Part shown: in pieces, positions 1-64,000 of the stretch
Numbering within the stretch: position 1 is the first letter of the stretch
Layout: each line of letters opens with the position of its first letter
Assembly (NCBI GenBank): GCA_945860295.1
Contig: CAMAQH010000002.1
Location: 228,394-292,393, forward strand
Direction: 5' to 3'
DNA: 64,000 nt
DNA from: Prosthecobacter debontii
GTDB taxonomy: Bacteria > Verrucomicrobiota > Verrucomicrobiia > Verrucomicrobiales > Verrucomicrobiaceae
Notes under the pieces: model-generated
The model's database searches: none
Told to the model about the DNA's origin: nothing
What the model saw: the letters and a program-made list of their open reading frames with translations, nothing else
Made by a program: the position numbers and the translations under genes

Positions 1-804
1 ATTCATCTGGGATGGGTCCTGCATGGACTTGGAGATAGCCGCTTGCTCAGGTGAAGGCGACTTGCGGATCTGGGTCATGGTATTTAGAAGGACTTGTTCC
101 TGCTGCGGGGAGAGTGGCTCGCTGGATGAGGCGAAGAGGCTACGGCCCATCGTGTCGTAGAGCGTGCGCTCAGGTTTGGTGTCCTCCCAATTTTGGAACG
201 TGCCCCAGTCGCTTTCATTGTTCATGAAGGTCTTGATGGCGTCATCATAGGTCTTCTTGTTCTTCTCCGCCTGGGCCATGATCTGCTTGCGATCCTCAGG
301 AGTGAGATTGGGATCGAGCAGCTTGAGTCCGAGATCGGTTTCGGCTTTCTGGCGGTCGGTGAGGAGTTTTTTGAAGTGCGTCTTCTCCTCATCGGTGAGT
401 TGGAGTTGATCACAGAGGCGCGCATAGCTGGTCTCGATCTGCACGGCCTGCTGCTGCTCCATCATCGCTCTCATGCCCGGATTTTTCAGCATGTCACGCA
501 GTGCAGACCCCTTGCCACCTGCCTGAAACGGCGAGAACGCCGTCGCACCCGCCGGTGCATTGGCGCTGTCTTCTGAAAGGGGGGCGCCTGCTGAACCTTT
601 AGCGGCGACACTCGGGCTCGGCAGAGGAGTGGCACGATCCGCGAGATCACGCCGAAGCTGCGCGATGGTCTGCCGCGCTTCTTTAAGCTCAGTCTCCAGC
701 TTGGCGACACGCGGATCAATCGGTGCCGGTGTGCCCAGCACCCAGGCCAGGGCGACGATGCAACCGACTGAGAAGAGGGCGAGTGAGACAGTGAGTGCTT
801 TCAT
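1..804 (-). CDS. Secreted or membrane-anchored protein, partial (runs off left edge)
   Basis: The reverse strand is open from an ATG at 804 to the window edge, giving 268 codons and no stop, so the C-terminus is missing. Residues 4-23 form a hydrophobic signal or anchor segment (VSLALFSVGCIVALAWVLG). Residues about 33-56 are charged with heptad spacing, consistent with a short coiled coil. A low-complexity Ala/Pro/Ser stretch follows, then a helical, Gln/Lys/Asp-rich region with LTDEEKTHFKKLL and LTPEDRKQIMAQAEKN. This resembles periplasmic Spy/DUF-type helical proteins in style only; I do not recognise the family. It is transcribed divergently from the decayed gene at 908, and the shared intergenic region carries a perfect hairpin. 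Confidence 0.75.
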   Translation of the reverse strand, partial: MKALTVSLALFSVGCIVALAWVLGTPAPIDPRVAKLETELKEARQTIAQLRRDLADRATPLPSPSVAAKGSAGAPLSEDSANAPAGATAFSPFQAGGKGSALRDMLKNPGMRAMMEQQQAVQIETSYARLCDQLQLTDEEKTHFKKLLTDRQKAETDLGLKLLDPNLTPEDRKQIMAQAEKNKKTYDDAIKTFMNNESDWGTFQNWEDTKPERTLYDTMGRSLFASSSEPLSPQQEQVLLNTMTQIRKSPSPEQAAISKSMQDPSQMN

Positions 805-828
805 GATGGATTCATTTTCTAGACGACC

Positions 829-861
829 GCGCGGGCAATGACGAGAAGGAAATGCCCGCGC
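829..861. repeat. Perfect 9-bp inverted repeat in divergent intergenic region
   Basis: GCGCGGGCA at 829-837 is matched exactly by TGCCCGCGC at 853-861 around a 15-nt loop. It sits 25 nt upstream of the reverse gene starting at 804, so it would lie in that gene's leader or promoter. No T-tract follows on the reverse strand, so a rho-independent terminator is unlikely. An operator or leader hairpin is possible. Confidence 0.5.
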
Positions 862-907
862 AGGTTTTGTTCTGGCATCTTCGTCACCCGCACGGCAGAT
901 TCATTGC

Positions 908-1548
908 ATGATTTGGGTTCGATTGATCATTCTCACTGCCTGCTTGGGCGCGACGAGCTAGTATCTGGAGCGCGAGCAGCGCGCTGGCCACTTTCAGAGC
1001 GTGGACGATTTGTTTCTCGAATTCCTCGTGGCCGATGCGCGTGAGCTTTTAACCCAGCCCGAGCCTGGAAAAGAAAGCCCCGTCGTGCTCGTCAGTCTGC
1101 GTGAGGAGCAGCTCGCCGAATACGCCGTGTGGCCACCACCACCACTCGACTGGCAGACAATCCTCAAAGGCCTGCAAGCCTATGAGCCGAGTGTGGTCGT
1201 GATCCCGACGCCGCTCTTCTGGGGCAGCCCCGCGCCCAACTTCGTGCCCGCCGTGAGTGAGGCGCTGCTGCCCTTCACCAGTGTCGTGATCGGCGTGGAA
1301 ACCCAGCTCACGGATGGCGCTCTCAAGGCCCCAGCTTTCATGGGCGGGCTGGAGGCGCAACTGCCGCGCTTTCAACGAGTGAATGGCCCTCTGGATCTCG
1401 TGCCCGCTTTCTCCGCATCGTCAGTTTCCTCGGCTTTCAATCCAGTCTCCTCTGGTGTCCCCCGACACTCCCCGTCGCCCTCATTGCCACTGGCGCTCTT
1501 GTTAAATTGTTAGTTGGGCGTGGTCAGATGAAAGTCCGCCTCACACTT
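908..1548 (+). pseudogene. Decayed CHASE2-like membrane/sensor protein gene
   Basis: An ATG at 908 opens a hydrophobic leader (MIWVRLIILTACLGATS) that meets an in-frame TAG at 959-961. The same frame then continues without interruption into a reading frame whose first alternative start is GTG at 1001. The continuation contains VDDLFLEFLVADAR, PVVLVSLREEQLAEY, PPLDWQTILKGL and PSVVVIPTPLFW, a pattern I associate with CHASE2-type extracellular sensor domains. After about 1400 the frame becomes Ser/Pro-rich. From about 1419 another frame reads as a plausible hydrophobic segment (IVSFLGFQSSLLWC, LPVALIATGALVKLL), which suggests a downstream frameshift. I interpret this as one gene broken by a nonsense codon and a frameshift. 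A functional truncated product from 1001 cannot be excluded. Confidence 0.55.
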
Positions 1549-1552
1549 GGCT

Positions 1553-2641
1553 TCACACCTTGATGAAAAGGCCGCGCTTCGAGAGCCAGCGAGCCAGCAT
1601 CAGCATCAGAGCAAAGGTCACGCATGAGGCGAGCCAGGCCCACTCCTTACCCGGATGTCCCACGAGCCGCTCAGAGATCGTGCGGAACAAGCCCAGACCG
1701 CTCAAGATATAGAGCGTGATCGGATTGGCACCGACCCACACAAACAGCGTGGTCCAGCGCTTCCAGCCGCGCACATCAACGATCCAGTAAAATATGCCGA
1801 GTAGCAGCGCACTCCAACCGCCAGCAACGAGAACGAAGCTCGATGACCAGAGTTTCTTGATGATCGGAAAGAACGGATGCCAGCACCAGCCCAGCGCAAG
1901 CATCACTACGCCTGCAACGATCAGCCCGAGCACCTTTCGCGGTGCCGCTGCGCCACTCGTGATCCATTTGCCAGCCAGCAATCCCAGCAGGGCAGTGGCA
2001 ATAGCGGGCAGAGTGCTCAAGATGCCCTCAGGATCATGGTCGCCATCATGCTTGCGGCCTGGCAGCCAGATGGAGTCGAGGTAGTTCGTCAGGTTGTGGC
2101 CTTCAGCAAAGTCTCCTGCTCCAAATCCCGGCACTGGCACCAAGCTAAGCAGCAGGCAATAGCCGCCAAGCAGCGTCACCACGGCGATCAAAAGCCCACG
2201 CCAACCCAACCAAAGAGATAACATGCCTGCCACGGCTGAAGCGATGCCAATGCGCTGCAAGACACCCAGCCAGCGGATTTTATCCCATCCATCCTTTAGG
2301 CCTCCAGAGATCAACACTCCGAGCAAAACCAGGATCAGTGCACGCCCAACCAAATGCCTGATCGCTGCTGCATGGCCCTCACGCTCAAGTCGGCGCGGCA
2401 GAGCGATGGCCATCGACACACCTGCGATGAAGAGGAACAGCGGAAAGATTATGTCATAAAACCGGAAGCCGGCCCAATCGACATGCTCCAGCTGTGTCGA
2501 GATCGTCGTCACCGACGATCCGGGTGCAAGCCGGTTCATCAATGCCTGCAGCACGCCGCCGAGTCCCAGAATCCAACACATATCAAAACCGCGCAGGGCA
2601 TCGAGAGAAACAAGACGTTGGGAGGAGGTAGTTTGAGCCAT
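1553..2641 (-). CDS. NagX/HGSNAT-like acyltransferase (DUF5009/COG4299 family)
   Basis: The 362-residue multi-spanning membrane protein opens with RLVSLDALRGFDMCWILG, the typical N-terminus of the bacterial relatives of heparan-alpha-glucosaminide N-acetyltransferase. FPLFLFIAGVSMAIALPRR follows, then eight or more further hydrophobic segments. Family members are inner-membrane proteins thought to transfer acetyl groups to amino sugars. ATG 2641 is preferred to the upstream GTG at 2662 because the conserved RLVSLDALRG block then lies near the N-terminus, as in relatives. No clear Shine-Dalgarno site precedes either start. The 3' neighbour at 2693 is in the same direction, 51 bp upstream, so the two may be co-transcribed. 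Confidence 0.85.
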   Translation of the reverse strand: MAQTTSSQRLVSLDALRGFDMCWILGLGGVLQALMNRLAPGSSVTTISTQLEHVDWAGFRFYDIIFPLFLFIAGVSMAIALPRRLEREGHAAAIRHLVGRALILVLLGVLISGGLKDGWDKIRWLGVLQRIGIASAVAGMLSLWLGWRGLLIAVVTLLGGYCLLLSLVPVPGFGAGDFAEGHNLTNYLDSIWLPGRKHDGDHDPEGILSTLPAIATALLGLLAGKWITSGAAAPRKVLGLIVAGVVMLALGWCWHPFFPIIKKLWSSSFVLVAGGWSALLLGIFYWIVDVRGWKRWTTLFVWVGANPITLYILSGLGLFRTISERLVGHPGKEWAWLASCVTFALMLMLARWLSKRGLFIKV

Positions 2642-2692
2642 GGGCAAGAAGACGTTAGCCACGTCACTTTTCTCACATGGGAGTGTTTCGCA

Positions 2693-3652
2693 TCATGCCA
2701 TTGCTCGTGCCATCATCGCCATGCTTGCATTGCCACCCGTGAGCACACAAGCCACGCGCTTGCCCTGCCACTGATCGCGATGCTTCTTCAGCGCCGCATA
2801 CGCCAGCGCTCCGGCACCTTCGGCAATATTGTGCGTGGTCTGGATGATCTCGCGCATGGCCGTCACGGCTTCATCATCACTCACCGTCAGAATCTCATGC
2901 GCATGTTGGATCACCTGCTCCAGGGCCTCCTTGTTCGGGGTTTTGCACGCCACACCTTCAGCGACTCGCGTGATGCTTGATTGCTCAACAAACTGTCGCT
3001 GCTGAAACGACAACGCATACGCCGGGGCATGTTCCGAAACGACACCGATGATCTTCGTTTTCAAACCAAGCGCCTCACGCGCCGCGGCAGTGCCACAGAA
3101 GCCAGAACCGAGTCCGATAGGAACAAACACAGCCTCCAAATCCGCCACGGAGCGAAACATCTCCAGCCCATACGTCGCCACGCCACGCACCAGCCACGGA
3201 TGAAACGACGGCACTGCATGAAGACCTTCCTTTGCCGCGAGTTCGCGTGAGTACTCGAGTACTTCCTGAAACTCGCTCCCATACTCGATCAACTCAGCGC
3301 CGAGAGATCGCATCGCCGCGTTCTTCTCAGGATTGTTACCCTGCGGCACGACGATCACCGCGCGCAAACCATTGAGCCGCGCCGCATAGGCGATGGATTG
3401 GCCGTGATTGCCCGTGGTGGCAGCGATGACACCGAGCACATCAGGCTGCGTGCGTTTCAGCTCATCCATATAAACAAGACCACCGCGAATCTTGAAGGCT
3501 CCGACAGGCGTGTGATTCTCATGCTTCAGCCACAGCTCACAGCCAAGCCCCGCCTCAAGCAGCGGCCAGCGATACATCGGCGTTTCCCGAATGTGCGGAC
3601 AAATGAGCACCTTGGCGGCTTCGATTTCGCTAAGGGTTGGCAGAGGTTTCAT
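2693..3652 (-). CDS. PLP-dependent serine/threonine dehydratase-like enzyme
   Basis: The 319-residue protein belongs to fold-type II PLP enzymes of the threonine/serine dehydratase group. The Schiff-base lysine is in HENHTPVGAFKIRGG (residues about 40-54). TTGNHGQSIAYAARLNG supplies the substrate loop. GLGSGFCGTAAARE stands where the phosphate-binding glycine loop is expected (SGGGL-type in many relatives). There is no C-terminal ACT domain, so it resembles catabolic or racemase-like forms rather than biosynthetic IlvA. The expected reaction is PLP-dependent deamination of a hydroxy amino acid to a 2-oxo acid plus ammonia. The exact substrate cannot be decided from sequence. It is divergent from the oxidoreductase starting at 3713, with about 60 bp between the starts. 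Confidence 0.85.
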   Translation of the reverse strand: MKPLPTLSEIEAAKVLICPHIRETPMYRWPLLEAGLGCELWLKHENHTPVGAFKIRGGLVYMDELKRTQPDVLGVIAATTGNHGQSIAYAARLNGLRAVIVVPQGNNPEKNAAMRSLGAELIEYGSEFQEVLEYSRELAAKEGLHAVPSFHPWLVRGVATYGLEMFRSVADLEAVFVPIGLGSGFCGTAAAREALGLKTKIIGVVSEHAPAYALSFQQRQFVEQSSITRVAEGVACKTPNKEALEQVIQHAHEILTVSDDEAVTAMREIIQTTHNIAEGAGALAYAALKKHRDQWQGKRVACVLTGGNASMAMMARAMA

Positions 3653-3712
3653 GAGACATGGCTAGGCATGAACTTCGCAAAGGCAAGCTCACGGCCCACG
3701 TATGAGTTGCCC

Positions 3713-5164
3713 ATGAACACGCCTGCCACCACCCGTCGTCGCTTTTTGCAAACCTCCCTCGCTGGAGCCGTCTCGCTTCCTGCTTGGGCTGCGCCACTCG
3801 GTGCGAACAGTGATATTCGCGTGGCGGTGATCGGTTTTCGTGGTCGTGGCAGTGGTCATATCAAGGAGCTGATGAAAGTGCCCGGCGTACGGCTGGTGGC
3901 GCTTTGTGATGTGGATTCCGCCGTCATCGACAAGAAAGTGGCAGAGCTCGATAAGCTGGGTGTGAAGGTGAAGACCTATCGCGACTTCCGCGAGTGCTGT
4001 GCGGACAAGGACATCGACGCCGTGACCATCGCCACGCCGAATCACAGCCATGTGCTCATCGCCCTGACCGCCTTGCAGCTTGGCAAGCATGTCTATGTCG
4101 AGAAGCCGGTGAGCCACAATCTAACGGAAAGCACCAAACTCATGGCCGCAGCCACCAAGGCTGCTGCGAAAGGCATCATCGTGCAGCATGGCATGCAGCG
4201 CCGGTCGGACATCGGCTGGGCAGCCGCCATGCAGTGGGTCAAAGAAGGTCATATCGGCAAGACCAAGCTTTCCCACGCACTCGTTCACGGGCTGCGCATG
4301 AGCATTGATAAAGTCGATGGTCCACAAACGCCGCCCGCCACCGTGGATTACAAGCTGTGGTCCGCGCCACGTCCCGAGCTGCCGATCATGCGCAAGCAAT
4401 TCCACTACGATTGGCATTGGCAGTGGCCGTATGGCGGCGGTGACATCGGCAACCAAGGCCCGCATCAATACGACGTGGCGCGATGGGCGCTCGGTGATCC
4501 TGATGTTCTGCCTCAGCGCGTGATGAGTTTTGGCCATCGCTGGGGTTATGTGGATGACGGCAACAGCGCGAACTGCCAGATCGCCTTCCATCCGTATGAG
4601 CCTGTGCCGTTGATCATGGACATGTTTGGCCTGCCCATGCGCAATCTTGATCCCAAATCTGGCGAGCCTCCTTACAAGGGCATCCGCACGGGAAACATCA
4701 TCCACTGCGAAGGTGGTTATGTGGCTGAATCAAAGGCCTATGATCACGAGGGCAAAGCGATCATGAAATTCGAAAACTTCCTCACTGGTCCCGACCACAT
4801 GAAGAACTTCATCGACTCCGTGCGTGCCGGAAAATACACCAAGGACGTGCTGCACATTCGCCACGGTCACAATGCCGCGTGCTTGTCACACATGGCCAAC
4901 GTCTCCCACCGCCTCGGTAAGGCGATGAAGACCGGTGAAATCAAAGAGCGTCTGCAAGGCGACAAATTCGGCCAGGAACTCTTCACCGAATTCCTCAAGA
5001 ACCTCGCCAACAACAACATCGACACGAACGCTCAGCAGATCATCGCCGGCCCTTGGCTCGACTTTGATCCCACCAGCCACCGATTCACGGGCGAGTTCGC
5101 TGCGGAGGCGAATCAACTTTGCCAAGAGGATTATGCTGCCGAATTTGAGCTACCTGAAGTCTGA
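3713..5164 (+). CDS. Tat-exported Gfo/Idh/MocA family oxidoreductase
   Basis: 483 residues counted from ATG 3713. This start is chosen because it puts a twin-arginine signal (TTRRRFLQTSLAGAVSLPAWA) at the N-terminus; upstream in-frame codons overlap the divergent dehydratase gene. The Rossmann domain begins at RVAVIGFRGRGSGHIKEL. VEKPVSHN is the conserved family motif with the catalytic Lys-Pro pair. A long C-terminal alpha/beta domain follows, with HYDWHWQWPYGGGDIGNQGPH. Such proteins oxidise or rearrange sugars or inositols using NAD(P). Tat export lets the protein fold with its cofactor before reaching the periplasm. It precedes a creatininase-family hydrolase and an MFS transporter and may serve the same catabolic function. 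A second family member lies at 50520. Confidence 0.9.
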   Translation: MNTPATTRRRFLQTSLAGAVSLPAWAAPLGANSDIRVAVIGFRGRGSGHIKELMKVPGVRLVALCDVDSAVIDKKVAELDKLGVKVKTYRDFRECCADKDIDAVTIATPNHSHVLIALTALQLGKHVYVEKPVSHNLTESTKLMAAATKAAAKGIIVQHGMQRRSDIGWAAAMQWVKEGHIGKTKLSHALVHGLRMSIDKVDGPQTPPATVDYKLWSAPRPELPIMRKQFHYDWHWQWPYGGGDIGNQGPHQYDVARWALGDPDVLPQRVMSFGHRWGYVDDGNSANCQIAFHPYEPVPLIMDMFGLPMRNLDPKSGEPPYKGIRTGNIIHCEGGYVAESKAYDHEGKAIMKFENFLTGPDHMKNFIDSVRAGKYTKDVLHIRHGHNAACLSHMANVSHRLGKAMKTGEIKERLQGDKFGQELFTEFLKNLANNNIDTNAQQIIAGPWLDFDPTSHRFTGEFAAEANQLCQEDYAAEFELPEV

Positions 5165-5296
5165 GCTGCATAACTTCTTCATGAAGCCTGAGTAGCATGG
5201 GATTTCTAACCTGTGCTCTTTGGATTTAAACAAACCTGCGCAAATCAATCACCCAAACCCGTTTTCAATCACCGCCTAGAAAGGCCATGATACAAC

Positions 5297-6055
5297 ATGC
5301 TACTTGCTGACCTCACCTGGCCCGACATCGCCGCACTCAATAAAGACACGCCGGTCGTGTTTCCCATCGCTGCGCTGGAGCAGCATGGGCGGCACATGCC
5401 GGTCTTCACCGACTCGATGCTCATGGGCGAGATCGCCCGCCGCGCAGAGATCGAGTTGAAAGACGAGGTGCTTTTTGCCCCGCTGCAATGGCTTGGAAAC
5501 TCGCATCATCACATGGAGTTCCCCGGCACGATGTCCGCAGAGCCGCGAGTCTATCTGGATCTGCTTTGTGGGATGCTGGAGAACTTCATCGCGCATGGAT
5601 TCAAGCGTCTGATCATTTTGAACGGGCACGGTGGCAATGACATCCCCGGCAAGCAGGCCGTGTTTGAGATGCGGCAGAAGCATCGCACGCGAAGTGATCT
5701 GCTTCTGCTCTTCGTCACTTACTGGAATCTCACGCCTGATCCCGCGAGCGCTCATCCTGATTTGAAACAGCAGGTCATGGGTCATGCCTGCGAGTGGGAA
5801 ACCTCCATGGTCCTGCGGATCGCTCCGCATTTGGTGAAGGGACACACGACCGTTGGCGACGTGCCGTTCGGCAATCCATTCGATCCTGCCTCACGCGGCT
5901 GGATCATGACCGACCGCAGCGTGCCCGGCCACGTCGGTGATCCCACCACCGCGAGCGCAGAGAAAGGCGAGGCGTTGTTTCAAACCTTCACCACTGGCAC
6001 CGTCGCGATGCTGCGCCGGATGATTGCGTGGAACGGAACAAGCTGGGAAGGCTAA
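5297..6055 (+). CDS. Creatininase family hydrolase
   Basis: The 252-residue length is typical for creatinine amidohydrolase/creatininase-fold proteins. The metal-binding blocks are visible: FPIAALEQHGRHMPVFTDS near residues 22-40 (Glu, His and Asp ligands), then LIILNGHGGND at about 112-122, and HACEWETSMVL near 162. Family members hydrolyse cyclic or linear amides with a dinuclear metal centre, including creatinine and biosynthetic formamides. Here the substrate is unknown. It sits between a Gfo/Idh/MocA oxidoreductase and a transporter, so a small-molecule catabolic role is likely. The next gene starts 7 bp after its stop. Confidence 0.87.
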   Translation: MLLADLTWPDIAALNKDTPVVFPIAALEQHGRHMPVFTDSMLMGEIARRAEIELKDEVLFAPLQWLGNSHHHMEFPGTMSAEPRVYLDLLCGMLENFIAHGFKRLIILNGHGGNDIPGKQAVFEMRQKHRTRSDLLLLFVTYWNLTPDPASAHPDLKQQVMGHACEWETSMVLRIAPHLVKGHTTVGDVPFGNPFDPASRGWIMTDRSVPGHVGDPTTASAEKGEALFQTFTTGTVAMLRRMIAWNGTSWEG

Positions 6056-6062
6056 ACAAGCC

Positions 6063-6506
6063 ATGATCAAAAGATGGCTTCTCATCCTGAGTCTGGTGGC
6101 CAACCTAGCTCTTGCATCGTTGGTGGTGACGTTTGGACTTCCATGGCTGTCTGAGCGCATCGGCGGTCGAAAGTATGACCCAACTCAGGCCGAAGATCTG
6201 AAATCACTACGCAAATTGATTTATCAGTGCGAACCACTCCTTCAGGCTTTGGAGAAACATCGCCAAATTCATTCCAGCTATCCCAAAGATCTGAAGGGCG
6301 TCTCTTTCGCTTATCCTCACTACTACCAAGAAGCTGTCGCAGTCGGCATGACAAACAATCCGATCTATTACAGCGCCGAGCATGGCTCAGGATACCGTCT
6401 CTACCTCAAACTCAATTGGGATGCTTCTTTGTCCTATGACTCCGCAGACCGGAAGTGGATCTATGATCCAGGAGATGGATCTGAAGGTGCCGATATTGAA
6501 CCCTGA
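6063..6506 (+). CDS. Small single-pass membrane/secreted protein, unknown function
   Basis: ATG 6063 gives 147 residues with a strong N-terminal hydrophobic segment (WLLILSLVANLALASLVV, residues 5-22). A soluble domain rich in Tyr and Asp follows (PHYYQEAVAVG, KWIYDPGDGSEGAD). The single N-terminal helix and short globular tail recall pseudopilin-like or lipid-anchored proteins, but there is no prepilin peptidase site, so I do not assign a family. It lies 7 bp after the creatininase-family gene and 16 bp before the MFS gene, so co-transcription is likely. Confidence 0.7.
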   Translation: MIKRWLLILSLVANLALASLVVTFGLPWLSERIGGRKYDPTQAEDLKSLRKLIYQCEPLLQALEKHRQIHSSYPKDLKGVSFAYPHYYQEAVAVGMTNNPIYYSAEHGSGYRLYLKLNWDASLSYDSADRKWIYDPGDGSEGADIEP

Positions 6507-6522
6507 CTTCTAACCCGAACTT

Positions 6523-7740
6523 ATGACACGCTCCTCATCCTGGAAATGGTGGATCACCGGCTTGTTGCTGCTGGCGACGACGATCAATTACATGGACCGT
6601 CAGACGCTGTCGAATGCAGCAGACGCGGTGAAGCTAGAGTTCGGCCTGAAGGACACGCAATACGGGCACCTCGGTACGGCCTTCGGGCTGGCCTTTGCTG
6701 CTGGCTCTCTGGTGTTTGGCTTTCTCAGTGAGCGGTGGAGTCTGCGCTGGCTGTATCCGCTGGTGTTGGGTGGCTGGTCGCTGGCGGGGCTTTTTTCATC
6801 ATGGGCGACGGATTATCATGAATTCATGGCAGCACGTGTGATGCTGGGCTTCTTCGAAGCTGGACATTGGCCATGCGCGCTGAAGACGACCTTTCGGCTG
6901 CTGCGCCCAGACGAGCGCATGATGGGCAACAGCGTGCTGCAAAGCGGTGCATCCATCGGGGCCATCATCACGCCGCATGTCGTTTTGTATTTATCGCAAA
7001 ACCATCCCGACGGCTGGCGCTATGCCTTTCAAGTCGTCGCTTGGTCAGGGGTGGTGTGGATAGCACTCTGGCTTTTATCCTATCGTCAGTCGCCTGTGGC
7101 AGTAGCGACTTCCGAGCCGCAATACGCAGACTCATTGCTGCCAATGATCCGCAGTCGGAGATTTTGGGCAGTGGCGATTTTGCTCATCGGCATTCAGATC
7201 CCATGGCACATGATCCTGCAGTGGCTGAAGCTGTTCCTGATCTCGCGTGGCTATGATCAATCGCAAGCAGCGACCTTTATCTCCGCCTACTACATCGCCA
7301 CCGACCTGGGCTGCATCGCCGCAGGTGTCATATCTATGAAAATGGCGGGCGTGGGGGTGCATCAGGTGAAGCGGCGCATCTTCACCGTGGCGGCCTGTTT
7401 TGTTTCCTTCACGATCTTCATCCCTCTGCTGGGGAAAGGCTGGCCTCTGCTCGCCGTGCTGCTGATTGTCGGCGCGGCGTCGCTGGCACTTTTCCCGTGC
7501 TACTACAGCTTCGTGCAGGAGCTGTCGGACACTCATGTGGCACGCCTGACGGGTCTGTTCAGCATGTGGGTCTGGGTCATCACCTCCCCCATGCACTCTC
7601 TGTTTGGTATCATCGCTGATGCTACTGGCACTTATGACTGGGGCCTTGCGCTCGCCGGTCTCGCGCCGTGGCTCGGTGTGGCGGCGATGAAGTGGCTTTG
7701 GGTGAAGCGAACGGAAGAATCCGCCTCTCCCGCCGCGTAA
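6523..7740 (+). CDS. MFS transporter, anion:cation symporter-like
   Basis: The 405-residue protein has about 12 predicted membrane spans. INYMDRQTLS near residues 19-28 is the first-helix signature of ACS-family carriers (hexuronate, glucarate and similar organic anions). FGFLSERWSLRWLYP provides the cytoplasmic loop 2-3 equivalent. Central hydrophilic residues 190-215 separate the two six-helix halves. Substrates in this family are sugar acids or other organic anions moved with protons or sodium. The gene lies among catabolic genes (Gfo/Idh/MocA oxidoreductase, creatininase-family hydrolase) and just upstream of DUF1501, consistent with uptake of a sugar-derived acid. Confidence 0.85.
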   Translation: MTRSSSWKWWITGLLLLATTINYMDRQTLSNAADAVKLEFGLKDTQYGHLGTAFGLAFAAGSLVFGFLSERWSLRWLYPLVLGGWSLAGLFSSWATDYHEFMAARVMLGFFEAGHWPCALKTTFRLLRPDERMMGNSVLQSGASIGAIITPHVVLYLSQNHPDGWRYAFQVVAWSGVVWIALWLLSYRQSPVAVATSEPQYADSLLPMIRSRRFWAVAILLIGIQIPWHMILQWLKLFLISRGYDQSQAATFISAYYIATDLGCIAAGVISMKMAGVGVHQVKRRIFTVAACFVSFTIFIPLLGKGWPLLAVLLIVGAASLALFPCYYSFVQELSDTHVARLTGLFSMWVWVITSPMHSLFGIIADATGTYDWGLALAGLAPWLGVAAMKWLWVKRTEESASPAA

Positions 7741-7750
7741 TGGTGGGGCG

Positions 7751-9154
7751 ATGCTTACCTTCTCCGACCACAGCCAAGGTTCCTCACGCCTTCAGCGGCG
7801 TGACTTCCTGCGTATTGGCGGGTTGGGGCTCGGTGGCCTCGGGCTGAGCGAGATGATGGCGCTGAAGGCGCTCGGGGCATCGCAAAAGCGACTGCTCAAA
7901 GACAAGTCGGTCATCTTCCTCTTCATGCACGGCGGGCCGTCGCAGTTCGAGACCTTCGATCCGAAGATGGATGCGCCCTCGGAGATTCGCAGCGTCACGG
8001 GCGAGATCAAGACGGCGATCCCAGGCGTGACGTTTGGCGGCACGATGGAACGGCTTGCGAAGCTGGCGGACAAGTTCAGCATCGTGCGCAGCTTCGTGAC
8101 GGGTGATGCGGTTCACGACATCAAGACCATTGTCGGCAAAGACACACTCCAGGCGAATCTCGGATCGCTCTACTCACGCATCGCCGGGCCATTGCGCAAA
8201 AGCAGCGCGATGCCGACAAACGTGGCGCTGTTTCCACAGGCGATTTCATCGGCAGCAGGTCCAGTGATCAAGAAGTTCGGCGACTTCACCTCCAGCGGTG
8301 AGCTTGGTGCGACTTACCAGCCCTTCGTGCCCGGCACAGGTAGCGGCGCACAGGCGGACATGACGCTGAGCTTGCCACAGGGTCGTCTCGATGACCGCCG
8401 CGCGTTGCTCACCTCACTGGATCAATGGAAGCGCCAGATGGACAGCAGTGAGATCGTCAGTGGCATGTCCGAATTTCAATCGCTAGCCTTCGACGTGCTG
8501 CAGCGCGGCGTGTCGGATGCCTTTGATCTCTCCAAGGAAGACCCGCGCCTCATCGCCCGCTATGACACCGCGTCGCTTCTGCCGAAAGACCGCATCAGCA
8601 CGCAGTGGAATAACCGTGAGCACTATGCCGACAACGCCGCCACGCTCGGCAAGCTTTTGCTCATGGCGCGTCGTCTCTGCGAGCGCGGCTGTGGCTTTGT
8701 CACCGTGACGACCAGCTTTGTCTGGGACATGCATGCGGATAATAACAACGCACCATGCCTCACCGGCATGGACTACGTCGGGCGTCCATTCGACCATGCC
8801 GTCTCCGCATTGATCGAGGACATCGAAGCACGCGGGCTGAGTGATAAAATCATGCTCGTCTGCTGTGGCGAGATGGGCCGCTCGCCAAAGCTCAATGTCA
8901 AAGGAGGGCGCGATCACTGGGGTGGCCTCGCCCCGCTCATGATCTACGGCGGCGGATTGAAGATGGGCCAGGTCATCGGCCAATCTGCACGCCACGGTGG
9001 TGAACCTGCCTCTGAGCCGATTACGATTCCCGATTTGATCGCCACGATCATGCACACGCTTGTCGATGTCGGTGAAGCGCGAATCACCGATGGCCTGCCG
9101 CCAAGTTTGCTGAACGTGCTAACGCGTGGCGAGCCGATCCGTGGTCTAGTTTGA
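7751..9154 (+). CDS. DUF1501 family Tat-exported protein
   Basis: The 467-residue protein carries a twin-arginine signal, LQRRDFLRIGGLGLGGLGLS, close to the N-terminus. Its body has the DUF1501 blocks: FLFMHGGPSQFETFDPK, GGTMERLAKLADKFSIVRSF, GCGFVTVTTSFVWDMHADN and CCGEMGRSPKLN. DUF1501 proteins are related to the alkaline phosphatase/sulfatase superfamily, and many paralogues occur in Planctomycetes and Verrucomicrobia, often paired with DUF1553/DUF1549 proteins. Their reaction is undefined. No DUF1553 partner is adjacent; the next gene is a metal-binding protein 12 bp downstream. Confidence 0.92.
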   Translation: MLTFSDHSQGSSRLQRRDFLRIGGLGLGGLGLSEMMALKALGASQKRLLKDKSVIFLFMHGGPSQFETFDPKMDAPSEIRSVTGEIKTAIPGVTFGGTMERLAKLADKFSIVRSFVTGDAVHDIKTIVGKDTLQANLGSLYSRIAGPLRKSSAMPTNVALFPQAISSAAGPVIKKFGDFTSSGELGATYQPFVPGTGSGAQADMTLSLPQGRLDDRRALLTSLDQWKRQMDSSEIVSGMSEFQSLAFDVLQRGVSDAFDLSKEDPRLIARYDTASLLPKDRISTQWNNREHYADNAATLGKLLLMARRLCERGCGFVTVTTSFVWDMHADNNNAPCLTGMDYVGRPFDHAVSALIEDIEARGLSDKIMLVCCGEMGRSPKLNVKGGRDHWGGLAPLMIYGGGLKMGQVIGQSARHGGEPASEPITIPDLIATIMHTLVDVGEARITDGLPPSLLNVLTRGEPIRGLV

Positions 9155-9166
9155 TTCTCCTACTTC

Positions 9167-9736
9167 ATGAAAAGCACTCGTCTTGTTCTCACCGCTTTCA
9201 GTTTCGCTGTTTCCAGTCTCTGCGCCGCTGACAAGCCGCGGCCGATCACGCAGACTTTTTATGTTTCAGGCGTCGAGTGTGGCAGTTGTGTTTACATGGT
9301 TCAGCAGGCAGTCAGCGCAGTGAAGGGCGTCTCGGAAGTGACAGTGGTGCAGGTGGTCGACAATTACGCGAATGTGACCTTTGACCCGAAGGTCGTGAGC
9401 ATCCATCAAATCGCCCAAGCGGTGACGGATGCTGCGCCTCTGCATGGCATCCCTTATCAGGCGACACTGAAACTTTTTATCCCTGATTACGCAAAAGAAA
9501 ATAACTCCAGGAAAGTTGACGCCTTGTTTTCCAAATGGAAATCCTGGGTGAAGATCAAGACGGCAGACCGAGCCAGCGGGGAGTTCATTTTGCGATTCCA
9601 GCCACTGACAATCGATGCAAGGATGACAGACCCTCAAGGCCTGCGCCATGAGGATTTATTCCAAGCACTCCAAAGCCCATCGCCTCAAGGCTTGGGACTG
9701 AAAATCCGAATCGCCGAAGAGAAAGTGGACGGCTAA
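9167..9736 (+). CDS. Secreted heavy-metal-associated (HMA) domain protein
   Basis: The 189-residue protein begins with a signal peptide (LVLTAFSFAVSSLCAAD). Residues about 28-95 form an HMA ferredoxin-like domain with the metal-binding GVECGSCVYMVQQAV (G-x2-C-x2-C). The C-terminal 90 residues match no domain I recognise. HMA domains bind Cu(I), Zn or Hg and usually act in metal transfer or detoxification. The gene follows DUF1501 by 12 bp and its stop abuts the convergent metH stop. Confidence 0.82.
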   Translation: MKSTRLVLTAFSFAVSSLCAADKPRPITQTFYVSGVECGSCVYMVQQAVSAVKGVSEVTVVQVVDNYANVTFDPKVVSIHQIAQAVTDAAPLHGIPYQATLKLFIPDYAKENNSRKVDALFSKWKSWVKIKTADRASGEFILRFQPLTIDARMTDPQGLRHEDLFQALQSPSPQGLGLKIRIAEEKVDG

Positions 9737-12700
9737 TCAATAGCTCAGCCAGTGCGACAACCACTTCTCCGTTGCTGCCAAGGTCATGCCTTTACGGGCG
9801 GCATAGTCTTCAATCTGGTCTTTGCCGAGGTCCGTCGAGATGCCGAAGTAGCGGGCTTGCGGGTGATTGAAGTAGAAACCACTCACGCTGGCTCCGGGAT
9901 GCATGGCGTAACTTTCGGTTAGTTCGCAGCCGGTGTTTTCGGTGGCATTGAGAATGGCGAACAAGGTCTTTTTCTCCGTGTGATCCGGCTGGGCGGGATA
10001 ACCGGGCGCTGGACGGATACCGCGATACTTTTCGCGAATGAGTTCCTCGTTGGTGAGGTCGCCGGGCTTCTCGATGCCGCACTGGAACCGTGATTGCTGA
10101 TGCAACCACTCGGCGAAGGCTTCGGCGAAGCGATCCGCGAGTGCCTTCACGATGATGCTGGAATACGGATCGTTCGCGTCGTCGTAGGTCTCCGCATATT
10201 CATCTCCGCCGTGGATGGTGACGGCGAATCCACCGATGTAATCGGTGCGTCCACTGTCCTTCGGCGCGATGAAGTCGGCGAGGGCATAGTTCGGCGTGTC
10301 CTTCTTGATCTGCTGCTGCCGCAGTGAGTGCAAAGCGGTACCATTGGCAAGCACGATGTCGTCGCCGACACTGTTAGCTTCAAAGAAACCGACAACGCCT
10401 TTTGGAGTAAAGCGGTTCTCTTTGATGATGATATCGAGCAATGCATTCGCATCGCGGTAGAGCTTGGCAGCCTCTGCTTCGGCTCCGGCTTTCTTATCGG
10501 CTTCATCCCAGGCGCTGGAGAAGGTTTGCTCCTTAGAGTTCCAGCGGCCACGCAGCTCCCAGGTGTGGAAGAAGGGCGACCAGTCAATGAAGCGGCGGAG
10601 TTCTTCGAGGGAAGGCAAGATCGTCTCAACGCCCAACTTCTTCGGCTCGGCGATTTCGACCGTGGCCCAGTCACAGGTGAACTTGTTCGCCCGAGAGGCG
10701 TCGATACTGAGGATGTCGCGGGCCTTCTTCTGGCCATATTTGGCGCGCATTTCGTCGTGCCTAATTTCATTTTGAGCCACGAAGGCTGCTTTGTGTTCCT
10801 CACTCATCAAGGAGGTCGTCACGGGCACGGAGCGTGAGGCATCAAGCACATGAACCACGGGGCCGGAGTAATGCGGCGCGATCTTGATCGCGGTATGCGC
10901 GGCGCTCGTGGTCGCACCGCCGATGAGCAGCGGCACCGTAAAGCCTAAGCGCTCCATTTCGGACGCGACGTGCATCATTTCATCGAGTGATGGCGTGATC
11001 AGGCCGGAGAGTCCGATGACATCTGCACCAATCTCCTTGGCCTTCTCCAAAATCTTGTCGCACGAGACCATGACACCGAGGTCGGTGACTTCGAAGCCAT
11101 TACACGCGAGCACCACGCCAACGATGTTCTTGCCGATGTCATGCACGTCGCCTTTGACGGTAGCGATGAGGAATTTGCCGCCGCCTTGCTGCGCAGCCTC
11201 GGCGGGGATCAAATCGGCTGCGGTCAGGCCTTCTTGGCTTCCGCCTGATACGGCGCTGGCTCCTCGCGGAGAATCGACGACTGGCGTGATGCGTTGTCCA
11301 GAGATCGAAGCGTCGCTTCGTTGATCTCGTTGAACAGAGTCGCCGTCTCCGAGTCGAGTTTGGGCGAGAAATTGCGCCAAGATCCTTTCAAGGCTGGTTC
11401 GGTCTGTGCAGTGTTCATGGAGTGTTTCTTTGAGTTGAGTTTCGCCGCTGGAGAGGAGTTCATCAATGGATTTGTACAGTCGCTGATGAAGCCAATCGAG
11501 ATCCCGGATCGCAGCGTGCCCATGCAACGAGTTGTCGAAGACGATGACTTGGAAGCCGGATTGGTCGGCAAACTCCTCAATCAAGGCCAAAGTCGTTCGT
11601 GGTGCTTGGTAGTGACCTCTCACCGCACGCGGCAGCGGAACGATGCGGCCCGTGCCTTCAAGCGCCCTCATCACCATATTCCGAATGGCGAGCAGCCAAG
11701 GAGAATATATGAATCGGACCTCCACCCTGCAGCCTGCGGCGAACGCTGCGGCAAAGTGCTCACGACTGCGAGCGTGATTTTGCAAAGTGCCATCCATCAC
11801 CAAAATGAGACGTGGACCATCAGGCATCTGCTGAGTCGCCGTGGTCTTGCCGCTGCCTTGACCGCCAGCATTGAAGACGATCACATCACCTGGCTTGGAC
11901 ATTGAAACGACCTTTGCAAACATCCAATCAACGAACGCACCAGCAGGCTCTAAGGTCGCGACACTCCACGCTTGACGACTCTCACGCGTCGCCGCGTAGT
12001 CAGGGCTAAGTTCTTGGACGGTATTGCGGTCCAGCACGATGCCGAAGCGGCGCTTGTGCTCGACGAGAGCACCTTCCAAGTCAGAAGCGAGTTGGGCGGC
12101 GAATTTCACTTCCATGCGCCGCTCTTCGACAGACAAGCCCGAGTAAGGCTTGTAGCTGAAGCCCTCGACTAAAGTCACTTCGCTATTGTTGGTCAGCGCT
12201 TCGACAGTCACTACAGCGGCGCGGACCAAAAGTTCGCGCTCGAGCTTTTTCTTCGCCTTCTCCGCCTCCATCACCGGTGTCAGCACGGCAACGCTTTGCT
12301 TCATCACTCGGGCGGACTTCACCACTTGGGGGAGGAACATTTTGCCTTCGCCGAAGAGGTCGCCGACGACCTTCATGCCGTCCATGAGCGGACCTTCGAT
12401 GACCTTCAGTGGTACTCTGTATTTAACGAGCGCCTCTTCGGTATCGGGGATGATGAAATCGGTGATGCCCTTTAATAAAGCGTGCTCCAGGCGCTTCTCG
12501 ACGCTGGCTTCACGCCAGGAAAGATCAGCTTCGGCACGTTTGGCACCAGCGACACCTTTGAACTGCTCGGCGAAATCGACGAGCGCTTCGGTCGCACCCG
12601 AATTGCGATTCAAAAGCACATCCTCGACCTTGGTGAGCATGTCCTTCGGGATGTCCTCATAAACTTCGAGCATCCCGGCATTGACGATGCCCATGTCCAT

Positions 12701-14566
12701 GCCGGCTTTGATGGCGTGAAAAAGAAAGGCGCTGTGCATGGCCTCGCGCACCTTGTTGTTACCACGGAAGCTGAAGCTGATGTTGCTGACGCCGCCGCTG
12801 ACTTTGGCACCGGGGAGGTTCTGTTTGATCCAGCGTGTCGCGTTGATGAAGTCGAGCGCGTAGTTGTTATGCTCCTCCATGCCGGTGGCGACGGTCAGGA
12901 TGTTCGGGTCAAAGATGATGTCCTGCGGATTGAACTCGACCTCATCGACGAGGATGCGGTAGGCGCGCTCGCAGATGCGGATCTTCTCTTCGTAAGTCGC
13001 TGCTTGGCCTTTCTCATCGAAGGCCATGACGACCGCTGCCGCTCCGTAACGCTTGATGGTGCGTGCGCGTTCGCGGAAGGCTTCTTCGCCTTCCTTCATC
13101 GAGATCGAGTTCGCGATGCCTTTGCCTTGCAGCATTTTTAATCCGGCCTCGACGACCTCCCACTTCGACGAATCGACCATGATGGGCACTTTCGTCACCT
13201 CGGGCTCGGTTTGCAGCAAAGCGAGGAATTGAGTCATCATCTCGACGCCATCAATGAGGCCTTCGTCCATGCACACATCGATGACGTTGGCTCCATTTTC
13301 GACCTGCTGACGTGCGACGCTGACCGCCTCCTCTAGCTTGCCTTCCTTGATGAGCTTCGCAAATTTCGGCGAGCCAGCGACGTTCGTGCGCTCACCGATC
13401 ATGAGGTAGTTCGCGAGCTTCGTGTGATTGTAGGCCATCGTGCCGGACAAACGCATGATCGGCTCGGGACTCGGCACATGACGCGGCTCGATGCCCTTCA
13501 CGGCCTTGGCAATGGCTTCGATGTGCGCTGGCGTGTTGCCGCAGCAGCCGCCCATAATGTTCACGAAACCTGATTTGGCGAAATCCGTCGCGAACTCAGC
13601 CATGTGATGCGGCAGCAAATCAAAGCCGGTCGGCGCGAGCGCGTTAGGCAAACCCGCATTCGGATAGGCCGACACAAAGCATCCAGCCTTCGCCGCTAGC
13701 TCTTCAATGTATGGCCGCATCTCGTCAGGACCCGCCGAGCAGTTCATGCCGATGCTCAGTGGTTTGACGTGCATCATCGCATTGAGGTAAGCCTCCACAT
13801 CCTGCGCAGACACCAGCGTGCGGCCCTTCACCATGGCGGCGGAGATCTGCACGGGCAGCTCGATCTGATCCTTCGCAAACACTTCTTGGATGGCAAACAG
13901 CGCCGCCTTGGCGTTCAACGAATCGAAGATCGTCTCGACAAGCAGAGTGTCGCTCCCACCCGCGATCAAAGCGCGGATTTGATGCATGTAAGCCTGCTTC
14001 ACCTGATCAAACGTGATCGGGCGAAACGCCGGATCATCCGCATCCACCTGGAAGTTCAGCGACACCGTCATCGGCCCGATGGCACCGGCAACGTAGCGCT
14101 TCACGCCCGTGTCATTCGCCACGCGGTCCGCCCACTTCCGGCACTGCTGCGCGGACATGAAATTGATGTCCCATGCGACTTCGTTCACATAGGTATTCTC
14201 GATCACGCCTTGATAAAACTCCGGGTCTTTCCGCCCACCGTGATCACGCGGGTCTTCGATGAAGAGATCGCTCTGCGCTACCGACGTCGCACCGAAGGTA
14301 TTCGTCTCGATGATGTCCGCGCCGGCTTCGAGGAAGCGCCGATGAATGTCCTCAATAATCTCCGGCTTCGTGATGCTCAGAATGTCGCCGTTGTTGAGCA
14401 GATCCTTCTCATTCTTGGCAAAGCGAGTGCCGCGAGCGATCTCTTCACTGAGCAGACCTTTGGCTTTGTATTCGCGGATCGTCGTGCCCATCGCTCCGTC
14501 GATAACGAGGATGCGCTGGCGCATGGCGGCTTCGAGTTCTGTGCGGCAATTCGGGCGTGAAGGCAT
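9737..14566 (-). CDS. metH: Cobalamin-dependent methionine synthase with an internal zeta-kinase-like guest segment
   Basis: The protein has 1,609 residues from ATG 14566, against about 1,230 in the family. It transfers the methyl group of methyltetrahydrofolate to homocysteine through cobalamin. All host modules are present: the homocysteine domain with zinc cysteines in MGGCCGNTP (341-342), the folate domain ([14 protein letters not shown]), the B12 cap, the B12-binding domain with DVHDIG (His1142, equivalent to E. coli His759) and the activation domain with [15 protein letters not shown]. The extra length is one block at residues about 775-1127, between the cap (ending [10 protein letters not shown]) and the B12 domain (starting [14 protein letters not shown]). 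That block contains a P-loop, GGQGSGKTT (901-909). Because both flanks are conserved and in frame, the enzyme is probably functional. ATG 14599 is an alternative start. The reverse gene overlaps no neighbour. Confidence 0.93.
11182..12246 (-). other. In-frame guest segment in metH: zeta-toxin-like P-loop kinase domain
   Basis: About 355 codons with no counterpart in standard MetH. The N-terminal part ([53 protein letters not shown]) and the core ([60 protein letters not shown]) match the layout of zeta-toxin/UDP-GlcNAc-kinase-like proteins: Walker A lysine, an Asp two strands later and an Arg-rich lid. The final 70 codons in the host frame are low in hydrophobics and rich in Ser, Gly, Gln and Arg, whereas another frame there encodes a more protein-like 64-residue ORF. 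Segment ends are estimated from where MetH conservation stops and resumes. No intein splicing motifs and no terminal repeats were seen. Confidence 0.75.
11224..11418 (-). CDS. Small alternative-frame ORF inside the metH guest segment (possible partner of the zeta-like kinase)
   Basis: ATG 11418 to TGA 11224 encodes 64 residues beginning [19 protein letters not shown]. The middle, [19 protein letters not shown], reads as an amphipathic helix, and [17 protein letters not shown] ends it. The host MetH frame over the same bases is Ser/Gly/Gln-rich and looks non-globular, so this frame is probably the one originally under selection. A small acidic/helical partner next to a zeta-like kinase suggests an antitoxin or accessory protein, but this is inference. 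No strong Shine-Dalgarno site is visible. Confidence 0.45.
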
Positions 14567-14638
14567 GGGCGAAACTAGCGCCGTAGCTGGGCGGGTCAAC
14601 TGTCACATCGACATATCATGATTTGAGGATATGTCGTT

Positions 14639-15598
14639 TTACAGCCGCTTCTTGCTCGCAAGCAGCGCCGCCTTAGCGACCTGGATTTTTCCGTCGGCCT
14701 GCTCGATGAGGGGGTCAAACATGGGGATCTCTTTGCCGTTCTGACCCTGCTCATGTTTGCGGAAGCCAAAGAGGTAAGTCTCGTTTTGTGGGCGCCAGCG
14801 GTTGAAGAAGAGTTCGTCTTTGTGCAAGACCTCGCGTGTGATCGGCTCTAACTCGGCACTGGCGACGGCGGGTGCGATGAGGCCGAGTCCTTCGATGAGT
14901 TTGGCACTGAGTTTCTCATAGCCGACACGAGTGTAGTGGACGCCGTTTTCAGTCAGTGGCTGGGCGGGGATTCCAGCCTTGGGCACGCCACCCATGAGCT
15001 CAAAGAGGTCGATGAAATAAGTATTCTGGCTGAGGGCAAATTTGCGCAGCGCATCACGGAAACTGGAGAGGCTTTTATTGGCATAAGCGAGATCGGGCAT
15101 GGGCGCAGGTAGCGTCTCCAGCGGCGGCGGACTGACGATGATGAGCCGTGCTCCAGGTGCTTCTTTGCGCATAAGTTCGAGCAGATTGCGGTAGCCGGTG
15201 AGGAAATCAGGGAGGCCGCCGAGACCTACAAAAGCCATCTCAGATCCGTAGCAAAGCATGACAACCGTGGGCTTCAGTAGCTCCAGGTGTGTGGTCAGAC
15301 GCTGCAAGCCTTCTTCCGGCGGACCGAAGTAGGAGCGGGCATGGCCGAAGACGGTATCACCACTCCAGGCAAGGTTACGGACGCTGACTTTGAGATCGCC
15401 GAGCGCGAGGGCGAGGCGCGGCTCAAAGGTGCCGTAGCGCTGCTCGCGCTCGATGACGGTGTTACCGATTAGCACGAGGCGGTCGCTGTCTTTGAATTCA
15501 AAGCTGTGCTTTTCCGGCTTGGCGACAGGGACCGTGACTTCCTGGGCTGTGACGGTGCCGATGACGGCGAGTGTGAGGAGTGCGGCTTTCCAGATCAT
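14639..15598 (-). CDS. Secreted SGNH-hydrolase-like protein lacking the canonical serine
   Basis: ATG 15598 gives 319 residues with a cleavable signal (AALLTLAVIGTVTAQ). This start is preferred to 15655, which places extra charged residues before the signal. The SGNH fold is visible: RLVLIGNTVIEREQRYG as block I, NLAWSGDTVFGH as block II, VVMLCYGSEMAF near block III and TENGVHYTRVGYEKL as block V. Block I has Asn-Thr where Asp-Ser is expected, so the usual nucleophile is missing. It may bind a glycan or ester rather than hydrolyse it, or use another residue. It follows the giant protease gene by 53 bp in the same direction. Confidence 0.75.
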   Translation of the reverse strand: MIWKAALLTLAVIGTVTAQEVTVPVAKPEKHSFEFKDSDRLVLIGNTVIEREQRYGTFEPRLALALGDLKVSVRNLAWSGDTVFGHARSYFGPPEEGLQRLTTHLELLKPTVVMLCYGSEMAFVGLGGLPDFLTGYRNLLELMRKEAPGARLIIVSPPPLETLPAPMPDLAYANKSLSSFRDALRKFALSQNTYFIDLFELMGGVPKAGIPAQPLTENGVHYTRVGYEKLSAKLIEGLGLIAPAVASAELEPITREVLHKDELFFNRWRPQNETYLFGFRKHEQGQNGKEIPMFDPLIEQADGKIQVAKAALLASKKRL

Positions 15599-15651
15599 GG
15601 CGTTTATTGGAGATGAAAGGGCGCGTTGTGTCCAGAGCAATACTGCGGGCT

Positions 15652-18600
15652 TCACCGCGTGACTTTCACCCGCATGAAACGCTGAACGCCGGGGCCTGCG
15701 GGAACGTTGTCGCGCACTTGCAGGGTGGTGCTGTTATTCACCTCGATCACGAGACCGGCGCTGTTCCAGCTCAGCGGATTGGCGAGGTCACTGCTGGCTT
15801 CAACGGTGAAACTGATATCCGTGGCAGCGGGGTTTTTGGGGATGGCGATTCGCAAATATTTGTCCGCACTGATGGGTGCCAAGGTGGTGACTTGCGGATT
15901 GGCGCTGCTGATGATGCCATTGGTGCCGACGGCGTATTCGAAGAGGTTGGCGAGGCCGTCCTTGTCCATGTCGGCATCGGCTTCGGCGAGGGTGTTGTTT
16001 TCATCGCCGACGCCGTTTTGATCCAACCAACGGGCAAAGGGCGTGAGGTAGGCGCTAAAGGAGACATCGCGGAAGCTGGTGATGCTGCTGTCATCGGCGA
16101 GGAGGCGGAGGCTGTGGGAACCGCTGGCGGTGAAGGTGGCGGTGGTGGCGATGAGGGCAGGATTGCCTAAGGTGATGGTGCCGGGGCCGCTGATCTGGCT
16201 CCACTGAGTGGTGAGGCTGACTGGGACTGGAAAGCTATCGTCAGTGACGGTGCCATCGAGTGAGATGGGTGATATGTCGCCCAAAGCAGCGAGGGCGATG
16301 TTGGGGGCTTTGTTGAGGGGGACAATAGTTAGGCTGCTGAACTGCGCGGTGTTCAGCACGCCTGCGGTGCCGCCCGCGTTATCGACCGCGAAGCCGATGA
16401 GCACGTTTGGTGTCATGATGATAGTGCGCGGGCTGCCGAGCTGGGTCCAGGTGCCGGGTGCGCCGCCGACATCGGCGGCGTGGAAGGAGGTAATGCTATT
16501 CCCCTGACGGATGAGTCGCATCCAACGGACGGTGCCAGTGAAGCTGGGCACGCCTCCGGTGCCGCCGTTAGCGACGGTGCGCCAGATATTGCCGCTGAAG
16601 GAGCTTGTGGGGATGCGCCCGACATGGGCATAACCAGCCGTGACGTCCATGCTTTCGCGCATCATCATCCCGGATTTGGCATTGAGCGCGCCACTGTTGG
16701 CGGCGGCGTGTTTGGCGGTGACCATCACATCACCCGTATATTGCCAGCCGTAGAAGGCGCCGTTGCCATCCATGCTATCTGCGGCAGCGATGGTGTAGCT
16801 GCCGCTGCTAGTAGCAAAGGTGGCCTGGGTGCTCGGGGCGGTGCCGAAGTTTTCGCTGATAAAAGCAGCGCCGCTAGGTGCTGGGGTGAGCGTGACATTG
16901 TCAAAGGTGGCGGTGCAGAGCTGGCTGGCGGTGCTGCTGTTTCCCGTGGCAGTAAGGCCCATCTGCGTGGTGTCATTTAGCATGGCAATGGCGGTGGGTG
17001 CGCCGATGGCTAACCAGGCGCTGCCATCGCTGGAATACGAGGCGATGATCTCGCTCGTGGCGCTGGTGCGTTCGAGTTTGACCCACACGGGCAAAGCAAT
17101 GCCACTCTGAGAGACGACGGTGTCATTTGAGCTGACGGCAGTGCGTGTGCGAAACTGCAAAGCGCCGCCGCTGTAGCCGAGCACGGCGCGGTTGACGCTT
17201 CGATTCAGGCTATCGCGAATGGTGACGCCAGCGAGCGGGGCAGCAGTGGGTCCGGTGAGGGTGGTGAGGCGTGCGATGATGCTACCATTGCCCGTGATCT
17301 GGCGCGTCATGGTATGCGCGGCATCGGTAGTGACGGCGCTGTAGCCTGCGCCCATGCCAGAGAGGAGGTAACTGCCGCCGAGCTTAGCACTTTGTCCGCG
17401 CTGCTGGGTGGTGGGGCTCATGTCTTGGGCGATCCAGTCGGTGGCGGCGATGGCGCTACCGACGATGACGCTAACCTGGTCACTGGCGATGAACTGGGTG
17501 TCAGAGGCGGTGAATTTCAGCACATAGACGCCATCCGCGCTGAAGGTGACGCCGCTGCTGAGCACGGCGGGCGTGGTGAAGGCGGCAGTGCCGGGACCAC
17601 TGACCTGGCTCCAGGTGGTGGTAAGTGCCGCGGGTGAACCATCATCAGTGGCGCTGGCAGTAACGATGATACCCTGGCCACTGGCGACGAGTGCTCCATT
17701 CGCGTCGGGGCTCTCAATAATGATGACGGGTGGGGCGTCGTTGTCCTGAATGATGGCTTCATCATAGCTGGCACTGCCGATGGTGTAGGTGGTGCCACCG
17801 AGGGTGAGGAGCACGGTTTCATCACCCTCACTGAGGAGGTCATTCACGGGCGTGACGGTGACGGTGGCGCTGCTTTGATTCGCGGGGATGACGACGCTGG
17901 TGCTGAGTGTGCTGTAGTCCGTGGTATTTAAAGCAGTTCCGCTGATGGTGATGGTGACGGTAAGTAGGGCGGTGATGGGAGCGGTGCGGGTGATGGTGAA
18001 GATAGCGGTGTTCCCGGCCGTCTCGGAGGCGTTGGCATCTGTGGCGGCGATGGTGACGGTGCTGCGGTCATCATCGGCGATGGTGACGGTGGCAGCAGTG
18101 GGAGTGCCGAGCGTGTAGAGGCTGGCGTTGGCATTGATGGTGAGGATGACGGTCTCGCTGCCTTCATTGGTAGCATCATTCACCGGAGTGATGGTGACGG
18201 TGGTAGAGGCGGCACCTGCCGGAATGGTGAAGGTGTAGGGCGTGGTTCCGCTGATGCTGGTGTAGTCCGTGCCGTTCGTGGCAGTGCCTGTGCGGGCGAG
18301 CGTGACGGCGAGTGTGGCTGTGGTATCGCCTGTGCGGGCGATGGTAAAGGAACCTGGATCAAGACCAGCCTCCGCAGCACTGGCATCGGTGGCGGTGATA
18401 CTGACGACAGGAAGGTCATCATCCGTGATGGTGAAGGTGTGCGCGCTTTGGCTGCTGATCACGGTGCCGACGGGATTGCTCAGCGTGATGATGATGGTCT
18501 CTGCGGCATCTAGGACGGCGTCGTCAAGAACAGTCAGTGGGATGGCTTTCACCGTTTCTCCCGGTGCAAAGGTGAGGGTGCCGCTGCTCAAGGTGTAATC

Positions 18601-21600
18601 GGTGCCACTGACTGCCGTGCCGCCGGTGACGGCGTAGTCCACGCTGGCATTGCTGTTGGATGGGGCGCTGAGCGAGACATCGAGCATCACGGTGCCAGCA
18701 GTCGCTTCTGCGCCGCTGCTATTAGAAAGGGCAAAGCCGACGAGTGGCAGGAGCGGCGCGCTGTCGTCATCATCGATGACATAGGTGAAGGTGGTGTTCG
18801 TGCCGAGGATGCTGGCGGTGGGATTCAGCAGCCGCAGGGAGACGGATTCATTCGGCTCGGCGATGCCGTCGTTGTTCACGGCGAGGGCGATGTCCTTCGT
18901 CTGCTCGCCATCGCTGAAGGTGAGCGTGCCGCCTGCCAAAGCGAAGTCCACGCCGGCGCCATAGGCATTCGTGACGCTGGTGCTGCGGGAGACGTACTCG
19001 TGCTGTGCATTCGCCACGAGGCCGCTGTAGGCGGAGAGGGAGCGGTAGTTATGTAACTCCCGCGCCATCACACCAGCCTGCGCGGTGGCAGCGCCGCCGG
19101 TTTGAGAAAGGACACGTGCGATGAGGTCAAAGTCACCCGTGATGGTGGTGGCCAAAAAATGGCACTCGTCCTCCGTGCTGCCGATCTGCGCGCCTGAACC
19201 TGTGACGGTATAGGTGCCAGAGCTGAGTGAGTCACTGCCCTGTGCATTGACATAACCAATGGTGCGACCTGAGAGTCCGGTGGCGGGGGCACCATTGAAG
19301 GTCACATTGTCAAAGGCTGCCGTGGTGAGCGTGCCATCGGATTTCGCGGATACGGCGAGGCCAGCCTGCACGTCGAGGCCCATGGGGATGCTGCGGTCGA
19401 TGCTAGTCTGCACCCAGGCGCTGCCATCAGGGGAATACCAGGCGCTGAAGGCATCACCCACTCGGCGCAGCCGCACCCAGTAGGGGCGGATTGGGGCGGT
19501 GGAGTTCGTGGCACTGCCGCTGGTGGCGGCGCGGGAGATAAGGCGTGCGGCGGCACCTTTCTCCGCGAGGGTGGTCATGTGGCGTGAGCCAGTGGCGGTG
19601 GACTCGCGTAGGGTCACGCCAGCACGTGAGGTGGTATTCCCACCGCTGATGCTGACGACACGCGCGGTGACAGTGCAGTTCACCGAGTTGCTGATGGCGT
19701 GGGAGACGTAGCAGGACAAGTCCGAGGTGCCGGTGGTGGAGAGGCCGGCACCGCCGGCATTGAGCGTGTAAACACCGCCTGTCTCGCTGCTGGTGCTGAC
19801 TGGATTTGTGGTGCCGATGCTGCCGAAGACTGCCGCACCCGGTGTGCCGCTATCGAGTCCGGTGATGCTGAAGTTATCCAGTGTGGCTGCACAACTGACG
19901 GCGCTGGTGGATGACATGGCGATGAGACCGGCGGTGTAGCTGGTGCTGCTCATGCTAATGGTCGCAGTAGTGCCGACCTGCCGCCAGTCGATGCCATCGA
20001 CAGAGATGAAGCTGCTCAGCGAATTGCCCGCTCGCACTACACGCGTCCAGTAGGGCAGCACCGGCACGGCATTCGCCGTCGTCGTGGAGCTACGGGAGCC
20101 GCTATCGACAACGTAGTCTACTGTCGTGATGCCGACGGAGGGCGAGTCGAGAGTGACAGGTACATTCACCGCCGTCACGCTCTCCAATCCCGAGCCACCC
20201 GTGCTGGTGAAGGCCACGGTTTGCGCGCTGATTTCATTATCGTCGATGAAAATCGTGGCGTCAGCCGTCTTCGAGTAGCTACCTGCTTCGGCATGAAAGA
20301 CAATGGTCTCGATGCCCTCCAAAATGGCGTCGTTGGTGCCGGTGGTATTCAGGGTGAGATCAGCACCGGAAGCTCCGGCAGGGATGGTGAGCGTGCCGAG
20401 ACGGGTGCCGTTGCCGAAGGTCAGCGTGGCTCCGGTGGTCACATTGTAGTCCGCGCCGGCTGTGGCAGTGCCATTGAGGGAGAAATTCACCTCCAATGCA
20501 GCAGCGGTGGAGCCGGTGCGCGAGACGTAGAATTTGAAAGGCGAGGTCGTGGCACCCTCGGTGATGCGATTGGCCGCGCCTCCGCCGATCTGCGAATCCG
20601 CCCAGACTGTGGGCTGGTCATTGTCTCGCAGCCAGATGCTGGCAGTGCTTGTGGGTGCGTAGATGCTGATCGCTACGCTTGGCGTGAGTGTACAAATGAT
20701 GCTCTCGATGTCCTCTAACGCGACGTCATTCACTGGCACGACGGTGAGGTTTAGCGTGTTCGCCGTGGTGGTGGAGCTGTTCATCACGATGACACCTGTG
20801 CCCGTGCCCGCATCGAAGGAACTAACGGGCGTGGTGACGGGCAGGGTGACGGTGTAGTCCGTGGTGACGGTGGCAGTGCCGCTAAGGCTGAACGGCACAC
20901 TCACCGTGCCGGCAATGCTGCCTTTTGAAGAGAAGGTGAAGACGCCCGAGGAACCACCTTCAACAGCAGCGGTGGCGGCGGCGATCTCGACATAAGGTGC
21001 GTTCGAGGTGGCGCTGTCATTGATGGTGACGGTGCCAGACGTAGTGGCACCGAGTCGATAATCCGTGGGGCCCGCGCCGAGTAGTAGCAGCACTTGCTCA
21101 GGCGTCTCGCCAAAGCCATCCCAACGCGGCACGATGGTGATGGCAGAAGAGCTGGCGCCTACTGGAATCTGGAGCACGCCGGGCAGTGCCTCGAAGTCCA
21201 CGCCATGCAGCGCTGGGACGCCGGTGCTGGGATTGCCTGCCACGGAATAATAAACGGTCAGTGGCGAGGTGGTATCGCCCGAGCGGGTGACAATGAAGGT
21301 GCCGGTATTCGCTACATTACCGCCGACGCTGAGATCGACCTCCTGCGCGGTGGCATCCGTGACGGTCACAGTGACGACGTTCGTGTCATCATCCAGCAGG
21401 CTCGCGGTGGCGGTGGTCGCGGTGGGATCGATCACATAGGCGGCGTTGCTGGTGATCGTGAGGGTGGTTGTCTCCAAAGGCTCGACGAGGGTATCATTCA
21501 GCGGAGAGACCGGCACCGTGGCGCTGGCGCTGCCGATGGGGATGGTCACGTTGCCAGTTAGGGCCGTGTAGTCTGTGCCAGACGTGGCGGTGCCAGTGGC

Positions 21601-24522
21601 GGTGTAATTCACGGTAAGCGCGGCGGTCGGCGCGCCACTGCGGCTGATGGTGAAAACGCCCGCCGTCGCGGTGCCTTCATCGGCGGTGTCTGTGGTGGCG
21701 CTGATGCTGACTTTTGGCAGCATGGTGTCGTCATCATCGATCACCACCGTGGCCGTGCCCGCATTCGGCGCGGCGAGGTAGCCCGATCCTGCCGCAAGGG
21801 CAAAATTGACCGTCTCCGGCCCTTCTGCTGCCGCATCATTCACCGCGGTGATGACGACATTCAGCACCGCTGCTGCCGCTGGGATGGTAAAGGTGGAGAA
21901 GCCGCCCGATCCTGCCGTGAGCGCGGGACTTAAGGAGTAGTCTCCCGTGCTCGCGGTGCCGATGGCGGGGTTCACATTCACGGTGAGCGGCAGTGTGGTA
22001 TCACCCGTGCGGGAGATGCGGAAGGTGCCAGCAGCTCCAGCGCCACCATTCTCTGTGGCGCTGGGATCGAATGCGGTGATGGACACGGCGGGTAGGGAGT
22101 CGGCCTCGAAGTCCGCGCCACTGTAGTTAGGCCCGACGGTGATGCTGTTATTGAACAGCTCGCTGAACGCGAAGCCATAAAGCGCGGGTGTGACGCTGTA
22201 GTTGTTCGCGGGGAGATTGGCGATGGTGTAGTAGCCGTCGCTATCGGTGGTGGTCGGATTCGTACCGTTCGCGGTCACCAGCACATTTGGCACGCCCACT
22301 CCACCTGCGGTGACCCGCCCGTTGATGGTGGAAGTGCCGCTGCCGTTACCCACGGTGATCAGTGTCGTGCGCGTGGCGGTGCCACCTTTCATATCACTCA
22401 CCGTGCAACTAACCACATAGGTGCCCTGCGTGCTGAAGGTGCGCGTGATCACCGGCGCATTTGGTGAGACAAGTTTCACATTCGTATCTCCCCAGTGCTG
22501 CCACTGGTAGGCCAGCGTGTCGCCATTCGGATCACTCGCCGTGGCGGTGAAGGTCACGACAGCGTTCTGCGGCACCACATTTGCCGATGGCAGCATGGTG
22601 AGCGTGGGCGCGGCGTTCGCGCTGAAGTCGCCCATGTTCACCAGCACATCCACATACTTCGGCGTAGTGTCACTGACGCCCACGGTGGTCATGTAGATGC
22701 CGGATTCCGTGTCGCCAAAAGTCTGTCCAAGCGCGATGGCCGCATCGTCCTTGCCGTAGGGTGATCCGGCTGTGGTGTCGATGAGTTGGATGTTGCTGCC
22801 GCTGCCGCTCGGATACTTCCAACCGAGGATCATGCCCTTGTCTGCCCAAGGCCGGGCGGCGCTGCCATTGTAAAGCTGGCGCACCTCTCCCCAGTAGGTG
22901 CGCTGAGAGTCCTTTGTGATGGTCAAAGCATAGCGGTTACGCGGGTCGAGCACCTGCTGATCAAAAGCATAGATACGATAAAGCCCACTGCTGGCGGCAT
23001 TCTGCACGTAGCTCTGCGGCAGCCACTTAACCTGCACCTTTGCGGCGACGTTGTATTGATCTGTCGGCACGCCGCCTCCGCCCATGTTATCGTAGCTATC
23101 GCCATATTCAGCATTCGCTCCGGGACCGATCGCGCTAGTGCCTGCGGTGTCCCAGAAGTTCGCATGGGCGAGACCAAACGCATGACCAATCTCGTGCGCC
23201 GTGACGCCCACACTATCGCCATAAACCCACACGGTATTGCCGCCTCCCCAGCCGCCCGTGGCACGCGCTCCGCCGATGAGCCTGAGCACTGTGCAGTCGT
23301 AGTCCTGCCAGTCAAAGCCGAGCTTCCTCGCCTCTTCGCGCGCGTGATCCATCTCCAACCCGAGACCATTGACATCACCGCCGTTGGAAGTGTCCCGCTG
23401 CACATACCAAGCTTCGTTTTTCGGCAGCTTAATATGAGGCGTCACCGTAGTTAGGGTAGTGAGTTTGCCAAAGGACGACTTCGAGTAGTAGTCCGCCACA
23501 TTGCGCATGATTTCATAGCTCTTCGATTCAGTCGGCAAGTTGGCATTTTGATCCTGAAACGTCATCGGAATGTAGAGCACCTTTAGCTGGCCGATGGCCG
23601 GCGTGGGAGGCGCTGGAAGAGAGCCGGTGAGCACCACAGGCCCGCCGGTGGTTCCCTCCCCATAGATAAGCTGCGACTGCACAAAGGTGGCGTGGTAGGG
23701 GCCGCATAGATAAATGTTTTCCTCCGGCGTCTCGATCACGCTTTCCTGCTGCTGCGCCGTGATCGGCTGCCCTGCATCCGCCTTTGCCAGAGTCACCTTC
23801 CCAGACACGGGGCACACTGTCACTGCCTTCTTAGAAATGTCCGGCACCTCGCCCACCTCCAGCACGCGTAGCGGTGATTCACTCGTAGCGAACTCACGAT
23901 CCACGATCACTCCATTGAGCGCCGCATTCGGCACATTCAGCACGGACTCCTCTCGGCGGCCATAGACGTGTAAATTGAACGCCCCCTCTCCCGCCACCTC
24001 AGCGATGCGATGCGTCAGCGTCTGCCCGAGTTCAAGCGCGGGTTGGCCCTCCGCAGGCACGCCTTGATACACCGTCACAGCAGCGCGCTTATTCATCCGC
24101 CGCTCCAATAAGCTCACAATCTCCACCGGCAGTTTCTGTCTCAAGACCATCGGCACAGCTCGCTCAATCGCAACGCGGGGATCATCAATGATGAGTTGCT
24201 TGTAAATAGGGCGGCGTTCGCGAGCACGCTGAACCCCCTCCCCGACCAACGCCGCACGTTGATCAGCGCCCGCTTGCAAGTAGCGTCCGCTCCAGTCATC
24301 GAAATCCACCAGAGCATCACCCGTAGGAACGGTCGGCTTCGATTCATCAAGCGCCAGGATGGCCGCTTTCTGAAGTCCGGTGGATTTCACCGGCCCGCAT
24401 AGCGTGCAGTCAGAGCGCCGCACAGGAGCATCATGGATAGCCTCCCGATGCAGCAGGATGAAAAAAAGCAGACATACGCAGGCGGTGAGGACAAGAAGTC
24501 CAAGGATTGTTTTGAGACGCAT
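15652..24522 (-). CDS. Giant secreted metalloprotease with PKD, carboxypeptidase-regulatory, Calx-beta and beta-sandwich repeats
   Basis: About 2,956 residues from ATG 24522, chosen because it starts directly at the hydrophobic signal (RLKTILGLLVLTACVCLLFF). Residues about 300-630 are a zinc peptidase with HEIGHAFGLAH (443-453), the HExxHxxGxxH metzincin-type site. A PKD domain follows (about 634-725), then a carboxypeptidase-regulatory-like domain (about 728-800). Tandem Calx-beta domains run from 811 to about 1440 and again near 1850-2260, marked by DYT...TFAPGET and ITDDD. Between and after them are about four copies of a module with W-x-R-x-x-R-x-G...S-x-D-G-x-x-W, which resembles LamG/DUF1349-like beta-sandwiches. 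The C-terminus has a DADMDKDGLANLFEYAVGTNG calcium-loop-like motif. It is probably exported to the cell surface to digest or bind extracellular polymers. Confidence 0.9.
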   Translation of the reverse strand: MRLKTILGLLVLTACVCLLFFILLHREAIHDAPVRRSDCTLCGPVKSTGLQKAAILALDESKPTVPTGDALVDFDDWSGRYLQAGADQRAALVGEGVQRARERRPIYKQLIIDDPRVAIERAVPMVLRQKLPVEIVSLLERRMNKRAAVTVYQGVPAEGQPALELGQTLTHRIAEVAGEGAFNLHVYGRREESVLNVPNAALNGVIVDREFATSESPLRVLEVGEVPDISKKAVTVCPVSGKVTLAKADAGQPITAQQQESVIETPEENIYLCGPYHATFVQSQLIYGEGTTGGPVVLTGSLPAPPTPAIGQLKVLYIPMTFQDQNANLPTESKSYEIMRNVADYYSKSSFGKLTTLTTVTPHIKLPKNEAWYVQRDTSNGGDVNGLGLEMDHAREEARKLGFDWQDYDCTVLRLIGGARATGGWGGGNTVWVYGDSVGVTAHEIGHAFGLAHANFWDTAGTSAIGPGANAEYGDSYDNMGGGGVPTDQYNVAAKVQVKWLPQSYVQNAASSGLYRIYAFDQQVLDPRNRYALTITKDSQRTYWGEVRQLYNGSAARPWADKGMILGWKYPSGSGSNIQLIDTTAGSPYGKDDAAIALGQTFGDTESGIYMTTVGVSDTTPKYVDVLVNMGDFSANAAPTLTMLPSANVVPQNAVVTFTATASDPNGDTLAYQWQHWGDTNVKLVSPNAPVITRTFSTQGTYVVSCTVSDMKGGTATRTTLITVGNGSGTSTINGRVTAGGVGVPNVLVTANGTNPTTTDSDGYYTIANLPANNYSVTPALYGFAFSELFNNSITVGPNYSGADFEADSLPAVSITAFDPSATENGGAGAAGTFRISRTGDTTLPLTVNVNPAIGTASTGDYSLSPALTAGSGGFSTFTIPAAAAVLNVVITAVNDAAAEGPETVNFALAAGSGYLAAPNAGTATVVIDDDDTMLPKVSISATTDTADEGTATAGVFTISRSGAPTAALTVNYTATGTATSGTDYTALTGNVTIPIGSASATVPVSPLNDTLVEPLETTTLTITSNAAYVIDPTATTATASLLDDDTNVVTVTVTDATAQEVDLSVGGNVANTGTFIVTRSGDTTSPLTVYYSVAGNPSTGVPALHGVDFEALPGVLQIPVGASSSAITIVPRWDGFGETPEQVLLLLGAGPTDYRLGATTSGTVTINDSATSNAPYVEIAAATAAVEGGSSGVFTFSSKGSIAGTVSVPFSLSGTATVTTDYTVTLPVTTPVSSFDAGTGTGVIVMNSSTTTANTLNLTVVPVNDVALEDIESIICTLTPSVAISIYAPTSTASIWLRDNDQPTVWADSQIGGGAANRITEGATTSPFKFYVSRTGSTAAALEVNFSLNGTATAGADYNVTTGATLTFGNGTRLGTLTIPAGASGADLTLNTTGTNDAILEGIETIVFHAEAGSYSKTADATIFIDDNEISAQTVAFTSTGGSGLESVTAVNVPVTLDSPSVGITTVDYVVDSGSRSSTTTANAVPVLPYWTRVVRAGNSLSSFISVDGIDWRQVGTTATISMSSTSYTAGLIAMSSTSAVSCAATLDNFSITGLDSGTPGAAVFGSIGTTNPVSTSSETGGVYTLNAGGAGLSTTGTSDLSCYVSHAISNSVNCTVTARVVSISGGNTTSRAGVTLRESTATGSRHMTTLAEKGAAARLISRAATSGSATNSTAPIRPYWVRLRRVGDAFSAWYSPDGSAWVQTSIDRSIPMGLDVQAGLAVSAKSDGTLTTAAFDNVTFNGAPATGLSGRTIGYVNAQGSDSLSSGTYTVTGSGAQIGSTEDECHFLATTITGDFDLIARVLSQTGGAATAQAGVMARELHNYRSLSAYSGLVANAQHEYVSRSTSVTNAYGAGVDFALAGGTLTFSDGEQTKDIALAVNNDGIAEPNESVSLRLLNPTASILGTNTTFTYVIDDDDSAPLLPLVGFALSNSSGAEATAGTVMLDVSLSAPSNSNASVDYAVTGGTAVSGTDYTLSSGTLTFAPGETVKAIPLTVLDDAVLDAAETIIITLSNPVGTVISSQSAHTFTITDDDLPVVSITATDASAAEAGLDPGSFTIARTGDTTATLAVTLARTGTATNGTDYTSISGTTPYTFTIPAGAASTTVTITPVNDATNEGSETVILTINANASLYTLGTPTAATVTIADDDRSTVTIAATDANASETAGNTAIFTITRTAPITALLTVTITISGTALNTTDYSTLSTSVVIPANQSSATVTVTPVNDLLSEGDETVLLTLGGTTYTIGSASYDEAIIQDNDAPPVIIIESPDANGALVASGQGIIVTASATDDGSPAALTTTWSQVSGPGTAAFTTPAVLSSGVTFSADGVYVLKFTASDTQFIASDQVSVIVGSAIAATDWIAQDMSPTTQQRGQSAKLGGSYLLSGMGAGYSAVTTDAAHTMTRQITGNGSIIARLTTLTGPTAAPLAGVTIRDSLNRSVNRAVLGYSGGALQFRTRTAVSSNDTVVSQSGIALPVWVKLERTSATSEIIASYSSDGSAWLAIGAPTAIAMLNDTTQMGLTATGNSSTASQLCTATFDNVTLTPAPSGAAFISENFGTAPSTQATFATSSGSYTIAAADSMDGNGAFYGWQYTGDVMVTAKHAAANSGALNAKSGMMMRESMDVTAGYAHVGRIPTSSFSGNIWRTVANGGTGGVPSFTGTVRWMRLIRQGNSITSFHAADVGGAPGTWTQLGSPRTIIMTPNVLIGFAVDNAGGTAGVLNTAQFSSLTIVPLNKAPNIALAALGDISPISLDGTVTDDSFPVPVSLTTQWSQISGPGTITLGNPALIATTATFTASGSHSLRLLADDSSITSFRDVSFSAYLTPFARWLDQNGVGDENNTLAEADADMDKDGLANLFEYAVGTNGIISSANPQVTTLAPISADKYLRIAIPKNPAATDISFTVEASSDLANPLSWNSAGLVIEVNNSTTLQVRDNVPAGPGVQRFMRVKVTR

Positions 24523-25180
24523 ACGGAGTTGGGCGGTTGGCGTTACCACTCTGAAAATCTAATAATCAGGCTATAAGAGTAAAGCTCGATATTAACTAAA
24601 TCCTTGTATTTGAATTGGAAAATCAACCAAGGGCGCTACGACTCAGGTCACGCGATAGTTTTCAGCGCACAAGGTTAAGGAGCTTAACTGGCATCACTTC
24701 GAGCCGATTTAGCTGCCAGCCAGATCGCCCAGCCCTCACGGATCCAATCCCAATGCCGCCCAAAGACAAGTTTATGACTGTCTTTTATAGAACAGGTCTA
24801 AGGCACCATTGCCGAATTGCACCCGATGAAGGAGACGAAGGCCACTACATGCAGGAAATGGTCGAGTTTGAACCATTTTTTGCGGATGTGGCTTGATGTC
24901 GTATTTGCCTTTATTGTTGATGATTGGTTTAAATATTCGGAATTATTTTTTTGAAGCCGCTCAGTCATTATCAGAAGCAAGGGGCACGACAAATCTTTGA
25001 TGATATCAAAAATTGAACGCCACTTAAAGCTACACAATGTTCTCAAAACCTCGCAGATACAGTGTGGCCAATCTTGTTAGAAGGCCGCACTCTTGTGTCT
25101 CCCAGGGCTTGTGCTCCTGAACTGACCCAAGTGGACGTCCAGGCCTCAATCGCAAGCGACGCAATGACGCCACCCATTCT
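24523..25180. other. AT-rich intergenic region without a confident gene
   Basis: The 658-bp gap between the giant protease gene and tatC is AT-rich compared with its flanks. Short ORFs occur on both strands. The best is forward, 24753-24896, with HYMQEMVEFEPFFADVA at its end, but it lacks a convincing start and family, and could be a gene remnant. It must contain the promoter of the reverse protease gene; I could not fix a unique -35/-10 pair. Confidence 0.5.
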
Positions 25181-26332
25181 TTAGACGACGGGCGGCGGCG
25201 GATTGCCACTTCGGGTTTCGTCCTCGCGGGCGAGTTCTTCGGTGGTCTTTTCTACAGCGGGCACTTCATCTTCATCAGGCATCACAGAGCTTTGATCTTC
25301 GCCTACGTCGATGTCGTCACTCATGGCCACAGTGTTGGCGGCTTTCTCGATCTCTGGCGGCGGGGCAGATGGCGTGGCGCGTGGCTTTTGATATTCGTCG
25401 TCCTGGTCGTCCTGGTCTTCGGAGAACCATGGATTGTAATTCTCGTTGTCCCAGTCATCTTTGACCGCCTCATCCAGCGCCTTCTCGTCCTTGGCCAATT
25501 CAGCGTAGTATTCGGGGTAGGCAGCTTTGTCCTTCTTCTCCATGAAGTAGGCCAGCACGACGCAGATCGCATACAGGACATACAGCGGACCGGACATCAT
25601 CATCAGTGTCAGAATATCTGGCGTCGGTGTGATGACAGCGGCAAACAGCGTAATGGCGATCAGCGCGTGACGCCAAGTAGCCTTCATGATTTTGAAGTTC
25701 AGGAAGTCTAGCTTCACGAGCGCCATCACAATAATAGGCAGCTCAAAGGCAATGCCGAACACGAGGATGAAGCGCGTGGTGAAGGTGACGTAGTTGTCCA
25801 GGGTCCAGTCCTGACGTGATCCCAGCGTGGCAGCAAACTCAGTAAAGAAGATGAGAGCACGCGGCAGCACTTGCCAGTATGCAAATGCACAACCTCCAAG
25901 GAACAGCCCTGTGCCGATGCCGATGGCAGGGAAGAGCAGCTTTTTTTCCTTCGGCTTCAATCCTGGCAAAATGAATTGGAGCAGGAAGACGAGTAATATC
26001 GGAAAGGCGATTATAACCGCCGCGATGAGCGAGACATTGACCGCCATCATGAATGGGCCAGCGACATCCGTGTTTTGCAGCATGGTGCGCGCACCATTTT
26101 CATCCTTGGCGAGTCCTGCGAGCTGGAGAGGGAACAGGATGGCCTGGAACAGCTCTTTGTAGAAAATAAAACTCCCGATGGTGGACACTAAAAGCGTCAC
26201 CGCTATGCGCACAAGCATCGAGCGCAGGTCTTCGAGATGCTCCAGGAAGGGCTTTTCTTCATCGTCCCTGTTGAGGTTCATGGCGACCTTCTCGCGGACT
26301 TTAAAAACTTTATTCAGGATGCCTTGCCACAT
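25181..26332 (-). CDS. tatC: Sec-independent translocase subunit TatC with long acidic tail
   Basis: TatC forms the twin-arginine receptor of the Tat export pathway in the inner membrane. EEKPFLEHLEDLRSMLVRI is the conserved N-terminal cytoplasmic motif, followed by six hydrophobic segments and SFIFYKELFQAILFPLQ. From ATG 26332 the protein has 383 residues. Typical TatC has about 250, and the excess is a C-terminal tail of about 110 residues rich in Asp, Glu and Pro (SEDQDDQDDEYQKPR). An internal ATG at 26281 has a good Shine-Dalgarno (GAGAAGG) and would give a shorter N-terminus. The gene follows NUDIX and argH in the same direction. Its presence fits the Tat-signal proteins elsewhere in the window. 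Confidence 0.92.
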   Translation of the reverse strand: MWQGILNKVFKVREKVAMNLNRDDEEKPFLEHLEDLRSMLVRIAVTLLVSTIGSFIFYKELFQAILFPLQLAGLAKDENGARTMLQNTDVAGPFMMAVNVSLIAAVIIAFPILLVFLLQFILPGLKPKEKKLLFPAIGIGTGLFLGGCAFAYWQVLPRALIFFTEFAATLGSRQDWTLDNYVTFTTRFILVFGIAFELPIIVMALVKLDFLNFKIMKATWRHALIAITLFAAVITPTPDILTLMMMSGPLYVLYAICVVLAYFMEKKDKAAYPEYYAELAKDEKALDEAVKDDWDNENYNPWFSEDQDDQDDEYQKPRATPSAPPPEIEKAANTVAMSDDIDVGEDQSSVMPDEDEVPAVEKTTEELAREDETRSGNPPPPVV

Positions 26333-26363
26333 AAAAATAGAAAACGGGGGTGTTTTAGATGCC

Positions 26364-26981
26364 TCAGATTGATCCCTGGGCCGCCATCCGTGCATAAAGT
26401 GCCAGCGTCAAGGCGGTGGTGATCTCATTGGCAGCGATCATCCTCCGCAATTCTCCTGAACTGGCCAGTCGCGCGGGGCTGATGTGCTCGCTTCCATCCG
26501 GGTTCGGACGGCTGACGACGCACACGGGCTCTGCCTTAAATAAATAAACGTGCTCGTCGGTGAATCCTTGCGACGGAAGAAACCAACCCAGCGGCTCAAG
26601 CGTGCCACCAGGAGCCAGCGCGTAGCCCGTTTCCTCCTGTAACTCACGCAATGCAGTCTCTACGATGATCTCAGGCGTGATATCCGCGACCGCGCAGTCG
26701 ATCTGACCAGCGGGGAATTCGAGGCAAATCTGCTGCACTGGCAGGCGCTCCTGCTCGATCAAAACAAACTCACCACTCGCAGTCACGGGCGCGATGGCCA
26801 CCGCAGCTTTGCGGTTCACCACCAGCCAGGGCACAGGCTTGTCGCGACGATTCGGCGTCAGATAGGCGACGGCATCCACGCTGATGTGCGGATTGTCGAA
26901 GACACGTTCATGGCTCACACGCTCCCAACCTTCGCGAGGCAACTGATGGAAAAGAGGAAAGTTTTCCGCCTCGCTCATCAC
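26364..26981 (-). CDS. NUDIX hydrolase, ADP-ribose pyrophosphatase-like
   Basis: The 205-residue protein carries the Nudix helix as ETALRELQEETGYAL (REx2EExG) preceded by FPAGQID. There is a longer than usual insertion between the glycine and the RE segment. The upstream KAAVAIAPVTASGEFVLIEQ strand and RLPVQQICLEFPAGQ are typical of ADP-ribose/nucleotide-sugar pyrophosphatases. Members hydrolyse nucleoside diphosphates linked to another moiety using Mg2+. ATG 26981 overlaps the argH stop by 4 bp, indicating translational coupling; ATG 26978 is an alternative. Confidence 0.87.
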   Translation of the reverse strand: MMSEAENFPLFHQLPREGWERVSHERVFDNPHISVDAVAYLTPNRRDKPVPWLVVNRKAAVAIAPVTASGEFVLIEQERLPVQQICLEFPAGQIDCAVADITPEIIVETALRELQEETGYALAPGGTLEPLGWFLPSQGFTDEHVYLFKAEPVCVVSRPNPDGSEHISPARLASSGELRRMIAANEITTALTLALYARMAAQGSI

Positions 26982-28342
26982 GACAGCGCTCCCTTCCAGC
27001 GGGCGATTTGCGCCGCCACATTCTGCGGCGATGGCGCACCGATACCTTGGCGTGCGGCGAGCGCGGTTTCCAGATTCAGGCAGGCGAAAAGATCCGCTTC
27101 AAAGGCCGGTGAGAACTCTTGATACTTCGCGAGCGGAATATCGGCAAAAGCGACCTTTTCAGAAATGCTATGTGCGACGAGTTTACCGATGACTTCATGC
27201 GCTGAGCGGAAGGGCACGCCATGATTGACGAGATAGTCGGCGAGGTCAGTGGCGAGCAGCATCGGGTCACTCGTCGCGGCGCGCGTGCGGGTTTCGTTCA
27301 CTTCCATGCCGGCGATCATTTCGGCAAAGACGGCGAGTGCGGCCTTGATCGTGTCGATGGAATCAAAGAGCGGTTCCTTGTCCTCCTGCATGTCGCGGTT
27401 GTAGGTCATCGGCAGACCTTTCAGCAGTGTCAGCAGCGCCATGAGATTGCCGATCAGGCGGCCCGACTTACCGCGTGTCAGCTCAGCCACGTCAGGGTTC
27501 TTTTTCTGCGGCATCAAAGACGAGCCAGTAGTGTGTGCATCACTCAGGGTGATGAAGCCAAACTCGGCGCTGCACCAGAGGATCACGTCCTCACTGAGGC
27601 GCGACAGATGCACGCCGCAGAGAGCGATGTCGAAAAGCACTTCGGCAGCAAAATCGCGGTCGCTCACGGCGTCCATGCTGTTCTGCGTCACATCGGAGAA
27701 ACCGAGTTCCTTGGCCATGAACTCGCGGTCGAGAATGATGGTGGAGCCTGCGAGCGCGCCGGAACCGAGAGGCGACACATTGAGCCGCTTGCTGGCATCT
27801 TGGAGACGAGCCGAGTCACGCCCCAGCATCTCGACATAAGCCAGCAGATGATGGGCAAAGAGCACGGGCTGTCCGCGCTGGAGATGCGTGTAGCCGGGCA
27901 CCACGGCACGGCCACTGCGCTCAGCAGCTTCGACCAGCGCGCGTTGCAGTCCACTGATGTGGATCACGATTTCACTCACCGCATCGCGTGTGTAGAGCCT
28001 CACATCCGTGGCTACCTGGTCGTTGCGACTGCGCGCCGTGTGCAGTTTCGCGCCAGTAGGCCCGATGCGCTTCGTCAGCTCGGACTCAATGTTCATGTGG
28101 ACGTCTTCCAGCGACTCCTTGAATTCAAAGTTGCCCGTCTCGATCTCGCGCTTGATGGCATTCAGCCCTGCCTCAATGAGAAACTGTTCGTCTGCAGTGA
28201 TGATGCCCGCTTTGAGCAGCCCTTTCGACTGAGCAATGGAGCCGCGGATGTCATGAGCGTAGAGACGCCAGTCAAAGGACACAGATTCTCCATAGCTCTG
28301 GACAAGCTGGCTGGTGGGCTGAGAGAAGCGGCCTTTCCACAT
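26978..28342 (-). CDS. argH: Argininosuccinate lyase
   Basis: 454 residues, the normal length for ArgH, which cleaves argininosuccinate to arginine and fumarate in the last step of arginine synthesis. It opens with MWKGRFSQPTSQLVQSYGES. The fumarase/aspartase superfamily signature is TTGSSLMPQKKNPDVAELT, which contains the catalytic serine loop. HTARSRNDQVATDVRLY and PGYTHLQRGQPV are the other two conserved blocks. The gene heads a reverse cluster argH-NUDIX-tatC with a 4-bp overlap at the first junction. Confidence 0.96.
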   Translation of the reverse strand: MWKGRFSQPTSQLVQSYGESVSFDWRLYAHDIRGSIAQSKGLLKAGIITADEQFLIEAGLNAIKREIETGNFEFKESLEDVHMNIESELTKRIGPTGAKLHTARSRNDQVATDVRLYTRDAVSEIVIHISGLQRALVEAAERSGRAVVPGYTHLQRGQPVLFAHHLLAYVEMLGRDSARLQDASKRLNVSPLGSGALAGSTIILDREFMAKELGFSDVTQNSMDAVSDRDFAAEVLFDIALCGVHLSRLSEDVILWCSAEFGFITLSDAHTTGSSLMPQKKNPDVAELTRGKSGRLIGNLMALLTLLKGLPMTYNRDMQEDKEPLFDSIDTIKAALAVFAEMIAGMEVNETRTRAATSDPMLLATDLADYLVNHGVPFRSAHEVIGKLVAHSISEKVAFADIPLAKYQEFSPAFEADLFACLNLETALAARQGIGAPSPQNVAAQIARWKGALS

Positions 28343-28403
28343 AGGTTTATATTAAGACGGGGCGCAGATGGTAGCGGTAAACACTGGCGGTGCAACCAGC
28401 GCC

Positions 28404-29306
28404 TCATGTCACTACCAGCACGATCGCGCTCAGCATCAAAGCCGCGCCGAGCAGCCGCCAACGCATCACTTTGGCGCCCAGGTGCTGCTCTTGGTTCATG
28501 AACCAATGCCCGATCATCCAGACCAGCAGCACGCTCAGCAATCCGCGTGAGGCATACACGATGTTCGCCGAGGTGGCTTTCCCATAAACCGCCAGGGTGC
28601 TTACAAAGATGATGCTCTGGGTCCCCAGCAGCACTGAGCCGCCCGTGAGCCACTTCCAGCCTTTCTTTGGGATGGCGCTGAGCGGTGTGGTAAAGCGGAA
28701 AATGAGACCGAAGGACAGCAGCGCGTTGATCCAAAAGATGCAGGGTAAAAGCCGAGTCGCACCCCAGCTCGGCCCCCACTTCTGAACCAGCACATCGAAC
28801 ACCGCAAAAAAAACCGCCCCGGAGCCGCCAGCGATCAAAGTGATCACCAGATTGCGCGGACGCAGGCCATTCTCCTTTTGATTCAGGAAGGTGATGCCCA
28901 CCACGCTCAGCAGTGCCGCAATCCAGATCTTCACGCCCACAGCATCGCCAATTAGAAGCGGTGTGAGAATAGCCACGATGATCACCTTCAAACCAAAGAT
29001 CGGCACCGCCACCGAGACATCGCCTTTTTCCAATGCCAGAAACTGCGAGAGCTGTCCAAAAAACAAACACATCGCAATCACCCCCGGCTGCCAAAGCAAC
29101 TCACGCTCGACTGGCAACCCAGGCAGCAGCCAAAGCAGTGAAAATAACGCCGCCACGATAAGGTTCGCCACAAACGTCGTCCGCCACAGCCCCACCCCGA
29201 GATCGCTGGAGCGTTTTAACACGAGAGCCCCAAAGGCATAGAGCAAAGCGGCAATCAGTGGATAAAGAACAGTAGCGGTAGAGGCGGGCACCTCAGTGCC
29301 TAGCAT
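28404..29306 (-). CDS. EamA/DMT family transporter
   Basis: About 300 residues made of ten hydrophobic segments in two five-helix repeats (e.g. LYPLIAALLYAFGALVLKR, GVKIWIAALLSVVGITFLN). This is the drug/metabolite transporter EamA layout, used for export of amino acids, metabolites or drugs. The substrate is unknown. ATG 29306 is preferred because the upstream ATG at 29342 would add a hydrophobic cysteine-rich stretch outside the EamA fold, but the choice is uncertain. It lies 61 bp upstream of argH in the same direction. Confidence 0.8.
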   Translation of the reverse strand: MLGTEVPASTATVLYPLIAALLYAFGALVLKRSSDLGVGLWRTTFVANLIVAALFSLLWLLPGLPVERELLWQPGVIAMCLFFGQLSQFLALEKGDVSVAVPIFGLKVIIVAILTPLLIGDAVGVKIWIAALLSVVGITFLNQKENGLRPRNLVITLIAGGSGAVFFAVFDVLVQKWGPSWGATRLLPCIFWINALLSFGLIFRFTTPLSAIPKKGWKWLTGGSVLLGTQSIIFVSTLAVYGKATSANIVYASRGLLSVLLVWMIGHWFMNQEQHLGAKVMRWRLLGAALMLSAIVLVVT

Positions 29307-29514
29307 CGCTGCACAGACTGCACAAGGAATGAGGGAAACCACTGCGTGCTTCGAGCTGGGCTGGATCTTTACGCTTTAGGATCAGCGACTCTGAGAGGTA
29401 GCGATGGCCAGGAGTGAAACTTCATCGCAGGATACTTGGACGGGTGTCAGCGATGCCTCGTTTCAGTCATGATGTCCAAGGCTGCATGAACGACGGTTCG
29501 TTTTTATAGATTGG

Positions 29515-31446
29515 CTACTTCAAGATGGCCTCGGCCCAGGGCTCGAAGATGGGGCGTCCGGTGTCTTTGATGTCCCAGCCTAGCAGGTAACGAACTTTGC
29601 TTCCTGAATGACTGGCGCGGCGGATGTGGAAGGTGCCGTCTTTCTCCATGAGCACTGGCTGTGGCATTTGAATCATACCGAGGTCTTGCTCAACCATGCA
29701 GGCGAGCTTTGCCGGGATCGGAGTCATAAGATCTTCGACCACTCGAATGACGATGTCTTCACCTTCTACGGTCACTTTTCCGGTGAGGCGCGGGAGGCGT
29801 GAGATGAAGGTTTGCTCGCGTTTTTTCAGTTGATCCAGCCTTTCTGAATAGGCCGCGATGACGTGGTCAAAGGACGTGCCGCATTTTTGCAGTAGCTGCT
29901 GCCAGAATTCGTTATGATCAGAACCAGGCGCTGGCGGCGACTCGTTTAGCACTTCAAGCAAGCGCCGTGGCAGCGCAGGGCCACCCGTGTCGATCAAAGA
30001 CATGGCGAAGACATAACCTAAAGGATAAACGATGAAAGTTTCACGCTTCTCGGTCAGGGCATCATCATCACACAGCAGGGTGAGAGGGACTCGACCGCGT
30101 GAATCCGTCGCGGCAGCCCAGCGCTCCATGCGCTGCCGCTCAATCTGACTGATTTGGTCATTGCCTGCGAGTTCAGCGGCGGTCGCCACGCCTTCATGAA
30201 AAGCACGCATGGCGTTAAAATGCCCCATGGCGTGCCCCTGACTGAGTTGCTCGATGTAAACGTGCGCGGTTTCGTGGCGCAGGGTTTGGCGGAAGTCGTC
30301 GGCATCTTTAGAGAGAGCCAGAGGCAGCCGAATCTTCGTCCAGTTCGTCTGACCCGCAGCGTGATTGCTCACGAGGCTGGCGACATCGACCACGATGCGG
30401 GCACCTGTTACTGGCGGCTGCTGGAAGAAGTCAGCCACTTGATCATGCATACGATCCATACCGGCGAAGAGTGGCTGCACTTTCTGACGCTGAGACTCAC
30501 GGAAGATGACCTCATAATGCCGGGTCTGATGGGTGGCAAAGCCGACGACTTCACTGGTAGCTTTGACCTTGTAGTTCTTGCCAGGCTTGGATTCGCCTGC
30601 GGCTGTGGCCTCTGGCGGCTGTGGCGGTTCACGGTCTTCACGTTTTGCCATCTGCTGAATCGCAAACAGCCAGACGCCTACGGCAAGCAAGCGACTGAAT
30701 CCTGTGAGCCATGCGCTGAAGCGCCATTCGGCGAGTCGCTCGATCCAGCGGCTAATCCTGCCGTCGCGCCATTGAAAGCCGAGACCCGCGCCGAGCAAAC
30801 CAATGGCGGCTAGTGCTGCATGTCCGGCTATCGGTTTCCACGGCAGGAGCATCTCTCCCGCGCTGCTTGATGGGGAGATGAGATCTGAACTATGAAGCCA
30901 GGCGACCCAAGGACTGCCGGAGGCACGGAACCAAACGACGGCCCATAGAGCAAGGCCTGCCATCAGAGGAAACCATTGTTGAGTGTAGGAAAGCAGCATC
31001 GCAACTGCCACCACGGTGATGCCTAAAAGAAGCCGCAAAGAAGACACGGTCGCGACTTCAACCAAAGGCAGTGGAGTCGAGAGCGAAGTCTGAGACAGCC
31101 AGGCCAAGAGCAGTTCTAGAATCGTCGGCACAAGCAGCGTGAAGGCCATGATCAGCATGGCGGCGAGTGTCTTGTGCAGAAAGACTACCACGCGGCTGAT
31201 AGGCAGCCCATCAAGGAAACTCTGCGTCTGCTGTGTTCTTTCCTGACTGAGTGCGCTGAAGCCGATGATCAGGCCAAAGAACAATGTGGAGACGGCAACA
31301 TTAGTCGCCTCCGCGTTGAAGCCCGATTGCCTGTCTGGGAAATTCGTGGCCATCACATAGATGACTTCAAAGATAGAAAGGGCGATCACTAGCATGGCGC
31401 ACAGGCGCAGTGCCGTCAGTTCTTTGCGCAAGAGTATCAGGTTCAT
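29515..31446 (-). CDS. ABC-2-type permease fused to a gluzincin-like (peptidase MA) domain
   Basis: 643 residues. The N-terminal ~260 hold about six to eight membrane spans typical of ABC-2 permeases (YVMATNFPD, SALSQERTQQTQSFLDGLPIS). The C-terminal ~350-residue part is soluble and carries HETAH at 391-395 and FHEGVA with Glu418, the HExxH...E zinc site of gluzincins. The peptidase would lie on the outer face of the membrane. Fused permease-peptidases probably combine export with processing of a substrate protein or peptide. The gene overlaps the preceding permease gene by 4 bp and is the third gene of a three-gene operon. Confidence 0.8.
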   Translation of the reverse strand: MNLILLRKELTALRLCAMLVIALSIFEVIYVMATNFPDRQSGFNAEATNVAVSTLFFGLIIGFSALSQERTQQTQSFLDGLPISRVVVFLHKTLAAMLIMAFTLLVPTILELLLAWLSQTSLSTPLPLVEVATVSSLRLLLGITVVAVAMLLSYTQQWFPLMAGLALWAVVWFRASGSPWVAWLHSSDLISPSSSAGEMLLPWKPIAGHAALAAIGLLGAGLGFQWRDGRISRWIERLAEWRFSAWLTGFSRLLAVGVWLFAIQQMAKREDREPPQPPEATAAGESKPGKNYKVKATSEVVGFATHQTRHYEVIFRESQRQKVQPLFAGMDRMHDQVADFFQQPPVTGARIVVDVASLVSNHAAGQTNWTKIRLPLALSKDADDFRQTLRHETAHVYIEQLSQGHAMGHFNAMRAFHEGVATAAELAGNDQISQIERQRMERWAAATDSRGRVPLTLLCDDDALTEKRETFIVYPLGYVFAMSLIDTGGPALPRRLLEVLNESPPAPGSDHNEFWQQLLQKCGTSFDHVIAAYSERLDQLKKREQTFISRLPRLTGKVTVEGEDIVIRVVEDLMTPIPAKLACMVEQDLGMIQMPQPVLMEKDGTFHIRRASHSGSKVRYLLGWDIKDTGRPIFEPWAEAILK

Positions 31447-33011
31447 GGCTGCACCTCCTGATCATGCAGTGCGGCAGTCCATTGCTGAGCCAGGGTATCG
31501 AGATCCAAACCCGTGCTGACGCGCAGCAGAGTGGGCACGGAGTTCATGGCATCATGCAGCGCTGCGCGGAAATCATGCGGGGCGGCATAACCAAGAACAG
31601 CACTCAGAAATTGCTGCCGATTTACAGTATCTGACTTGCCCAGCGTCAGCACACCGATCCCGGCCACGGTCGCGGCGGCTTCTTCATCCAGGTCCTCTTT
31701 AAACTTTAACCAGTGCTGCAAATCATGGCGGGAGATTGTGATCTGATCACGCTTGCCTGTCGGCTTGCGTGATTGTGTGAATTGCTGCGCTGTCGTGGCT
31801 TTCTCTCGCAGCGGCCACCATGCGGCAAAGCCATCCAGCACCCAGCCACGATTGTCAGATTTCAATCGGTAATGCTGATGCACGCTGAGCACTCGATTCA
31901 ACACGCGGCTTTGCAGCACAGGATCAGTCGGCGGCGTGGTGAGCATGTTCAGGCGGAGCAGATAACCTTGGCGTGAGTCCAGATCACCATCTTCAAGCTC
32001 ACCCGTGGTCAGGTCTCGTCGGTGAACTATGAACAGCGGTGGTAGCTTGCTACAGCCTAGGTAATCAGCCGCGCTGGCCAGCATTTCAGCCGATGCCTGT
32101 GCGTGGGCTTTTAGCGCTGCTTTCTCCTCTTCAGTGGGCACACTGACGGCGGCGGCTGTCGAAATCGTGGCGGCACGCAAGCTCACATCGACAGCTCCAG
32201 GAAGATGCAGAGGGTCCGTGCTTTGCTTCTTCTCAAACACCGAGCCAATGATCATGAGCGAGACAATGGCCAGCGCCGTGACGGTCATTTTTTCGCGCGC
32301 TGACATTTTCTCTGAGAGCATGGAAGCCAGCGTCGCATCACGCACGAGTCCCAGGGCAAAGCCGAAGCCCGTGATGCTCACAATCAAGGCCGCTGTGATC
32401 CACAGCGCTTCCACCGGCCACACGAACCGCTCATAAGCGAAGCGAGAGCCGATCAGGTCAAATGGACCAAAGCGGTTCACCATCACTCCAGCACCGTTTT
32501 GTGCATAAAGGAGTCCGCCAAAGATGACCACGCCGATCAAGAGGCGATAGCGCCCTAGAAAAGCCAGCGTATAACACACCGCCCAGCAGAACCACGTCCA
32601 GCCCAGCGCTTTCACCCACAGCAAGCAGACAAACCTGTCGGTCATGGCCTCACCACCGCGCGTGGACCACCAAGCTGCGGCTAACAGCGCACTGACAACA
32701 CTGAATAGCAGGATCAGTCCGAGCGCATATTTCACCGCCAGCATCATCCAGCGCGGCATCGGTAATCCTTCGAGAAAAATCTGCGTGCGGTGCCTGAACT
32801 CACCCGCGATCAGCGCATTCCCCAGGATCACACAGGTCAGCGGGAGAAACACCAAGAGCAGCCATGCCAGTGTGGCAAAGGCACTGCCACCACTGCGCGC
32901 CAAGAGGCCCGTGCCCTGCATCATCATGAGACCAGTGGTCAGCAAAATCAGCATGAAGAGAATCAGCGTCGCATGTTGCCGCAGTTCCTTTTCAAGCAGC
33001 CCGCGAATCAC
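31443..33011 (-). CDS. ABC-2-type permease fused to a degenerate peptidase-like domain
   Basis: 522 residues with about six N-terminal membrane spans and a C-terminal ~240-residue soluble domain. RTQIFLEGLPMPRWMML parallels SFLDGLPIS of its partner permease, so the two permeases are paralogues. The expected zinc site is degenerate: where the partner has HETAH and HEGVA this protein has VHQHY and LDGFAAWW. It is therefore probably catalytically inactive and may be a scaffold or substrate-binding half of a heterodimeric exporter. It overlaps the upstream ATPase gene and the downstream permease gene by 4 bp each. Confidence 0.78.
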   Translation of the reverse strand: MIRGLLEKELRQHATLILFMLILLTTGLMMMQGTGLLARSGGSAFATLAWLLLVFLPLTCVILGNALIAGEFRHRTQIFLEGLPMPRWMMLAVKYALGLILLFSVVSALLAAAWWSTRGGEAMTDRFVCLLWVKALGWTWFCWAVCYTLAFLGRYRLLIGVVIFGGLLYAQNGAGVMVNRFGPFDLIGSRFAYERFVWPVEALWITAALIVSITGFGFALGLVRDATLASMLSEKMSAREKMTVTALAIVSLMIIGSVFEKKQSTDPLHLPGAVDVSLRAATISTAAAVSVPTEEEKAALKAHAQASAEMLASAADYLGCSKLPPLFIVHRRDLTTGELEDGDLDSRQGYLLRLNMLTTPPTDPVLQSRVLNRVLSVHQHYRLKSDNRGWVLDGFAAWWPLREKATTAQQFTQSRKPTGKRDQITISRHDLQHWLKFKEDLDEEAAATVAGIGVLTLGKSDTVNRQQFLSAVLGYAAPHDFRAALHDAMNSVPTLLRVSTGLDLDTLAQQWTAALHDQEVQP

Positions 33012-33904
33012 AGCGCAACCCCCCGTGATCCGACGCAGGCGATGAAGATTTCCTCCAGCGAAAGCCTCTGCACTTCGGCCCCCTCGGGGAGTTGCAACTC
33101 AGCCCACGCCTGCGGTTCAGCGCGCAGCACCTGCCATGTATCGTCATGCATCGTGCGTTCATTCCACAGCTCAAAGGACGCGGTTAAATCAACGGCCACA
33201 TCAGGCTTGATCACCAACCGCCGCACCTCTGCGCGCAGATCCTGCAAGCCGCCCTCAAAGCGCATCCGCCCTGCATGGAGGATGCCGATGCGGTCCGCGC
33301 AGCGCTCCACTTCATCGATCAGATGCGATGAGAAAAACGTCGTGCGTTGATGCTGCCGCGCCTGCGCCACGATGATCTCCATGAACTCTCGGCGTGCCAC
33401 CGGGTCGAGTCCCGCCGTCGGCTCATCAAGGATTAAAAGGTCAGGCTTCGGCGCGATAGCCATCGCTAGAGCCAGCTTTGCCTTCATGCCGCCTGATAGA
33501 TGCGAGACACGCCGAGCTTCCGGGATTTCAAAGACCGCCAGCAAGCGGCTGAACTCCGCCTTGTCCCAGGTCGGATAAAACGATCCCACAAACTTACCCA
33601 GCGCCTTGCATGACATCCACGGATAGAAATTCTGCTCCTGTGACACATAGCCGATGCGCCGCTTTTGTTTCACACTCGTCCTGCGCGTGGTCTCTCCCAT
33701 CAGCGTGATCGTCCCCGCCTCTGCGGCGATGATACCCATCAGCGTGCGGATGGTCGTTGTCTTGCCTGCGCCATTGATACCGAGGAAGCCATAGATCTCT
33801 CCAGCCCTCACGGTCAGATCCACGCCATCGACTGCTGCCACGCTACCGAAGTGGCGTTTGAGTCCTTTTACTTCGAGCACCATTCCTGGGTCAGATCCAA
33901 TCAT
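33008..33904 (-). CDS. ABC transporter ATP-binding protein
   Basis: The 298-residue ATPase has all the motifs: Walker A GINGAGKTT, Q-loop SQEQN, signature LSGGMKAKL, Walker B LLILDEPTAGLD and the H-loop TTFFSSHLIDEV. It is the DrrA/CcmA/NatA type that drives ABC-2 exporters. The ~70-residue C-terminal extension is of unknown function. ATG 33904 is used; ATG 33883 (MVLEVKGLKRHFG) would fit the family start better. It is the first gene of the operon with the two permease-peptidase genes, overlapping the next by 4 bp. Confidence 0.93.
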   Translation of the reverse strand: MIGSDPGMVLEVKGLKRHFGSVAAVDGVDLTVRAGEIYGFLGINGAGKTTTIRTLMGIIAAEAGTITLMGETTRRTSVKQKRRIGYVSQEQNFYPWMSCKALGKFVGSFYPTWDKAEFSRLLAVFEIPEARRVSHLSGGMKAKLALAMAIAPKPDLLILDEPTAGLDPVARREFMEIIVAQARQHQRTTFFSSHLIDEVERCADRIGILHAGRMRFEGGLQDLRAEVRRLVIKPDVAVDLTASFELWNERTMHDDTWQVLRAEPQAWAELQLPEGAEVQRLSLEEIFIACVGSRGVAL

Positions 33905-33959
33905 GGCGAGTCATTTAATTGGAACTTTGGTAGGAAGCAAAGGCAATCCGCGCGGACCA

Positions 33960-34565
33960 TCACTCCTCCTCTTCCACCTCTTCATCTTCATTGAGATGAA
34001 TGCGGATGCTGCGGTCTTCGAGGGCATCTCGGGTGTCGAGGATGTCTTGGCCGTCGATGCTGAGCCAGAGGCTGGCGTGATCGCGCGAGCGACCGCTGCG
34101 GTCGGCGTGGTAGGCGAAGCCGAAGCGACCGTAGAAAGGCATGGTCTCTGTGCTGGTGCGCATCCAGAGATCGATGGGGCGGTCATCTACTTCCAGTAGG
34201 GCGATGCGCGCGGCGAGCAGTGTGGTGCCGAAGCCTCGGCGATGGTAATCGCGATGCACCATACCATAGACGAGCGTGGAGGAATCTGAGTCGCCCACCA
34301 GCTCCAGTCCACCGCAACCGATGACATCGCCATCGTATTCAATGACGAGGTAATAGGAGGTGCCGAGATTGAGGAACTCCATGAAATTCTCCAGGCCTTC
34401 AGGTGTGAAACAGTCGGGCACGTTGGAACGATAGATCTCAATACAGGCTTCCAGATCGTCCGGCAGATACTCGCGAATGCGGCAGGCGACGAGCTTGGGC
34501 ACGATGGCCTCCATCAGTGGGGAAAGCTCTTCGAGTTCGGTGTTGTCTTCGTGGTCGTGGTTCAT
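33960..34565 (-). CDS. GNAT family N-acetyltransferase
   Basis: 201 residues. The acetyl-CoA pyrophosphate loop is YHRRGFGTTLLAAR (R-x-x-G-x-G/A), preceded by DVIGCGGLELVGDS and followed by the PFYGRFGF strand. The C-terminus is acidic (HLNEDEEVEEEE). GNAT enzymes transfer acetyl groups to amines; the substrate is not predictable. It lies 56 bp upstream of the ABC operon, in the same direction. Confidence 0.8.
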   Translation of the reverse strand: MNHDHEDNTELEELSPLMEAIVPKLVACRIREYLPDDLEACIEIYRSNVPDCFTPEGLENFMEFLNLGTSYYLVIEYDGDVIGCGGLELVGDSDSSTLVYGMVHRDYHRRGFGTTLLAARIALLEVDDRPIDLWMRTSTETMPFYGRFGFAYHADRSGRSRDHASLWLSIDGQDILDTRDALEDRSIRIHLNEDEEVEEEE

Positions 34566-34615
34566 GGATGAAAGCTCCGCTAATGGATGCGAATGCGTGC
34601 GGATTCAATGCTGCA

Positions 34616-35557
34616 TCAAACGCCGATAGCTTTGATGGCCCAGGCGATGACGAGCGGGGTGGTGATCATGCTGACGACTGTGGTGGAGAGCACGCACTGC
34701 ACGGCAGTCGGCGCGTGGCCGCCGTAGTGCTTGCCGACCATGATGCTGAAAACCGCGCTCGGCATGGCTCCCTGGACGATGAGAATGCGCTTCAGCTCGG
34801 TGCTCAGTGGCAGATACCAGGCTCCTGCAAAGAAGGCCACAGGGATGAGGCCGAGGCGCAAAACGGGTGCGAGCACGGCGATGGACCAGCGCATCCGTTC
34901 TTGACCCCAGATGTCTGCAATAGTCGCGCCAATGATCAGCAGTGCGACTGGTACCGCGCAGGCTCCGAGCATGGCCATCGTGTTATGAACGAACTGCGGC
35001 ACATAGACGTGCATGCCGGTGAAATTCAGTAGCAGTGAAAAGAGAATCGTCAGCACGGGCGGATTCAAAGCTAGCTTCCACGGTGCTTTTCCGAGCCCCG
35101 TCAAAAGCCCCACGCCCGCTGTCCAACAAGCGAGTTCAACGCCGAGTGTGAATGTGAAGAGAACCCCGAGCGTGCCTTTATCTGGAAACAGTGCGGTGAC
35201 GATGGGAATGGCCACAAAACCATAATTTTGCAAACCACACGAGACAGCAAAGCTGCGCCGCCCCTCATGCTTCCGCAGCCCGATTAGTGAAGCCGCAAAA
35301 TACGAGATGGCGATGCCAAGCGCCGCGAGTCCAAAGCCCAGTCCTGCCGCAATAATGACCGGCAGCGGCAGCATGACCGATGCATTGCCGACCACGCGCT
35401 CCAAGATCAAGCAGGGTGTAAGCAACACAATGCACAGACGCATCATCCCGGCATCGACCTCGGCAGGCAGGAGACCCGTTTTTCTGACAGTGAATCCCGC
35501 TGCCATCGCGAGATACACGGGCAGTACGACGGTGAAGATGCTGGCAAAGTCGAACAT
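34616..35557 (-). CDS. AEC family (auxin efflux carrier-like) transporter
   Basis: 313 residues from ATG 35557 with about ten membrane spans. The opening FDFASIFTVVLPVYLAMAAG and the NYGFVAIPIVTALFP motif are typical of AEC permeases (malonate/malate and other carboxylate transporters). ATG 35557 is chosen so that the hydrophobic first helix starts at the N-terminus; ATG 35596 is the alternative. The gene is divergent from the SGNH esterase gene at 35681 and follows on toward the GNAT gene. Confidence 0.83.
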   Translation of the reverse strand: MFDFASIFTVVLPVYLAMAAGFTVRKTGLLPAEVDAGMMRLCIVLLTPCLILERVVGNASVMLPLPVIIAAGLGFGLAALGIAISYFAASLIGLRKHEGRRSFAVSCGLQNYGFVAIPIVTALFPDKGTLGVLFTFTLGVELACWTAGVGLLTGLGKAPWKLALNPPVLTILFSLLLNFTGMHVYVPQFVHNTMAMLGACAVPVALLIIGATIADIWGQERMRWSIAVLAPVLRLGLIPVAFFAGAWYLPLSTELKRILIVQGAMPSAVFSIMVGKHYGGHAPTAVQCVLSTTVVSMITTPLVIAWAIKAIGV

Positions 35558-35680
35558 AAGGAGCGCCCACGGTGGCGTGCTAAGATGACAGGGCAAGCCT
35601 CACCGTCGTTCGCTTCGCTGCAGCGAATGAGATGACTTTGTGATTGCCACTGCATTTTCATCCCGTCAGAGTAACTGCCC

Positions 35681-36454
35681 ATGAAATTCAATTCACTCGC
35701 ACTCTCCGTTGTTTTATTCGTCGCCGTGGCCGCTCAGGCTCAAACGACCGCTCCAGTCGCCAAGCCCGCTGTGCCCGCCATCGTGCTGCCGCCGCAGGCA
35801 CCTGATGTTGCTGCGCAGAAGTTTGGCCCAGATGGCAAAGTGAACAGCGGCTTTGCTGCGGCACACGAGCGCTTCGTGAAAATCGCCCTAGAAGGCTCGG
35901 CACAACTCGTCTTCCTCGGAGACTCGATCACGGCTGGCTGGGGCAGTCAGAAAGCCGTCTGGGAAAAAGCTTTCAGTGCCTACAAGCCTGCGAACTTTGG
36001 CATCGGCGGTGACCGCACGCAGCATGTCCTCTGGCGCATCACCAATGGCGAACTCGACGGCATCAAGCCCAAGGCTGTCGTGCTCATGATCGGCACGAAC
36101 AACTCCGGCAGCGATTCCGCAGAAGGCATCGCCAAAGGCGTCACCGTCATCGTAGAGACGATCCGTGCTAAGCAGCCACAGGCCAAGATTCTACTGCTCG
36201 CCGTCTTTCCACGCGGTGATAAACCAACGGGCAAGCTCGGTGCTGCCAATGAGAAGCTTAAGCTGGTGAACGCCAGCCTCGCTAAGCTCGACGACGGCAA
36301 GAGCATTCACTTCCTCGACATCGGCAGCAAATTTCCACAACCTGAGGGTGCGCTCACCAAAGAGGTCATGCCCGACTTCCTTCACCTCTCTGTCGTAGGT
36401 TATCAAATCTGGGCAGACGCGATCAGCCCGAAGCTCGCGGAGCTAATGAAATAA
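35681..36454 (+). CDS. Secreted SGNH/GDSL esterase (platelet-activating-factor acetylhydrolase-like)
   Basis: 257 residues with a signal peptide (SLALSVVLFVAVAAQAQ). The SGNH blocks are intact: LVFLGDSITAGWG (Ser), NFGIGGDRTQHVLWR (Gly), VVLMIGTNNSG (Asn) and PDFLHLSVVGYQ (Asp/His). This matches the PAF-acetylhydrolase gamma-like lipases common in Verrucomicrobia and Planctomycetes, which deacetylate carbohydrates. Its 3' end overlaps by 12 bp with the convergent ComEA-like gene. Confidence 0.87.
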   Translation: MKFNSLALSVVLFVAVAAQAQTTAPVAKPAVPAIVLPPQAPDVAAQKFGPDGKVNSGFAAAHERFVKIALEGSAQLVFLGDSITAGWGSQKAVWEKAFSAYKPANFGIGGDRTQHVLWRITNGELDGIKPKAVVLMIGTNNSGSDSAEGIAKGVTVIVETIRAKQPQAKILLLAVFPRGDKPTGKLGAANEKLKLVNASLAKLDDGKSIHFLDIGSKFPQPEGALTKEVMPDFLHLSVVGYQIWADAISPKLAELMK

Positions 36455-36859
36455 GGCATCTAGCTTCATGGTCTGAGGCTGGTCATGATTCTCCTGCGTG
36501 ACCCGGATGCGCGGGAGAATTCGCCCGATGATTTTCCCGCCGATACCGGGGACACGGGCCAAGTCCCCGACTGATCTAAAAGGTCGCGCATGGATGATCG
36601 CTGCGGCCAAAGCGGGGCCAATATTTGGCAATGAATCCAGCTCAACCGCCGATGCCGTGTTGACGTCAATACGTGCGGCGTCGGCTGCTTGCTGTGCCTT
36701 CCGTCCCGTTCTTTCCGCTTCAGAATCCGAAAGCACCGCCATCATGGCACAGCCCAGCAGCACTGCTGCTACGACCTGCCAGATCCAAGACAGCGGGGCC
36801 TGCTCTTCCAGCTCAACCCACTTTCGTGGTTGTTTCGAGAGCGGCTCCTTCTTCGGCAT
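36443..36859 (-). CDS. Membrane-anchored ComEA-type helix-hairpin-helix protein
   Basis: 138 residues with one membrane helix (IWQVVAAVLLGCAMMAV, residues about 27-43) and a C-terminal pair of helix-hairpin-helix motifs (VNTASAVELDSLPNIGP, SVGDLARVPGIGGKI). This is the ComEA domain that binds DNA non-specifically in the periplasm during competence, though many small HhH proteins have other roles. It begins 4 bp after the sulfatase gene stop and may be co-transcribed with it. Confidence 0.8.
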   Translation of the reverse strand: MPKKEPLSKQPRKWVELEEQAPLSWIWQVVAAVLLGCAMMAVLSDSEAERTGRKAQQAADAARIDVNTASAVELDSLPNIGPALAAAIIHARPFRSVGDLARVPGIGGKIIGRILPRIRVTQENHDQPQTMKLDALFH

Positions 36860-36863
36860 TGGC

Positions 36864-38315
36864 TTACTTTTTTTGTCCGCTCAGTAGCGCTTTCATCTTC
36901 GCGACTGTTGCTGAATGTGCGGGGTCACTAGCGAGGTCTTTGGCCTCTTGTGGATCGGCTTGGAGATCATGAAGAGTGGCACCCTGACGGCCCTCATCCC
37001 ACTCCGTATAGCGGTATTGTTCAGTTCGGACACTGACGCCGAGGAAGCCCTTCCCCTTCCCTTTTTTACCGCCCTTACCCTTTTCGAGATTCTTAGGATC
37101 AAAACTCGGTGCGGTGGTGCCAACGGGTGCTCCACGCAGAACTTGAGAGAATGCAGGGTGGCTCCATTCGGCTGTTGGATTGTCGAGCAGGGGCTTCAAG
37201 CTCACGCCATCAGTCGAAGGTGCTGGCAGGCCACACACATCGGCGAATGTGGCATGCAGATCGACGAGTTCGACGGTGCGCACACAGGACTTGCCGTTAT
37301 TAGTATTGCCGGGGACGCTGATGATCAGCGGCACATGGGCGGAGTTCTCCCACAGGCTCTGCTTTTGCCACAATCCGTGATCACCCGTGTGGTAGCCGTG
37401 ATCGCTGTGGAAGACGATGACAGTCTTGTCCCGCAGGCCGAGACGCTCGACAGCGGAGATGACTTCTCCGACTTGGTCATCCATGAAAGTCGTGGAGGCG
37501 AAGTAAGCCTGGAGAATCTCTTTGCGCATCGGATCAGTGAGCTGGTCCTGCTCTTTCTTGTAGCTCGCATAAGCCTGTGATGGAATGCCCGGCACATCCT
37601 TCATAGGCCCAGTAGCAAGCTGGATACCGTCGATTGGATACATATCAAAATACTTCTGCGGCGCGACATACGGCGTGTGGGGTCGGTAAAAGCCGACCGC
37701 GAGATAAAACGGGCCGTCCTTCTTTGCTTCAAGCAACTTGATCGCCTCCGCAGCGCCCACGGCATCGGTTTGTGGGTCTTCCGATTTATCAGCGAACCAG
37801 CTCAGCGTGCCACCGAACTGACCGGGATTGAGTGTGTGTATTTGGTCCTCGACTTTTTTGTCGTGGCCGATCGGATTGATCACCTGCATCCATGACTGAT
37901 CATCATCGAGTCCACTGGTGCCGATCTGTGTCGGCACGCCATAGTGATAGAGCTTGCCGACACGCGCTGAGAACGCGCCCGCCTTTGAAAACGTCTGCGG
38001 GATGCTCGCGACATCTGGCAGGGCCTTGCGAAAATGAGTGGAGTTTTCATACACCTTTGTGCTACCGGGCCGCATCCCGGTCATGAAGGAAGCGCGGCTC
38101 GGATTGCAGAGTGGGAACTGGCAATAAGCCCGCTCAAAGCGCACACCACTCGCCGCGAGTTTGTCGATATTTGGCGACTTCACCTGCTTGTGTCCATAGC
38201 AGCTCAGCGTGCAGTTCAAGTCGTCGGAGACAATGTGTAGAACGTTAAATTTCGGCGCAGCAGCAAGGGCGGCTGAGGCGAAAAGAGCAAGGCAGGCGGT
38301 GAACAAAGACTTCAT
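36864..38315 (-). CDS. Secreted formylglycine sulfatase (iduronate-2-sulfatase-like)
   Basis: 483 residues with a signal peptide (LFTACLALFASAALAA). The activation motif is PLCNPSRASFMTGMRPG, where the Cys of C-x-P-S-R becomes formylglycine. VSDDLN gives the first metal aspartates, and FHSDHGYHTGDHGLWQKQ the Asp-His metal ligands. SLKPLLDNP and a C-terminal ARYTEW-like block follow. Such arylsulfatases remove sulfate from polysaccharides in the periplasm. No sulfatase-maturase gene is in the window. Confidence 0.93.
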   Translation of the reverse strand: MKSLFTACLALFASAALAAAPKFNVLHIVSDDLNCTLSCYGHKQVKSPNIDKLAASGVRFERAYCQFPLCNPSRASFMTGMRPGSTKVYENSTHFRKALPDVASIPQTFSKAGAFSARVGKLYHYGVPTQIGTSGLDDDQSWMQVINPIGHDKKVEDQIHTLNPGQFGGTLSWFADKSEDPQTDAVGAAEAIKLLEAKKDGPFYLAVGFYRPHTPYVAPQKYFDMYPIDGIQLATGPMKDVPGIPSQAYASYKKEQDQLTDPMRKEILQAYFASTTFMDDQVGEVISAVERLGLRDKTVIVFHSDHGYHTGDHGLWQKQSLWENSAHVPLIISVPGNTNNGKSCVRTVELVDLHATFADVCGLPAPSTDGVSLKPLLDNPTAEWSHPAFSQVLRGAPVGTTAPSFDPKNLEKGKGGKKGKGKGFLGVSVRTEQYRYTEWDEGRQGATLHDLQADPQEAKDLASDPAHSATVAKMKALLSGQKK

Positions 38316-38515
38316 GACGGGCCACGATAACGCGCATGAAGGGACTAGCTCTCAGGTTTTTACAGGAGATCGCCATTTCGTCGGGGTCCGAACATTTTAT
38401 TCCGCACCAGAGGCATGAATCAACTCGGGTAAGTCAGACGGCACAGATTGATTTGTCGGGTTCAATCCGTTATTTGCCGATGCGACCATGCCCACTCAAG
38501 TTTCGGTGTAAGACC

Positions 38516-39238
38516 ATGAGCTTTGCGCGATGCGCCCTGTTCTTGACCTTATGCGGCGGTGTGACCATGCGTGGAGCCGAGACGACGAAAACGATTCCTT
38601 TATTGGGCGACGATTCAGCGATTCCGCAGTCCGTGAAAGAGGGGGACCTTGAAGCGCTGATCGCTAACTCTCCTTTCACTCGCTCTCTGGGTGTTTCCGA
38701 TTCGATCATCCTTACGGGTGTCGCACACATCAATGACGATGTCTTTGCCACTCTACTCGACACTGAAACCATGCAGTCTCAGGTGGTTTCCAAGACTTCA
38801 AACATTCAGGGATGGCAGTTGATTGGTGTCAGCGGAAATCCTGCAGAGTCTCGAACGTGGGCAGCAAAAATCCAGGTGACCGGTGGGCAGGTCATCTCCG
38901 TTCGCTATCAAAAGCCACCCACCAAACGCACTCGGTTGGCGACGGCAGGTAGCAACTCCAACAGTGGCAGTTCTACTGGAAACACGCCACCCTTGAGCTC
39001 GTCTCAAAAGGCAGAGGCAAAAAACGCAGCTGTGAATTACCGCGAAGGATTCACTTCGGATGGTTACCCCCAGCAGCCGCCACCTGAGATGGTCGCAAAA
39101 CTCTCGCGTCTCAGTGTCGGGCAGCGCGAGGACATCAATCGAGAAATGCTCGGCTTGCGAAACAAGGGCCTCGGCATGGACGAGCGTCGCAAGATCTATG
39201 AAAACCTCGTGGACCGCTCATCTCAGGAAAGACGTTGA
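38516..39238 (+). CDS. Secreted protein of unknown function
   Basis: From ATG 38516 the protein has 240 residues, with a signal sequence (SFARCALFLTLCGGVTMRGAE). The C-terminal half is Ser/Gly/Asn-rich, followed by a helix with REDINREMLGLRNKGLGMDE. The upstream in-frame ATG at 38480 (MRPCPLKFRC) is an alternative. I recognise no family. It has no close same-strand neighbour. Confidence 0.6.
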   Translation: MSFARCALFLTLCGGVTMRGAETTKTIPLLGDDSAIPQSVKEGDLEALIANSPFTRSLGVSDSIILTGVAHINDDVFATLLDTETMQSQVVSKTSNIQGWQLIGVSGNPAESRTWAAKIQVTGGQVISVRYQKPPTKRTRLATAGSNSNSGSSTGNTPPLSSSQKAEAKNAAVNYREGFTSDGYPQQPPPEMVAKLSRLSVGQREDINREMLGLRNKGLGMDERRKIYENLVDRSSQERR

Positions 39239-39479
39239 TTCTGTTCGAGATTATCTGGCCTTGCCGTTGGCCAATGCAGCTTTGTAGATTAACCCCACTG
39301 CGAAGCAAAGAACCCCGGTCCCATTTGCATCCCGAGTGCGAAAACAAACAGCATGAGTCCGAAGTCCTTTAAAAGTGCGCTGCATCCGCACTTGGTATTA
39401 GTCTGAAATGAGAAGCCAGCAGTCCGGTTAAGAGCACACCCGCAGGGCAGGCTTCATCCATGGCATGAATGATACCAGT

Positions 39480-39497
39480 CACAGGAAGATTCCTGTG
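39480..39497. repeat. Short perfect inverted repeat downstream of trpD
   Basis: CACAGGAA and TTCCTGTG are separated by 2 nt and lie 17 bp past the trpD stop. There is no T-tract on either strand, so terminator function is weakly supported. Confidence 0.3.
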
Positions 39498-39513
39498 CCG
39501 ATCTTGCGGCTCT

Positions 39514-40551
39514 TTAACACCAATCGTGAAGCGCACGCATCTTCTCATGTGCGGCTCCGCGATCCAGTAGGGACTCAGCTAGCGCCTTGCCTGCCTGCAT
39601 GTCTGCGGCTTTGCCCGTGATGACAAAACCTGCTGCTGCATTGAGCACGGCAATGTCGCGCTTCGGGCCTTTGATGGTGCCGCTGAGAACGCCCTCAATG
39701 ATGGCTGCGTTTTCCATGGCATCACCACCGACGAGGTCTTCGAGTTTTGCGACGGAGAAGCCGAGCGTGGCGGGATCGAGCGTGTCTTCGATGAGCTTGC
39801 TGCCAGCCAGTTTACAGATGTGATTCAAGCCGAGCGTGGACAGTTCATCCATACCGCCTCCATTTTTCACCTTACCATGGACGACCCAGGCACTCTTGCG
39901 CCCAAGTGTTAGCAGGATCTCGCCAAAGGTGCGGGTCAGCGCTGGATCAAAGACGCCGATAAGTTGGTGATCAGGGCGCGCTGGGTTCAGCAGCGGGCCT
40001 AGCAGATTGAAGACGGAACGCTGACCCTCCGCACCGAGGATTTTGCGCGCCTCAGCTACCGCCTTGAAGGCTGGGTGATAAAGCGGTGCGAAAAAGAAGC
40101 CGAGTCCGAATGTCTCGATGCCACGAGCCACACGCTCCACGGGCAGATCAATGCGGATGCCCAATGCTTCTAAAACATCGGCTCCGCCAGCTTTGCTCGT
40201 AACTCCACGATTGCCGTGCTTCGTCACGCAGACGCCGCCTGCCGCAAGAATGAACATGGCCGTGGTGGAGACATTGAAGAGGTGCAGCTTGTCACCACCC
40301 GTGCCCACGACATCGAGCATCGGGCCGGGCAGTTTGGTGCGGTCGAGACCGGGATCGACGGCCAGCTTCAGAAACTCCTGCACAAACGCGGCGATCTCCG
40401 CAGGCGTCTCGCCTTTCTTGGCCAGGGCTTTCAAAAAGGCGGCTTTCGCTTGTGCCGCCTCATGTTCATCAACCAAAAAAGCAGCGGCTTCACGCACCTG
40501 GGCGGCAGTCAGGCTTTTTCCGGCTTCGAGAGTTTTGAGGAGAGGCTGCAT
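39514..40551 (-). CDS. trpD: Anthranilate phosphoribosyltransferase
   Basis: 345 residues from ATG 40551. TrpD joins phosphoribosyl pyrophosphate to anthranilate in tryptophan synthesis. DVVGTGGDKLHLFNVST is the PRPP-binding motif, KHGNRGVTSKAGGADVLEALG the anthranilate-binding region, and FAPLYHPAFKAVAEAR a characteristic helix. Start 40551 is chosen because it puts MQPLLKTLEAGKSLT first, as in relatives. The ATG at 40614 would add an unrelated leader. No other trp gene is adjacent. Confidence 0.95.
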   Translation of the reverse strand: MQPLLKTLEAGKSLTAAQVREAAAFLVDEHEAAQAKAAFLKALAKKGETPAEIAAFVQEFLKLAVDPGLDRTKLPGPMLDVVGTGGDKLHLFNVSTTAMFILAAGGVCVTKHGNRGVTSKAGGADVLEALGIRIDLPVERVARGIETFGLGFFFAPLYHPAFKAVAEARKILGAEGQRSVFNLLGPLLNPARPDHQLIGVFDPALTRTFGEILLTLGRKSAWVVHGKVKNGGGMDELSTLGLNHICKLAGSKLIEDTLDPATLGFSVAKLEDLVGGDAMENAAIIEGVLSGTIKGPKRDIAVLNAAAGFVITGKAADMQAGKALAESLLDRGAAHEKMRALHDWC

Positions 40552-40621
40552 GGTCGCCGATTGTGAGATAGGCGGGGCGTTTTGGCAATCACACTCGATC
40601 AAACTTCCTGTCACGGGAAGA

Positions 40622-40652
40622 GAATGACGAATTCCGAATGACGAATGACGAA
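40622..40652. repeat. GAATGACGAA tandem direct repeat
   Basis: GAATGACGAA occurs at 40622-40631 and again at 40636-40645, and the second copy overlaps a further AATGACGAA. It lies just upstream of the DnaK-family gene. No protein or promoter function is visible. Confidence 0.55.
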
Positions 40653-40673
40653 CCCAGACTGACAGCTTCCTAC

Positions 40674-42446
40674 ATGTCTCCTATTCTCGGCATCGATCTC
40701 GGCACCACCAACTCACTCGTCGGCGTGGTGGATAGCGGCTTCCCCATCTTGCTTGCAGATGAGCAGGGGCAGCGCCTCACGCCCTCTGCCGTGAACTATG
40801 CCACCGATGGCAGCATCATCGTCGGTGCGGCGGCTCAGAGAAAACGCGCCCTAGAACCCAGGCGCACCGTGACCAGTGTGAAGCGCCTCATCGGTCGCCG
40901 TGGTGGTGAAGGTGACTGGCAGCCGCCCTACAATCTGCGCGAACTCAGCGTCTCGCCCATCGAAGTCTCAGCGGAGATTTTGAAGCGGCTCAAGGCCATC
41001 GCCGAGCGTGCTCTTGAGCAAAGCGTGAGTCGGGCGGTGATCACTGTGCCGGCTTATTTCAATGATGCACAACGCAATGCCACGAAGCAGGCCGGTGAAC
41101 TCGCCGGGCTCACGATCGAGCGCATCGTCAGCGAGCCCACGGCGGCGGCACTGGCTTATGGTTTAGACAAACTTAGTGAGCGCCAAAAGATCGCCGTCTA
41201 TGACCTCGGCGGCGGCACGTTTGACATCAGTGTGCTGGAGATGCGCGAGGGTGTTTTTCAGGTGCTCAGCACGGCGGGTGACACGCAGCTCGGTGGGGAT
41301 GATATTGATCGTGCTTTGGCGGAAAGCATCCTTCAAGGAGTGAGGGCTGCTAGCCCTCATGATGAGGCCAGGATGGCCTCACTCCTTGTCGCCGCTGAAG
41401 CCGCGAAGAAGCGTCTTTCCAGCGAAGCGAACACGCGCATTGAGCTGCCTTTTTACGATGGCACGAACAGCCTCAGCTTGGAACTGACACGCACCGAGTT
41501 TGAAAAGCTCATCCGTCCGCTCATCGAGCGCACGCGTTCGCATTGCCTGCGCGCTCTGAGCGATGCCGGTGTGAAGCCTGAAGAACTCGATGCTGTGATC
41601 CTCGTCGGCGGCAGCACGCGCATCCCGCTCGTGCGCCGTTACGTTGCCGAGATCTTTGGGCGCGAGCCTGACATCTCACAGAATCCCGATGAGGCCGTGG
41701 CGCTCGGCGCGGTCATCCAGGCAGGCATTCTCAGCGGCTCTTTGAAAAACGTGCTGCTGCTCGATGTGACGCCGCTTTCTCTCGGCATCGAGACCTTCGG
41801 CGGGCTGATGAACACGATCATCCCGCGCAACACGACCATTCCGTGCAAGGCGGGGGAGATGTTTACCAATGCCGTGGCAAACCAAAAGGACATGCTCATC
41901 CGCGTGCTTCAGGGCGAGCGTGAACTCGCGAAGGACAACTGGGAACTGGGCCGCGTCATTGTGCCCTTTCCTCCCGGCCCGAAAGGCAGCGCCCGAGTCG
42001 GTGTGCAGTTTGCCATCGATGCGAACGGCATTCTGCAAGTGCTCGCCCGCGATACCGCGACGAACACTGACACTGTTTTAGAGATTCAAGACACCGCCAT
42101 CGATGTCGATGACGAGCGCGTGGAGCAGATGATTTCTGAAAGCGTCGAGCACGCCTTTGAAGACATGAACGAGCGCGTCTGGACCGAGGCCAAGCTCAAG
42201 TCCGAAGAGCTTCTCCCCGCCGTCGATGTCGCTCTGACTCAGTTTGGTGATGCCGTCAGTGATGACGAGCGCCGCGTGATCGAAACCGCCGCCGCCAATG
42301 TCCGCGCCCTGCTCCATGCCGCCGAGCACGACGCCAAGTCGCTCAAGGCCGCCAATGCCACGCTTGACGATGCCACCCAGGAACTCGCCGTCCGCCTCGT
42401 CGAGCGGGCTATGGAGGAGTCGCTGGTGAGGCGCGGGCTGGTGTAG
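40674..42446 (+). CDS. DnaK-family (HscC-like) chaperone with an in-frame palindromic repeat
   Basis: 590 residues from ATG 40674. The Hsp70 ATPase signatures are present: GIDLGTTNSLVGVV, YDLGGGTFDISVLEM and VGGSTRIPLVRR. ITVPAYFNDAQRNATKQAGELAG and the substrate domain NTTIPCKAGEMFTN follow. HscC-like proteins are shorter than DnaK and have a reduced C-terminal lid, as here. Around residues 221-239 the frame is coded by a 55-bp palindromic element (see repeat at 41334), giving GVRAASPHDEARMASLL inside the nucleotide-binding domain. The gene is preceded by GAATGACGAA direct repeats. Confidence 0.9.
   Translation: MSPILGIDLGTTNSLVGVVDSGFPILLADEQGQRLTPSAVNYATDGSIIVGAAAQRKRALEPRRTVTSVKRLIGRRGGEGDWQPPYNLRELSVSPIEVSAEILKRLKAIAERALEQSVSRAVITVPAYFNDAQRNATKQAGELAGLTIERIVSEPTAAALAYGLDKLSERQKIAVYDLGGGTFDISVLEMREGVFQVLSTAGDTQLGGDDIDRALAESILQGVRAASPHDEARMASLLVAAEAAKKRLSSEANTRIELPFYDGTNSLSLELTRTEFEKLIRPLIERTRSHCLRALSDAGVKPEELDAVILVGGSTRIPLVRRYVAEIFGREPDISQNPDEAVALGAVIQAGILSGSLKNVLLLDVTPLSLGIETFGGLMNTIIPRNTTIPCKAGEMFTNAVANQKDMLIRVLQGERELAKDNWELGRVIVPFPPGPKGSARVGVQFAIDANGILQVLARDTATNTDTVLEIQDTAIDVDDERVEQMISESVEHAFEDMNERVWTEAKLKSEELLPAVDVALTQFGDAVSDDERRVIETAAANVRALLHAAEHDAKSLKAANATLDDATQELAVRLVERAMEESLVRRGLV
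41334..41388. repeat. 55-bp palindromic REP-like element inside the DnaK-family gene
   Basis: CAAGGAGTGAGG at 41334-41345 is matched exactly by CCTCACTCCTTG at 41377-41388, so the 55-bp element has 12-bp perfect arms. Its first 22 bases recur inverted at 46883-46904 after valS. The element adds or replaces about 18 codons in frame in the chaperone. Confidence 0.65.
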
Positions 42447-42484
42447 TCCCTTGCCACCGTCCTTTCGTGTCGTAACTTCAAGCC

Positions 42485-42682
42485 ATGAACGAACTCAAGA
42501 GCGTGGGGCGGCCCGAGATTCCGGCGACAGCAGCCTAGCGTCTGCGCGTGGCTTACGCTATTCGTCGTCGGATCGATATGCTCAGTCCGCATCCCCCGGT
42601 GCCGCGTGGCTTGTGGAAGTTCCGCACATGGGCTGACTATGCGGAGTGGCGCAAAGCACAAACCAATCCTCGGCTGCGATGA
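42485..42682 (+). pseudogene. Amber-interrupted small ORF (65 codons)
   Basis: ATG 42485 starts MNELKSVGRPEIPATAA, then TAG at 42536, then the same frame continues with RLRVAYAIRRRIDMLSPHPP and PRGLWKFRTWADYAEWRKAQ to TGA at 42680. The downstream part has the composition of a real protein with a Trp/Arg-rich end, so a nonsense mutation has probably inactivated a small gene. TAG is a true stop elsewhere in the window (ends of the genes at 40674 and 61138), so recoding is not supported. I do not know its family. Confidence 0.5.
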
Positions 42683-43063
42683 GTGATGCCAGACCAGCGG
42701 CGGAGGATGATCACCAGATTGATTCAGTGCCGCTGGCAGTAGGGCCAGCTTTTGCAATGTGGCGGATATCATCCATAGAAACTCCACCGTGAAGCCGATC
42801 CAGATCAGGCTCGTGGCGAGATGCACTGCCAATGCGAGACGTGGCCGAGTCTCAAGCGCCTCGCCTGCGCCTCGCCTGCGCCAAGTTCAACGCCGAGCAC
42901 AGGCGAGACGAGCAGAGTGAGCACCCGCCTAAATTCATGCCGCCAACCGCTGCCGGAGGGCAGAAGAGAAGGAGGAGTATCGGGAGTGTCATGAAGGACC
43001 AGATTAGTCAGGCCGATGCGCATTTGCAAAGTGGCGGCTTTCCCCCATCTTCGCGCCCCTTTT
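42683..43063. other. Decayed intergenic interval before valS
   Basis: 381 bp without an intact gene. On the reverse strand, two partial frames with membrane-like stretches (LAVHLATSLIWIGFTVEFLW and RHEFRRVLTLLVSPVLGVEL) suggest a broken membrane-protein gene. An 11-bp tandem repeat (GCGCCTCGCCT, two full copies plus 5 nt) lies at 42856-42882. This is weak evidence for gene decay. Confidence 0.4.
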
Positions 43064-46000
43064 ATGCCCGAACTCGACAAGACCTACACCCCAGCCGACG
43101 TGGAGTCGCGCTGGTATCAGCGCTGGCTAGATGACAAATGCTTTGAAGCCGATCCCGCTCGTGTGAGCGAAACGCGTCCAGCTTACTCCATCGTCATCCC
43201 GCCGCCGAACGTCACGGGCGTTCTGCACATGGGGCACGTGCTGAACAACACCATTCAGGACATCCTCTGCCGCCGTGCCCGTATGCTTGGGAAAGAAGTG
43301 CTGTGGCTGCCAGGCACGGATCACGCGGGTCTCGCCACGCAGAATGTGGTGGAGAAGACGCTGAAAAAGCAGGGCGTCATCAAGCATCGCGACGACCTTG
43401 GCCGTGAAAAGCTCATCGAAAAAATCTGGGAGTGGAAGGGCACTCAGGGCGACATCATCATCGACCAGCTCAAGAAGCTTGGCTCCTCCTGCGACTGGAG
43501 CCGACAGCGCTTCACCTTTGATCCCGACTACAACGCCTGCGTCATGCGAGTGTTCGTCGATCTCTACAAAAAGGGCCTCATCTACCGTGGCAAGCGCATG
43601 GTAAACTGGTGCCCGTCCTCCCTCACCGCGCTCAGCGATGAGGAGGTCATCATGAAGGAGCAAAAAGGCTCGATGTATCATTTCAGAGTCGAAGTCATCG
43701 ACGACGACACCCGCCCCCAGACCGCCAGGCCCCGCGCGGTTGACATTACCGAACAAGAAGAACAAAATGCCCATCATGAACACACCCGCACCGACCCGCA
43801 CACTGGCTGCCGAACTTTCATTCACGGAAACCGCTTCGATGAAAGAGCCGGGCCGTATCTCTCCGCCGCTAACCGACGAACAGTGGGCGCAGCGGCGGCG
43901 TGCCTGGCTCAGTCTCAGCGAACTGGAGCGGATGCGCCGTCTGGGGAGTCACGCCGGGAAGAGTTTCGGGCTCTACTCGCCACCGGACAGTTCCGAGAAC
44001 TGAACCTCATCGACCTCGCACAGATAGGTATCCGCGCTTTCGGCGATGAACCTTTAGCTGCGGCGGATGAAAGCCTCAAGCAGCTCAAAGCAGGTGCAGA
44101 GGCTCAGCCCTTCCTCGATCACGCTCGCGGCGTGGTTTATAAAATCTTTGCTTCCGATGCCAGCGGCAATGCCGGGCGTAAAGTCACCGTCTCCACCTCG
44201 CCGACGGCACGACCTTACATTGAGTATGAGGACTCCCACCCTCTCGAAGCTCTCGAAAAGCTGGCTCTTCTCCACGAGATCGGCGGACTACCCACTGAGA
44301 TCCTCGGCGTCACAGCGCAGGGTGACTGGGTGCTCGCCCAGCCAGAGGCCACACCAGTCACCGAGAGTGAGATCGGTGCTGCACGCGCAGAAGCAGTGGC
44401 ACTCGTCGGAGGTGTGCAGGTAAATGAAAGCGGGCTGGAAGACATCCGCGTCGTCTGGCATCGCGGTCGCGCCTGGATCATCAGTGATCTGCATCTGCGG
44501 AACATCATGCGTGATTCCGAAGGCAAGGCACGCATCATGGACGCGCTCATCGTCCCCGTGCCGAAGTCGCTCACAGCCCGCTATGAATCCGTCCGCCAAG
44601 CCATCCGTGAGGCCAAGGAAAAGGCAGGCATACTCAGCAGTGCCACCCACGCACAGGAGGAGCTTTCCCTCTTCCCCTCCGCTGATCGCAAGACTTGGCT
44701 TACCATCGCCACCACTCGGCCTGAGACGATCCCAGGTGATACCGCCATCGCCGTGAATCCGAAGGACGAGCGCTATGCTCATCTCATCGGCAAACACATC
44801 CGCCGTCCGCTGCCGCTGGAGAATCAGGCAGCCATCCCCATCGTCGGGGATGAGCATGTGGATTTCGCTTTCGGCACCGGCGTGCTGAAGGTCACCCCGG
44901 CACATGACAAGGCGGACTTTGAGATCGGCCAGCGACACAAGCTGGAGATCATCGACGTGCTGCACCCGAACGGCTTGCTAAATGAACTCGCAGGCAAAGA
45001 CCTCGCAGGACTGGATCGCTTCGAGGGCCGCAAGAAAGCCGTCGATCTGCTCACGGAAATGGGCGCGATGATCAAAGCGGAGCCACATCAAAACAACGTC
45101 GGCTACTCCGAACGCGCCGACGTGCCCATCGAGCCGCGACTGAGCGAGCAGTGGTTCCTCAAATACCCAAGCGTGAAGGAAAGCCAGGCCGTCGTTGCCA
45201 GTGGCGAGATGAAATTCCACCCCGACCGCTGGGCGAAGGTCTATGACCACTGGATGACCGGCCTTCAGGATTGGTGCATCAGCCGCCAGGTCTGGTGGGG
45301 CCATCGGATTCCGGTGTGGCACGCAATGGCGAAGGATTCTGACGAATTGCGCGCCTTCTCTGAGTTCTCGAACAAGACGGGCTTATCGAAATCTGATTCA
45401 TGGACTGAACACTGCCTCAGTGGTGTGAAGGGCGAAGCAACTCTGGTTACTGTTTATCAAAACAACGACGAGGGAGAAACGCGAATCGAAGCTGTTACCG
45501 ATTCAGAAGCTGAAATCGAAAAACTGAAATCGATGGGCTTCACCCAAGACCCCGACGTGCTCGACACGTGGTTCAGCTCCTGGCTGTGGCCCTTCGCGAC
45601 GATGGGATGGCCGGAGAAGACCTCCACGTTGAAGGCCTTTTACCCGACGACCGATCTCGTCACAGGGCCGGACATCATCTTCTTCTGGGTCGCCCGCATG
45701 ATCATGGCGGGCTTTGAGTGGATGGGCGAGCTGCCGTTTAAGAACGTCTATTTCACCGGCATCATCCGCGACAAGCAGGGCCGCAAAATGTCCAAGTCGC
45801 TCGGCAATTCGCCTGATCCGCTGGAACTCATCGCGAGCTACAGCGCGGATGCGTTGCGCTTCGGCATCATGCGCAGCGCTCCGCTGGGCCAGGACATCTG
45901 CTTCGACGACAAGAACGTCGAGCTCGGCCGCAACTTCTGCACCAAGCTCTGGAACGCCGCCCGCTTCCGCCAAATGCAAGGCGGCGAGGTCGAAACCGAA

Positions 46001-46870
46001 ATCAGCGCCGCGTTGCTCAGCAGCGACGACAAATGGATCCTCCTGCGCCTCAACACCGCCATCGCCGAAGTCAGCGCCGCGCTCGAAGAATACCGCTTCA
46101 GCGACGCCACCGCCACGCTCTACCGCTTCTTCTGGAGCGAGTACTGCGACTGGTACATCGAGGCCAGCAAAGCCGTGCTGCAAGGCAGCGACGCCAAGCG
46201 CAAAGCCAACACGTTAGCGGTCATCGACTTCGTGCTCGGCCACACGCTGCGTCTCTTCCATCCTTTCATGCCCTTCATCACCGAAGAGCTGTGGCACGGC
46301 ATGGGCTTCAACACCGACCTTCCTGAAAACCAAGGCGGCAAAAGCATCATGTTCGCCCCCTGGCCAAAGCCGCTGGATGAAGACGAACTCGCCCACTTCG
46401 GCATCTTGCCGGAGGACGAAAAGACCGCGAACGACAAATACGAAGCCGTCAATCTGGGTCGTGGCCTCAAGAGCACTTTTAACATCAACAAGCGCGTCCG
46501 TTTCGTGCTCAAACCGAGCCAGGAACTGCCCGCCCACGAGGTCGAAGTCCTGCGCATCCTGCTCAATGCGGAGCCTCTCGATGTCGATGCGGACTTCGCC
46601 GCGACCAAGGGCACGCCGAGTGCAATCACACCGCTAGGAACGATCTTTCTGCCGCTGGACGGCATCATTGATGTCGAGGCGGAGCGTGCGCGTGTCGGCA
46701 AAGAGCTGGCCAAAGTCGAATCCGAGCTGGAGAAAGTCATCGCCAAGCTCGCCGACGAAAACTTCACTTCCAAAGTCCCGCAAAAGGTGCTCGACGAGCA
46801 TCAACTGCGAAAGACCGACTGGCAGGAGAAGCTAGCGAAGCTGCGAGAAATGATGGCCGCGCTGGGATGA
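43064..46870 (+). CDS. valS: Valyl-tRNA synthetase with an internal kinase-like guest segment
   Basis: 1,268 residues from ATG 43064, against about 880-950 in the family. ValRS charges tRNA-Val and edits mischarged threonine. HMGH at 55-58 in PPPNVTGVLHMGHV and KMSKS at 908-912 are the catalytic motifs. WLTIATTRPETIPGDTAIAV begins the editing domain, VLDTWFSSWLWPFATMGWP follows, and a C-terminal coiled coil is present. The excess is one block at residues about 212-542, between the strand ending FRVEV and TWLTIATTRPET, at the edge of the editing (CP1) domain. Subtracting it gives about 937 residues, the family norm. Both flanks are in frame and conserved, so the synthetase is probably active. 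An upstream ATG at 43016 is possible but adds an unrelated leader. Confidence 0.94.
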   Translation: MPELDKTYTPADVESRWYQRWLDDKCFEADPARVSETRPAYSIVIPPPNVTGVLHMGHVLNNTIQDILCRRARMLGKEVLWLPGTDHAGLATQNVVEKTLKKQGVIKHRDDLGREKLIEKIWEWKGTQGDIIIDQLKKLGSSCDWSRQRFTFDPDYNACVMRVFVDLYKKGLIYRGKRMVNWCPSSLTALSDEEVIMKEQKGSMYHFRVEVIDDDTRPQTARPRAVDITEQEEQNAHHEHTRTDPHTGCRTFIHGNRFDERAGPYLSAANRRTVGAAAACLAQSQRTGADAPSGESRREEFRALLATGQFRELNLIDLAQIGIRAFGDEPLAAADESLKQLKAGAEAQPFLDHARGVVYKIFASDASGNAGRKVTVSTSPTARPYIEYEDSHPLEALEKLALLHEIGGLPTEILGVTAQGDWVLAQPEATPVTESEIGAARAEAVALVGGVQVNESGLEDIRVVWHRGRAWIISDLHLRNIMRDSEGKARIMDALIVPVPKSLTARYESVRQAIREAKEKAGILSSATHAQEELSLFPSADRKTWLTIATTRPETIPGDTAIAVNPKDERYAHLIGKHIRRPLPLENQAAIPIVGDEHVDFAFGTGVLKVTPAHDKADFEIGQRHKLEIIDVLHPNGLLNELAGKDLAGLDRFEGRKKAVDLLTEMGAMIKAEPHQNNVGYSERADVPIEPRLSEQWFLKYPSVKESQAVVASGEMKFHPDRWAKVYDHWMTGLQDWCISRQVWWGHRIPVWHAMAKDSDELRAFSEFSNKTGLSKSDSWTEHCLSGVKGEATLVTVYQNNDEGETRIEAVTDSEAEIEKLKSMGFTQDPDVLDTWFSSWLWPFATMGWPEKTSTLKAFYPTTDLVTGPDIIFFWVARMIMAGFEWMGELPFKNVYFTGIIRDKQGRKMSKSLGNSPDPLELIASYSADALRFGIMRSAPLGQDICFDDKNVELGRNFCTKLWNAARFRQMQGGEVETEISAALLSSDDKWILLRLNTAIAEVSAALEEYRFSDATATLYRFFWSEYCDWYIEASKAVLQGSDAKRKANTLAVIDFVLGHTLRLFHPFMPFITEELWHGMGFNTDLPENQGGKSIMFAPWPKPLDEDELAHFGILPEDEKTANDKYEAVNLGRGLKSTFNINKRVRFVLKPSQELPAHEVEVLRILLNAEPLDVDADFAATKGTPSAITPLGTIFLPLDGIIDVEAERARVGKELAKVESELEKVIAKLADENFTSKVPQKVLDEHQLRKTDWQEKLAKLREMMAALG
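43697..44689 (+). other. In-frame guest segment in valS: protein-kinase-like domain
   Basis: About 331 codons absent from standard ValRS. The C-terminal two thirds look like a degenerate protein-kinase fold: GVVYKIF (ATP-lysine strand), LLHEIGGLPTEILGVT and GDWVLAQPEA (hinge region), and WIISDLHLRNIMRDSEGKAR with D-x4-N followed by MDA (catalytic loop and metal Asp). The first ~80 codons in the host frame are Arg/Thr/His/Ala-rich and look non-globular, whereas another frame there encodes the 78-codon ORF at 43767. Boundaries are estimated from loss and return of ValRS conservation. I saw no terminal repeats. The kinase assignment is my motif reading, not a database result. Confidence 0.65.
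43767..44003 (+). CDS. Small alternative-frame ORF inside the valS guest segment
   Basis: ATG 43767 (or 43776) to TGA 44001 gives 78 (or 75) residues. The sequence LTDEQWAQRRRAWLSLSELE followed by RMRRLGSHAGKSFGLYSPP looks like a compact helical protein, while the ValRS frame over these bases does not. An AAGAAG at 43757-43762 could be a weak ribosome-binding site. It overlaps the start of the kinase-like part, as small antitoxin-like genes often precede kinase toxins. The function is inferred only. Confidence 0.45.
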   Translation: MPIMNTPAPTRTLAAELSFTETASMKEPGRISPPLTDEQWAQRRRAWLSLSELERMRRLGSHAGKSFGLYSPPDSSEN

Positions 46871-46871
46871 G

Positions 46872-46904
46872 CAATGAGTGATGGCTAGCAGCCCTCACTC
46901 CTTG
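46872..46904. repeat. Second copy of the palindromic element after valS
   Basis: The bases GGCTAGCAGCCCTCACTC and onward at 46883-46904 are the exact inverse of 22 bases of the element in the DnaK-family gene. CAATGAGTGA and TCACTCCTTG form a hairpin with one mismatch. It lies between the valS stop and its terminator. Confidence 0.6.
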
Positions 46905-46908
46905 AAAC

Positions 46909-46944
46909 AAAAAAGGCGCGATCCCTGATTGGAATCGCGCCTTT
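46909..46944. terminator. Bidirectional rho-independent terminator between valS and tal
   Basis: AAAGGCGCGAT (46912-46922) pairs exactly with ATCGCGCCTTT (46934-46944) around an 11-nt loop. An A-run precedes the left arm and T-rich sequence ends the right arm, so it can serve both convergent genes, valS (+) and tal (-). Confidence 0.85.
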
Positions 46945-46961
46945 GATGTTTGAGCTATGGA

Positions 46962-47915
46962 TTACAGACCGGCTTCGATGAGCTTCTCGAGCTTGACGAT
47001 GTCTTTGCCGAAGTTGCGGATGCCTTCGGCGGTCTTTTCGGTGGCCATGGCGTCTTCGTTGAAGAGCCAGCGGAAGGTTTTCTCGTCGCTGCCGATACGG
47101 TCGATCTTGAGGGACTTGGCGTTGGCGGCGTTTAGCTTGGCGGTGAGCGGCTCGTCAGAAGCCTGGAGTTCGCCGAGCAAACCGGGGCTGATGGTGAGAA
47201 GGTCGCAGCCGGTGAGTTCGGTGATCTCGCCTTTATTGCGGAAGCTAGCGCCCATGACTTCGGTCGTGTAGCCGAAGTGCTTGTAGTAGTTGTAGATTTG
47301 GGTCACGGACAGGACGCCGGGATCTTCGGTGGCACCGTAGTCTTTGCCGGTGCTCTTTTTGTGCCAGTCGAGGATGCGACCGACAAATGGGGAGATGAGT
47401 TTGATGCCGCCTTCTGCACAAGCGACGGCTTGAGCGAGGCTGAAGAGGAGCGTGAGGTTGCAGTTGATGCCTTCCTTTTGCAGGACTTCAGCGGCTTTGA
47501 TGCCTTCCCAAGTGGAGGCAATTTTAATCAGGATGCGCTCGCGACCAATGCCAGCAGCCTCATACATGCCGATGAGTTGGCGGGCTTTGTCCAGATTGCC
47601 CTGGGTATCGAAGGAGAGACGGGCATCGACTTCGGTGGAGACGCGACCGGGGACAATCTTGAGGATTTCGAGACCGAAGAGGATGAGGATACGATCCATG
47701 ATGGCCTCAACTTTAGCCGGGCCGGTGAGGGAGCCGCCTTTGTGCTCAGCGATGGCCTGATCGACCAAAGATTTGTACTCGGCCTTCTGGGAGGCCTGGA
47801 GGATGAGGGACGGATTGGTGGTGGCGTCCTGGGGCTTGTAGGCCTTCATGGCCTCGAAGTCGCCAGTATCTGCCACGACGATGGTGTGCTGCTTGAGCTG
47901 ATCGAGCTGATTCAT
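46962..47915 (-). CDS. tal: Transaldolase
   Basis: 317 residues from ATG 47915, the usual length for TalB-type transaldolase of the pentose phosphate pathway, which moves a dihydroxyacetone unit from sedoheptulose 7-phosphate to glyceraldehyde 3-phosphate. The opening [20 protein letters not shown] and [14 protein letters not shown] are the N-terminal family blocks. [16 protein letters not shown] contains the Schiff-base lysine. The start at 47915 is chosen because the upstream ATG at 48017 adds a Pro/Arg-rich leader absent from relatives. It ends 17 bp from the shared terminator. Confidence 0.96.
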
Positions 47916-48283
47916 GGGTGTATTTTGGGCCGCGAGAATAGAGGCAAGCCGCCGGGATGCAAGCGGTGGTCTGGCGGCTGGGCGGCTGGGAGGATGCAAC
48001 TTTTGAATCGCAGCCAATCGCGGGATTCATGAACTGATGATCTGGCGGAAAGGTAATTCTCACTTTCACGGGGAGAGCTTAGAGACGCCGTATTCCGATT
48101 CAAAGGTGGGAAGTCCACGAGTCTTGGTGATCAAGGATTTAAAGCAGATGTAATGCACTGTGTGTCTGGCATCTTTCCAATCACGCCAGAAGCACACGTA
48201 TTTCTCCACAAGGGCCAAAGCGATGTGCCATGAAGAGTAAAACGACGAATTGACTCTCTGTCGTTAGCTTTGAATATGCTGCT
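47916..48283. other. Intergenic region without a gene (tal promoter side)
   Basis: 368 bp between divergent tal and the AT-rich orphan at 48284. Only shadow frames are open. The composition falls in GC from left to right. No tRNA or clear promoter pair was identified. Confidence 0.5.
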
Positions 48284-48799
48284 ATGAAAGCATCTTGTGT
48301 CACCATCCAGTTCATGTTGTTTTGTCTAGCATCTGTTTGCTCATCGCTGGCGCAAACCCCAGATGCTGAGCTTGGTATTTGGAGCGGCTCTGTGGTTATC
48401 AAGAAAAGCTATGCCGCGTTAGGTCACACAAAGATTTCAACTCTGATGGTTACAGGATATGTGGGAAGCCCTGGTGGGGGCCCCGACTACTTTGTTGGAT
48501 TGATAACGAATCTTGATAGCCGAGAAAATGCAAAAAACTCTAATGATCAAACTATAAGCCTCCCTGTTAGCCAGCTTACTGAAGGTGGAATCGCTGGATT
48601 TCCAGTTGGAATCGGAAACGCATACGAGACATCGGTAGTGCCAAAAACACTTCGATTTACGAAAAGAACCACAACAAACAAGATGATAAGTATAGCGTAC
48701 AAGGCCAAGGGGTTTGAAACCTTTGCGCTAGAGAGTGATGTCGTAGTGGAGATCAGCGTGAGTCTAACTTGGAGAAAAGCGCTTCCAACTAGTCCATGA
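48284..48799 (+). CDS. Secreted orphan protein, AT-rich gene
   Basis: 171 residues with an N-terminal signal (FMLFCLASVCSSLAQ). The rest is beta-rich with Gly, Thr and Ser (ISTLMVTGYVGSPGGGPDYF), which resembles verrucomicrobial PEP/beta-sandwich style proteins but matches no family I know. Codon use is markedly AT-richer than the flanking genes, suggesting recent acquisition. It starts a pair with the orphan at 48845. Confidence 0.65.
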   Translation: MKASCVTIQFMLFCLASVCSSLAQTPDAELGIWSGSVVIKKSYAALGHTKISTLMVTGYVGSPGGGPDYFVGLITNLDSRENAKNSNDQTISLPVSQLTEGGIAGFPVGIGNAYETSVVPKTLRFTKRTTTNKMISIAYKAKGFETFALESDVVVEISVSLTWRKALPTSP

Positions 48800-48844
48800 C
48801 ATTGGTCTATTGGATTTGTACATTAAGCCCCTGATTACAATAAC

Positions 48845-49507
48845 ATGAGCCTCGGCGATGAGATATTGTCCCTCGTGCCTAAATCCGAAATGCGCGATAT
48901 TTTCTGTGACTTTGCAGAAGTTGCGCTCGATTCTTCATTGGAAGAAGGGGTGATGAAAGACATTCCGGTGCTCGGCACTTTGTTCAAGTTCGGCAACGTG
49001 GCTCTTGCAATCAAGGATCGAATCTTCATCAAAAAAGTTGGCAGATTCCTGTCCGCCCTGGATAACATCCCAGCAAAAGAGATTGAGCTTTTCATGAATG
49101 ACTTGGGCGACACTAAAATCCGCCAAATGGTTGGCGAGAAGATCGTCCTTCTATTAGATCGACAAGACGACCTTGATAAGACCGAACTGCTCGGAGAGTT
49201 TTTCTTGCAGTATGTTGCTCGCAAGATCGACCGAGAGACTTTTGAAATGCTCTCGCATTCGATCAGCATGACATATCTCCCAGATATCGCTGACTTGTGG
49301 TATTTCGACGAAAACCCAGACTTCTTGGATGATGCTTTGGGTCTAGCTCTCGCAAGTAGTGGGCTGGCAGTTTTTACGGTTGATGTATTTGATTTAGAGG
49401 CGAGCGGAACGGCCAAGACGAAGAATCGATATAGGCTAAGCAATCTTGGGAATAAGCTGGCGCACATACTGAAGGAAAGAAAGGAGAGGCCTGTGCATGC
49501 ACACTGA
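48845..49507 (+). CDS. Orphan protein, AT-rich gene
   Basis: 220 residues, no signal peptide. A central hydrophobic segment (VLGTLFKFGNVALAIKDRIF) may insert in or lie along a membrane. The rest is helical with many acidic residues (EIELFMNDLGDTKIRQ). The C-terminal RYRLSNLGNKLAHILKERKE is basic. I recognise no family. It lies 45 bp after the other AT-rich orphan and may be co-transcribed. Confidence 0.7.
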   Translation: MSLGDEILSLVPKSEMRDIFCDFAEVALDSSLEEGVMKDIPVLGTLFKFGNVALAIKDRIFIKKVGRFLSALDNIPAKEIELFMNDLGDTKIRQMVGEKIVLLLDRQDDLDKTELLGEFFLQYVARKIDRETFEMLSHSISMTYLPDIADLWYFDENPDFLDDALGLALASSGLAVFTVDVFDLEASGTAKTKNRYRLSNLGNKLAHILKERKERPVHAH

Positions 49508-49684
49508 CGATTGACCTTTAAAAAAGGCGCGATCTCCATAGATGGGTAGATGGGGGGCAAGCTGCAACATCTGGTCAGACCATCACTCATCGCTCGAACC
49601 CTCCTTTGCTTCGTCAACGCGCCGCCCCAGCCCCTGCTGTGCCAGAGCTAAGTCGCAGGCGCATTCTGAGCGTCCTCTACATTC

Positions 49685-50368
49685 ATGGTCACGAAATCTC
49701 TCCATTACCGCATCCCAGCCAATGAACCGCGCTTTGCTGATTCCCATTGGTTCGAGACGTTCGTCGGTAGCTTCGTCGTTCCACTAGTGGCGACCGGGCA
49801 CATTCAGTCTTACTGGTTTTCGCACTACGAGGACGGGCAGCACGGCAAGCACGCTCGTTTTCGCATCCGCACCGAGAATCCCGCTGCAATTCAAGCGAAG
49901 GAAGCAGAACTCGCCGCCGACCTGAACCTTCACGACCTTGCCGACGAACCCAACTACGACGGCGGCGAGATTCGCAACGAGGTTCGATTTCTTGGCACCA
50001 ACCAAAGACAAGCTGACTGTGACGCTCGCTACGAACTGATTTGGGATTTTCTCCATGCGTCGTCGAAGCTCCTTGTCGATTGCCTGTCCCATGAGGACGC
50101 AGACAAGCGATGGCACATTGAGCACAACCCAGATTACGGTAACTGCACCGCTGGCAACACTGTTGAGTCATTCCACCACCTTTTCTGCAATCTTACCGGG
50201 CTGGAGCCTCTGGTCTATGAGACGAACATTCCCGGACAGAGGCGTTTGATGTCCCCGATGTATTATAACTGCTATTACGAGGCGGTTCACAGAGCATCAG
50301 GGTCTCCACACCCCATGACCATCGCGGACATTCCGCCGCCTGTTGGCAAACAGAAGGTTCAGTTTTGA
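49685..50368 (+). CDS. Protein resembling the C-terminal domain of thiopeptide/lanthipeptide dehydratases
   Basis: 227 residues. IQSYWFSHYEDGQHGKHARF and RIRTENPAAI recall the LanB-type or thiopeptide-type bacteriocin biosynthesis C-terminal domain (W...RY.D....H.R.R), which eliminates glutamate from activated Ser/Thr. The similarity is short, and no precursor peptide or cyclase gene is adjacent, so I treat it as a tentative family hint. ATG 49685 has no clear Shine-Dalgarno. Confidence 0.55.
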   Translation: MVTKSLHYRIPANEPRFADSHWFETFVGSFVVPLVATGHIQSYWFSHYEDGQHGKHARFRIRTENPAAIQAKEAELAADLNLHDLADEPNYDGGEIRNEVRFLGTNQRQADCDARYELIWDFLHASSKLLVDCLSHEDADKRWHIEHNPDYGNCTAGNTVESFHHLFCNLTGLEPLVYETNIPGQRRLMSPMYYNCYYEAVHRASGSPHPMTIADIPPPVGKQKVQF

Positions 50369-50519
50369 ACGTCTTTTCTGAACTCGACCGAATGCCCGAG
50401 GAAGCGGGGGAGGAGGGGAGCGTGTGAAGAGGGGACGCAGAGACAGGAGTATGAAGGTAGAGAGATGACATCTTTTTAGATGACGCTTCGTTTTGGATAG
50501 CCCAAACTGACGCTCCTTT

Positions 50520-51962
50520 ATGATAAACAACCCAACTCGCCGCTCTTTCCTGCGCCATACGGCACTGGCCACCACTGCTCTGTCTGCCTCCCGTGTGCTG
50601 GGGGCGAATGATAAGATACGAATCGCGAGCATCGGGCTGGGTGGTCAGGGATCTGGCAATGCGAGCCGGATGGCGAAGGTGCCGGGTGTGGAGATCGCCT
50701 ACCTATGTGATGCTGATACGGTGGCGCTGGACCGAGCGAAGAAGGTTTACCCAAATGCGAAGACGACGCAGGATCTGCGCAAGGTGATGGAGGACCCGAC
50801 GATCGATGCGGTAGTGGTCTCGACGGGTAATCATTGGCATGTGCTGGCCTCGATCTGGGCGATCCAGGCGGGGAAAGATGTGTATGTGGAGAAGCCTGTG
50901 TCGCACAATATCTGGGAAGGTCGCCAACTGGTGAAGGCGGCGCGGAAGCACAACCGGATCGTGCAGGGCGGCACGCAGCAGCGCAGTGATCCTTTTCACC
51001 TGGAACTGAAGGCTTATCTGGACTCGGGAGCGCTGGGTAAGATCAAGTATGTGCGCTGCAATCACTACGGGATGCGGGCGACGATCGGTAAACGCAAGAC
51101 ACCGATCACGCCACCGACGACGGTGGATTACAATCTGTGGTTAGGCCCGGCGCAGGACATCCCGATCCTGCGGGAGAAGTTCCACTATGACTGGCACTGG
51201 AACTGGAACACGGGGAACGGTGAGTTGGGGAACTGGGGGCCGCACATCCTGGATGATCTGCGCAATGTGGTCTTCCGCGATAAGATCGCGCTGCCGAAGC
51301 GTGTGCTCGCTGGTGGGGGCCGCTTTGGCTGGAATGATGCAGGCGAGACGCCAAACACGCACTTCATGTATATCGACACAGGGGATGTGCCGGTGGTGAT
51401 GGACGTGCATAATTTGCCACGGAAGAAGGGCATGAAAGCGGGAGATGTGTATCGCCGACGCCGGACGAGCGCTTTCATGGTGATCGAATGTGAAGGTGGT
51501 TACTATGAAGGAGGCCGCGGTGGTGGCTCGGCGCATGATGCGTCGGGGAAGGTGATTCAGAAATTCAAGGGCGATGGCGGGGGGAAACACGCGGCAAATT
51601 TTATCGCCGCAGTGCGCAGCCGGAAGAGTGAGGAGCTGAATGGTGAGATCGAGAAGATCCATTATTCCAGTGCCTGGTGCCATTTGGGGAACATGTCATG
51701 GAGACTGGGCCAGGGTGGCGATTACGATCAGGCAAAGGCTCAGCTCAAAGACTTCCAGCCGTGGCAGGAAATGATCGAGGATCTGCCGGCGCACTTGCTG
51801 GCGAATGAGATCACTTTGAAAGCAGGTGACCTGCGTGTGGGCACGATGCTGGAGATCGATGCTGAGAAGGAAACGCTGATCGGGCCGACGGCGACGCCTG
51901 AGGCGCTGGCGCTGCTGAAGCGGGAGTATCGTGCAGGCTTCGAGGTGCCAGAGATGGTGTGA
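50520..51962 (+). CDS. Tat-exported Gfo/Idh/MocA family oxidoreductase
   Basis: 480 residues. The Tat signal is PTRRSFLRHTALATTALSA. The Rossmann fold starts at KIRIASIGLGGQGSGNASRM; YVEKPVSHNI is the catalytic motif. FHYDWHWNWNTGNGELGNWG parallels the copy at 3713, so the two are paralogues with about the same architecture. Family members act on sugars or inositols with NAD(P) after export through the Tat pathway. The gene starts a forward group with the FmdB-like gene 78 bp later. Confidence 0.9.
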   Translation: MINNPTRRSFLRHTALATTALSASRVLGANDKIRIASIGLGGQGSGNASRMAKVPGVEIAYLCDADTVALDRAKKVYPNAKTTQDLRKVMEDPTIDAVVVSTGNHWHVLASIWAIQAGKDVYVEKPVSHNIWEGRQLVKAARKHNRIVQGGTQQRSDPFHLELKAYLDSGALGKIKYVRCNHYGMRATIGKRKTPITPPTTVDYNLWLGPAQDIPILREKFHYDWHWNWNTGNGELGNWGPHILDDLRNVVFRDKIALPKRVLAGGGRFGWNDAGETPNTHFMYIDTGDVPVVMDVHNLPRKKGMKAGDVYRRRRTSAFMVIECEGGYYEGGRGGGSAHDASGKVIQKFKGDGGGKHAANFIAAVRSRKSEELNGEIEKIHYSSAWCHLGNMSWRLGQGGDYDQAKAQLKDFQPWQEMIEDLPAHLLANEITLKAGDLRVGTMLEIDAEKETLIGPTATPEALALLKREYRAGFEVPEMV

Positions 51963-52040
51963 GGAGTTGAGAATCCTTTTGCACAGGGGCGGCGCAGCCC
52001 GCATAGCTCCCGCCCCACTTTTACCCGAACGGATCAAACC

Positions 52041-52355
52041 ATGCCTACCTACGATTACGAATGCCAGAGCTGCGGACACAAGTTCGAGACGCGCCAGTCC
52101 ATGAAGGACCCGCATCTGACGGACTGTCCGCAAGAAAGCTGCCCTGGGCCGATCAAGCGCCTCATCGGACTCGGTGCGGGGCTGATCTTCAAAGGCAGTG
52201 GTTTCTACATCACGGATTATCGCAGTGACAACTACAAGGCCGGAGCCAAGAAGGACTCGGATTCTGGATCAGCAAGCACAAGCACTGTGGCGAGTCCGCC
52301 TGCCAGCACCCCGGCTCCAACACCAGCGAAGCCGGCCTCTCCACCTGCACCGTAA
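52041..52355 (+). CDS. FmdB-family zinc-ribbon regulatory-like protein
   Basis: 104 residues. The N-terminus MPTYDYECQSCGHKFETRQS and the later CPQESCPG provide four cysteines for a zinc ribbon, as in FmdB/CxxC_CxxC_SSSS regulatory proteins. LGAGLIFKGSGFYITDYR is the conserved second block. The tail is Ser/Thr/Pro/Ala-rich and disordered. Family function is poorly defined; some members act as transcriptional regulators. Confidence 0.85.
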   Translation: MPTYDYECQSCGHKFETRQSMKDPHLTDCPQESCPGPIKRLIGLGAGLIFKGSGFYITDYRSDNYKAGAKKDSDSGSASTSTVASPPASTPAPTPAKPASPPAP

Positions 52356-52412
52356 CTCGTGTGCGCTTAGCACTTGCCGCCCTGCCTGTCTGGGGTGCAT
52401 GATCGGCGGCCT

Positions 52413-52979
52413 GTGAAATTCCTCTTCCATCTTCTGCTGCTCATCGCATTGAGTGCATTGACCGGTGCTGCCTGGGTGGCGCATCGCTCAGTGGTGGTGC
52501 TCACTGAAACCGCGGTTAAAGAGGGCGGCAAGTATCGCGATCTGGTGGATGACCTGAAGCAGACGGCGATCAAAGGATCTGGCGTGATCGAGATCAGTGA
52601 GGCTGAGCTGAACCGACATTTGGCAAAGGTGCTCGCGGCAAAAATGCAGGGTCCGTTGAGCCGTTGGGTGCGTTTTGAAAGTTTATCCATGGAGCTTGGG
52701 GCCGATGTGGCGCACGCGACACTGACATGGGATATCTCAGGACACCGCAGCACGGCGACTGTGGACCTGAATGTGAAGCGTATGGAAAAGATCTTTCGAG
52801 TCGAGGTCGTGGGTGGTGCCTATGGTCATCTCAAGGTGTCGCGCGGCTTGTTGCGGCCACTTTCTCCAGCCTTACGCAGCCTGAGTGAGGTGCTGCAGGA
52901 AGAGATCCAGGCGCTTTTTCAAATGAACCAAGTGCGAGTGGCTGTAGATAAACTGGTGCTCGACACACGCTTTCCGTAA
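52413..52979 (+). CDS. Single-pass membrane protein, unknown function
   Basis: 188 residues from GTG 52413 with an N-terminal hydrophobic segment (FLFHLLLLIALSALTGAAWV). The remainder is a beta-rich, outward-facing domain (GVIEISEAELNRHLAKVL, TATVDLNVKRMEKIFRV). No family is recognised. A TTG at 52374 would extend the frame by 13 residues, but GTG 52413 begins directly at the membrane anchor. The next gene starts 20 bp downstream. Confidence 0.6.
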   Translation: MKFLFHLLLLIALSALTGAAWVAHRSVVVLTETAVKEGGKYRDLVDDLKQTAIKGSGVIEISEAELNRHLAKVLAAKMQGPLSRWVRFESLSMELGADVAHATLTWDISGHRSTATVDLNVKRMEKIFRVEVVGGAYGHLKVSRGLLRPLSPALRSLSEVLQEEIQALFQMNQVRVAVDKLVLDTRFP

Positions 52980-52999
52980 TTCGCAAAACACTGTTCGCC

Positions 53000-55801
53000 A
53001 TGTCAAGTCACGCCTCCTTCGTTTTCTTCCTGGTTCTGCTCGGTCTCTGCCAGCTTAACGCGCAACAAACTCCTACTGCTAATCAAGCTTTGCGTGAAGC
53101 TGCTGCCGCCATTGAGGCACCTGCTGCACCCAATTCTGGGGGCACAGTCGCACCTGTTGCTCCACCGTTACCCGGACAATTAAAGGCAGAGCCCGCCGTC
53201 GCTCCAAGTCGTATTCCTGACCTGCCCACTCCAGAAACCACAGTGGTGCCAAGCACGGTCCTAAATAAGAATAAGGTCGTTTCCTCCACAAGTAGCAGCG
53301 GCCAGTTCATCGTTCATGGCAATGACTTGTCTCTGCGCAGCGCCTTTTCATCCCGATGCGAGGAGATCAGCACTGAACTGCGTAACCTTTTGCATGATCG
53401 CGATCCCTGGATGCTGCCGATCGTCGTGCTGCTAAACTCCGGCGATGCTGCAAAAAAGGCGGATAAGGCTGCAAGCATGGAGGTTTCCCAAATCACCCAT
53501 GGTGGATTTCATCTACAGGTGAACGTGAATTTACGAGCGGATTTGCGACCCACCGATGTGCGTGCGGAGATTATCCGAGTTCTTTTAGCTGAGCGTATTT
53601 TGCGCAACCAAAAGGAGCTAACCAGCAAGCGCGCCATGCTCCTCCCTGACTGGCTTTTTACAGGGATCCTCGAGGCCCTGGACTATCGCAAACGAACTCG
53701 TCCGAGCGCGCTTTTCGCCGCCATCTTTAAGTCAGGTAAAATTTATGGGATCGAAGAAATCATTGAGGCTTCACCAGTGCAAATGGATGGTCTTTCGAAG
53801 ACCATTTACCAAACCTCCTGTTGCGCCTTGGTGCTGGCGCTTCTTGACCAACCTGAGAGCGGCAAACGCCTGAATAATTTTCTCGCGAGCCTCTCCAGCG
53901 ATCCACGTCCTGAGCGCAAACTGCTCAACCTCTCCTTCCCAAACTTTGCCACCACGCCTGCGAGTCTGAACAAGTGGTGGTCCTTGCAGCTCGCCAGTCT
54001 TTCCGCTCCAAGTGCTTCCGAACTACTCAGCGCTGCTGACACGCTAAAGGCACTCGAAGAGGCCCTGACACTCCGCTATCAAGCCAAACAGAGCGATATT
54101 CCAAAACCGCGTGCAGTGATCGCCAACGTGACCCAGAAGCCAATCGTCGAGGATGAAAACAAACCGCGTTCCACCCTAGTCGTGAACAAGGTGCCTACAC
54201 CCGCTGAGACCGATGCCGCTGAACCCACGGAGGAAAAAAAGAGATCCCTGTTCAGTCGCCTCAATCCATTTGGGCGGAGAAAAGCCAGCAATGATGAAGT
54301 CATCTCGGCAGCCCTCGAAGCAGCAGCTCAGGATGAAGCCAAGGAAATCGTGGCGAAAAATCAGATGGATTCATCAGAGGCTTCAACAAAACCCCAAGAA
54401 GTAAAAGTAGCAGCTACCAATACCGAGAGGCGAAAAACCGCGTCAGGTAAGCGCGAGCCTTTATTGAATCGTTGGTTTGGTGAGGATGCAAAACCTAGCG
54501 CGGCAGAGAAGCCCACACCGAAAGAGGGAAGCACTACCTCTGAGACGGCAGGAAAAGTTCCCGCAGAAGAAAAACAGATCGAGAAAAGGCCATCAATGCT
54601 CAACCCATTGAATTGGTTCAGGAAATCTCAAGACAAGGATGCGAGCAAGCCGAAATCAACATCGGAGGAATCCCCAGCCACAGCGCCTCCTGTGACATCT
54701 AATCCTCAAACAACCACGGCTACATTTCGCGACTGGTTGGAACCGTCAACCCCCCCCCTTTTTGCCTTTGCTTATCAAGAAACGGTAGTTGAAGAGCCTG
54801 TGAAGGAGAAGAAAGGTTTTCGGGGACTGTTTGGCGGAAAGAAAAAAACCGGAGAAAAAAAACCTGCTTTGGAGGAACCAGTCAAAGACGAGGAGAAGAA
54901 CGAAGAGAAACCTAAACCGCAACCCATGGCCAAAGGGGAATCCAAGGCCCTAATCTCTTTGCCAAGAGACGAAGAAAAACCGAAACTTGAATCCCAAGTA
55001 GAAACTAGAGCTAAGGCATCTGCGAGAGCCTCGAAAATAGAGAATAAAGAGACCCAACCAAATCAAGAAGGGGATAGCAAAGCTGTGCCTGAGACTGGAC
55101 CCCCCATGCCTCCTGAGGCTGTGCCTGCTACCAGCAAGCCAAAGCGTGAGCCATTTCGCCTCCGATCCCTTTTTGGCTCGAGCAAGAAGAGCGATGATAT
55201 CAAAAGCGAGGCCGAGAAAGCCATAGAGCCCGCAGTTATTCCATCGGCAGAAGCCCCGCCGCTCATGACTCAAGAGCAAATACCGACAGCTAATCCTGAG
55301 TTAGTGAAGGTAGATGAAGCAAAAGTGGTAAAATCCAAGAAGCAAAAAGCTAAACTCCAGCCAGCACTGCCTAATGAGCCACTCTTGGCCGCTACAATCT
55401 CCATCGATGACTATGTAGCTATTATGAAGCGCAAGGACCGAAAAGAAATTCTACAACGCAATTTATTGTCCCTTAATGCCTTGCAACAGCGTTGCGCCGT
55501 GCTTTTTCGCCCTGTTGTTGCAGAGTATACCCTCCTCATCATCGAGTTGAGCGATGGAAAAGAGAAGAATGTGGAAGAGCGCCTGAAAAAATTACGCATG
55601 CGGAGCCAAGAGGCGCTTGCTCAAAGCAAGGCTGTTAGAGATTTCCTCGATTTAAATGAGGCAAATTCATCATCGGCCATGTCAGGCCTTTTCGAGGACT
55701 TCATCAATCTTCCCGAAACCATCGAAAAGGAACTGCCCCAGCGCACGGACCCGATCTCAAAATACTTAGACGCACTAGACCGCGAGTTTTCCAAACCGTG
55801 A
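53000..55801 (+). CDS. Secreted 933-residue protein with five basic LFG-type repeats
   Basis: A signal peptide (FVFFLVLLGLCQLNAQQ) is followed by an Ala/Pro-rich linker and a structured region at about residues 100-370 that has a peptidase-associated look (LLPDWLFTGILEALDYRKR) but no HExxH. From about 400 to 730 the chain is disordered (Lys, Glu, Pro, Ser) and contains five short basic-aromatic motifs near residues 415, 488, 530, 605 and 716 (RSLFSRLNPFGRRKAS, PLLNRWFGEDAK, MLNPLNWFRKSQ, GFRGLFGGKKK, FRLRSLFGSSKKS). A helical C-terminal domain ends the protein. I do not recognise the family. The motifs could be docking or membrane-binding sites. Confidence 0.75.
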   Translation: MSSHASFVFFLVLLGLCQLNAQQTPTANQALREAAAAIEAPAAPNSGGTVAPVAPPLPGQLKAEPAVAPSRIPDLPTPETTVVPSTVLNKNKVVSSTSSSGQFIVHGNDLSLRSAFSSRCEEISTELRNLLHDRDPWMLPIVVLLNSGDAAKKADKAASMEVSQITHGGFHLQVNVNLRADLRPTDVRAEIIRVLLAERILRNQKELTSKRAMLLPDWLFTGILEALDYRKRTRPSALFAAIFKSGKIYGIEEIIEASPVQMDGLSKTIYQTSCCALVLALLDQPESGKRLNNFLASLSSDPRPERKLLNLSFPNFATTPASLNKWWSLQLASLSAPSASELLSAADTLKALEEALTLRYQAKQSDIPKPRAVIANVTQKPIVEDENKPRSTLVVNKVPTPAETDAAEPTEEKKRSLFSRLNPFGRRKASNDEVISAALEAAAQDEAKEIVAKNQMDSSEASTKPQEVKVAATNTERRKTASGKREPLLNRWFGEDAKPSAAEKPTPKEGSTTSETAGKVPAEEKQIEKRPSMLNPLNWFRKSQDKDASKPKSTSEESPATAPPVTSNPQTTTATFRDWLEPSTPPLFAFAYQETVVEEPVKEKKGFRGLFGGKKKTGEKKPALEEPVKDEEKNEEKPKPQPMAKGESKALISLPRDEEKPKLESQVETRAKASARASKIENKETQPNQEGDSKAVPETGPPMPPEAVPATSKPKREPFRLRSLFGSSKKSDDIKSEAEKAIEPAVIPSAEAPPLMTQEQIPTANPELVKVDEAKVVKSKKQKAKLQPALPNEPLLAATISIDDYVAIMKRKDRKEILQRNLLSLNALQQRCAVLFRPVVAEYTLLIIELSDGKEKNVEERLKKLRMRSQEALAQSKAVRDFLDLNEANSSSAMSGLFEDFINLPETIEKELPQRTDPISKYLDALDREFSKP

Positions 55802-55877
55802 GATGATCGAATGGGAGCAAGAATTAAGTGCGGCTTTGTGAAATATTAACAGGTCAATAATTTTTCAGAAAAGAAGC

Positions 55878-55905
55878 TTGGCAACGGCACGAGGAATGCT
55901 TTAAT
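55878..55905 (+). promoter_or_regulatory. Putative sigma70-like promoter of the outer-membrane protein gene
   Basis: TTGGCA (55878-55883) and TTTAAT (55900-55905) are separated by 16 nt, 69 nt before the ATG at 55974. The pair is a reasonable match to a housekeeping promoter, although spacing is 1 nt short. Confidence 0.4.
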
Positions 55906-55973
55906 GTTCAAATAAGGTGGACGATCTCCCGGATCAACCTCCCTCAACATCAACACACCAAAAAATCGACCAT

Positions 55974-56834
55974 ATGAAACTGAAAAGCATGACCTCCGTC
56001 ATCACGAAGTCAGCATTGGTTCTTGCCGCTTGCGCGAGCCTGAACTCATTCGCTGGCACCTCTGCACCTAGCGGCAAAGCTGTCCTCCCACCAGTAGTGG
56101 AAGACGGCGCGCTGTTTGACACCATTGGAGCCACACTCGAAGTGGGCTACGACTCCCGTTACTATTTCCGCGGCCTCTGGTTCGCTGACAACACCACATG
56201 GTCTGGCCTGAGCCTGAGCGTTCCTCTCACAGAGCAACTCTCCCTCGGCTTCGGAGCTCTCTACACAAGCACGGTTGACACTCCTGCTGCTGGAGCAAAC
56301 GACTTCGATTATTCCGAACTCGATCTCTCCACATCCCTCACCTACGACGCTGGTTTTGCAAAACTTGGTCTCGTTTACACGCATTATGAATTCTTTGATG
56401 GATTCTCCGGAAGCAACGCAGGCGTTCGTAGAGCAGGCGGTGAGTTGAACGTTGGTGGCGTTGAAGAAGTCGGTGCAACCATCGCTACTTCCGTCGGTCC
56501 AGTGAACCTCTATGGTGGTTTCTACTATGACTTCACCATCGGTGCTTCCTATGCTGAAATCGGTGCAGACGCTCCAATCGCTATCAATTCCTGGTTGAGC
56601 CTCGTGCCAGCCGTGAAAATGGGCTATGGCTTCACCAACTACTACACAGTTCTTGGCACCCAACAGAGCGGCTTGACCCACGTCATCCCATCTCTCTCAG
56701 CTCCAATCAAGCTGACCAAGAGCGCTACTCTGACGCCTTATGTTGCTTACAACATCTCGCTCGACACACGCCACACGAACAACACTCAAGACAGTGAGTT
56801 CTTCGGCGGTGTGAAGCTCGGCGTGACATTCTAA
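55974..56834 (+). CDS. Outer-membrane beta-barrel protein
   Basis: 286 residues with a signal sequence (SALVLAACASLNSFAG). The mature part alternates polar and hydrophobic residues in strand-like fashion (ATLEVGYDSRYYFRGLWF, LSLGFGALYTSTVDTP, LGLVYTHYEFFDG) and ends in FFGGVKLGVTF, with the C-terminal Phe typical of BAM substrates. This is a porin-like or TP0733/TtgV-style barrel of unknown substrate. ATG 55989 is an alternative start. It is followed by a strong terminator. Confidence 0.82.
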   Translation: MKLKSMTSVITKSALVLAACASLNSFAGTSAPSGKAVLPPVVEDGALFDTIGATLEVGYDSRYYFRGLWFADNTTWSGLSLSVPLTEQLSLGFGALYTSTVDTPAAGANDFDYSELDLSTSLTYDAGFAKLGLVYTHYEFFDGFSGSNAGVRRAGGELNVGGVEEVGATIATSVGPVNLYGGFYYDFTIGASYAEIGADAPIAINSWLSLVPAVKMGYGFTNYYTVLGTQQSGLTHVIPSLSAPIKLTKSATLTPYVAYNISLDTRHTNNTQDSEFFGGVKLGVTF

Positions 56835-56866
56835 TTCGTCGGGGTCTCAATTGACTCCTTCATTTC

Positions 56867-56903
56867 TAACTCCCGATCAGTATTCCTGGTCGGGAGTTTT
56901 TGT
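56867..56903 (+). terminator. Rho-independent terminator after the outer-membrane protein gene
   Basis: ACTCCCGATCAG pairs with CTGGTCGGGAGT, with one G-T position, followed by TTTTTG. The position, 33 bp after the barrel gene, fits a terminator and argues against the annotated IlvD-type gene starting before 56942. Confidence 0.85.
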
Positions 56904-56941
56904 TTGGTGATGACACTGTCACCGCTAGAGTTACCCATATT

Positions 56942-58618
56942 ATGGCAGAAAAATTAAACTGGAATTCATCCTCACTTACCCATGGCTGGCAGCGTGGGGT
57001 TAAATCCTTCTACTGGGGGTTGGGATTTGAGGAGGCCGACTTTGATAAACCGCAGATTGGGATCGCTACGCCACTTCTCGATGGCAATATTTGTAATTTG
57101 CGAGCCTATGAACTGGCAAAACTCATTCAGAAAGGCTGCATGGAGGCAGGGCTGATCGCCTTCCCTTTTGGTGTGAGTTCAGTCAGCGACAACATCACCC
57201 AGGGCCACGAGGGAGGTGCAGCTTCCTTGGTGTCACGCAATTTAATGGCCAATGGTGCCGAGATGGTATGTAGCTCACATCGCTATGACGGCATGATCGG
57301 ACTGCATCACTGTGATAAAAACGGCCCTGCATTTGCGATGGCCCTAGCGCGCATGAATTACCCCGGATTGATTGTGAATGGCGGCAGTATTCTACCGGGC
57401 TGCTACAAAGATCGCTCCATCACCATTCTGGATTCATACGACGCCCAAGCTCAGGCCAATAGTGGTAGCCTGTCGTTTGAAGAATCAGAAAATATCATTC
57501 GCGCCGCTTGTCCTGGAGCAGGTGGCTGCGGGATTGCCGCATCCTTCAATACCTGGGGTATAGCGCTAGAGGCGATGGGACTGAGCCTCCCGGATACATC
57601 CTCAATCCCGTCTGTCGATGAAGCCAAGACCGCGGACTGCCTCCGAGTCGGGCGGGCCATGCGCCGACTCTTGGAAATGAATCTCCGCCCACGAGATATT
57701 CTGACAAAAGCTGCGATCAGCAATGCCATGGTGGCCATTGCAGCCATGGGAGGTTCAACCAACGGAGTGCTTCATATTTTGGCGCTGGCTCATGAAGCCG
57801 GCGTCGATTTTAACCTGCGTGATATGCAGGCCATTTGCCGTAGGACCCCCGTCTATTGTAACTTTGCCCCACGAGGTCGCGGCACCATGGCCGATCTGCA
57901 TCGGCTCGGCGGCACCGCTATGCTACTGAGGCACCTACTCAAAGCGGGCCTACTCGACGGCTCTTGCCTGACTGTAACTGGCCAAACTCTAGCTGAAAAC
58001 GTTCAGCACTGTCAGGACGTGGCTGCTGACCAGGAACTCATCGCCCCTCTTGGAAAGCCCTTCAAAGACTACGCCGACCTGCAGATCTGTTTCGGAAACT
58101 TAGCACCAAATGGCATGGTCTTTAAAGTTTCGTCGAGATTGAATCCCCAATTCACAGGCAAAGCTATCTGTTTTGATAGCGTCAAAGAGGTGTCAGACGC
58201 CGCTGCAGGTGGCCGCATTAGGCCGGGGCATTTCGTTGTCCTACGCGGTGTCGGCCCAATCGCCGCAGGAATGCCGGAATTACTCGTCGCCAGTGCTGCG
58301 CTGGCCGTGCCCGAGTTGGATGGCAAAGTCGCCTTCCTTTCAGATGGCAGAGTCTCAGGGGTCTCGCATGGCGTTATGGGCATCCATTGTTCTCCTGAAG
58401 CCGCCGTCGGCGGCCCAATCGCTGCCATTCAGGATGGTGATGAAATCGAGTTCGATCTGCTCAAAGGCACCGTCCACTTGCATGCAGATCTCACCACCCG
58501 TCCGCATACTTGGCCAGCACCTGAACATGGCCGTGCCTACCTTGCTGACTTTGCAGCGACGGCCACCCAAGCGCATGACGGCTGTGTCTCTGCCTGGGTG
58601 CTGAATCAGCATAATTGA
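56942..58618 (+). CDS. IlvD/Edd family dehydratase
   Basis: 558 residues from ATG 56942, chosen because an upstream frame start (56900) lies in the terminator. The Fe-S cysteines of the family are visible: GNICNLRAYELA, HHCDKNGPAFAMAL and CPGAGGCGIAASFN. VSDNITQGHEGGAASLVSRN is the conserved block. Family enzymes dehydrate dihydroxy acids or sugar acids (dihydroxyacid dehydratase, phosphogluconate dehydratase, or aldonate dehydratases). The sequence diverges from standard IlvD (e.g. CDKNGPA instead of CDKxxPG), so an aldonate substrate is more likely than branched-chain synthesis. No ilv neighbours are seen. Confidence 0.85.
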   Translation: MAEKLNWNSSSLTHGWQRGVKSFYWGLGFEEADFDKPQIGIATPLLDGNICNLRAYELAKLIQKGCMEAGLIAFPFGVSSVSDNITQGHEGGAASLVSRNLMANGAEMVCSSHRYDGMIGLHHCDKNGPAFAMALARMNYPGLIVNGGSILPGCYKDRSITILDSYDAQAQANSGSLSFEESENIIRAACPGAGGCGIAASFNTWGIALEAMGLSLPDTSSIPSVDEAKTADCLRVGRAMRRLLEMNLRPRDILTKAAISNAMVAIAAMGGSTNGVLHILALAHEAGVDFNLRDMQAICRRTPVYCNFAPRGRGTMADLHRLGGTAMLLRHLLKAGLLDGSCLTVTGQTLAENVQHCQDVAADQELIAPLGKPFKDYADLQICFGNLAPNGMVFKVSSRLNPQFTGKAICFDSVKEVSDAAAGGRIRPGHFVVLRGVGPIAAGMPELLVASAALAVPELDGKVAFLSDGRVSGVSHGVMGIHCSPEAAVGGPIAAIQDGDEIEFDLLKGTVHLHADLTTRPHTWPAPEHGRAYLADFAATATQAHDGCVSAWVLNQHN

Positions 58619-58680
58619 GCGAACGTATGAAATGCCTGGAAGCCGAAAAAGCCCCGTCATACTACCCATCTTTGGCCACC

Positions 58681-59016
58681 ATGTCTGAGTCCCTGTCCAA
58701 TGAATCCACCCCTTGCGGCGGCTACGAAAGGGAAGTCGTTGAGCGTGTCTGGCAGCTCGCGCAGATTGTGCCGGGCAATGATCCCCAGGTGTGGCGAAAG
58801 GACGAATTAGGCGCATGGATTCACCGCCGAGATTATCGCCAGCGACACAGCGAGTTTGGCTGGGAAATCGCCGAGGCCGGCTACCGGATGCGCGCCTGTG
58901 GCATGGAGTCACTGCGCCCCATGCAGTGGCAAAATCATGTCGATTACCTCGTCGCCGCGCGGCATCAGGCAGTGATCAGTGCCGATGGTTTACGCAATGT
59001 ACGCCGACTTTTTTGA
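58681..59016 (+). CDS. Small conserved-looking protein of unknown function
   Basis: 111 residues from ATG 58681; the frame extends upstream to an ATG at 58627, giving an alternative start. The features GNDPQVWRKDELGAWIHRRD, EFGWEIAEAG and LRPMQWQNHVDYLV suggest a small folded domain similar in style to HNH-adjacent or sugar-binding proteins, but no HNH catalytic set is complete. It follows the IlvD-type gene and is convergent with the gene at 59022. Confidence 0.6.
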   Translation: MSESLSNESTPCGGYEREVVERVWQLAQIVPGNDPQVWRKDELGAWIHRRDYRQRHSEFGWEIAEAGYRMRACGMESLRPMQWQNHVDYLVAARHQAVISADGLRNVRRLF

Positions 59017-59021
59017 TGCTC

Positions 59022-60086
59022 TCAAAACGGTTTCAGCGTCAGCCCACCACAGTCCTGACATAGCGCTGCCGCTTCGCGAAACTGAGCTAAACAGCGCGGG
59101 CAGTAGGCTGCAGAGCCTGATTGCTTTTCGGGCACTTCATCGAGCTGACTGACATCCATCCCTTGGGCATTCAAAAAGATCTCCAGCGCCCGTCTTTGTA
59201 ATGGTGCCGACTGAATTTGACCATGGTGGATGGCTTTCCAAAAAGGTCGCACTAGAGCAATTCGAGATGGTTCTTCGATCGAATCCAAAGCCGCCAAAGG
59301 ATGCGCCTGAGAGGGCGACGCCGAGCACACATGATCCGCAGCACGCATCGCATGTTGCGGCAGTAAGGCAATGGCTACGGTCTTCCAAAAACGATGTTTG
59401 ATCGGCTCCATTAGTCGTCCTGAGATACGCCAAAAAATCACCGCCTGAAACCCTAGCGTCAGCAGCAAAGTCGCCGCAGCGATCAAGACCTGTGGTCCCT
59501 CTCCTAGCCAACGATAGATGACCGAGATCACACCAAAGCACATCAGGAAAATCATTATCCCCAGCATCCGCAGTATTTGTGTCCGAGCCGAAAGCTCCTT
59601 CAGAAACTCAGAGAATCGCTTCACATCGAGCATCTGCGCCGCCAGCTTTAAGAAATCCTCTTCGCGCTCTGAGTCCGGCATCGCTTGCCAGCCCTTCACG
59701 CGCTTGAGCCATTCAGCTGCACTCGATTCATCTGCGAAACGCACGACATGATCTGCGCTCAGCCTCAGTGTCGCCGCATCAGTTGCAGGCTTGAGTTCAT
59801 TCCAGGGGGCCAGCCCCACGGACTTACCAGCTCCATCTAAAAGCTCGAGTCCCAGCGAGCACGGCACAAGCACCCACGGCATCATGACTACATGCACAGG
59901 CATTGGCGGCAGCACAGGCATCAGCAACAACTTGCGTCCTCTGAAATCCAAATGCTGAAGTGGGCGGCGCATCCAACCGCTCAAGCCAGAGCTGGAAAAT
60001 AGCCACACAGAACCAGGGCATAACCGCAGACACTCCAGCAGGTAAAGCAGAGCAAAGAGTGTGAACAGCCACTGTCCGTCAGTCAT
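59022..60086 (-). CDS. Membrane protein with C-terminal zinc ribbon, unknown function
   Basis: 354 residues. There is a hydrophobic N-terminal segment (LFTLFALLYLLECL) and a pair of membrane helices near residues 175-230 (MLGIMIFLMCFGVISVIYRW, VLIAAATLLLTLGFQAVIFW). The C-terminus YCPRCLAQFREAAALCQDCGG is a CxxC...CxxC zinc ribbon. It resembles membrane sensors or assembly factors in layout. It lies 6 bp after the DUF2167 gene and is likely in an operon with it. Confidence 0.7.
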   Translation of the reverse strand: MTDGQWLFTLFALLYLLECLRLCPGSVWLFSSSGLSGWMRRPLQHLDFRGRKLLLMPVLPPMPVHVVMMPWVLVPCSLGLELLDGAGKSVGLAPWNELKPATDAATLRLSADHVVRFADESSAAEWLKRVKGWQAMPDSEREEDFLKLAAQMLDVKRFSEFLKELSARTQILRMLGIMIFLMCFGVISVIYRWLGEGPQVLIAAATLLLTLGFQAVIFWRISGRLMEPIKHRFWKTVAIALLPQHAMRAADHVCSASPSQAHPLAALDSIEEPSRIALVRPFWKAIHHGQIQSAPLQRRALEIFLNAQGMDVSQLDEVPEKQSGSAAYCPRCLAQFREAAALCQDCGGLTLKPF

Positions 60087-60092
60087 GTCAGA

Positions 60093-61013
60093 TCACGTGT
60101 TCTTTTGTCCAAAGAACTTGGTGAGGAACGATTTGATCGCCACACCCACGCCGACGACAAGCACGATGATTCCCTTGCCTAGCTTGGCGAAAACCACGCC
60201 GAGCTTGGCAAACAAACCCATCTTGCCCGCCGCCACGGCCGCGCCACCAGCCACGAGGGCTGTCAGGCCGTATTTGGAAAGCTTGTCACCTTGCTTGTAC
60301 TCCGCGTAAGTATTACCTGGCAGGTATTGAAAGGCTGCCATGATCGACTGGTACTGTGGCAGTAGCGTTTGCAGCTCTTGAGGGCCACAGACCAGACCCA
60401 CTTCCATGACCCCATTACGTCCCAGAAGACGGGTGCTGTAGTTGATGGATTCTCCACCGCCTTCAGATCCGATTCGAAGCGCCCATTCCAGGTTTTTTGT
60501 CAGGTCATTAAAACGCGGCGGCTGCGCCCAGCCGAGAACATGCAGCGCCCGCAGCCCCATCTTCTTGCGCTGCTCATTACTCCTCTCTTGGCCCTCCTGG
60601 TGTCCCTTGAGCAGTTCATCTGCATTCAGATCATTTTTCTCGTCATCCTTCACATAGCCCGTGTCATTGAATTCAAAGATGACCCACGGACCTTCGCCTT
60701 CGGTCGTCAACATTCCCAATTCACTATCCCCTGGGATGTTGCCATACAGCTTCAGCAGCTCACGCGTTCCATTCCCAGCGGTGAAGCGCCAACCTTGTGG
60801 AATGGCGACCTGCGCCATGCTTCCGATTTGGGCGGAGCCACTCCGCGTCCAGCCTAAACTCTCGATCTTCGCTTCCCAGGCTTTTTGCTTCTCCGCAAGT
60901 TCTTGCTCAGTCGGTTCTGCGACTGCCGCCTTAGGTTGCTGAGCATTCATGAGAGAGGCGGACATCAGTCCACTGAGGAGTCCTACCAGAGCGAGTGAGT
61001 ATCGTGTTTTCAT
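60093..61013 (-). CDS. DUF2167 family membrane protein
   Basis: 306 residues with a signal peptide (YSLALVGLLSGLMSASLMNA). The DUF2167 blocks are visible: GWRFTAGNGTRELLKLYGN, WVIFEFNDTGYVKDDEKND, LKGHQEGQERSNEQRKKMG and ALHVLGWAQPPRFNDLTKNL. Two C-terminal hydrophobic stretches (GLTALVAGGAAVAAGKMG, GKGIIVLVVGVGVAIK) follow. The family is of unknown function, inner membrane, and often co-localised with envelope stress genes. Confidence 0.9.
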   Translation of the reverse strand: MKTRYSLALVGLLSGLMSASLMNAQQPKAAVAEPTEQELAEKQKAWEAKIESLGWTRSGSAQIGSMAQVAIPQGWRFTAGNGTRELLKLYGNIPGDSELGMLTTEGEGPWVIFEFNDTGYVKDDEKNDLNADELLKGHQEGQERSNEQRKKMGLRALHVLGWAQPPRFNDLTKNLEWALRIGSEGGGESINYSTRLLGRNGVMEVGLVCGPQELQTLLPQYQSIMAAFQYLPGNTYAEYKQGDKLSKYGLTALVAGGAAVAAGKMGLFAKLGVVFAKLGKGIIVLVVGVGVAIKSFLTKFFGQKNT

Positions 61014-61137
61014 AGAGTCAGTAAAACGGGAGTCAAAGCTAGCCTATGGGACACAGCCAGACGAGATCAAGTTTCTGACACGGACTTGGCCAAGAAAACC
61101 GTGGAGCTTCGGCAGGAGCTGCGACACCTTTTTCGCC

Positions 61138-61899
61138 ATGGCTGATCCACCGCTCCCATCTATTTGTGAATCAAAGCCGCGCTCAAGCTGCTTGCGCTTG
61201 GCGGCGATGGTGCTGATTCCGTCCGTTCTCGTGATAGGGATTCTAGCGTGGCTCTTTATCGGCACGATCCGGGATGTCGTGATCTGGGTGCGCGATCTGC
61301 CGGGGCGGCTCACGCAGCAGCAGATCCTGGAAACTTTCCGTCAGTCGGTCGCTGAGATCATTTCCACGAAGGGTGATATTCTCGAAGTCGCCACGATGCA
61401 GACAGACGAAACCGTGACGAAATTTGATATGAAGACCGCACTCAATGAACTGGTCTATTTGGGCACCACCATTTCTGAAATCCGCACCCCCGTGGTCTAT
61501 CGCTATCACATCCGCCTTTCGGATCACTGGCAGCTCGATGTAGATCAGGGGGCATGCATCGTCCAGGCACCTGCCTTGCGGCCGTCATTACCGCCAGCAA
61601 TACGGACGGAGGGCATGGAAAAGAAATCCGAAGCTGGCTGGCTACGCTTCAATGCAGCTGAAAACCTCACGGATTTGGAAAAAGAGCTCACACCTGCTTT
61701 AGAAAAGCGCGCAGGTAACACGGCCCACCTGAATCTCATTCGCGAGTCCGCGCGAAAATCAGTGGCTGATTTTGTGAAAAAATGGCTCGTCAAAAACGCC
61801 AATAGTCATCCAGATTCGATTCGTTCCATCACCGTCATCTTTCCCGATGAGGTCCAAACCACTCCCGTCACTCTGCCTCCGACCCTGCGAGTGAATTAG
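61138..61899 (+). CDS. Single-pass membrane protein, unknown function
   Basis: 253 residues from ATG 61138. One membrane helix (LAAMVLIPSVLVIGILAWLF) is followed by a soluble domain: REIISTKGDILEVATMQTDE-like helices, then YHIRLSDHWQLDVDQGACIV, and a long helix with ENLTDLEKELTPALEKRAG. It resembles DUF4230-type domains in layout, weakly. It is divergent from the DUF2167 gene and precedes the transpeptidase gene by 98 bp. Confidence 0.65.
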   Translation: MADPPLPSICESKPRSSCLRLAAMVLIPSVLVIGILAWLFIGTIRDVVIWVRDLPGRLTQQQILETFRQSVAEIISTKGDILEVATMQTDETVTKFDMKTALNELVYLGTTISEIRTPVVYRYHIRLSDHWQLDVDQGACIVQAPALRPSLPPAIRTEGMEKKSEAGWLRFNAAENLTDLEKELTPALEKRAGNTAHLNLIRESARKSVADFVKKWLVKNANSHPDSIRSITVIFPDEVQTTPVTLPPTLRVN

Positions 61900-61997
61900 T
61901 CTCAATAGCACGGGCAGGAACTTGTGGACATGGCGTGTTGGGTGAGGCAACCTCCGACCATTTCCCCTTGTCTTCGGCCTTGTATTTGATCGCCCTC

Positions 61998-62609
61998 ATG
62001 ACTGCCCAGATTCTTCGACTGCTTGCCATCGCCCCTCTTGTCTATCTTGCTTCCTGTGGTCTTGTGAATCGTAAGCCGAACGGTCAGACCCAGTATCTGG
62101 AAGCCTTTGCTCCGACCTCCGTGCCGCATTCGGCTCTGTATAATCAGGACATGGAATCGTATTGGGATGGCGATGGCTTGGCAGGTGACCCGAACATCAT
62201 CCTCGATCTGAGTGACCAGAAAGCTTATTTTTACAAAGGCGGCACGCTGGCTGGCGTCTCGGCTTTATCCACGGGTGACGAAAAACACCGCACGCCGCCT
62301 GGCAACTACAAGATCAACCTCAAGGACCAATGGCATAAATCCAATCTGTATGGCGATTTTGTCGATGCCTATGGTCAGGTCATGCTGGCAAACATTGACA
62401 TCAAAAAAGACAAGCCACCAGCAGGTGCGCGCTTTGAGGGGTCAAAGATGCATCACTTCATGCGTTTCACCATGACTGGCATCGGAATGCATGAAGGCTT
62501 CCTGCCGGGCTATGCCGCCAGTCATGGCTGCGTGCGTATGCCCGCGCGTATGGCGGCGGTCTTTTTTAATAACGTGGCACTAGGCACGCCTGTCACTGTC
62601 CGCCCATGA
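61998..62609 (+). CDS. L,D-transpeptidase (YkuD) lipoprotein
   Basis: 203 residues from ATG 61998. A lipobox (LVYLASCGL) indicates a lipid-anchored periplasmic protein. The YkuD domain has HEGFLPGYAASHGCVRMP with the catalytic Cys in SHGCVRM, and GDEKHRTPPGNYKINLK upstream. L,D-transpeptidases make 3-3 peptidoglycan cross-links or attach proteins to peptidoglycan. The stop overlaps the start of the rhodanese gene by 4 bp. Confidence 0.88.
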   Translation: MTAQILRLLAIAPLVYLASCGLVNRKPNGQTQYLEAFAPTSVPHSALYNQDMESYWDGDGLAGDPNIILDLSDQKAYFYKGGTLAGVSALSTGDEKHRTPPGNYKINLKDQWHKSNLYGDFVDAYGQVMLANIDIKKDKPPAGARFEGSKMHHFMRFTMTGIGMHEGFLPGYAASHGCVRMPARMAAVFFNNVALGTPVTVRP

Positions 62610-62944
62610 ACGAGATCTCACTCGAAATCAGTGTGGATGACGTCAGTTATCTCTTGGGTAGGCCAGGGGATAAACCACGCATGATCGACTGCCGCGAGCA
62701 GGACGAGTGGCAGATCTGCCACATCGAAGGCGCAGAGCTGGTGCCTCTTTCACAGTTCGGTGAGCTGGCTCCGCTGCGTTTTTCAGACACCCATCAGCAC
62801 CTCATCATTTACTGCCACCATGGCATGAGAAGCCAGCGCGCTGCTCTCTGGTTGCGCCAAAGTGGCTTTAATAACGTGCAGTCCATGCGCGGCGGTGTTG
62901 ATGCCTGGGCAGATCTGGTGGAGCCTGAGATGCCCAGATATTAA
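62606..62944 (+). CDS. Rhodanese-like domain protein
   Basis: 112 residues of a single rhodanese domain. RPGDKPRMIDCREQDEWQIC and the active-site loop IIYCHHGMRSQRAALWLRQS (Cys of CHHGMRS) match the GlpE type, which transfers sulfur from thiosulfate to acceptors. It overlaps the L,D-transpeptidase gene by 4 bp, so the two are translated together. Confidence 0.9.
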   Translation: MNEISLEISVDDVSYLLGRPGDKPRMIDCREQDEWQICHIEGAELVPLSQFGELAPLRFSDTHQHLIIYCHHGMRSQRAALWLRQSGFNNVQSMRGGVDAWADLVEPEMPRY

Positions 62945-63180
62945 TCTGGTCTTTGACACGTTCCCAGCTTCTCTGTCTTGAGCAATCGGCCAGCATCCGA
63001 GAAGCCCTGAACTTTTTTACCATTAGACGCCGCTCATCGTGGTGTCGTCGAGGTCAGAACTTCTTAAAAGTGAAGTGGCAAATTACAGCGACTCTCCTGT
63101 CAAGAATCATCCCTCTGAGGATTTCTGCCGACATTGCTGGTGACGGCACAAGGTCATTCGTGTATAAATTCCTAAACCAT

Positions 63181-63777
63181 ATGTTATTCCGTTGGTATCT
63201 CTGCACATTCGCACTTCTGCTAGCCAGTTGCGCGCGTCCCTATTTATCAAGAACAGGGCTGGGCATCGTACATCGCAAATCAATATGCTGGGCGTATGAC
63301 TTCATCTGGCCAGCCCTACAATCCGCAAGCCTACACTGCAGCGCATAACTCGCTGCACTTTGACACCGAAATCACCGTGAAGAATGTCTATACTGGTCGC
63401 AGTGTGCAGGCCGTAGTGAATGATCGCTTCCCGTATTATCCAGGCCGTATCGTCAATCTTTCCAGCGCTGCAGCACACAATATAGGCATGACGCAGATGC
63501 AGCTTTCACGGGTGCACGTGACCGCCAAAAGTTACCCCAGACTGGTTATAGCCAGCAACCGACTTACCCGCCGCAGCCAAATTATGGCCCGCCGCCACAG
63601 GCCGCCCACAACCTAGGTGCACCCGCCTACACTCCTCAGAACCAAGCCGCGCCGACCTACAAGACGACGCCAAAGATGGCCACCCCGAAACCCAGCTACC
63701 GAGCACCCGTTGGCGGTGCCCCAAACGCCGCCGTCTTCAATGGCGGCGGGTCGCCTGCTGGATTGAAGACGTTTTGA
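63181..63777 (+). pseudogene. RlpA-like lipoprotein gene with two frameshifts
   Basis: ATG 63181 begins MLFRWYLCTFALLLASCARP, a lipoprotein signal with lipobox. Near 63243-63250 the reading must shift to another frame to continue with QEQGWASYIANQYAGR, then MTSSGQPYNPQAYTAAHNSL, the RlpA double-psi barrel (septal-ring lytic transglycosylase family). Near 63525-63535 it must return to the original frame to read PQTGYSQQPTYPPQPN, AAHNLGAPAYTPQ and FNGGGSPAGLKTF to TGA 63775. The two shifts compensate each other. Either a decayed gene or two single-base sequencing errors at short homopolymers fits. If the errors are corrected, the product is an intact 199-residue lipoprotein. Confidence 0.7.
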
Positions 63778-63906
63778 ATAGGCTCAGTGTAACGCGTGGC
63801 ATATTGCGTCATTGGTTAGATGCGCGCCTCGGTGGCACTCCAGTGTGTGATCCAAACGAAGAAGAAGATTCAGAATCGGAACACCTTCCATCATAAATGG
63901 TCGACC

Positions 63907-64000
63907 ATGAGCGACAATAATCTCAACCACCTGATAAAGCGCGCCGCATCGGCTTTGCCGACGGTGATGTCGACATCGCTCGAAAGTGCGATCATGGCGC
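63907..64000 (+). CDS. Possible partial gene at the right edge
   Basis: ATG 63907 opens MSDNNLNHLIKRAASALPTV and MSTSLESAIMA to the window edge with no stop. The helical, amphipathic character is plausible for a protein start, but both strands are open here, so the call is weak. I recognise no family. Confidence 0.25.
   Translation, partial: MSDNNLNHLIKRAASALPTVMSTSLESAIMA

What the first reader, a model, noticed from the sequence alone, without database searches (positions are those of the whole stretch)
11182..12246. Zeta-toxin-like kinase spliced in frame into methionine synthase between cap and B12 domains
MetH should be about 1,230 residues, but this one is 1,609. The distance from the catalytic modules to B12-His1142 (E. 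coli His759) is larger by 383 residues, and the extra block has a Walker A loop (GGQGSGKTT) and zeta-family blocks. Cap and B12 domains must dock for catalysis, so an interdomain insertion of this size is unusual. Known: zeta toxins phosphorylate UDP-GlcNAc. Inferred: the guest domain is either tolerated, or regulates or excises from the enzyme at protein or RNA level.
Basis: partly seen in the sequence, partly recalled or inferred. Interest (0 to 1): 0.93.

Follow-up and report, generated by a model that had tools for sequence, protein, structure and literature searches.

The report
Toxin-like kinase inside methionine synthase
In many Verrucomicrobiota bacteria the enzyme methionine synthase carries a whole toxin-type kinase in its middle, swapped between species, and the same stretch of DNA also appears to encode a second small protein in another reading frame that may be its antidote.

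Summary
The MetH gene (window 9737-14599, minus strand, 1620 codons) holds about 359 extra residues (11180-12256) between cap and B12 domains. They form a complete kinase domain matching the gonococcal toxin ng_zeta1 (model: Z 27.9, 2.3 A over 261 residues), with P-loop and candidate catalytic Asp conserved. It is not unique: 34 of 386 genomes of the order match it strongly. Near-identical MetH proteins carry the kinase, a kinase-less scar, or nothing, and kinase and MetH trees conflict. The cassette is exchanged between MetH genes.

A +1-frame ORF (11224-11418, 64 codons) overlaps the kinase end and the linker. All 41 kinase-bearing MetH genes examined have it, with an ATG at an equivalent place. 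Substitutions show that the +1 frame, not the MetH frame, is constrained there (w 0.25 against 1.75). RNA structure is weak at its ATG in 21 of 21 kinase groups. Of 17 P-loop-less linkers, 16 lack it.

My best reading is a toxin-antitoxin cassette lodged in an essential enzyme, with the antitoxin gene nested in another frame. Anatomy, exchange and dual coding are shown by computation; toxicity, binding and inhibition are inferred.

The parts
9737..14599 (-). MetH, 1620 codons from TTG (1609 from the ATG 11 codons later), one open frame
   Evidence: the only MetH match in its genome
13499..14509 (-). homocysteine S-methyltransferase domain (aa 31-367)
   Evidence: PF02574, E 8.3e-74
12680..13396 (-). 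pterin-binding domain (aa 402-640)
   Evidence: PF00809, E 2.1e-61
12281..12499 (-). cap domain (aa 701-773)
   Evidence: PF02607, E 1.8e-23
11180..12256 (-). inserted cassette (aa 782-1140), absent from G032, G016 and G006, whose MetH N-part is 95-97% identical
11366..12169 (-). kinase domain proper (aa 811-1078), ng_zeta1 type
   Evidence: PF06414; 6EPH by sequence E 9.8e-8; model Z 27.9, 2.3 A over 261 residues
12029..12031 (-). Asp857 (motif DRN), candidate catalytic base, 61 residues before the P-loop Lys (59 in ng_zeta1)
   Evidence: invariant in A2, 37 rows; Asp56 and Lys115 of ng_zeta1 from PMC5923241
11840..11866 (-). P-loop GGQGSGKTT (aa 912-920; Lys918)
   Evidence: invariant in A2, 37 rows
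11224..11418 (-). overlapping +1-frame ORF, ATG to TGA, 64 residues; candidate antitoxin
   Evidence: model: one helix, residues 23-50
11224..11365 (-). MetH-frame linker after Phe1078: disordered in the model and not constrained in the MetH frame
   Evidence: pLDDT under 50 at model residues 384-424; w 1.75 in frame 0
10895..11176 (-). B12-binding domain (aa 1142-1235) with DVHDIGKN at aa 1151-1158
   Evidence: PF02310, E 2e-20; motif position
9788..10609 (-). activation domain (aa 1331-1604)
   Evidence: PF02965, E 5.4e-100

Best explanation
The insert is an exchangeable toxin-antitoxin cassette lodged inside an essential enzyme. Shown by computation: (1) the MetH polypeptide contains a complete ng_zeta1-type kinase lobe with its catalytic motifs; (2) a second gene of about 60 codons overlaps the end of the kinase in the +1 frame, with its own ATG and stop, and its protein sequence is conserved while the MetH-frame linker is not; (3) kinase and small ORF come together, and the cassette is present, absent or swapped between MetH genes independently of the enzyme around it. 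Inferred: the kinase phosphorylates a UDP-sugar or similar substrate and is harmful if unrestrained; the small helical protein, started separately on the same mRNA, binds and restrains it; the essential host gene shields the cassette from deletion, and addiction or phage defence keeps it. Swapping would occur by homologous recombination in the conserved cap and B12 sequences.
For: Fold: closest solved structure is the toxin ng_zeta1. Asp, P-loop and DGT motif invariant in 37 rows. Kinase-core w 0.05-0.17 where computable, except L010/L101 (0.47 in the C-half) and G015/G009 (0.37 and 0.45, a pair with unlike kinases). Nested gene: linker dS 0.01-0.14 in 8 of 12 pairs with a value, while their body dS is 0.15-1.25. 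Codon-position changes are 120/87/326 in the kinase but 135/47/47 after Phe1078 (9 pairs; six non-overlapping pairs p 2e-18). w is 0.25 in +1 against 1.75 in frame 0. ATG in 41 of 41 rows, where synonymous shuffles give a median chance of 0.35 each. mRNA structure at the ATG is weaker than upstream in 21 of 21 kinase groups and weaker than in synonymous shuffles. Co-occurrence: two further distinct genes, G247 and G115, also have it; 16 of 17 P-loop-less linkers lack it by profile. Exchange: at least 17 state changes on the body tree; AU tests reject a shared history; G015 and G009 are 91-98% identical in DNA up to aa 869, 44-73% over aa 870-1109. 11 of 14 kinase-bearing relatives show no full-length MetE, so the fused MetH is probably active.
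Against: No toxicity, binding or expression data. The small ORF matches no known antitoxin or other family, and the PDB search did not return ng_epsilon1. Shine-Dalgarno-like motifs in only 5 of 41; no promoter-like site in 11100-12300. ORF length alone is unremarkable per gene (median p 0.09). In 4 of 12 pairs linker dS is 0.28-0.68. The small ORFs of G010 and G037 look unlike the rest. ng_epsilon1 is a separate gene in a bicistronic operon; here the candidate overlaps the toxin's end. G236 keeps the small ORF without the kinase core, which fits an antitoxin but also simply a recent deletion. The cassette is absent from many close relatives, so it gives no indispensable function.
Confidence: 0.5

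Rival explanations
1. The kinase is a built-in NTP-dependent helper or regulator of MetH, as the G-protein domain of IcmF serves its B12 mutase: it gates cap opening, B12 loading or repair, or links methionine synthesis to cell-wall metabolism. The small +1 protein is a regulator of that function and there is no toxin.
For: Position next to the B12 domain; conserved catalytic residues; purifying selection on the core. IcmF is a precedent for a P-loop chaperone fused to a B12 enzyme (search listing and starts of abstracts only; domain order recalled).
Against: Absent in many close relatives with similar MetH; kinase and enzyme do not share a history; fold and sequence lie nearest a UDP-sugar kinase toxin.
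Confidence: 0.2
2. The +1 segment is reached by programmed +1 frameshifting, so that the locus makes both full MetH and a shorter MetH-kinase product ending in the +1 tail.
For: The constrained frame changes close to the invariant Phe; in 17 of the 22 rows whose Phe codon is TTT a C follows, a possible +1 slip.
Against: No shared slippery site: the Phe codon is TTT in 22 and TTC in 19 of 41 rows. An ATG stands in 41 of 41 rows with an unstructured leader, which frameshifting does not need. The part that matches the ng_zeta1 kinase fold ends within a few residues of the switch.
Confidence: 0.15
3. The cassette is a neutral or decaying passenger from a mobile-element protein, tolerated because the linker is permissive; the +1 signal is a relic.
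For: Related kinase domains occur in large phage-like proteins of the phylum; P-loop-less scars and a decayed kinase (G364) exist.
Against: Strong constraint on the kinase in frame 0 and on the +1 ORF; 41 of 41 kinase-bearing genes keep the ORF.
Confidence: 0.1

Closest known systems
ng_zeta1 toxin of Neisseria gonorrhoeae (PDB 6EPG, 6EPH, 6EPI; PMC5923241)
   Same: Kinase fold over 261 residues; spacing of Asp base and P-loop Lys (61 against 59); Asp block before the P-loop
   Different: ng_zeta1 is a separate plasmid-borne protein with an OB-fold C-terminal domain, and its antitoxin ng_epsilon1 is a separate gene to which the +1 ORF shows no detected similarity; here the kinase sits inside MetH
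PF06414 Zeta_toxin family (epsilon/zeta, PezAT)
   Same: Pfam match in 13 of 13 members of A1 at E up to 1 (best 5.5e-12; the window's is above the cut-off); P-loop kinase
   Different: In the window's insert only profile positions 98-178 of 199 match; block order follows ng_zeta1, not the streptococcal type
Cobalamin-dependent methionine synthase MetH
   Same: All catalytic modules, B12 motif and the GGCCG motif (Zn site, recalled) kept
   Different: About 350 residues more between cap and B12 domain
IcmF (B12 mutase fused to a G-protein chaperone)
   Same: P-loop NTPase fused next to a B12 domain
   Different: Different P-loop family (recalled); its helper serves the mutase; exchange between species was not looked for there
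Zeta-like domains in phage-like large proteins and stand-alone kinases of Verrucomicrobiota (L126, L128, L172, L173, L174)
   Same: Same kinase family by profile
   Different: Not in MetH; no +1 ORF of this kind found by profile in those loci

Membership tests
Zeta-type P-loop kinase (ng_zeta1 subclass) | fold | tested here: met
   Z 27.9, 2.3 A over 261 residues; Foldseek E 1.2e-10
Zeta-type P-loop kinase (ng_zeta1 subclass) | P-loop Lys and Asp base at ng_zeta1 spacing | tested here: met
   D47 and K108 of A2 invariant, 61 apart; 59 in ng_zeta1. Equivalence of the Asp is inferred from order and spacing, not from a residue-level superposition.
Zeta-type P-loop kinase (ng_zeta1 subclass) | UDP-sugar kinase activity | not testable with these tools
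   needs assay
Toxin-antitoxin system | linked second gene beside the toxin | tested here: met
   +1 ORF in 41 of 41 kinase-bearing genes, constrained as protein
Toxin-antitoxin system | toxic kinase neutralised by the partner | not testable with these tools
   needs expression tests
Toxin-antitoxin system | partner matches a known antitoxin family (not required of a new pair) | tested here: not met
   no match: Pfam (7 ORFs), PHROGs (4), PADLOC (2), no convincing PDB chain
MetH | all catalytic modules and B12 motif | tested here: met
   window protein. GGCCG in 30 of 41 kinase-bearing rows; of the other 11, five have a separate upstream homocysteine-domain gene, five run off the contig, and one is G014
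Intein | splice-junction residues and Hint domain | tested here: inconclusive
   no Hint family among Pfam matches; boundaries read by eye only
IcmF-like B12 chaperone fusion | G-protein (MeaB type) P-loop domain | tested here: not met
   Pfam and PDB sequence searches give zeta families and no MeaB-type family

The most novel reading that the evidence does not exclude
An essential housekeeping enzyme serves as the chassis for a hypervariable toxin-antitoxin (perhaps anti-phage) cassette. The toxin is an internal domain of the enzyme and the antitoxin is a gene nested in another reading frame of the same stretch, kept and diversified by allele exchange between species.
Probability: 0.4. Interest if true: 0.95.

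Novelty: new variant of a known kind. Interest (0 to 1): 0.86.

Why it matters
If right, a toxin module can live inside an essential metabolic enzyme and be inherited, swapped and protected with it, while its likely antidote hides in a second reading frame that gene callers tend to miss. That would give a new way for selfish or defensive elements to persist, a ready experimental system for dual-coding genes, and a warning that 'housekeeping' genes can carry fast-moving conflict cassettes. Even if the toxin reading fails, an enzyme with an exchanged kinase lobe and a conserved overlapping gene needs an explanation.

Tried and rejected
Intein or RNA-level excision: nothing seen at the boundaries, no Hint family. 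Donor phage or plasmid: the viral-contig scan found no relative, plasmids none, phages one weak hit, 28% identity. Frameshift slippery site: none shared. The small ORF outside MetH: the phylum search found clear hits (E 1e-4 or better, 5 genomes) only in MetH loci; seven further weak hits had E 0.005-0.009. In-frame homologous tail in stand-alone kinases: the C-terminal end of the L172 kinase looks vaguely alike by eye, but the profile gives no convincing match. Own-genome rpoB as a species marker: no match, so no species tree was made. Alignment A5 was discarded because short tails were misaligned. The 26 of 26 small-ORF hits in loci L146-L171 were dropped as support, because the ORF DNA in all 26 is identical to one of the 41 already counted. 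No paper found combining these themes: searches returned 0 papers; two searches returned one each, which by title and abstract start is unrelated.

Full report
The MetH gene of the window is one open frame of 1620 codons on the minus strand and the only MetH match in its genome. Pfam finds five MetH domains in order, and a Zeta_toxin match at aa 933-1010 between cap and B12 domain. By comparison with relatives that lack it, the insert spans aa 782-1140.

What the insert is. A structure model of cap, insert and B12 domain (565 residues, 33 sequences, mean pLDDT 78.5) shows the kinase as a well-predicted lobe (pLDDT mostly over 90). A long helix joins it to the cap and a disordered linker leads back to the B12 domain. 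Its best solved match is the gonococcal toxin ng_zeta1: Foldseek E 1.2e-10, VIA-align Z 27.9 and 2.3 A over 261 residues, covering ng_zeta1 residues 3-271. By sequence, the A2 profile finds the same toxin at E 9.8e-8. I read passages and sections 6 and 8 of the ng_zeta1 paper (PMC5923241): two sequence blocks have swapped places relative to other zeta toxins, Asp56 lies before the P-loop Lys115, it phosphorylates UDP-sugars, and it lyses E. coli unless its antitoxin is co-expressed. The insert has an invariant Asp 61 residues before the P-loop Lys. Pfam matches only profile positions 98-178 of the window's insert, as a different block order would predict.

How common it is. All 56 relatives searched (own genome included) have MetH matches. 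Among the 35 same-genus genomes the cap-B12 linker is full in 12, a kinase-less scar of 138-158 residues in 10, empty (27 residues) in 12, and unseen in 1 (G021). Two of the 21 others are full (G050, G037). One of the 12, G014, is a fragment whose part before the kinase reads as another protein, probably a misassembly at a repeat. One scan of a collection of 84,980 species found 40 loci, all with titles of Verrucomicrobiota (taxonomy of the names recalled). Its two patterns are specific to this subfamily, so more distant kinases were not sampled. Over the phylum, 13 of 387 genomes matched the profile: 5 strongly in MetH-size frames, 1 with only the N-terminal part, 7 in other proteins, mostly weakly. 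Over the order, 60 of 386 matched. I count 34 of these with E of 3.6e-97 or lower; one is a decayed kinase (G364) and one is in two pieces (G721). 13 further matches cover only the first 30-39 positions, the scars.

The cassette moves. On a MetH-body tree of 66 rows (of 79; those with at least 900 body residues kept) the full/scar/empty state changes at least 17 times. The window's MetH body is 93-100% identical to that of empty G032 in every body window but one (88%). Its kinase core, however, resembles L070 and G031 (73-93% over aa 850-1060) and not that of its next body relative L076 (37-70%). AU tests reject one history for kinase and body in all four tests made (p 0.002 to 1e-62; the groups were chosen after seeing the trees). 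G015 and G009 are 91-98% identical in metH DNA up to aa 869, 44-73% over aa 870-1109, then 88-97% again save one window of 79%. G010 and G024 behave alike. G028 is 92-99% identical to G015 in most windows and has no insert. No species tree was made, so how much of this is transfer of whole metH genes and how much of the cassette alone is open.

A second gene. Pairwise rates showed that in 8 of 12 pairs the linker after the kinase has very few synonymous but many amino-acid changes in the MetH frame. The +1 frame there reads as a helical peptide with a stop, alike in most rows. In all 41 kinase-bearing genes examined the +1 frame has an ATG 35-59 bases before the invariant Phe, and an ORF of 52-113 codons, mostly 57-70 (where several ATGs lay in the range the first was taken). 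Rows were required to hold the P-loop and DVHDIGKN in one frame. Over nine pairs of equal length and 72-97% identity (some rows shared) changes fall 120/87/326 on codon positions 1/2/3 in the kinase, but 135/47/47 from Phe to the +1 stop. Six non-overlapping pairs give p 2e-18. Pooled over eight pairs, w is 0.25 in the +1 frame and 1.75 in the MetH frame. One antisense frame shows a similar value (0.32), but it is closed in 26 of 41 rows. Synonymous shuffles give the ATG a median chance of 0.35 per gene; ORF length alone is not unusual (median p 0.09). Predicted RNA structure around the ATG averages -2.6 kcal/mol, against -8.3 to -13.3 at sites 60 to 240 bases upstream. GC before it is lower than in synonymous shuffles (0.486 against 0.574), and Shine-Dalgarno-like motifs occur in 5 of 41. 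In 21 groups that I made by hand from the kinase tree, 21 show the dip. The rows are related, so p-values on rows overstate the case; the group counts are the safer figure.

Kinase and small ORF go together. Two distinct kinase-bearing genes outside the 41, G247 and G115, also have the ORF with an ATG. Of 17 P-loop-less linkers, 16 lack it by profile (10 scars; G505, G437, G517, G448, G462, G494). The 17th, G236, keeps the small ORF and an intact N-terminal kinase part, so its deletion may be recent. In G505, G437 and G517 the catalytic DRN motif has also decayed, and the decayed kinase of G364 has no small ORF by profile. The divergence of the small ORF tracks the kinase C-terminal half (rank correlation 0.47) and not the MetH body (-0.21) among 15 sequences; physical linkage alone could give that. 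Its model is one helix, residues 23-50, with loose ends. It matches no Pfam, PHROGs or PADLOC family and no convincing PDB chain.

Is MetH still active? Full-length MetE is seen in only 3 of the 14 kinase-bearing relatives (G033, G034, G037), so in the others MetH should be the working enzyme. Some assemblies, including the window's own (no rpoB match), are incomplete.

Interpretation. A kinase of toxin type, conserved as an enzyme, with a constant overlapping small gene, exchanged and often absent, is what a toxin-antitoxin cassette would look like. Lodging in an essential gene would protect it, since most deletions would break MetH. Every step after 'conserved kinase plus conserved overlapping gene' is inference. 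The main rival, a regulatory or chaperone role as in IcmF, explains the site but not the exchange and absence.

Noticed in passing
window 5297-15648 against L070 and L032: Genes flanking metH in the window match L070 in order at 75-87% DNA identity, while the metH body matches G032 (90-92%), whose fetched flanks (about 3 kb each side) gave no other match to window 5000-20000; metH itself may have been replaced in place.
   Followed up: partly
L094, L096, L097, L102, L107: MetH is split: a separate homocysteine-domain gene of about 367-430 codons lies upstream of a frame with the later MetH parts and the kinase.
   Followed up: partly
L129 1799-2437 (-): A 212-residue zeta-like kinase lies near genes that read like RtcB, a Ro/TROVE protein, a Thg1-like protein and a small P-loop kinase, an RNA-repair-like neighbourhood (names recalled from sequence).
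   Followed up: no
L126, L128, L174: Zeta-like kinase domains inside very large proteins (1561-3678 residues), some of which look prophage-borne.
   Followed up: partly
L036 around 5260-5430; L074 just before 6001: An in-frame repeat-like stretch (SGILPD...GILPD/V...) sits in the N-terminal linker of G031's insert and at the odd junction in G014, where the frame changes to another protein.
   Followed up: partly
L131 (G364): A decayed kinase (P-loop GGQESKKT, DRN lost) still in frame inside MetH, as a possible intermediate of loss.
   Followed up: partly
window 15652-24549 (-): A 2965-residue ORF beside metH reads like a large repeat protein.
   Followed up: no
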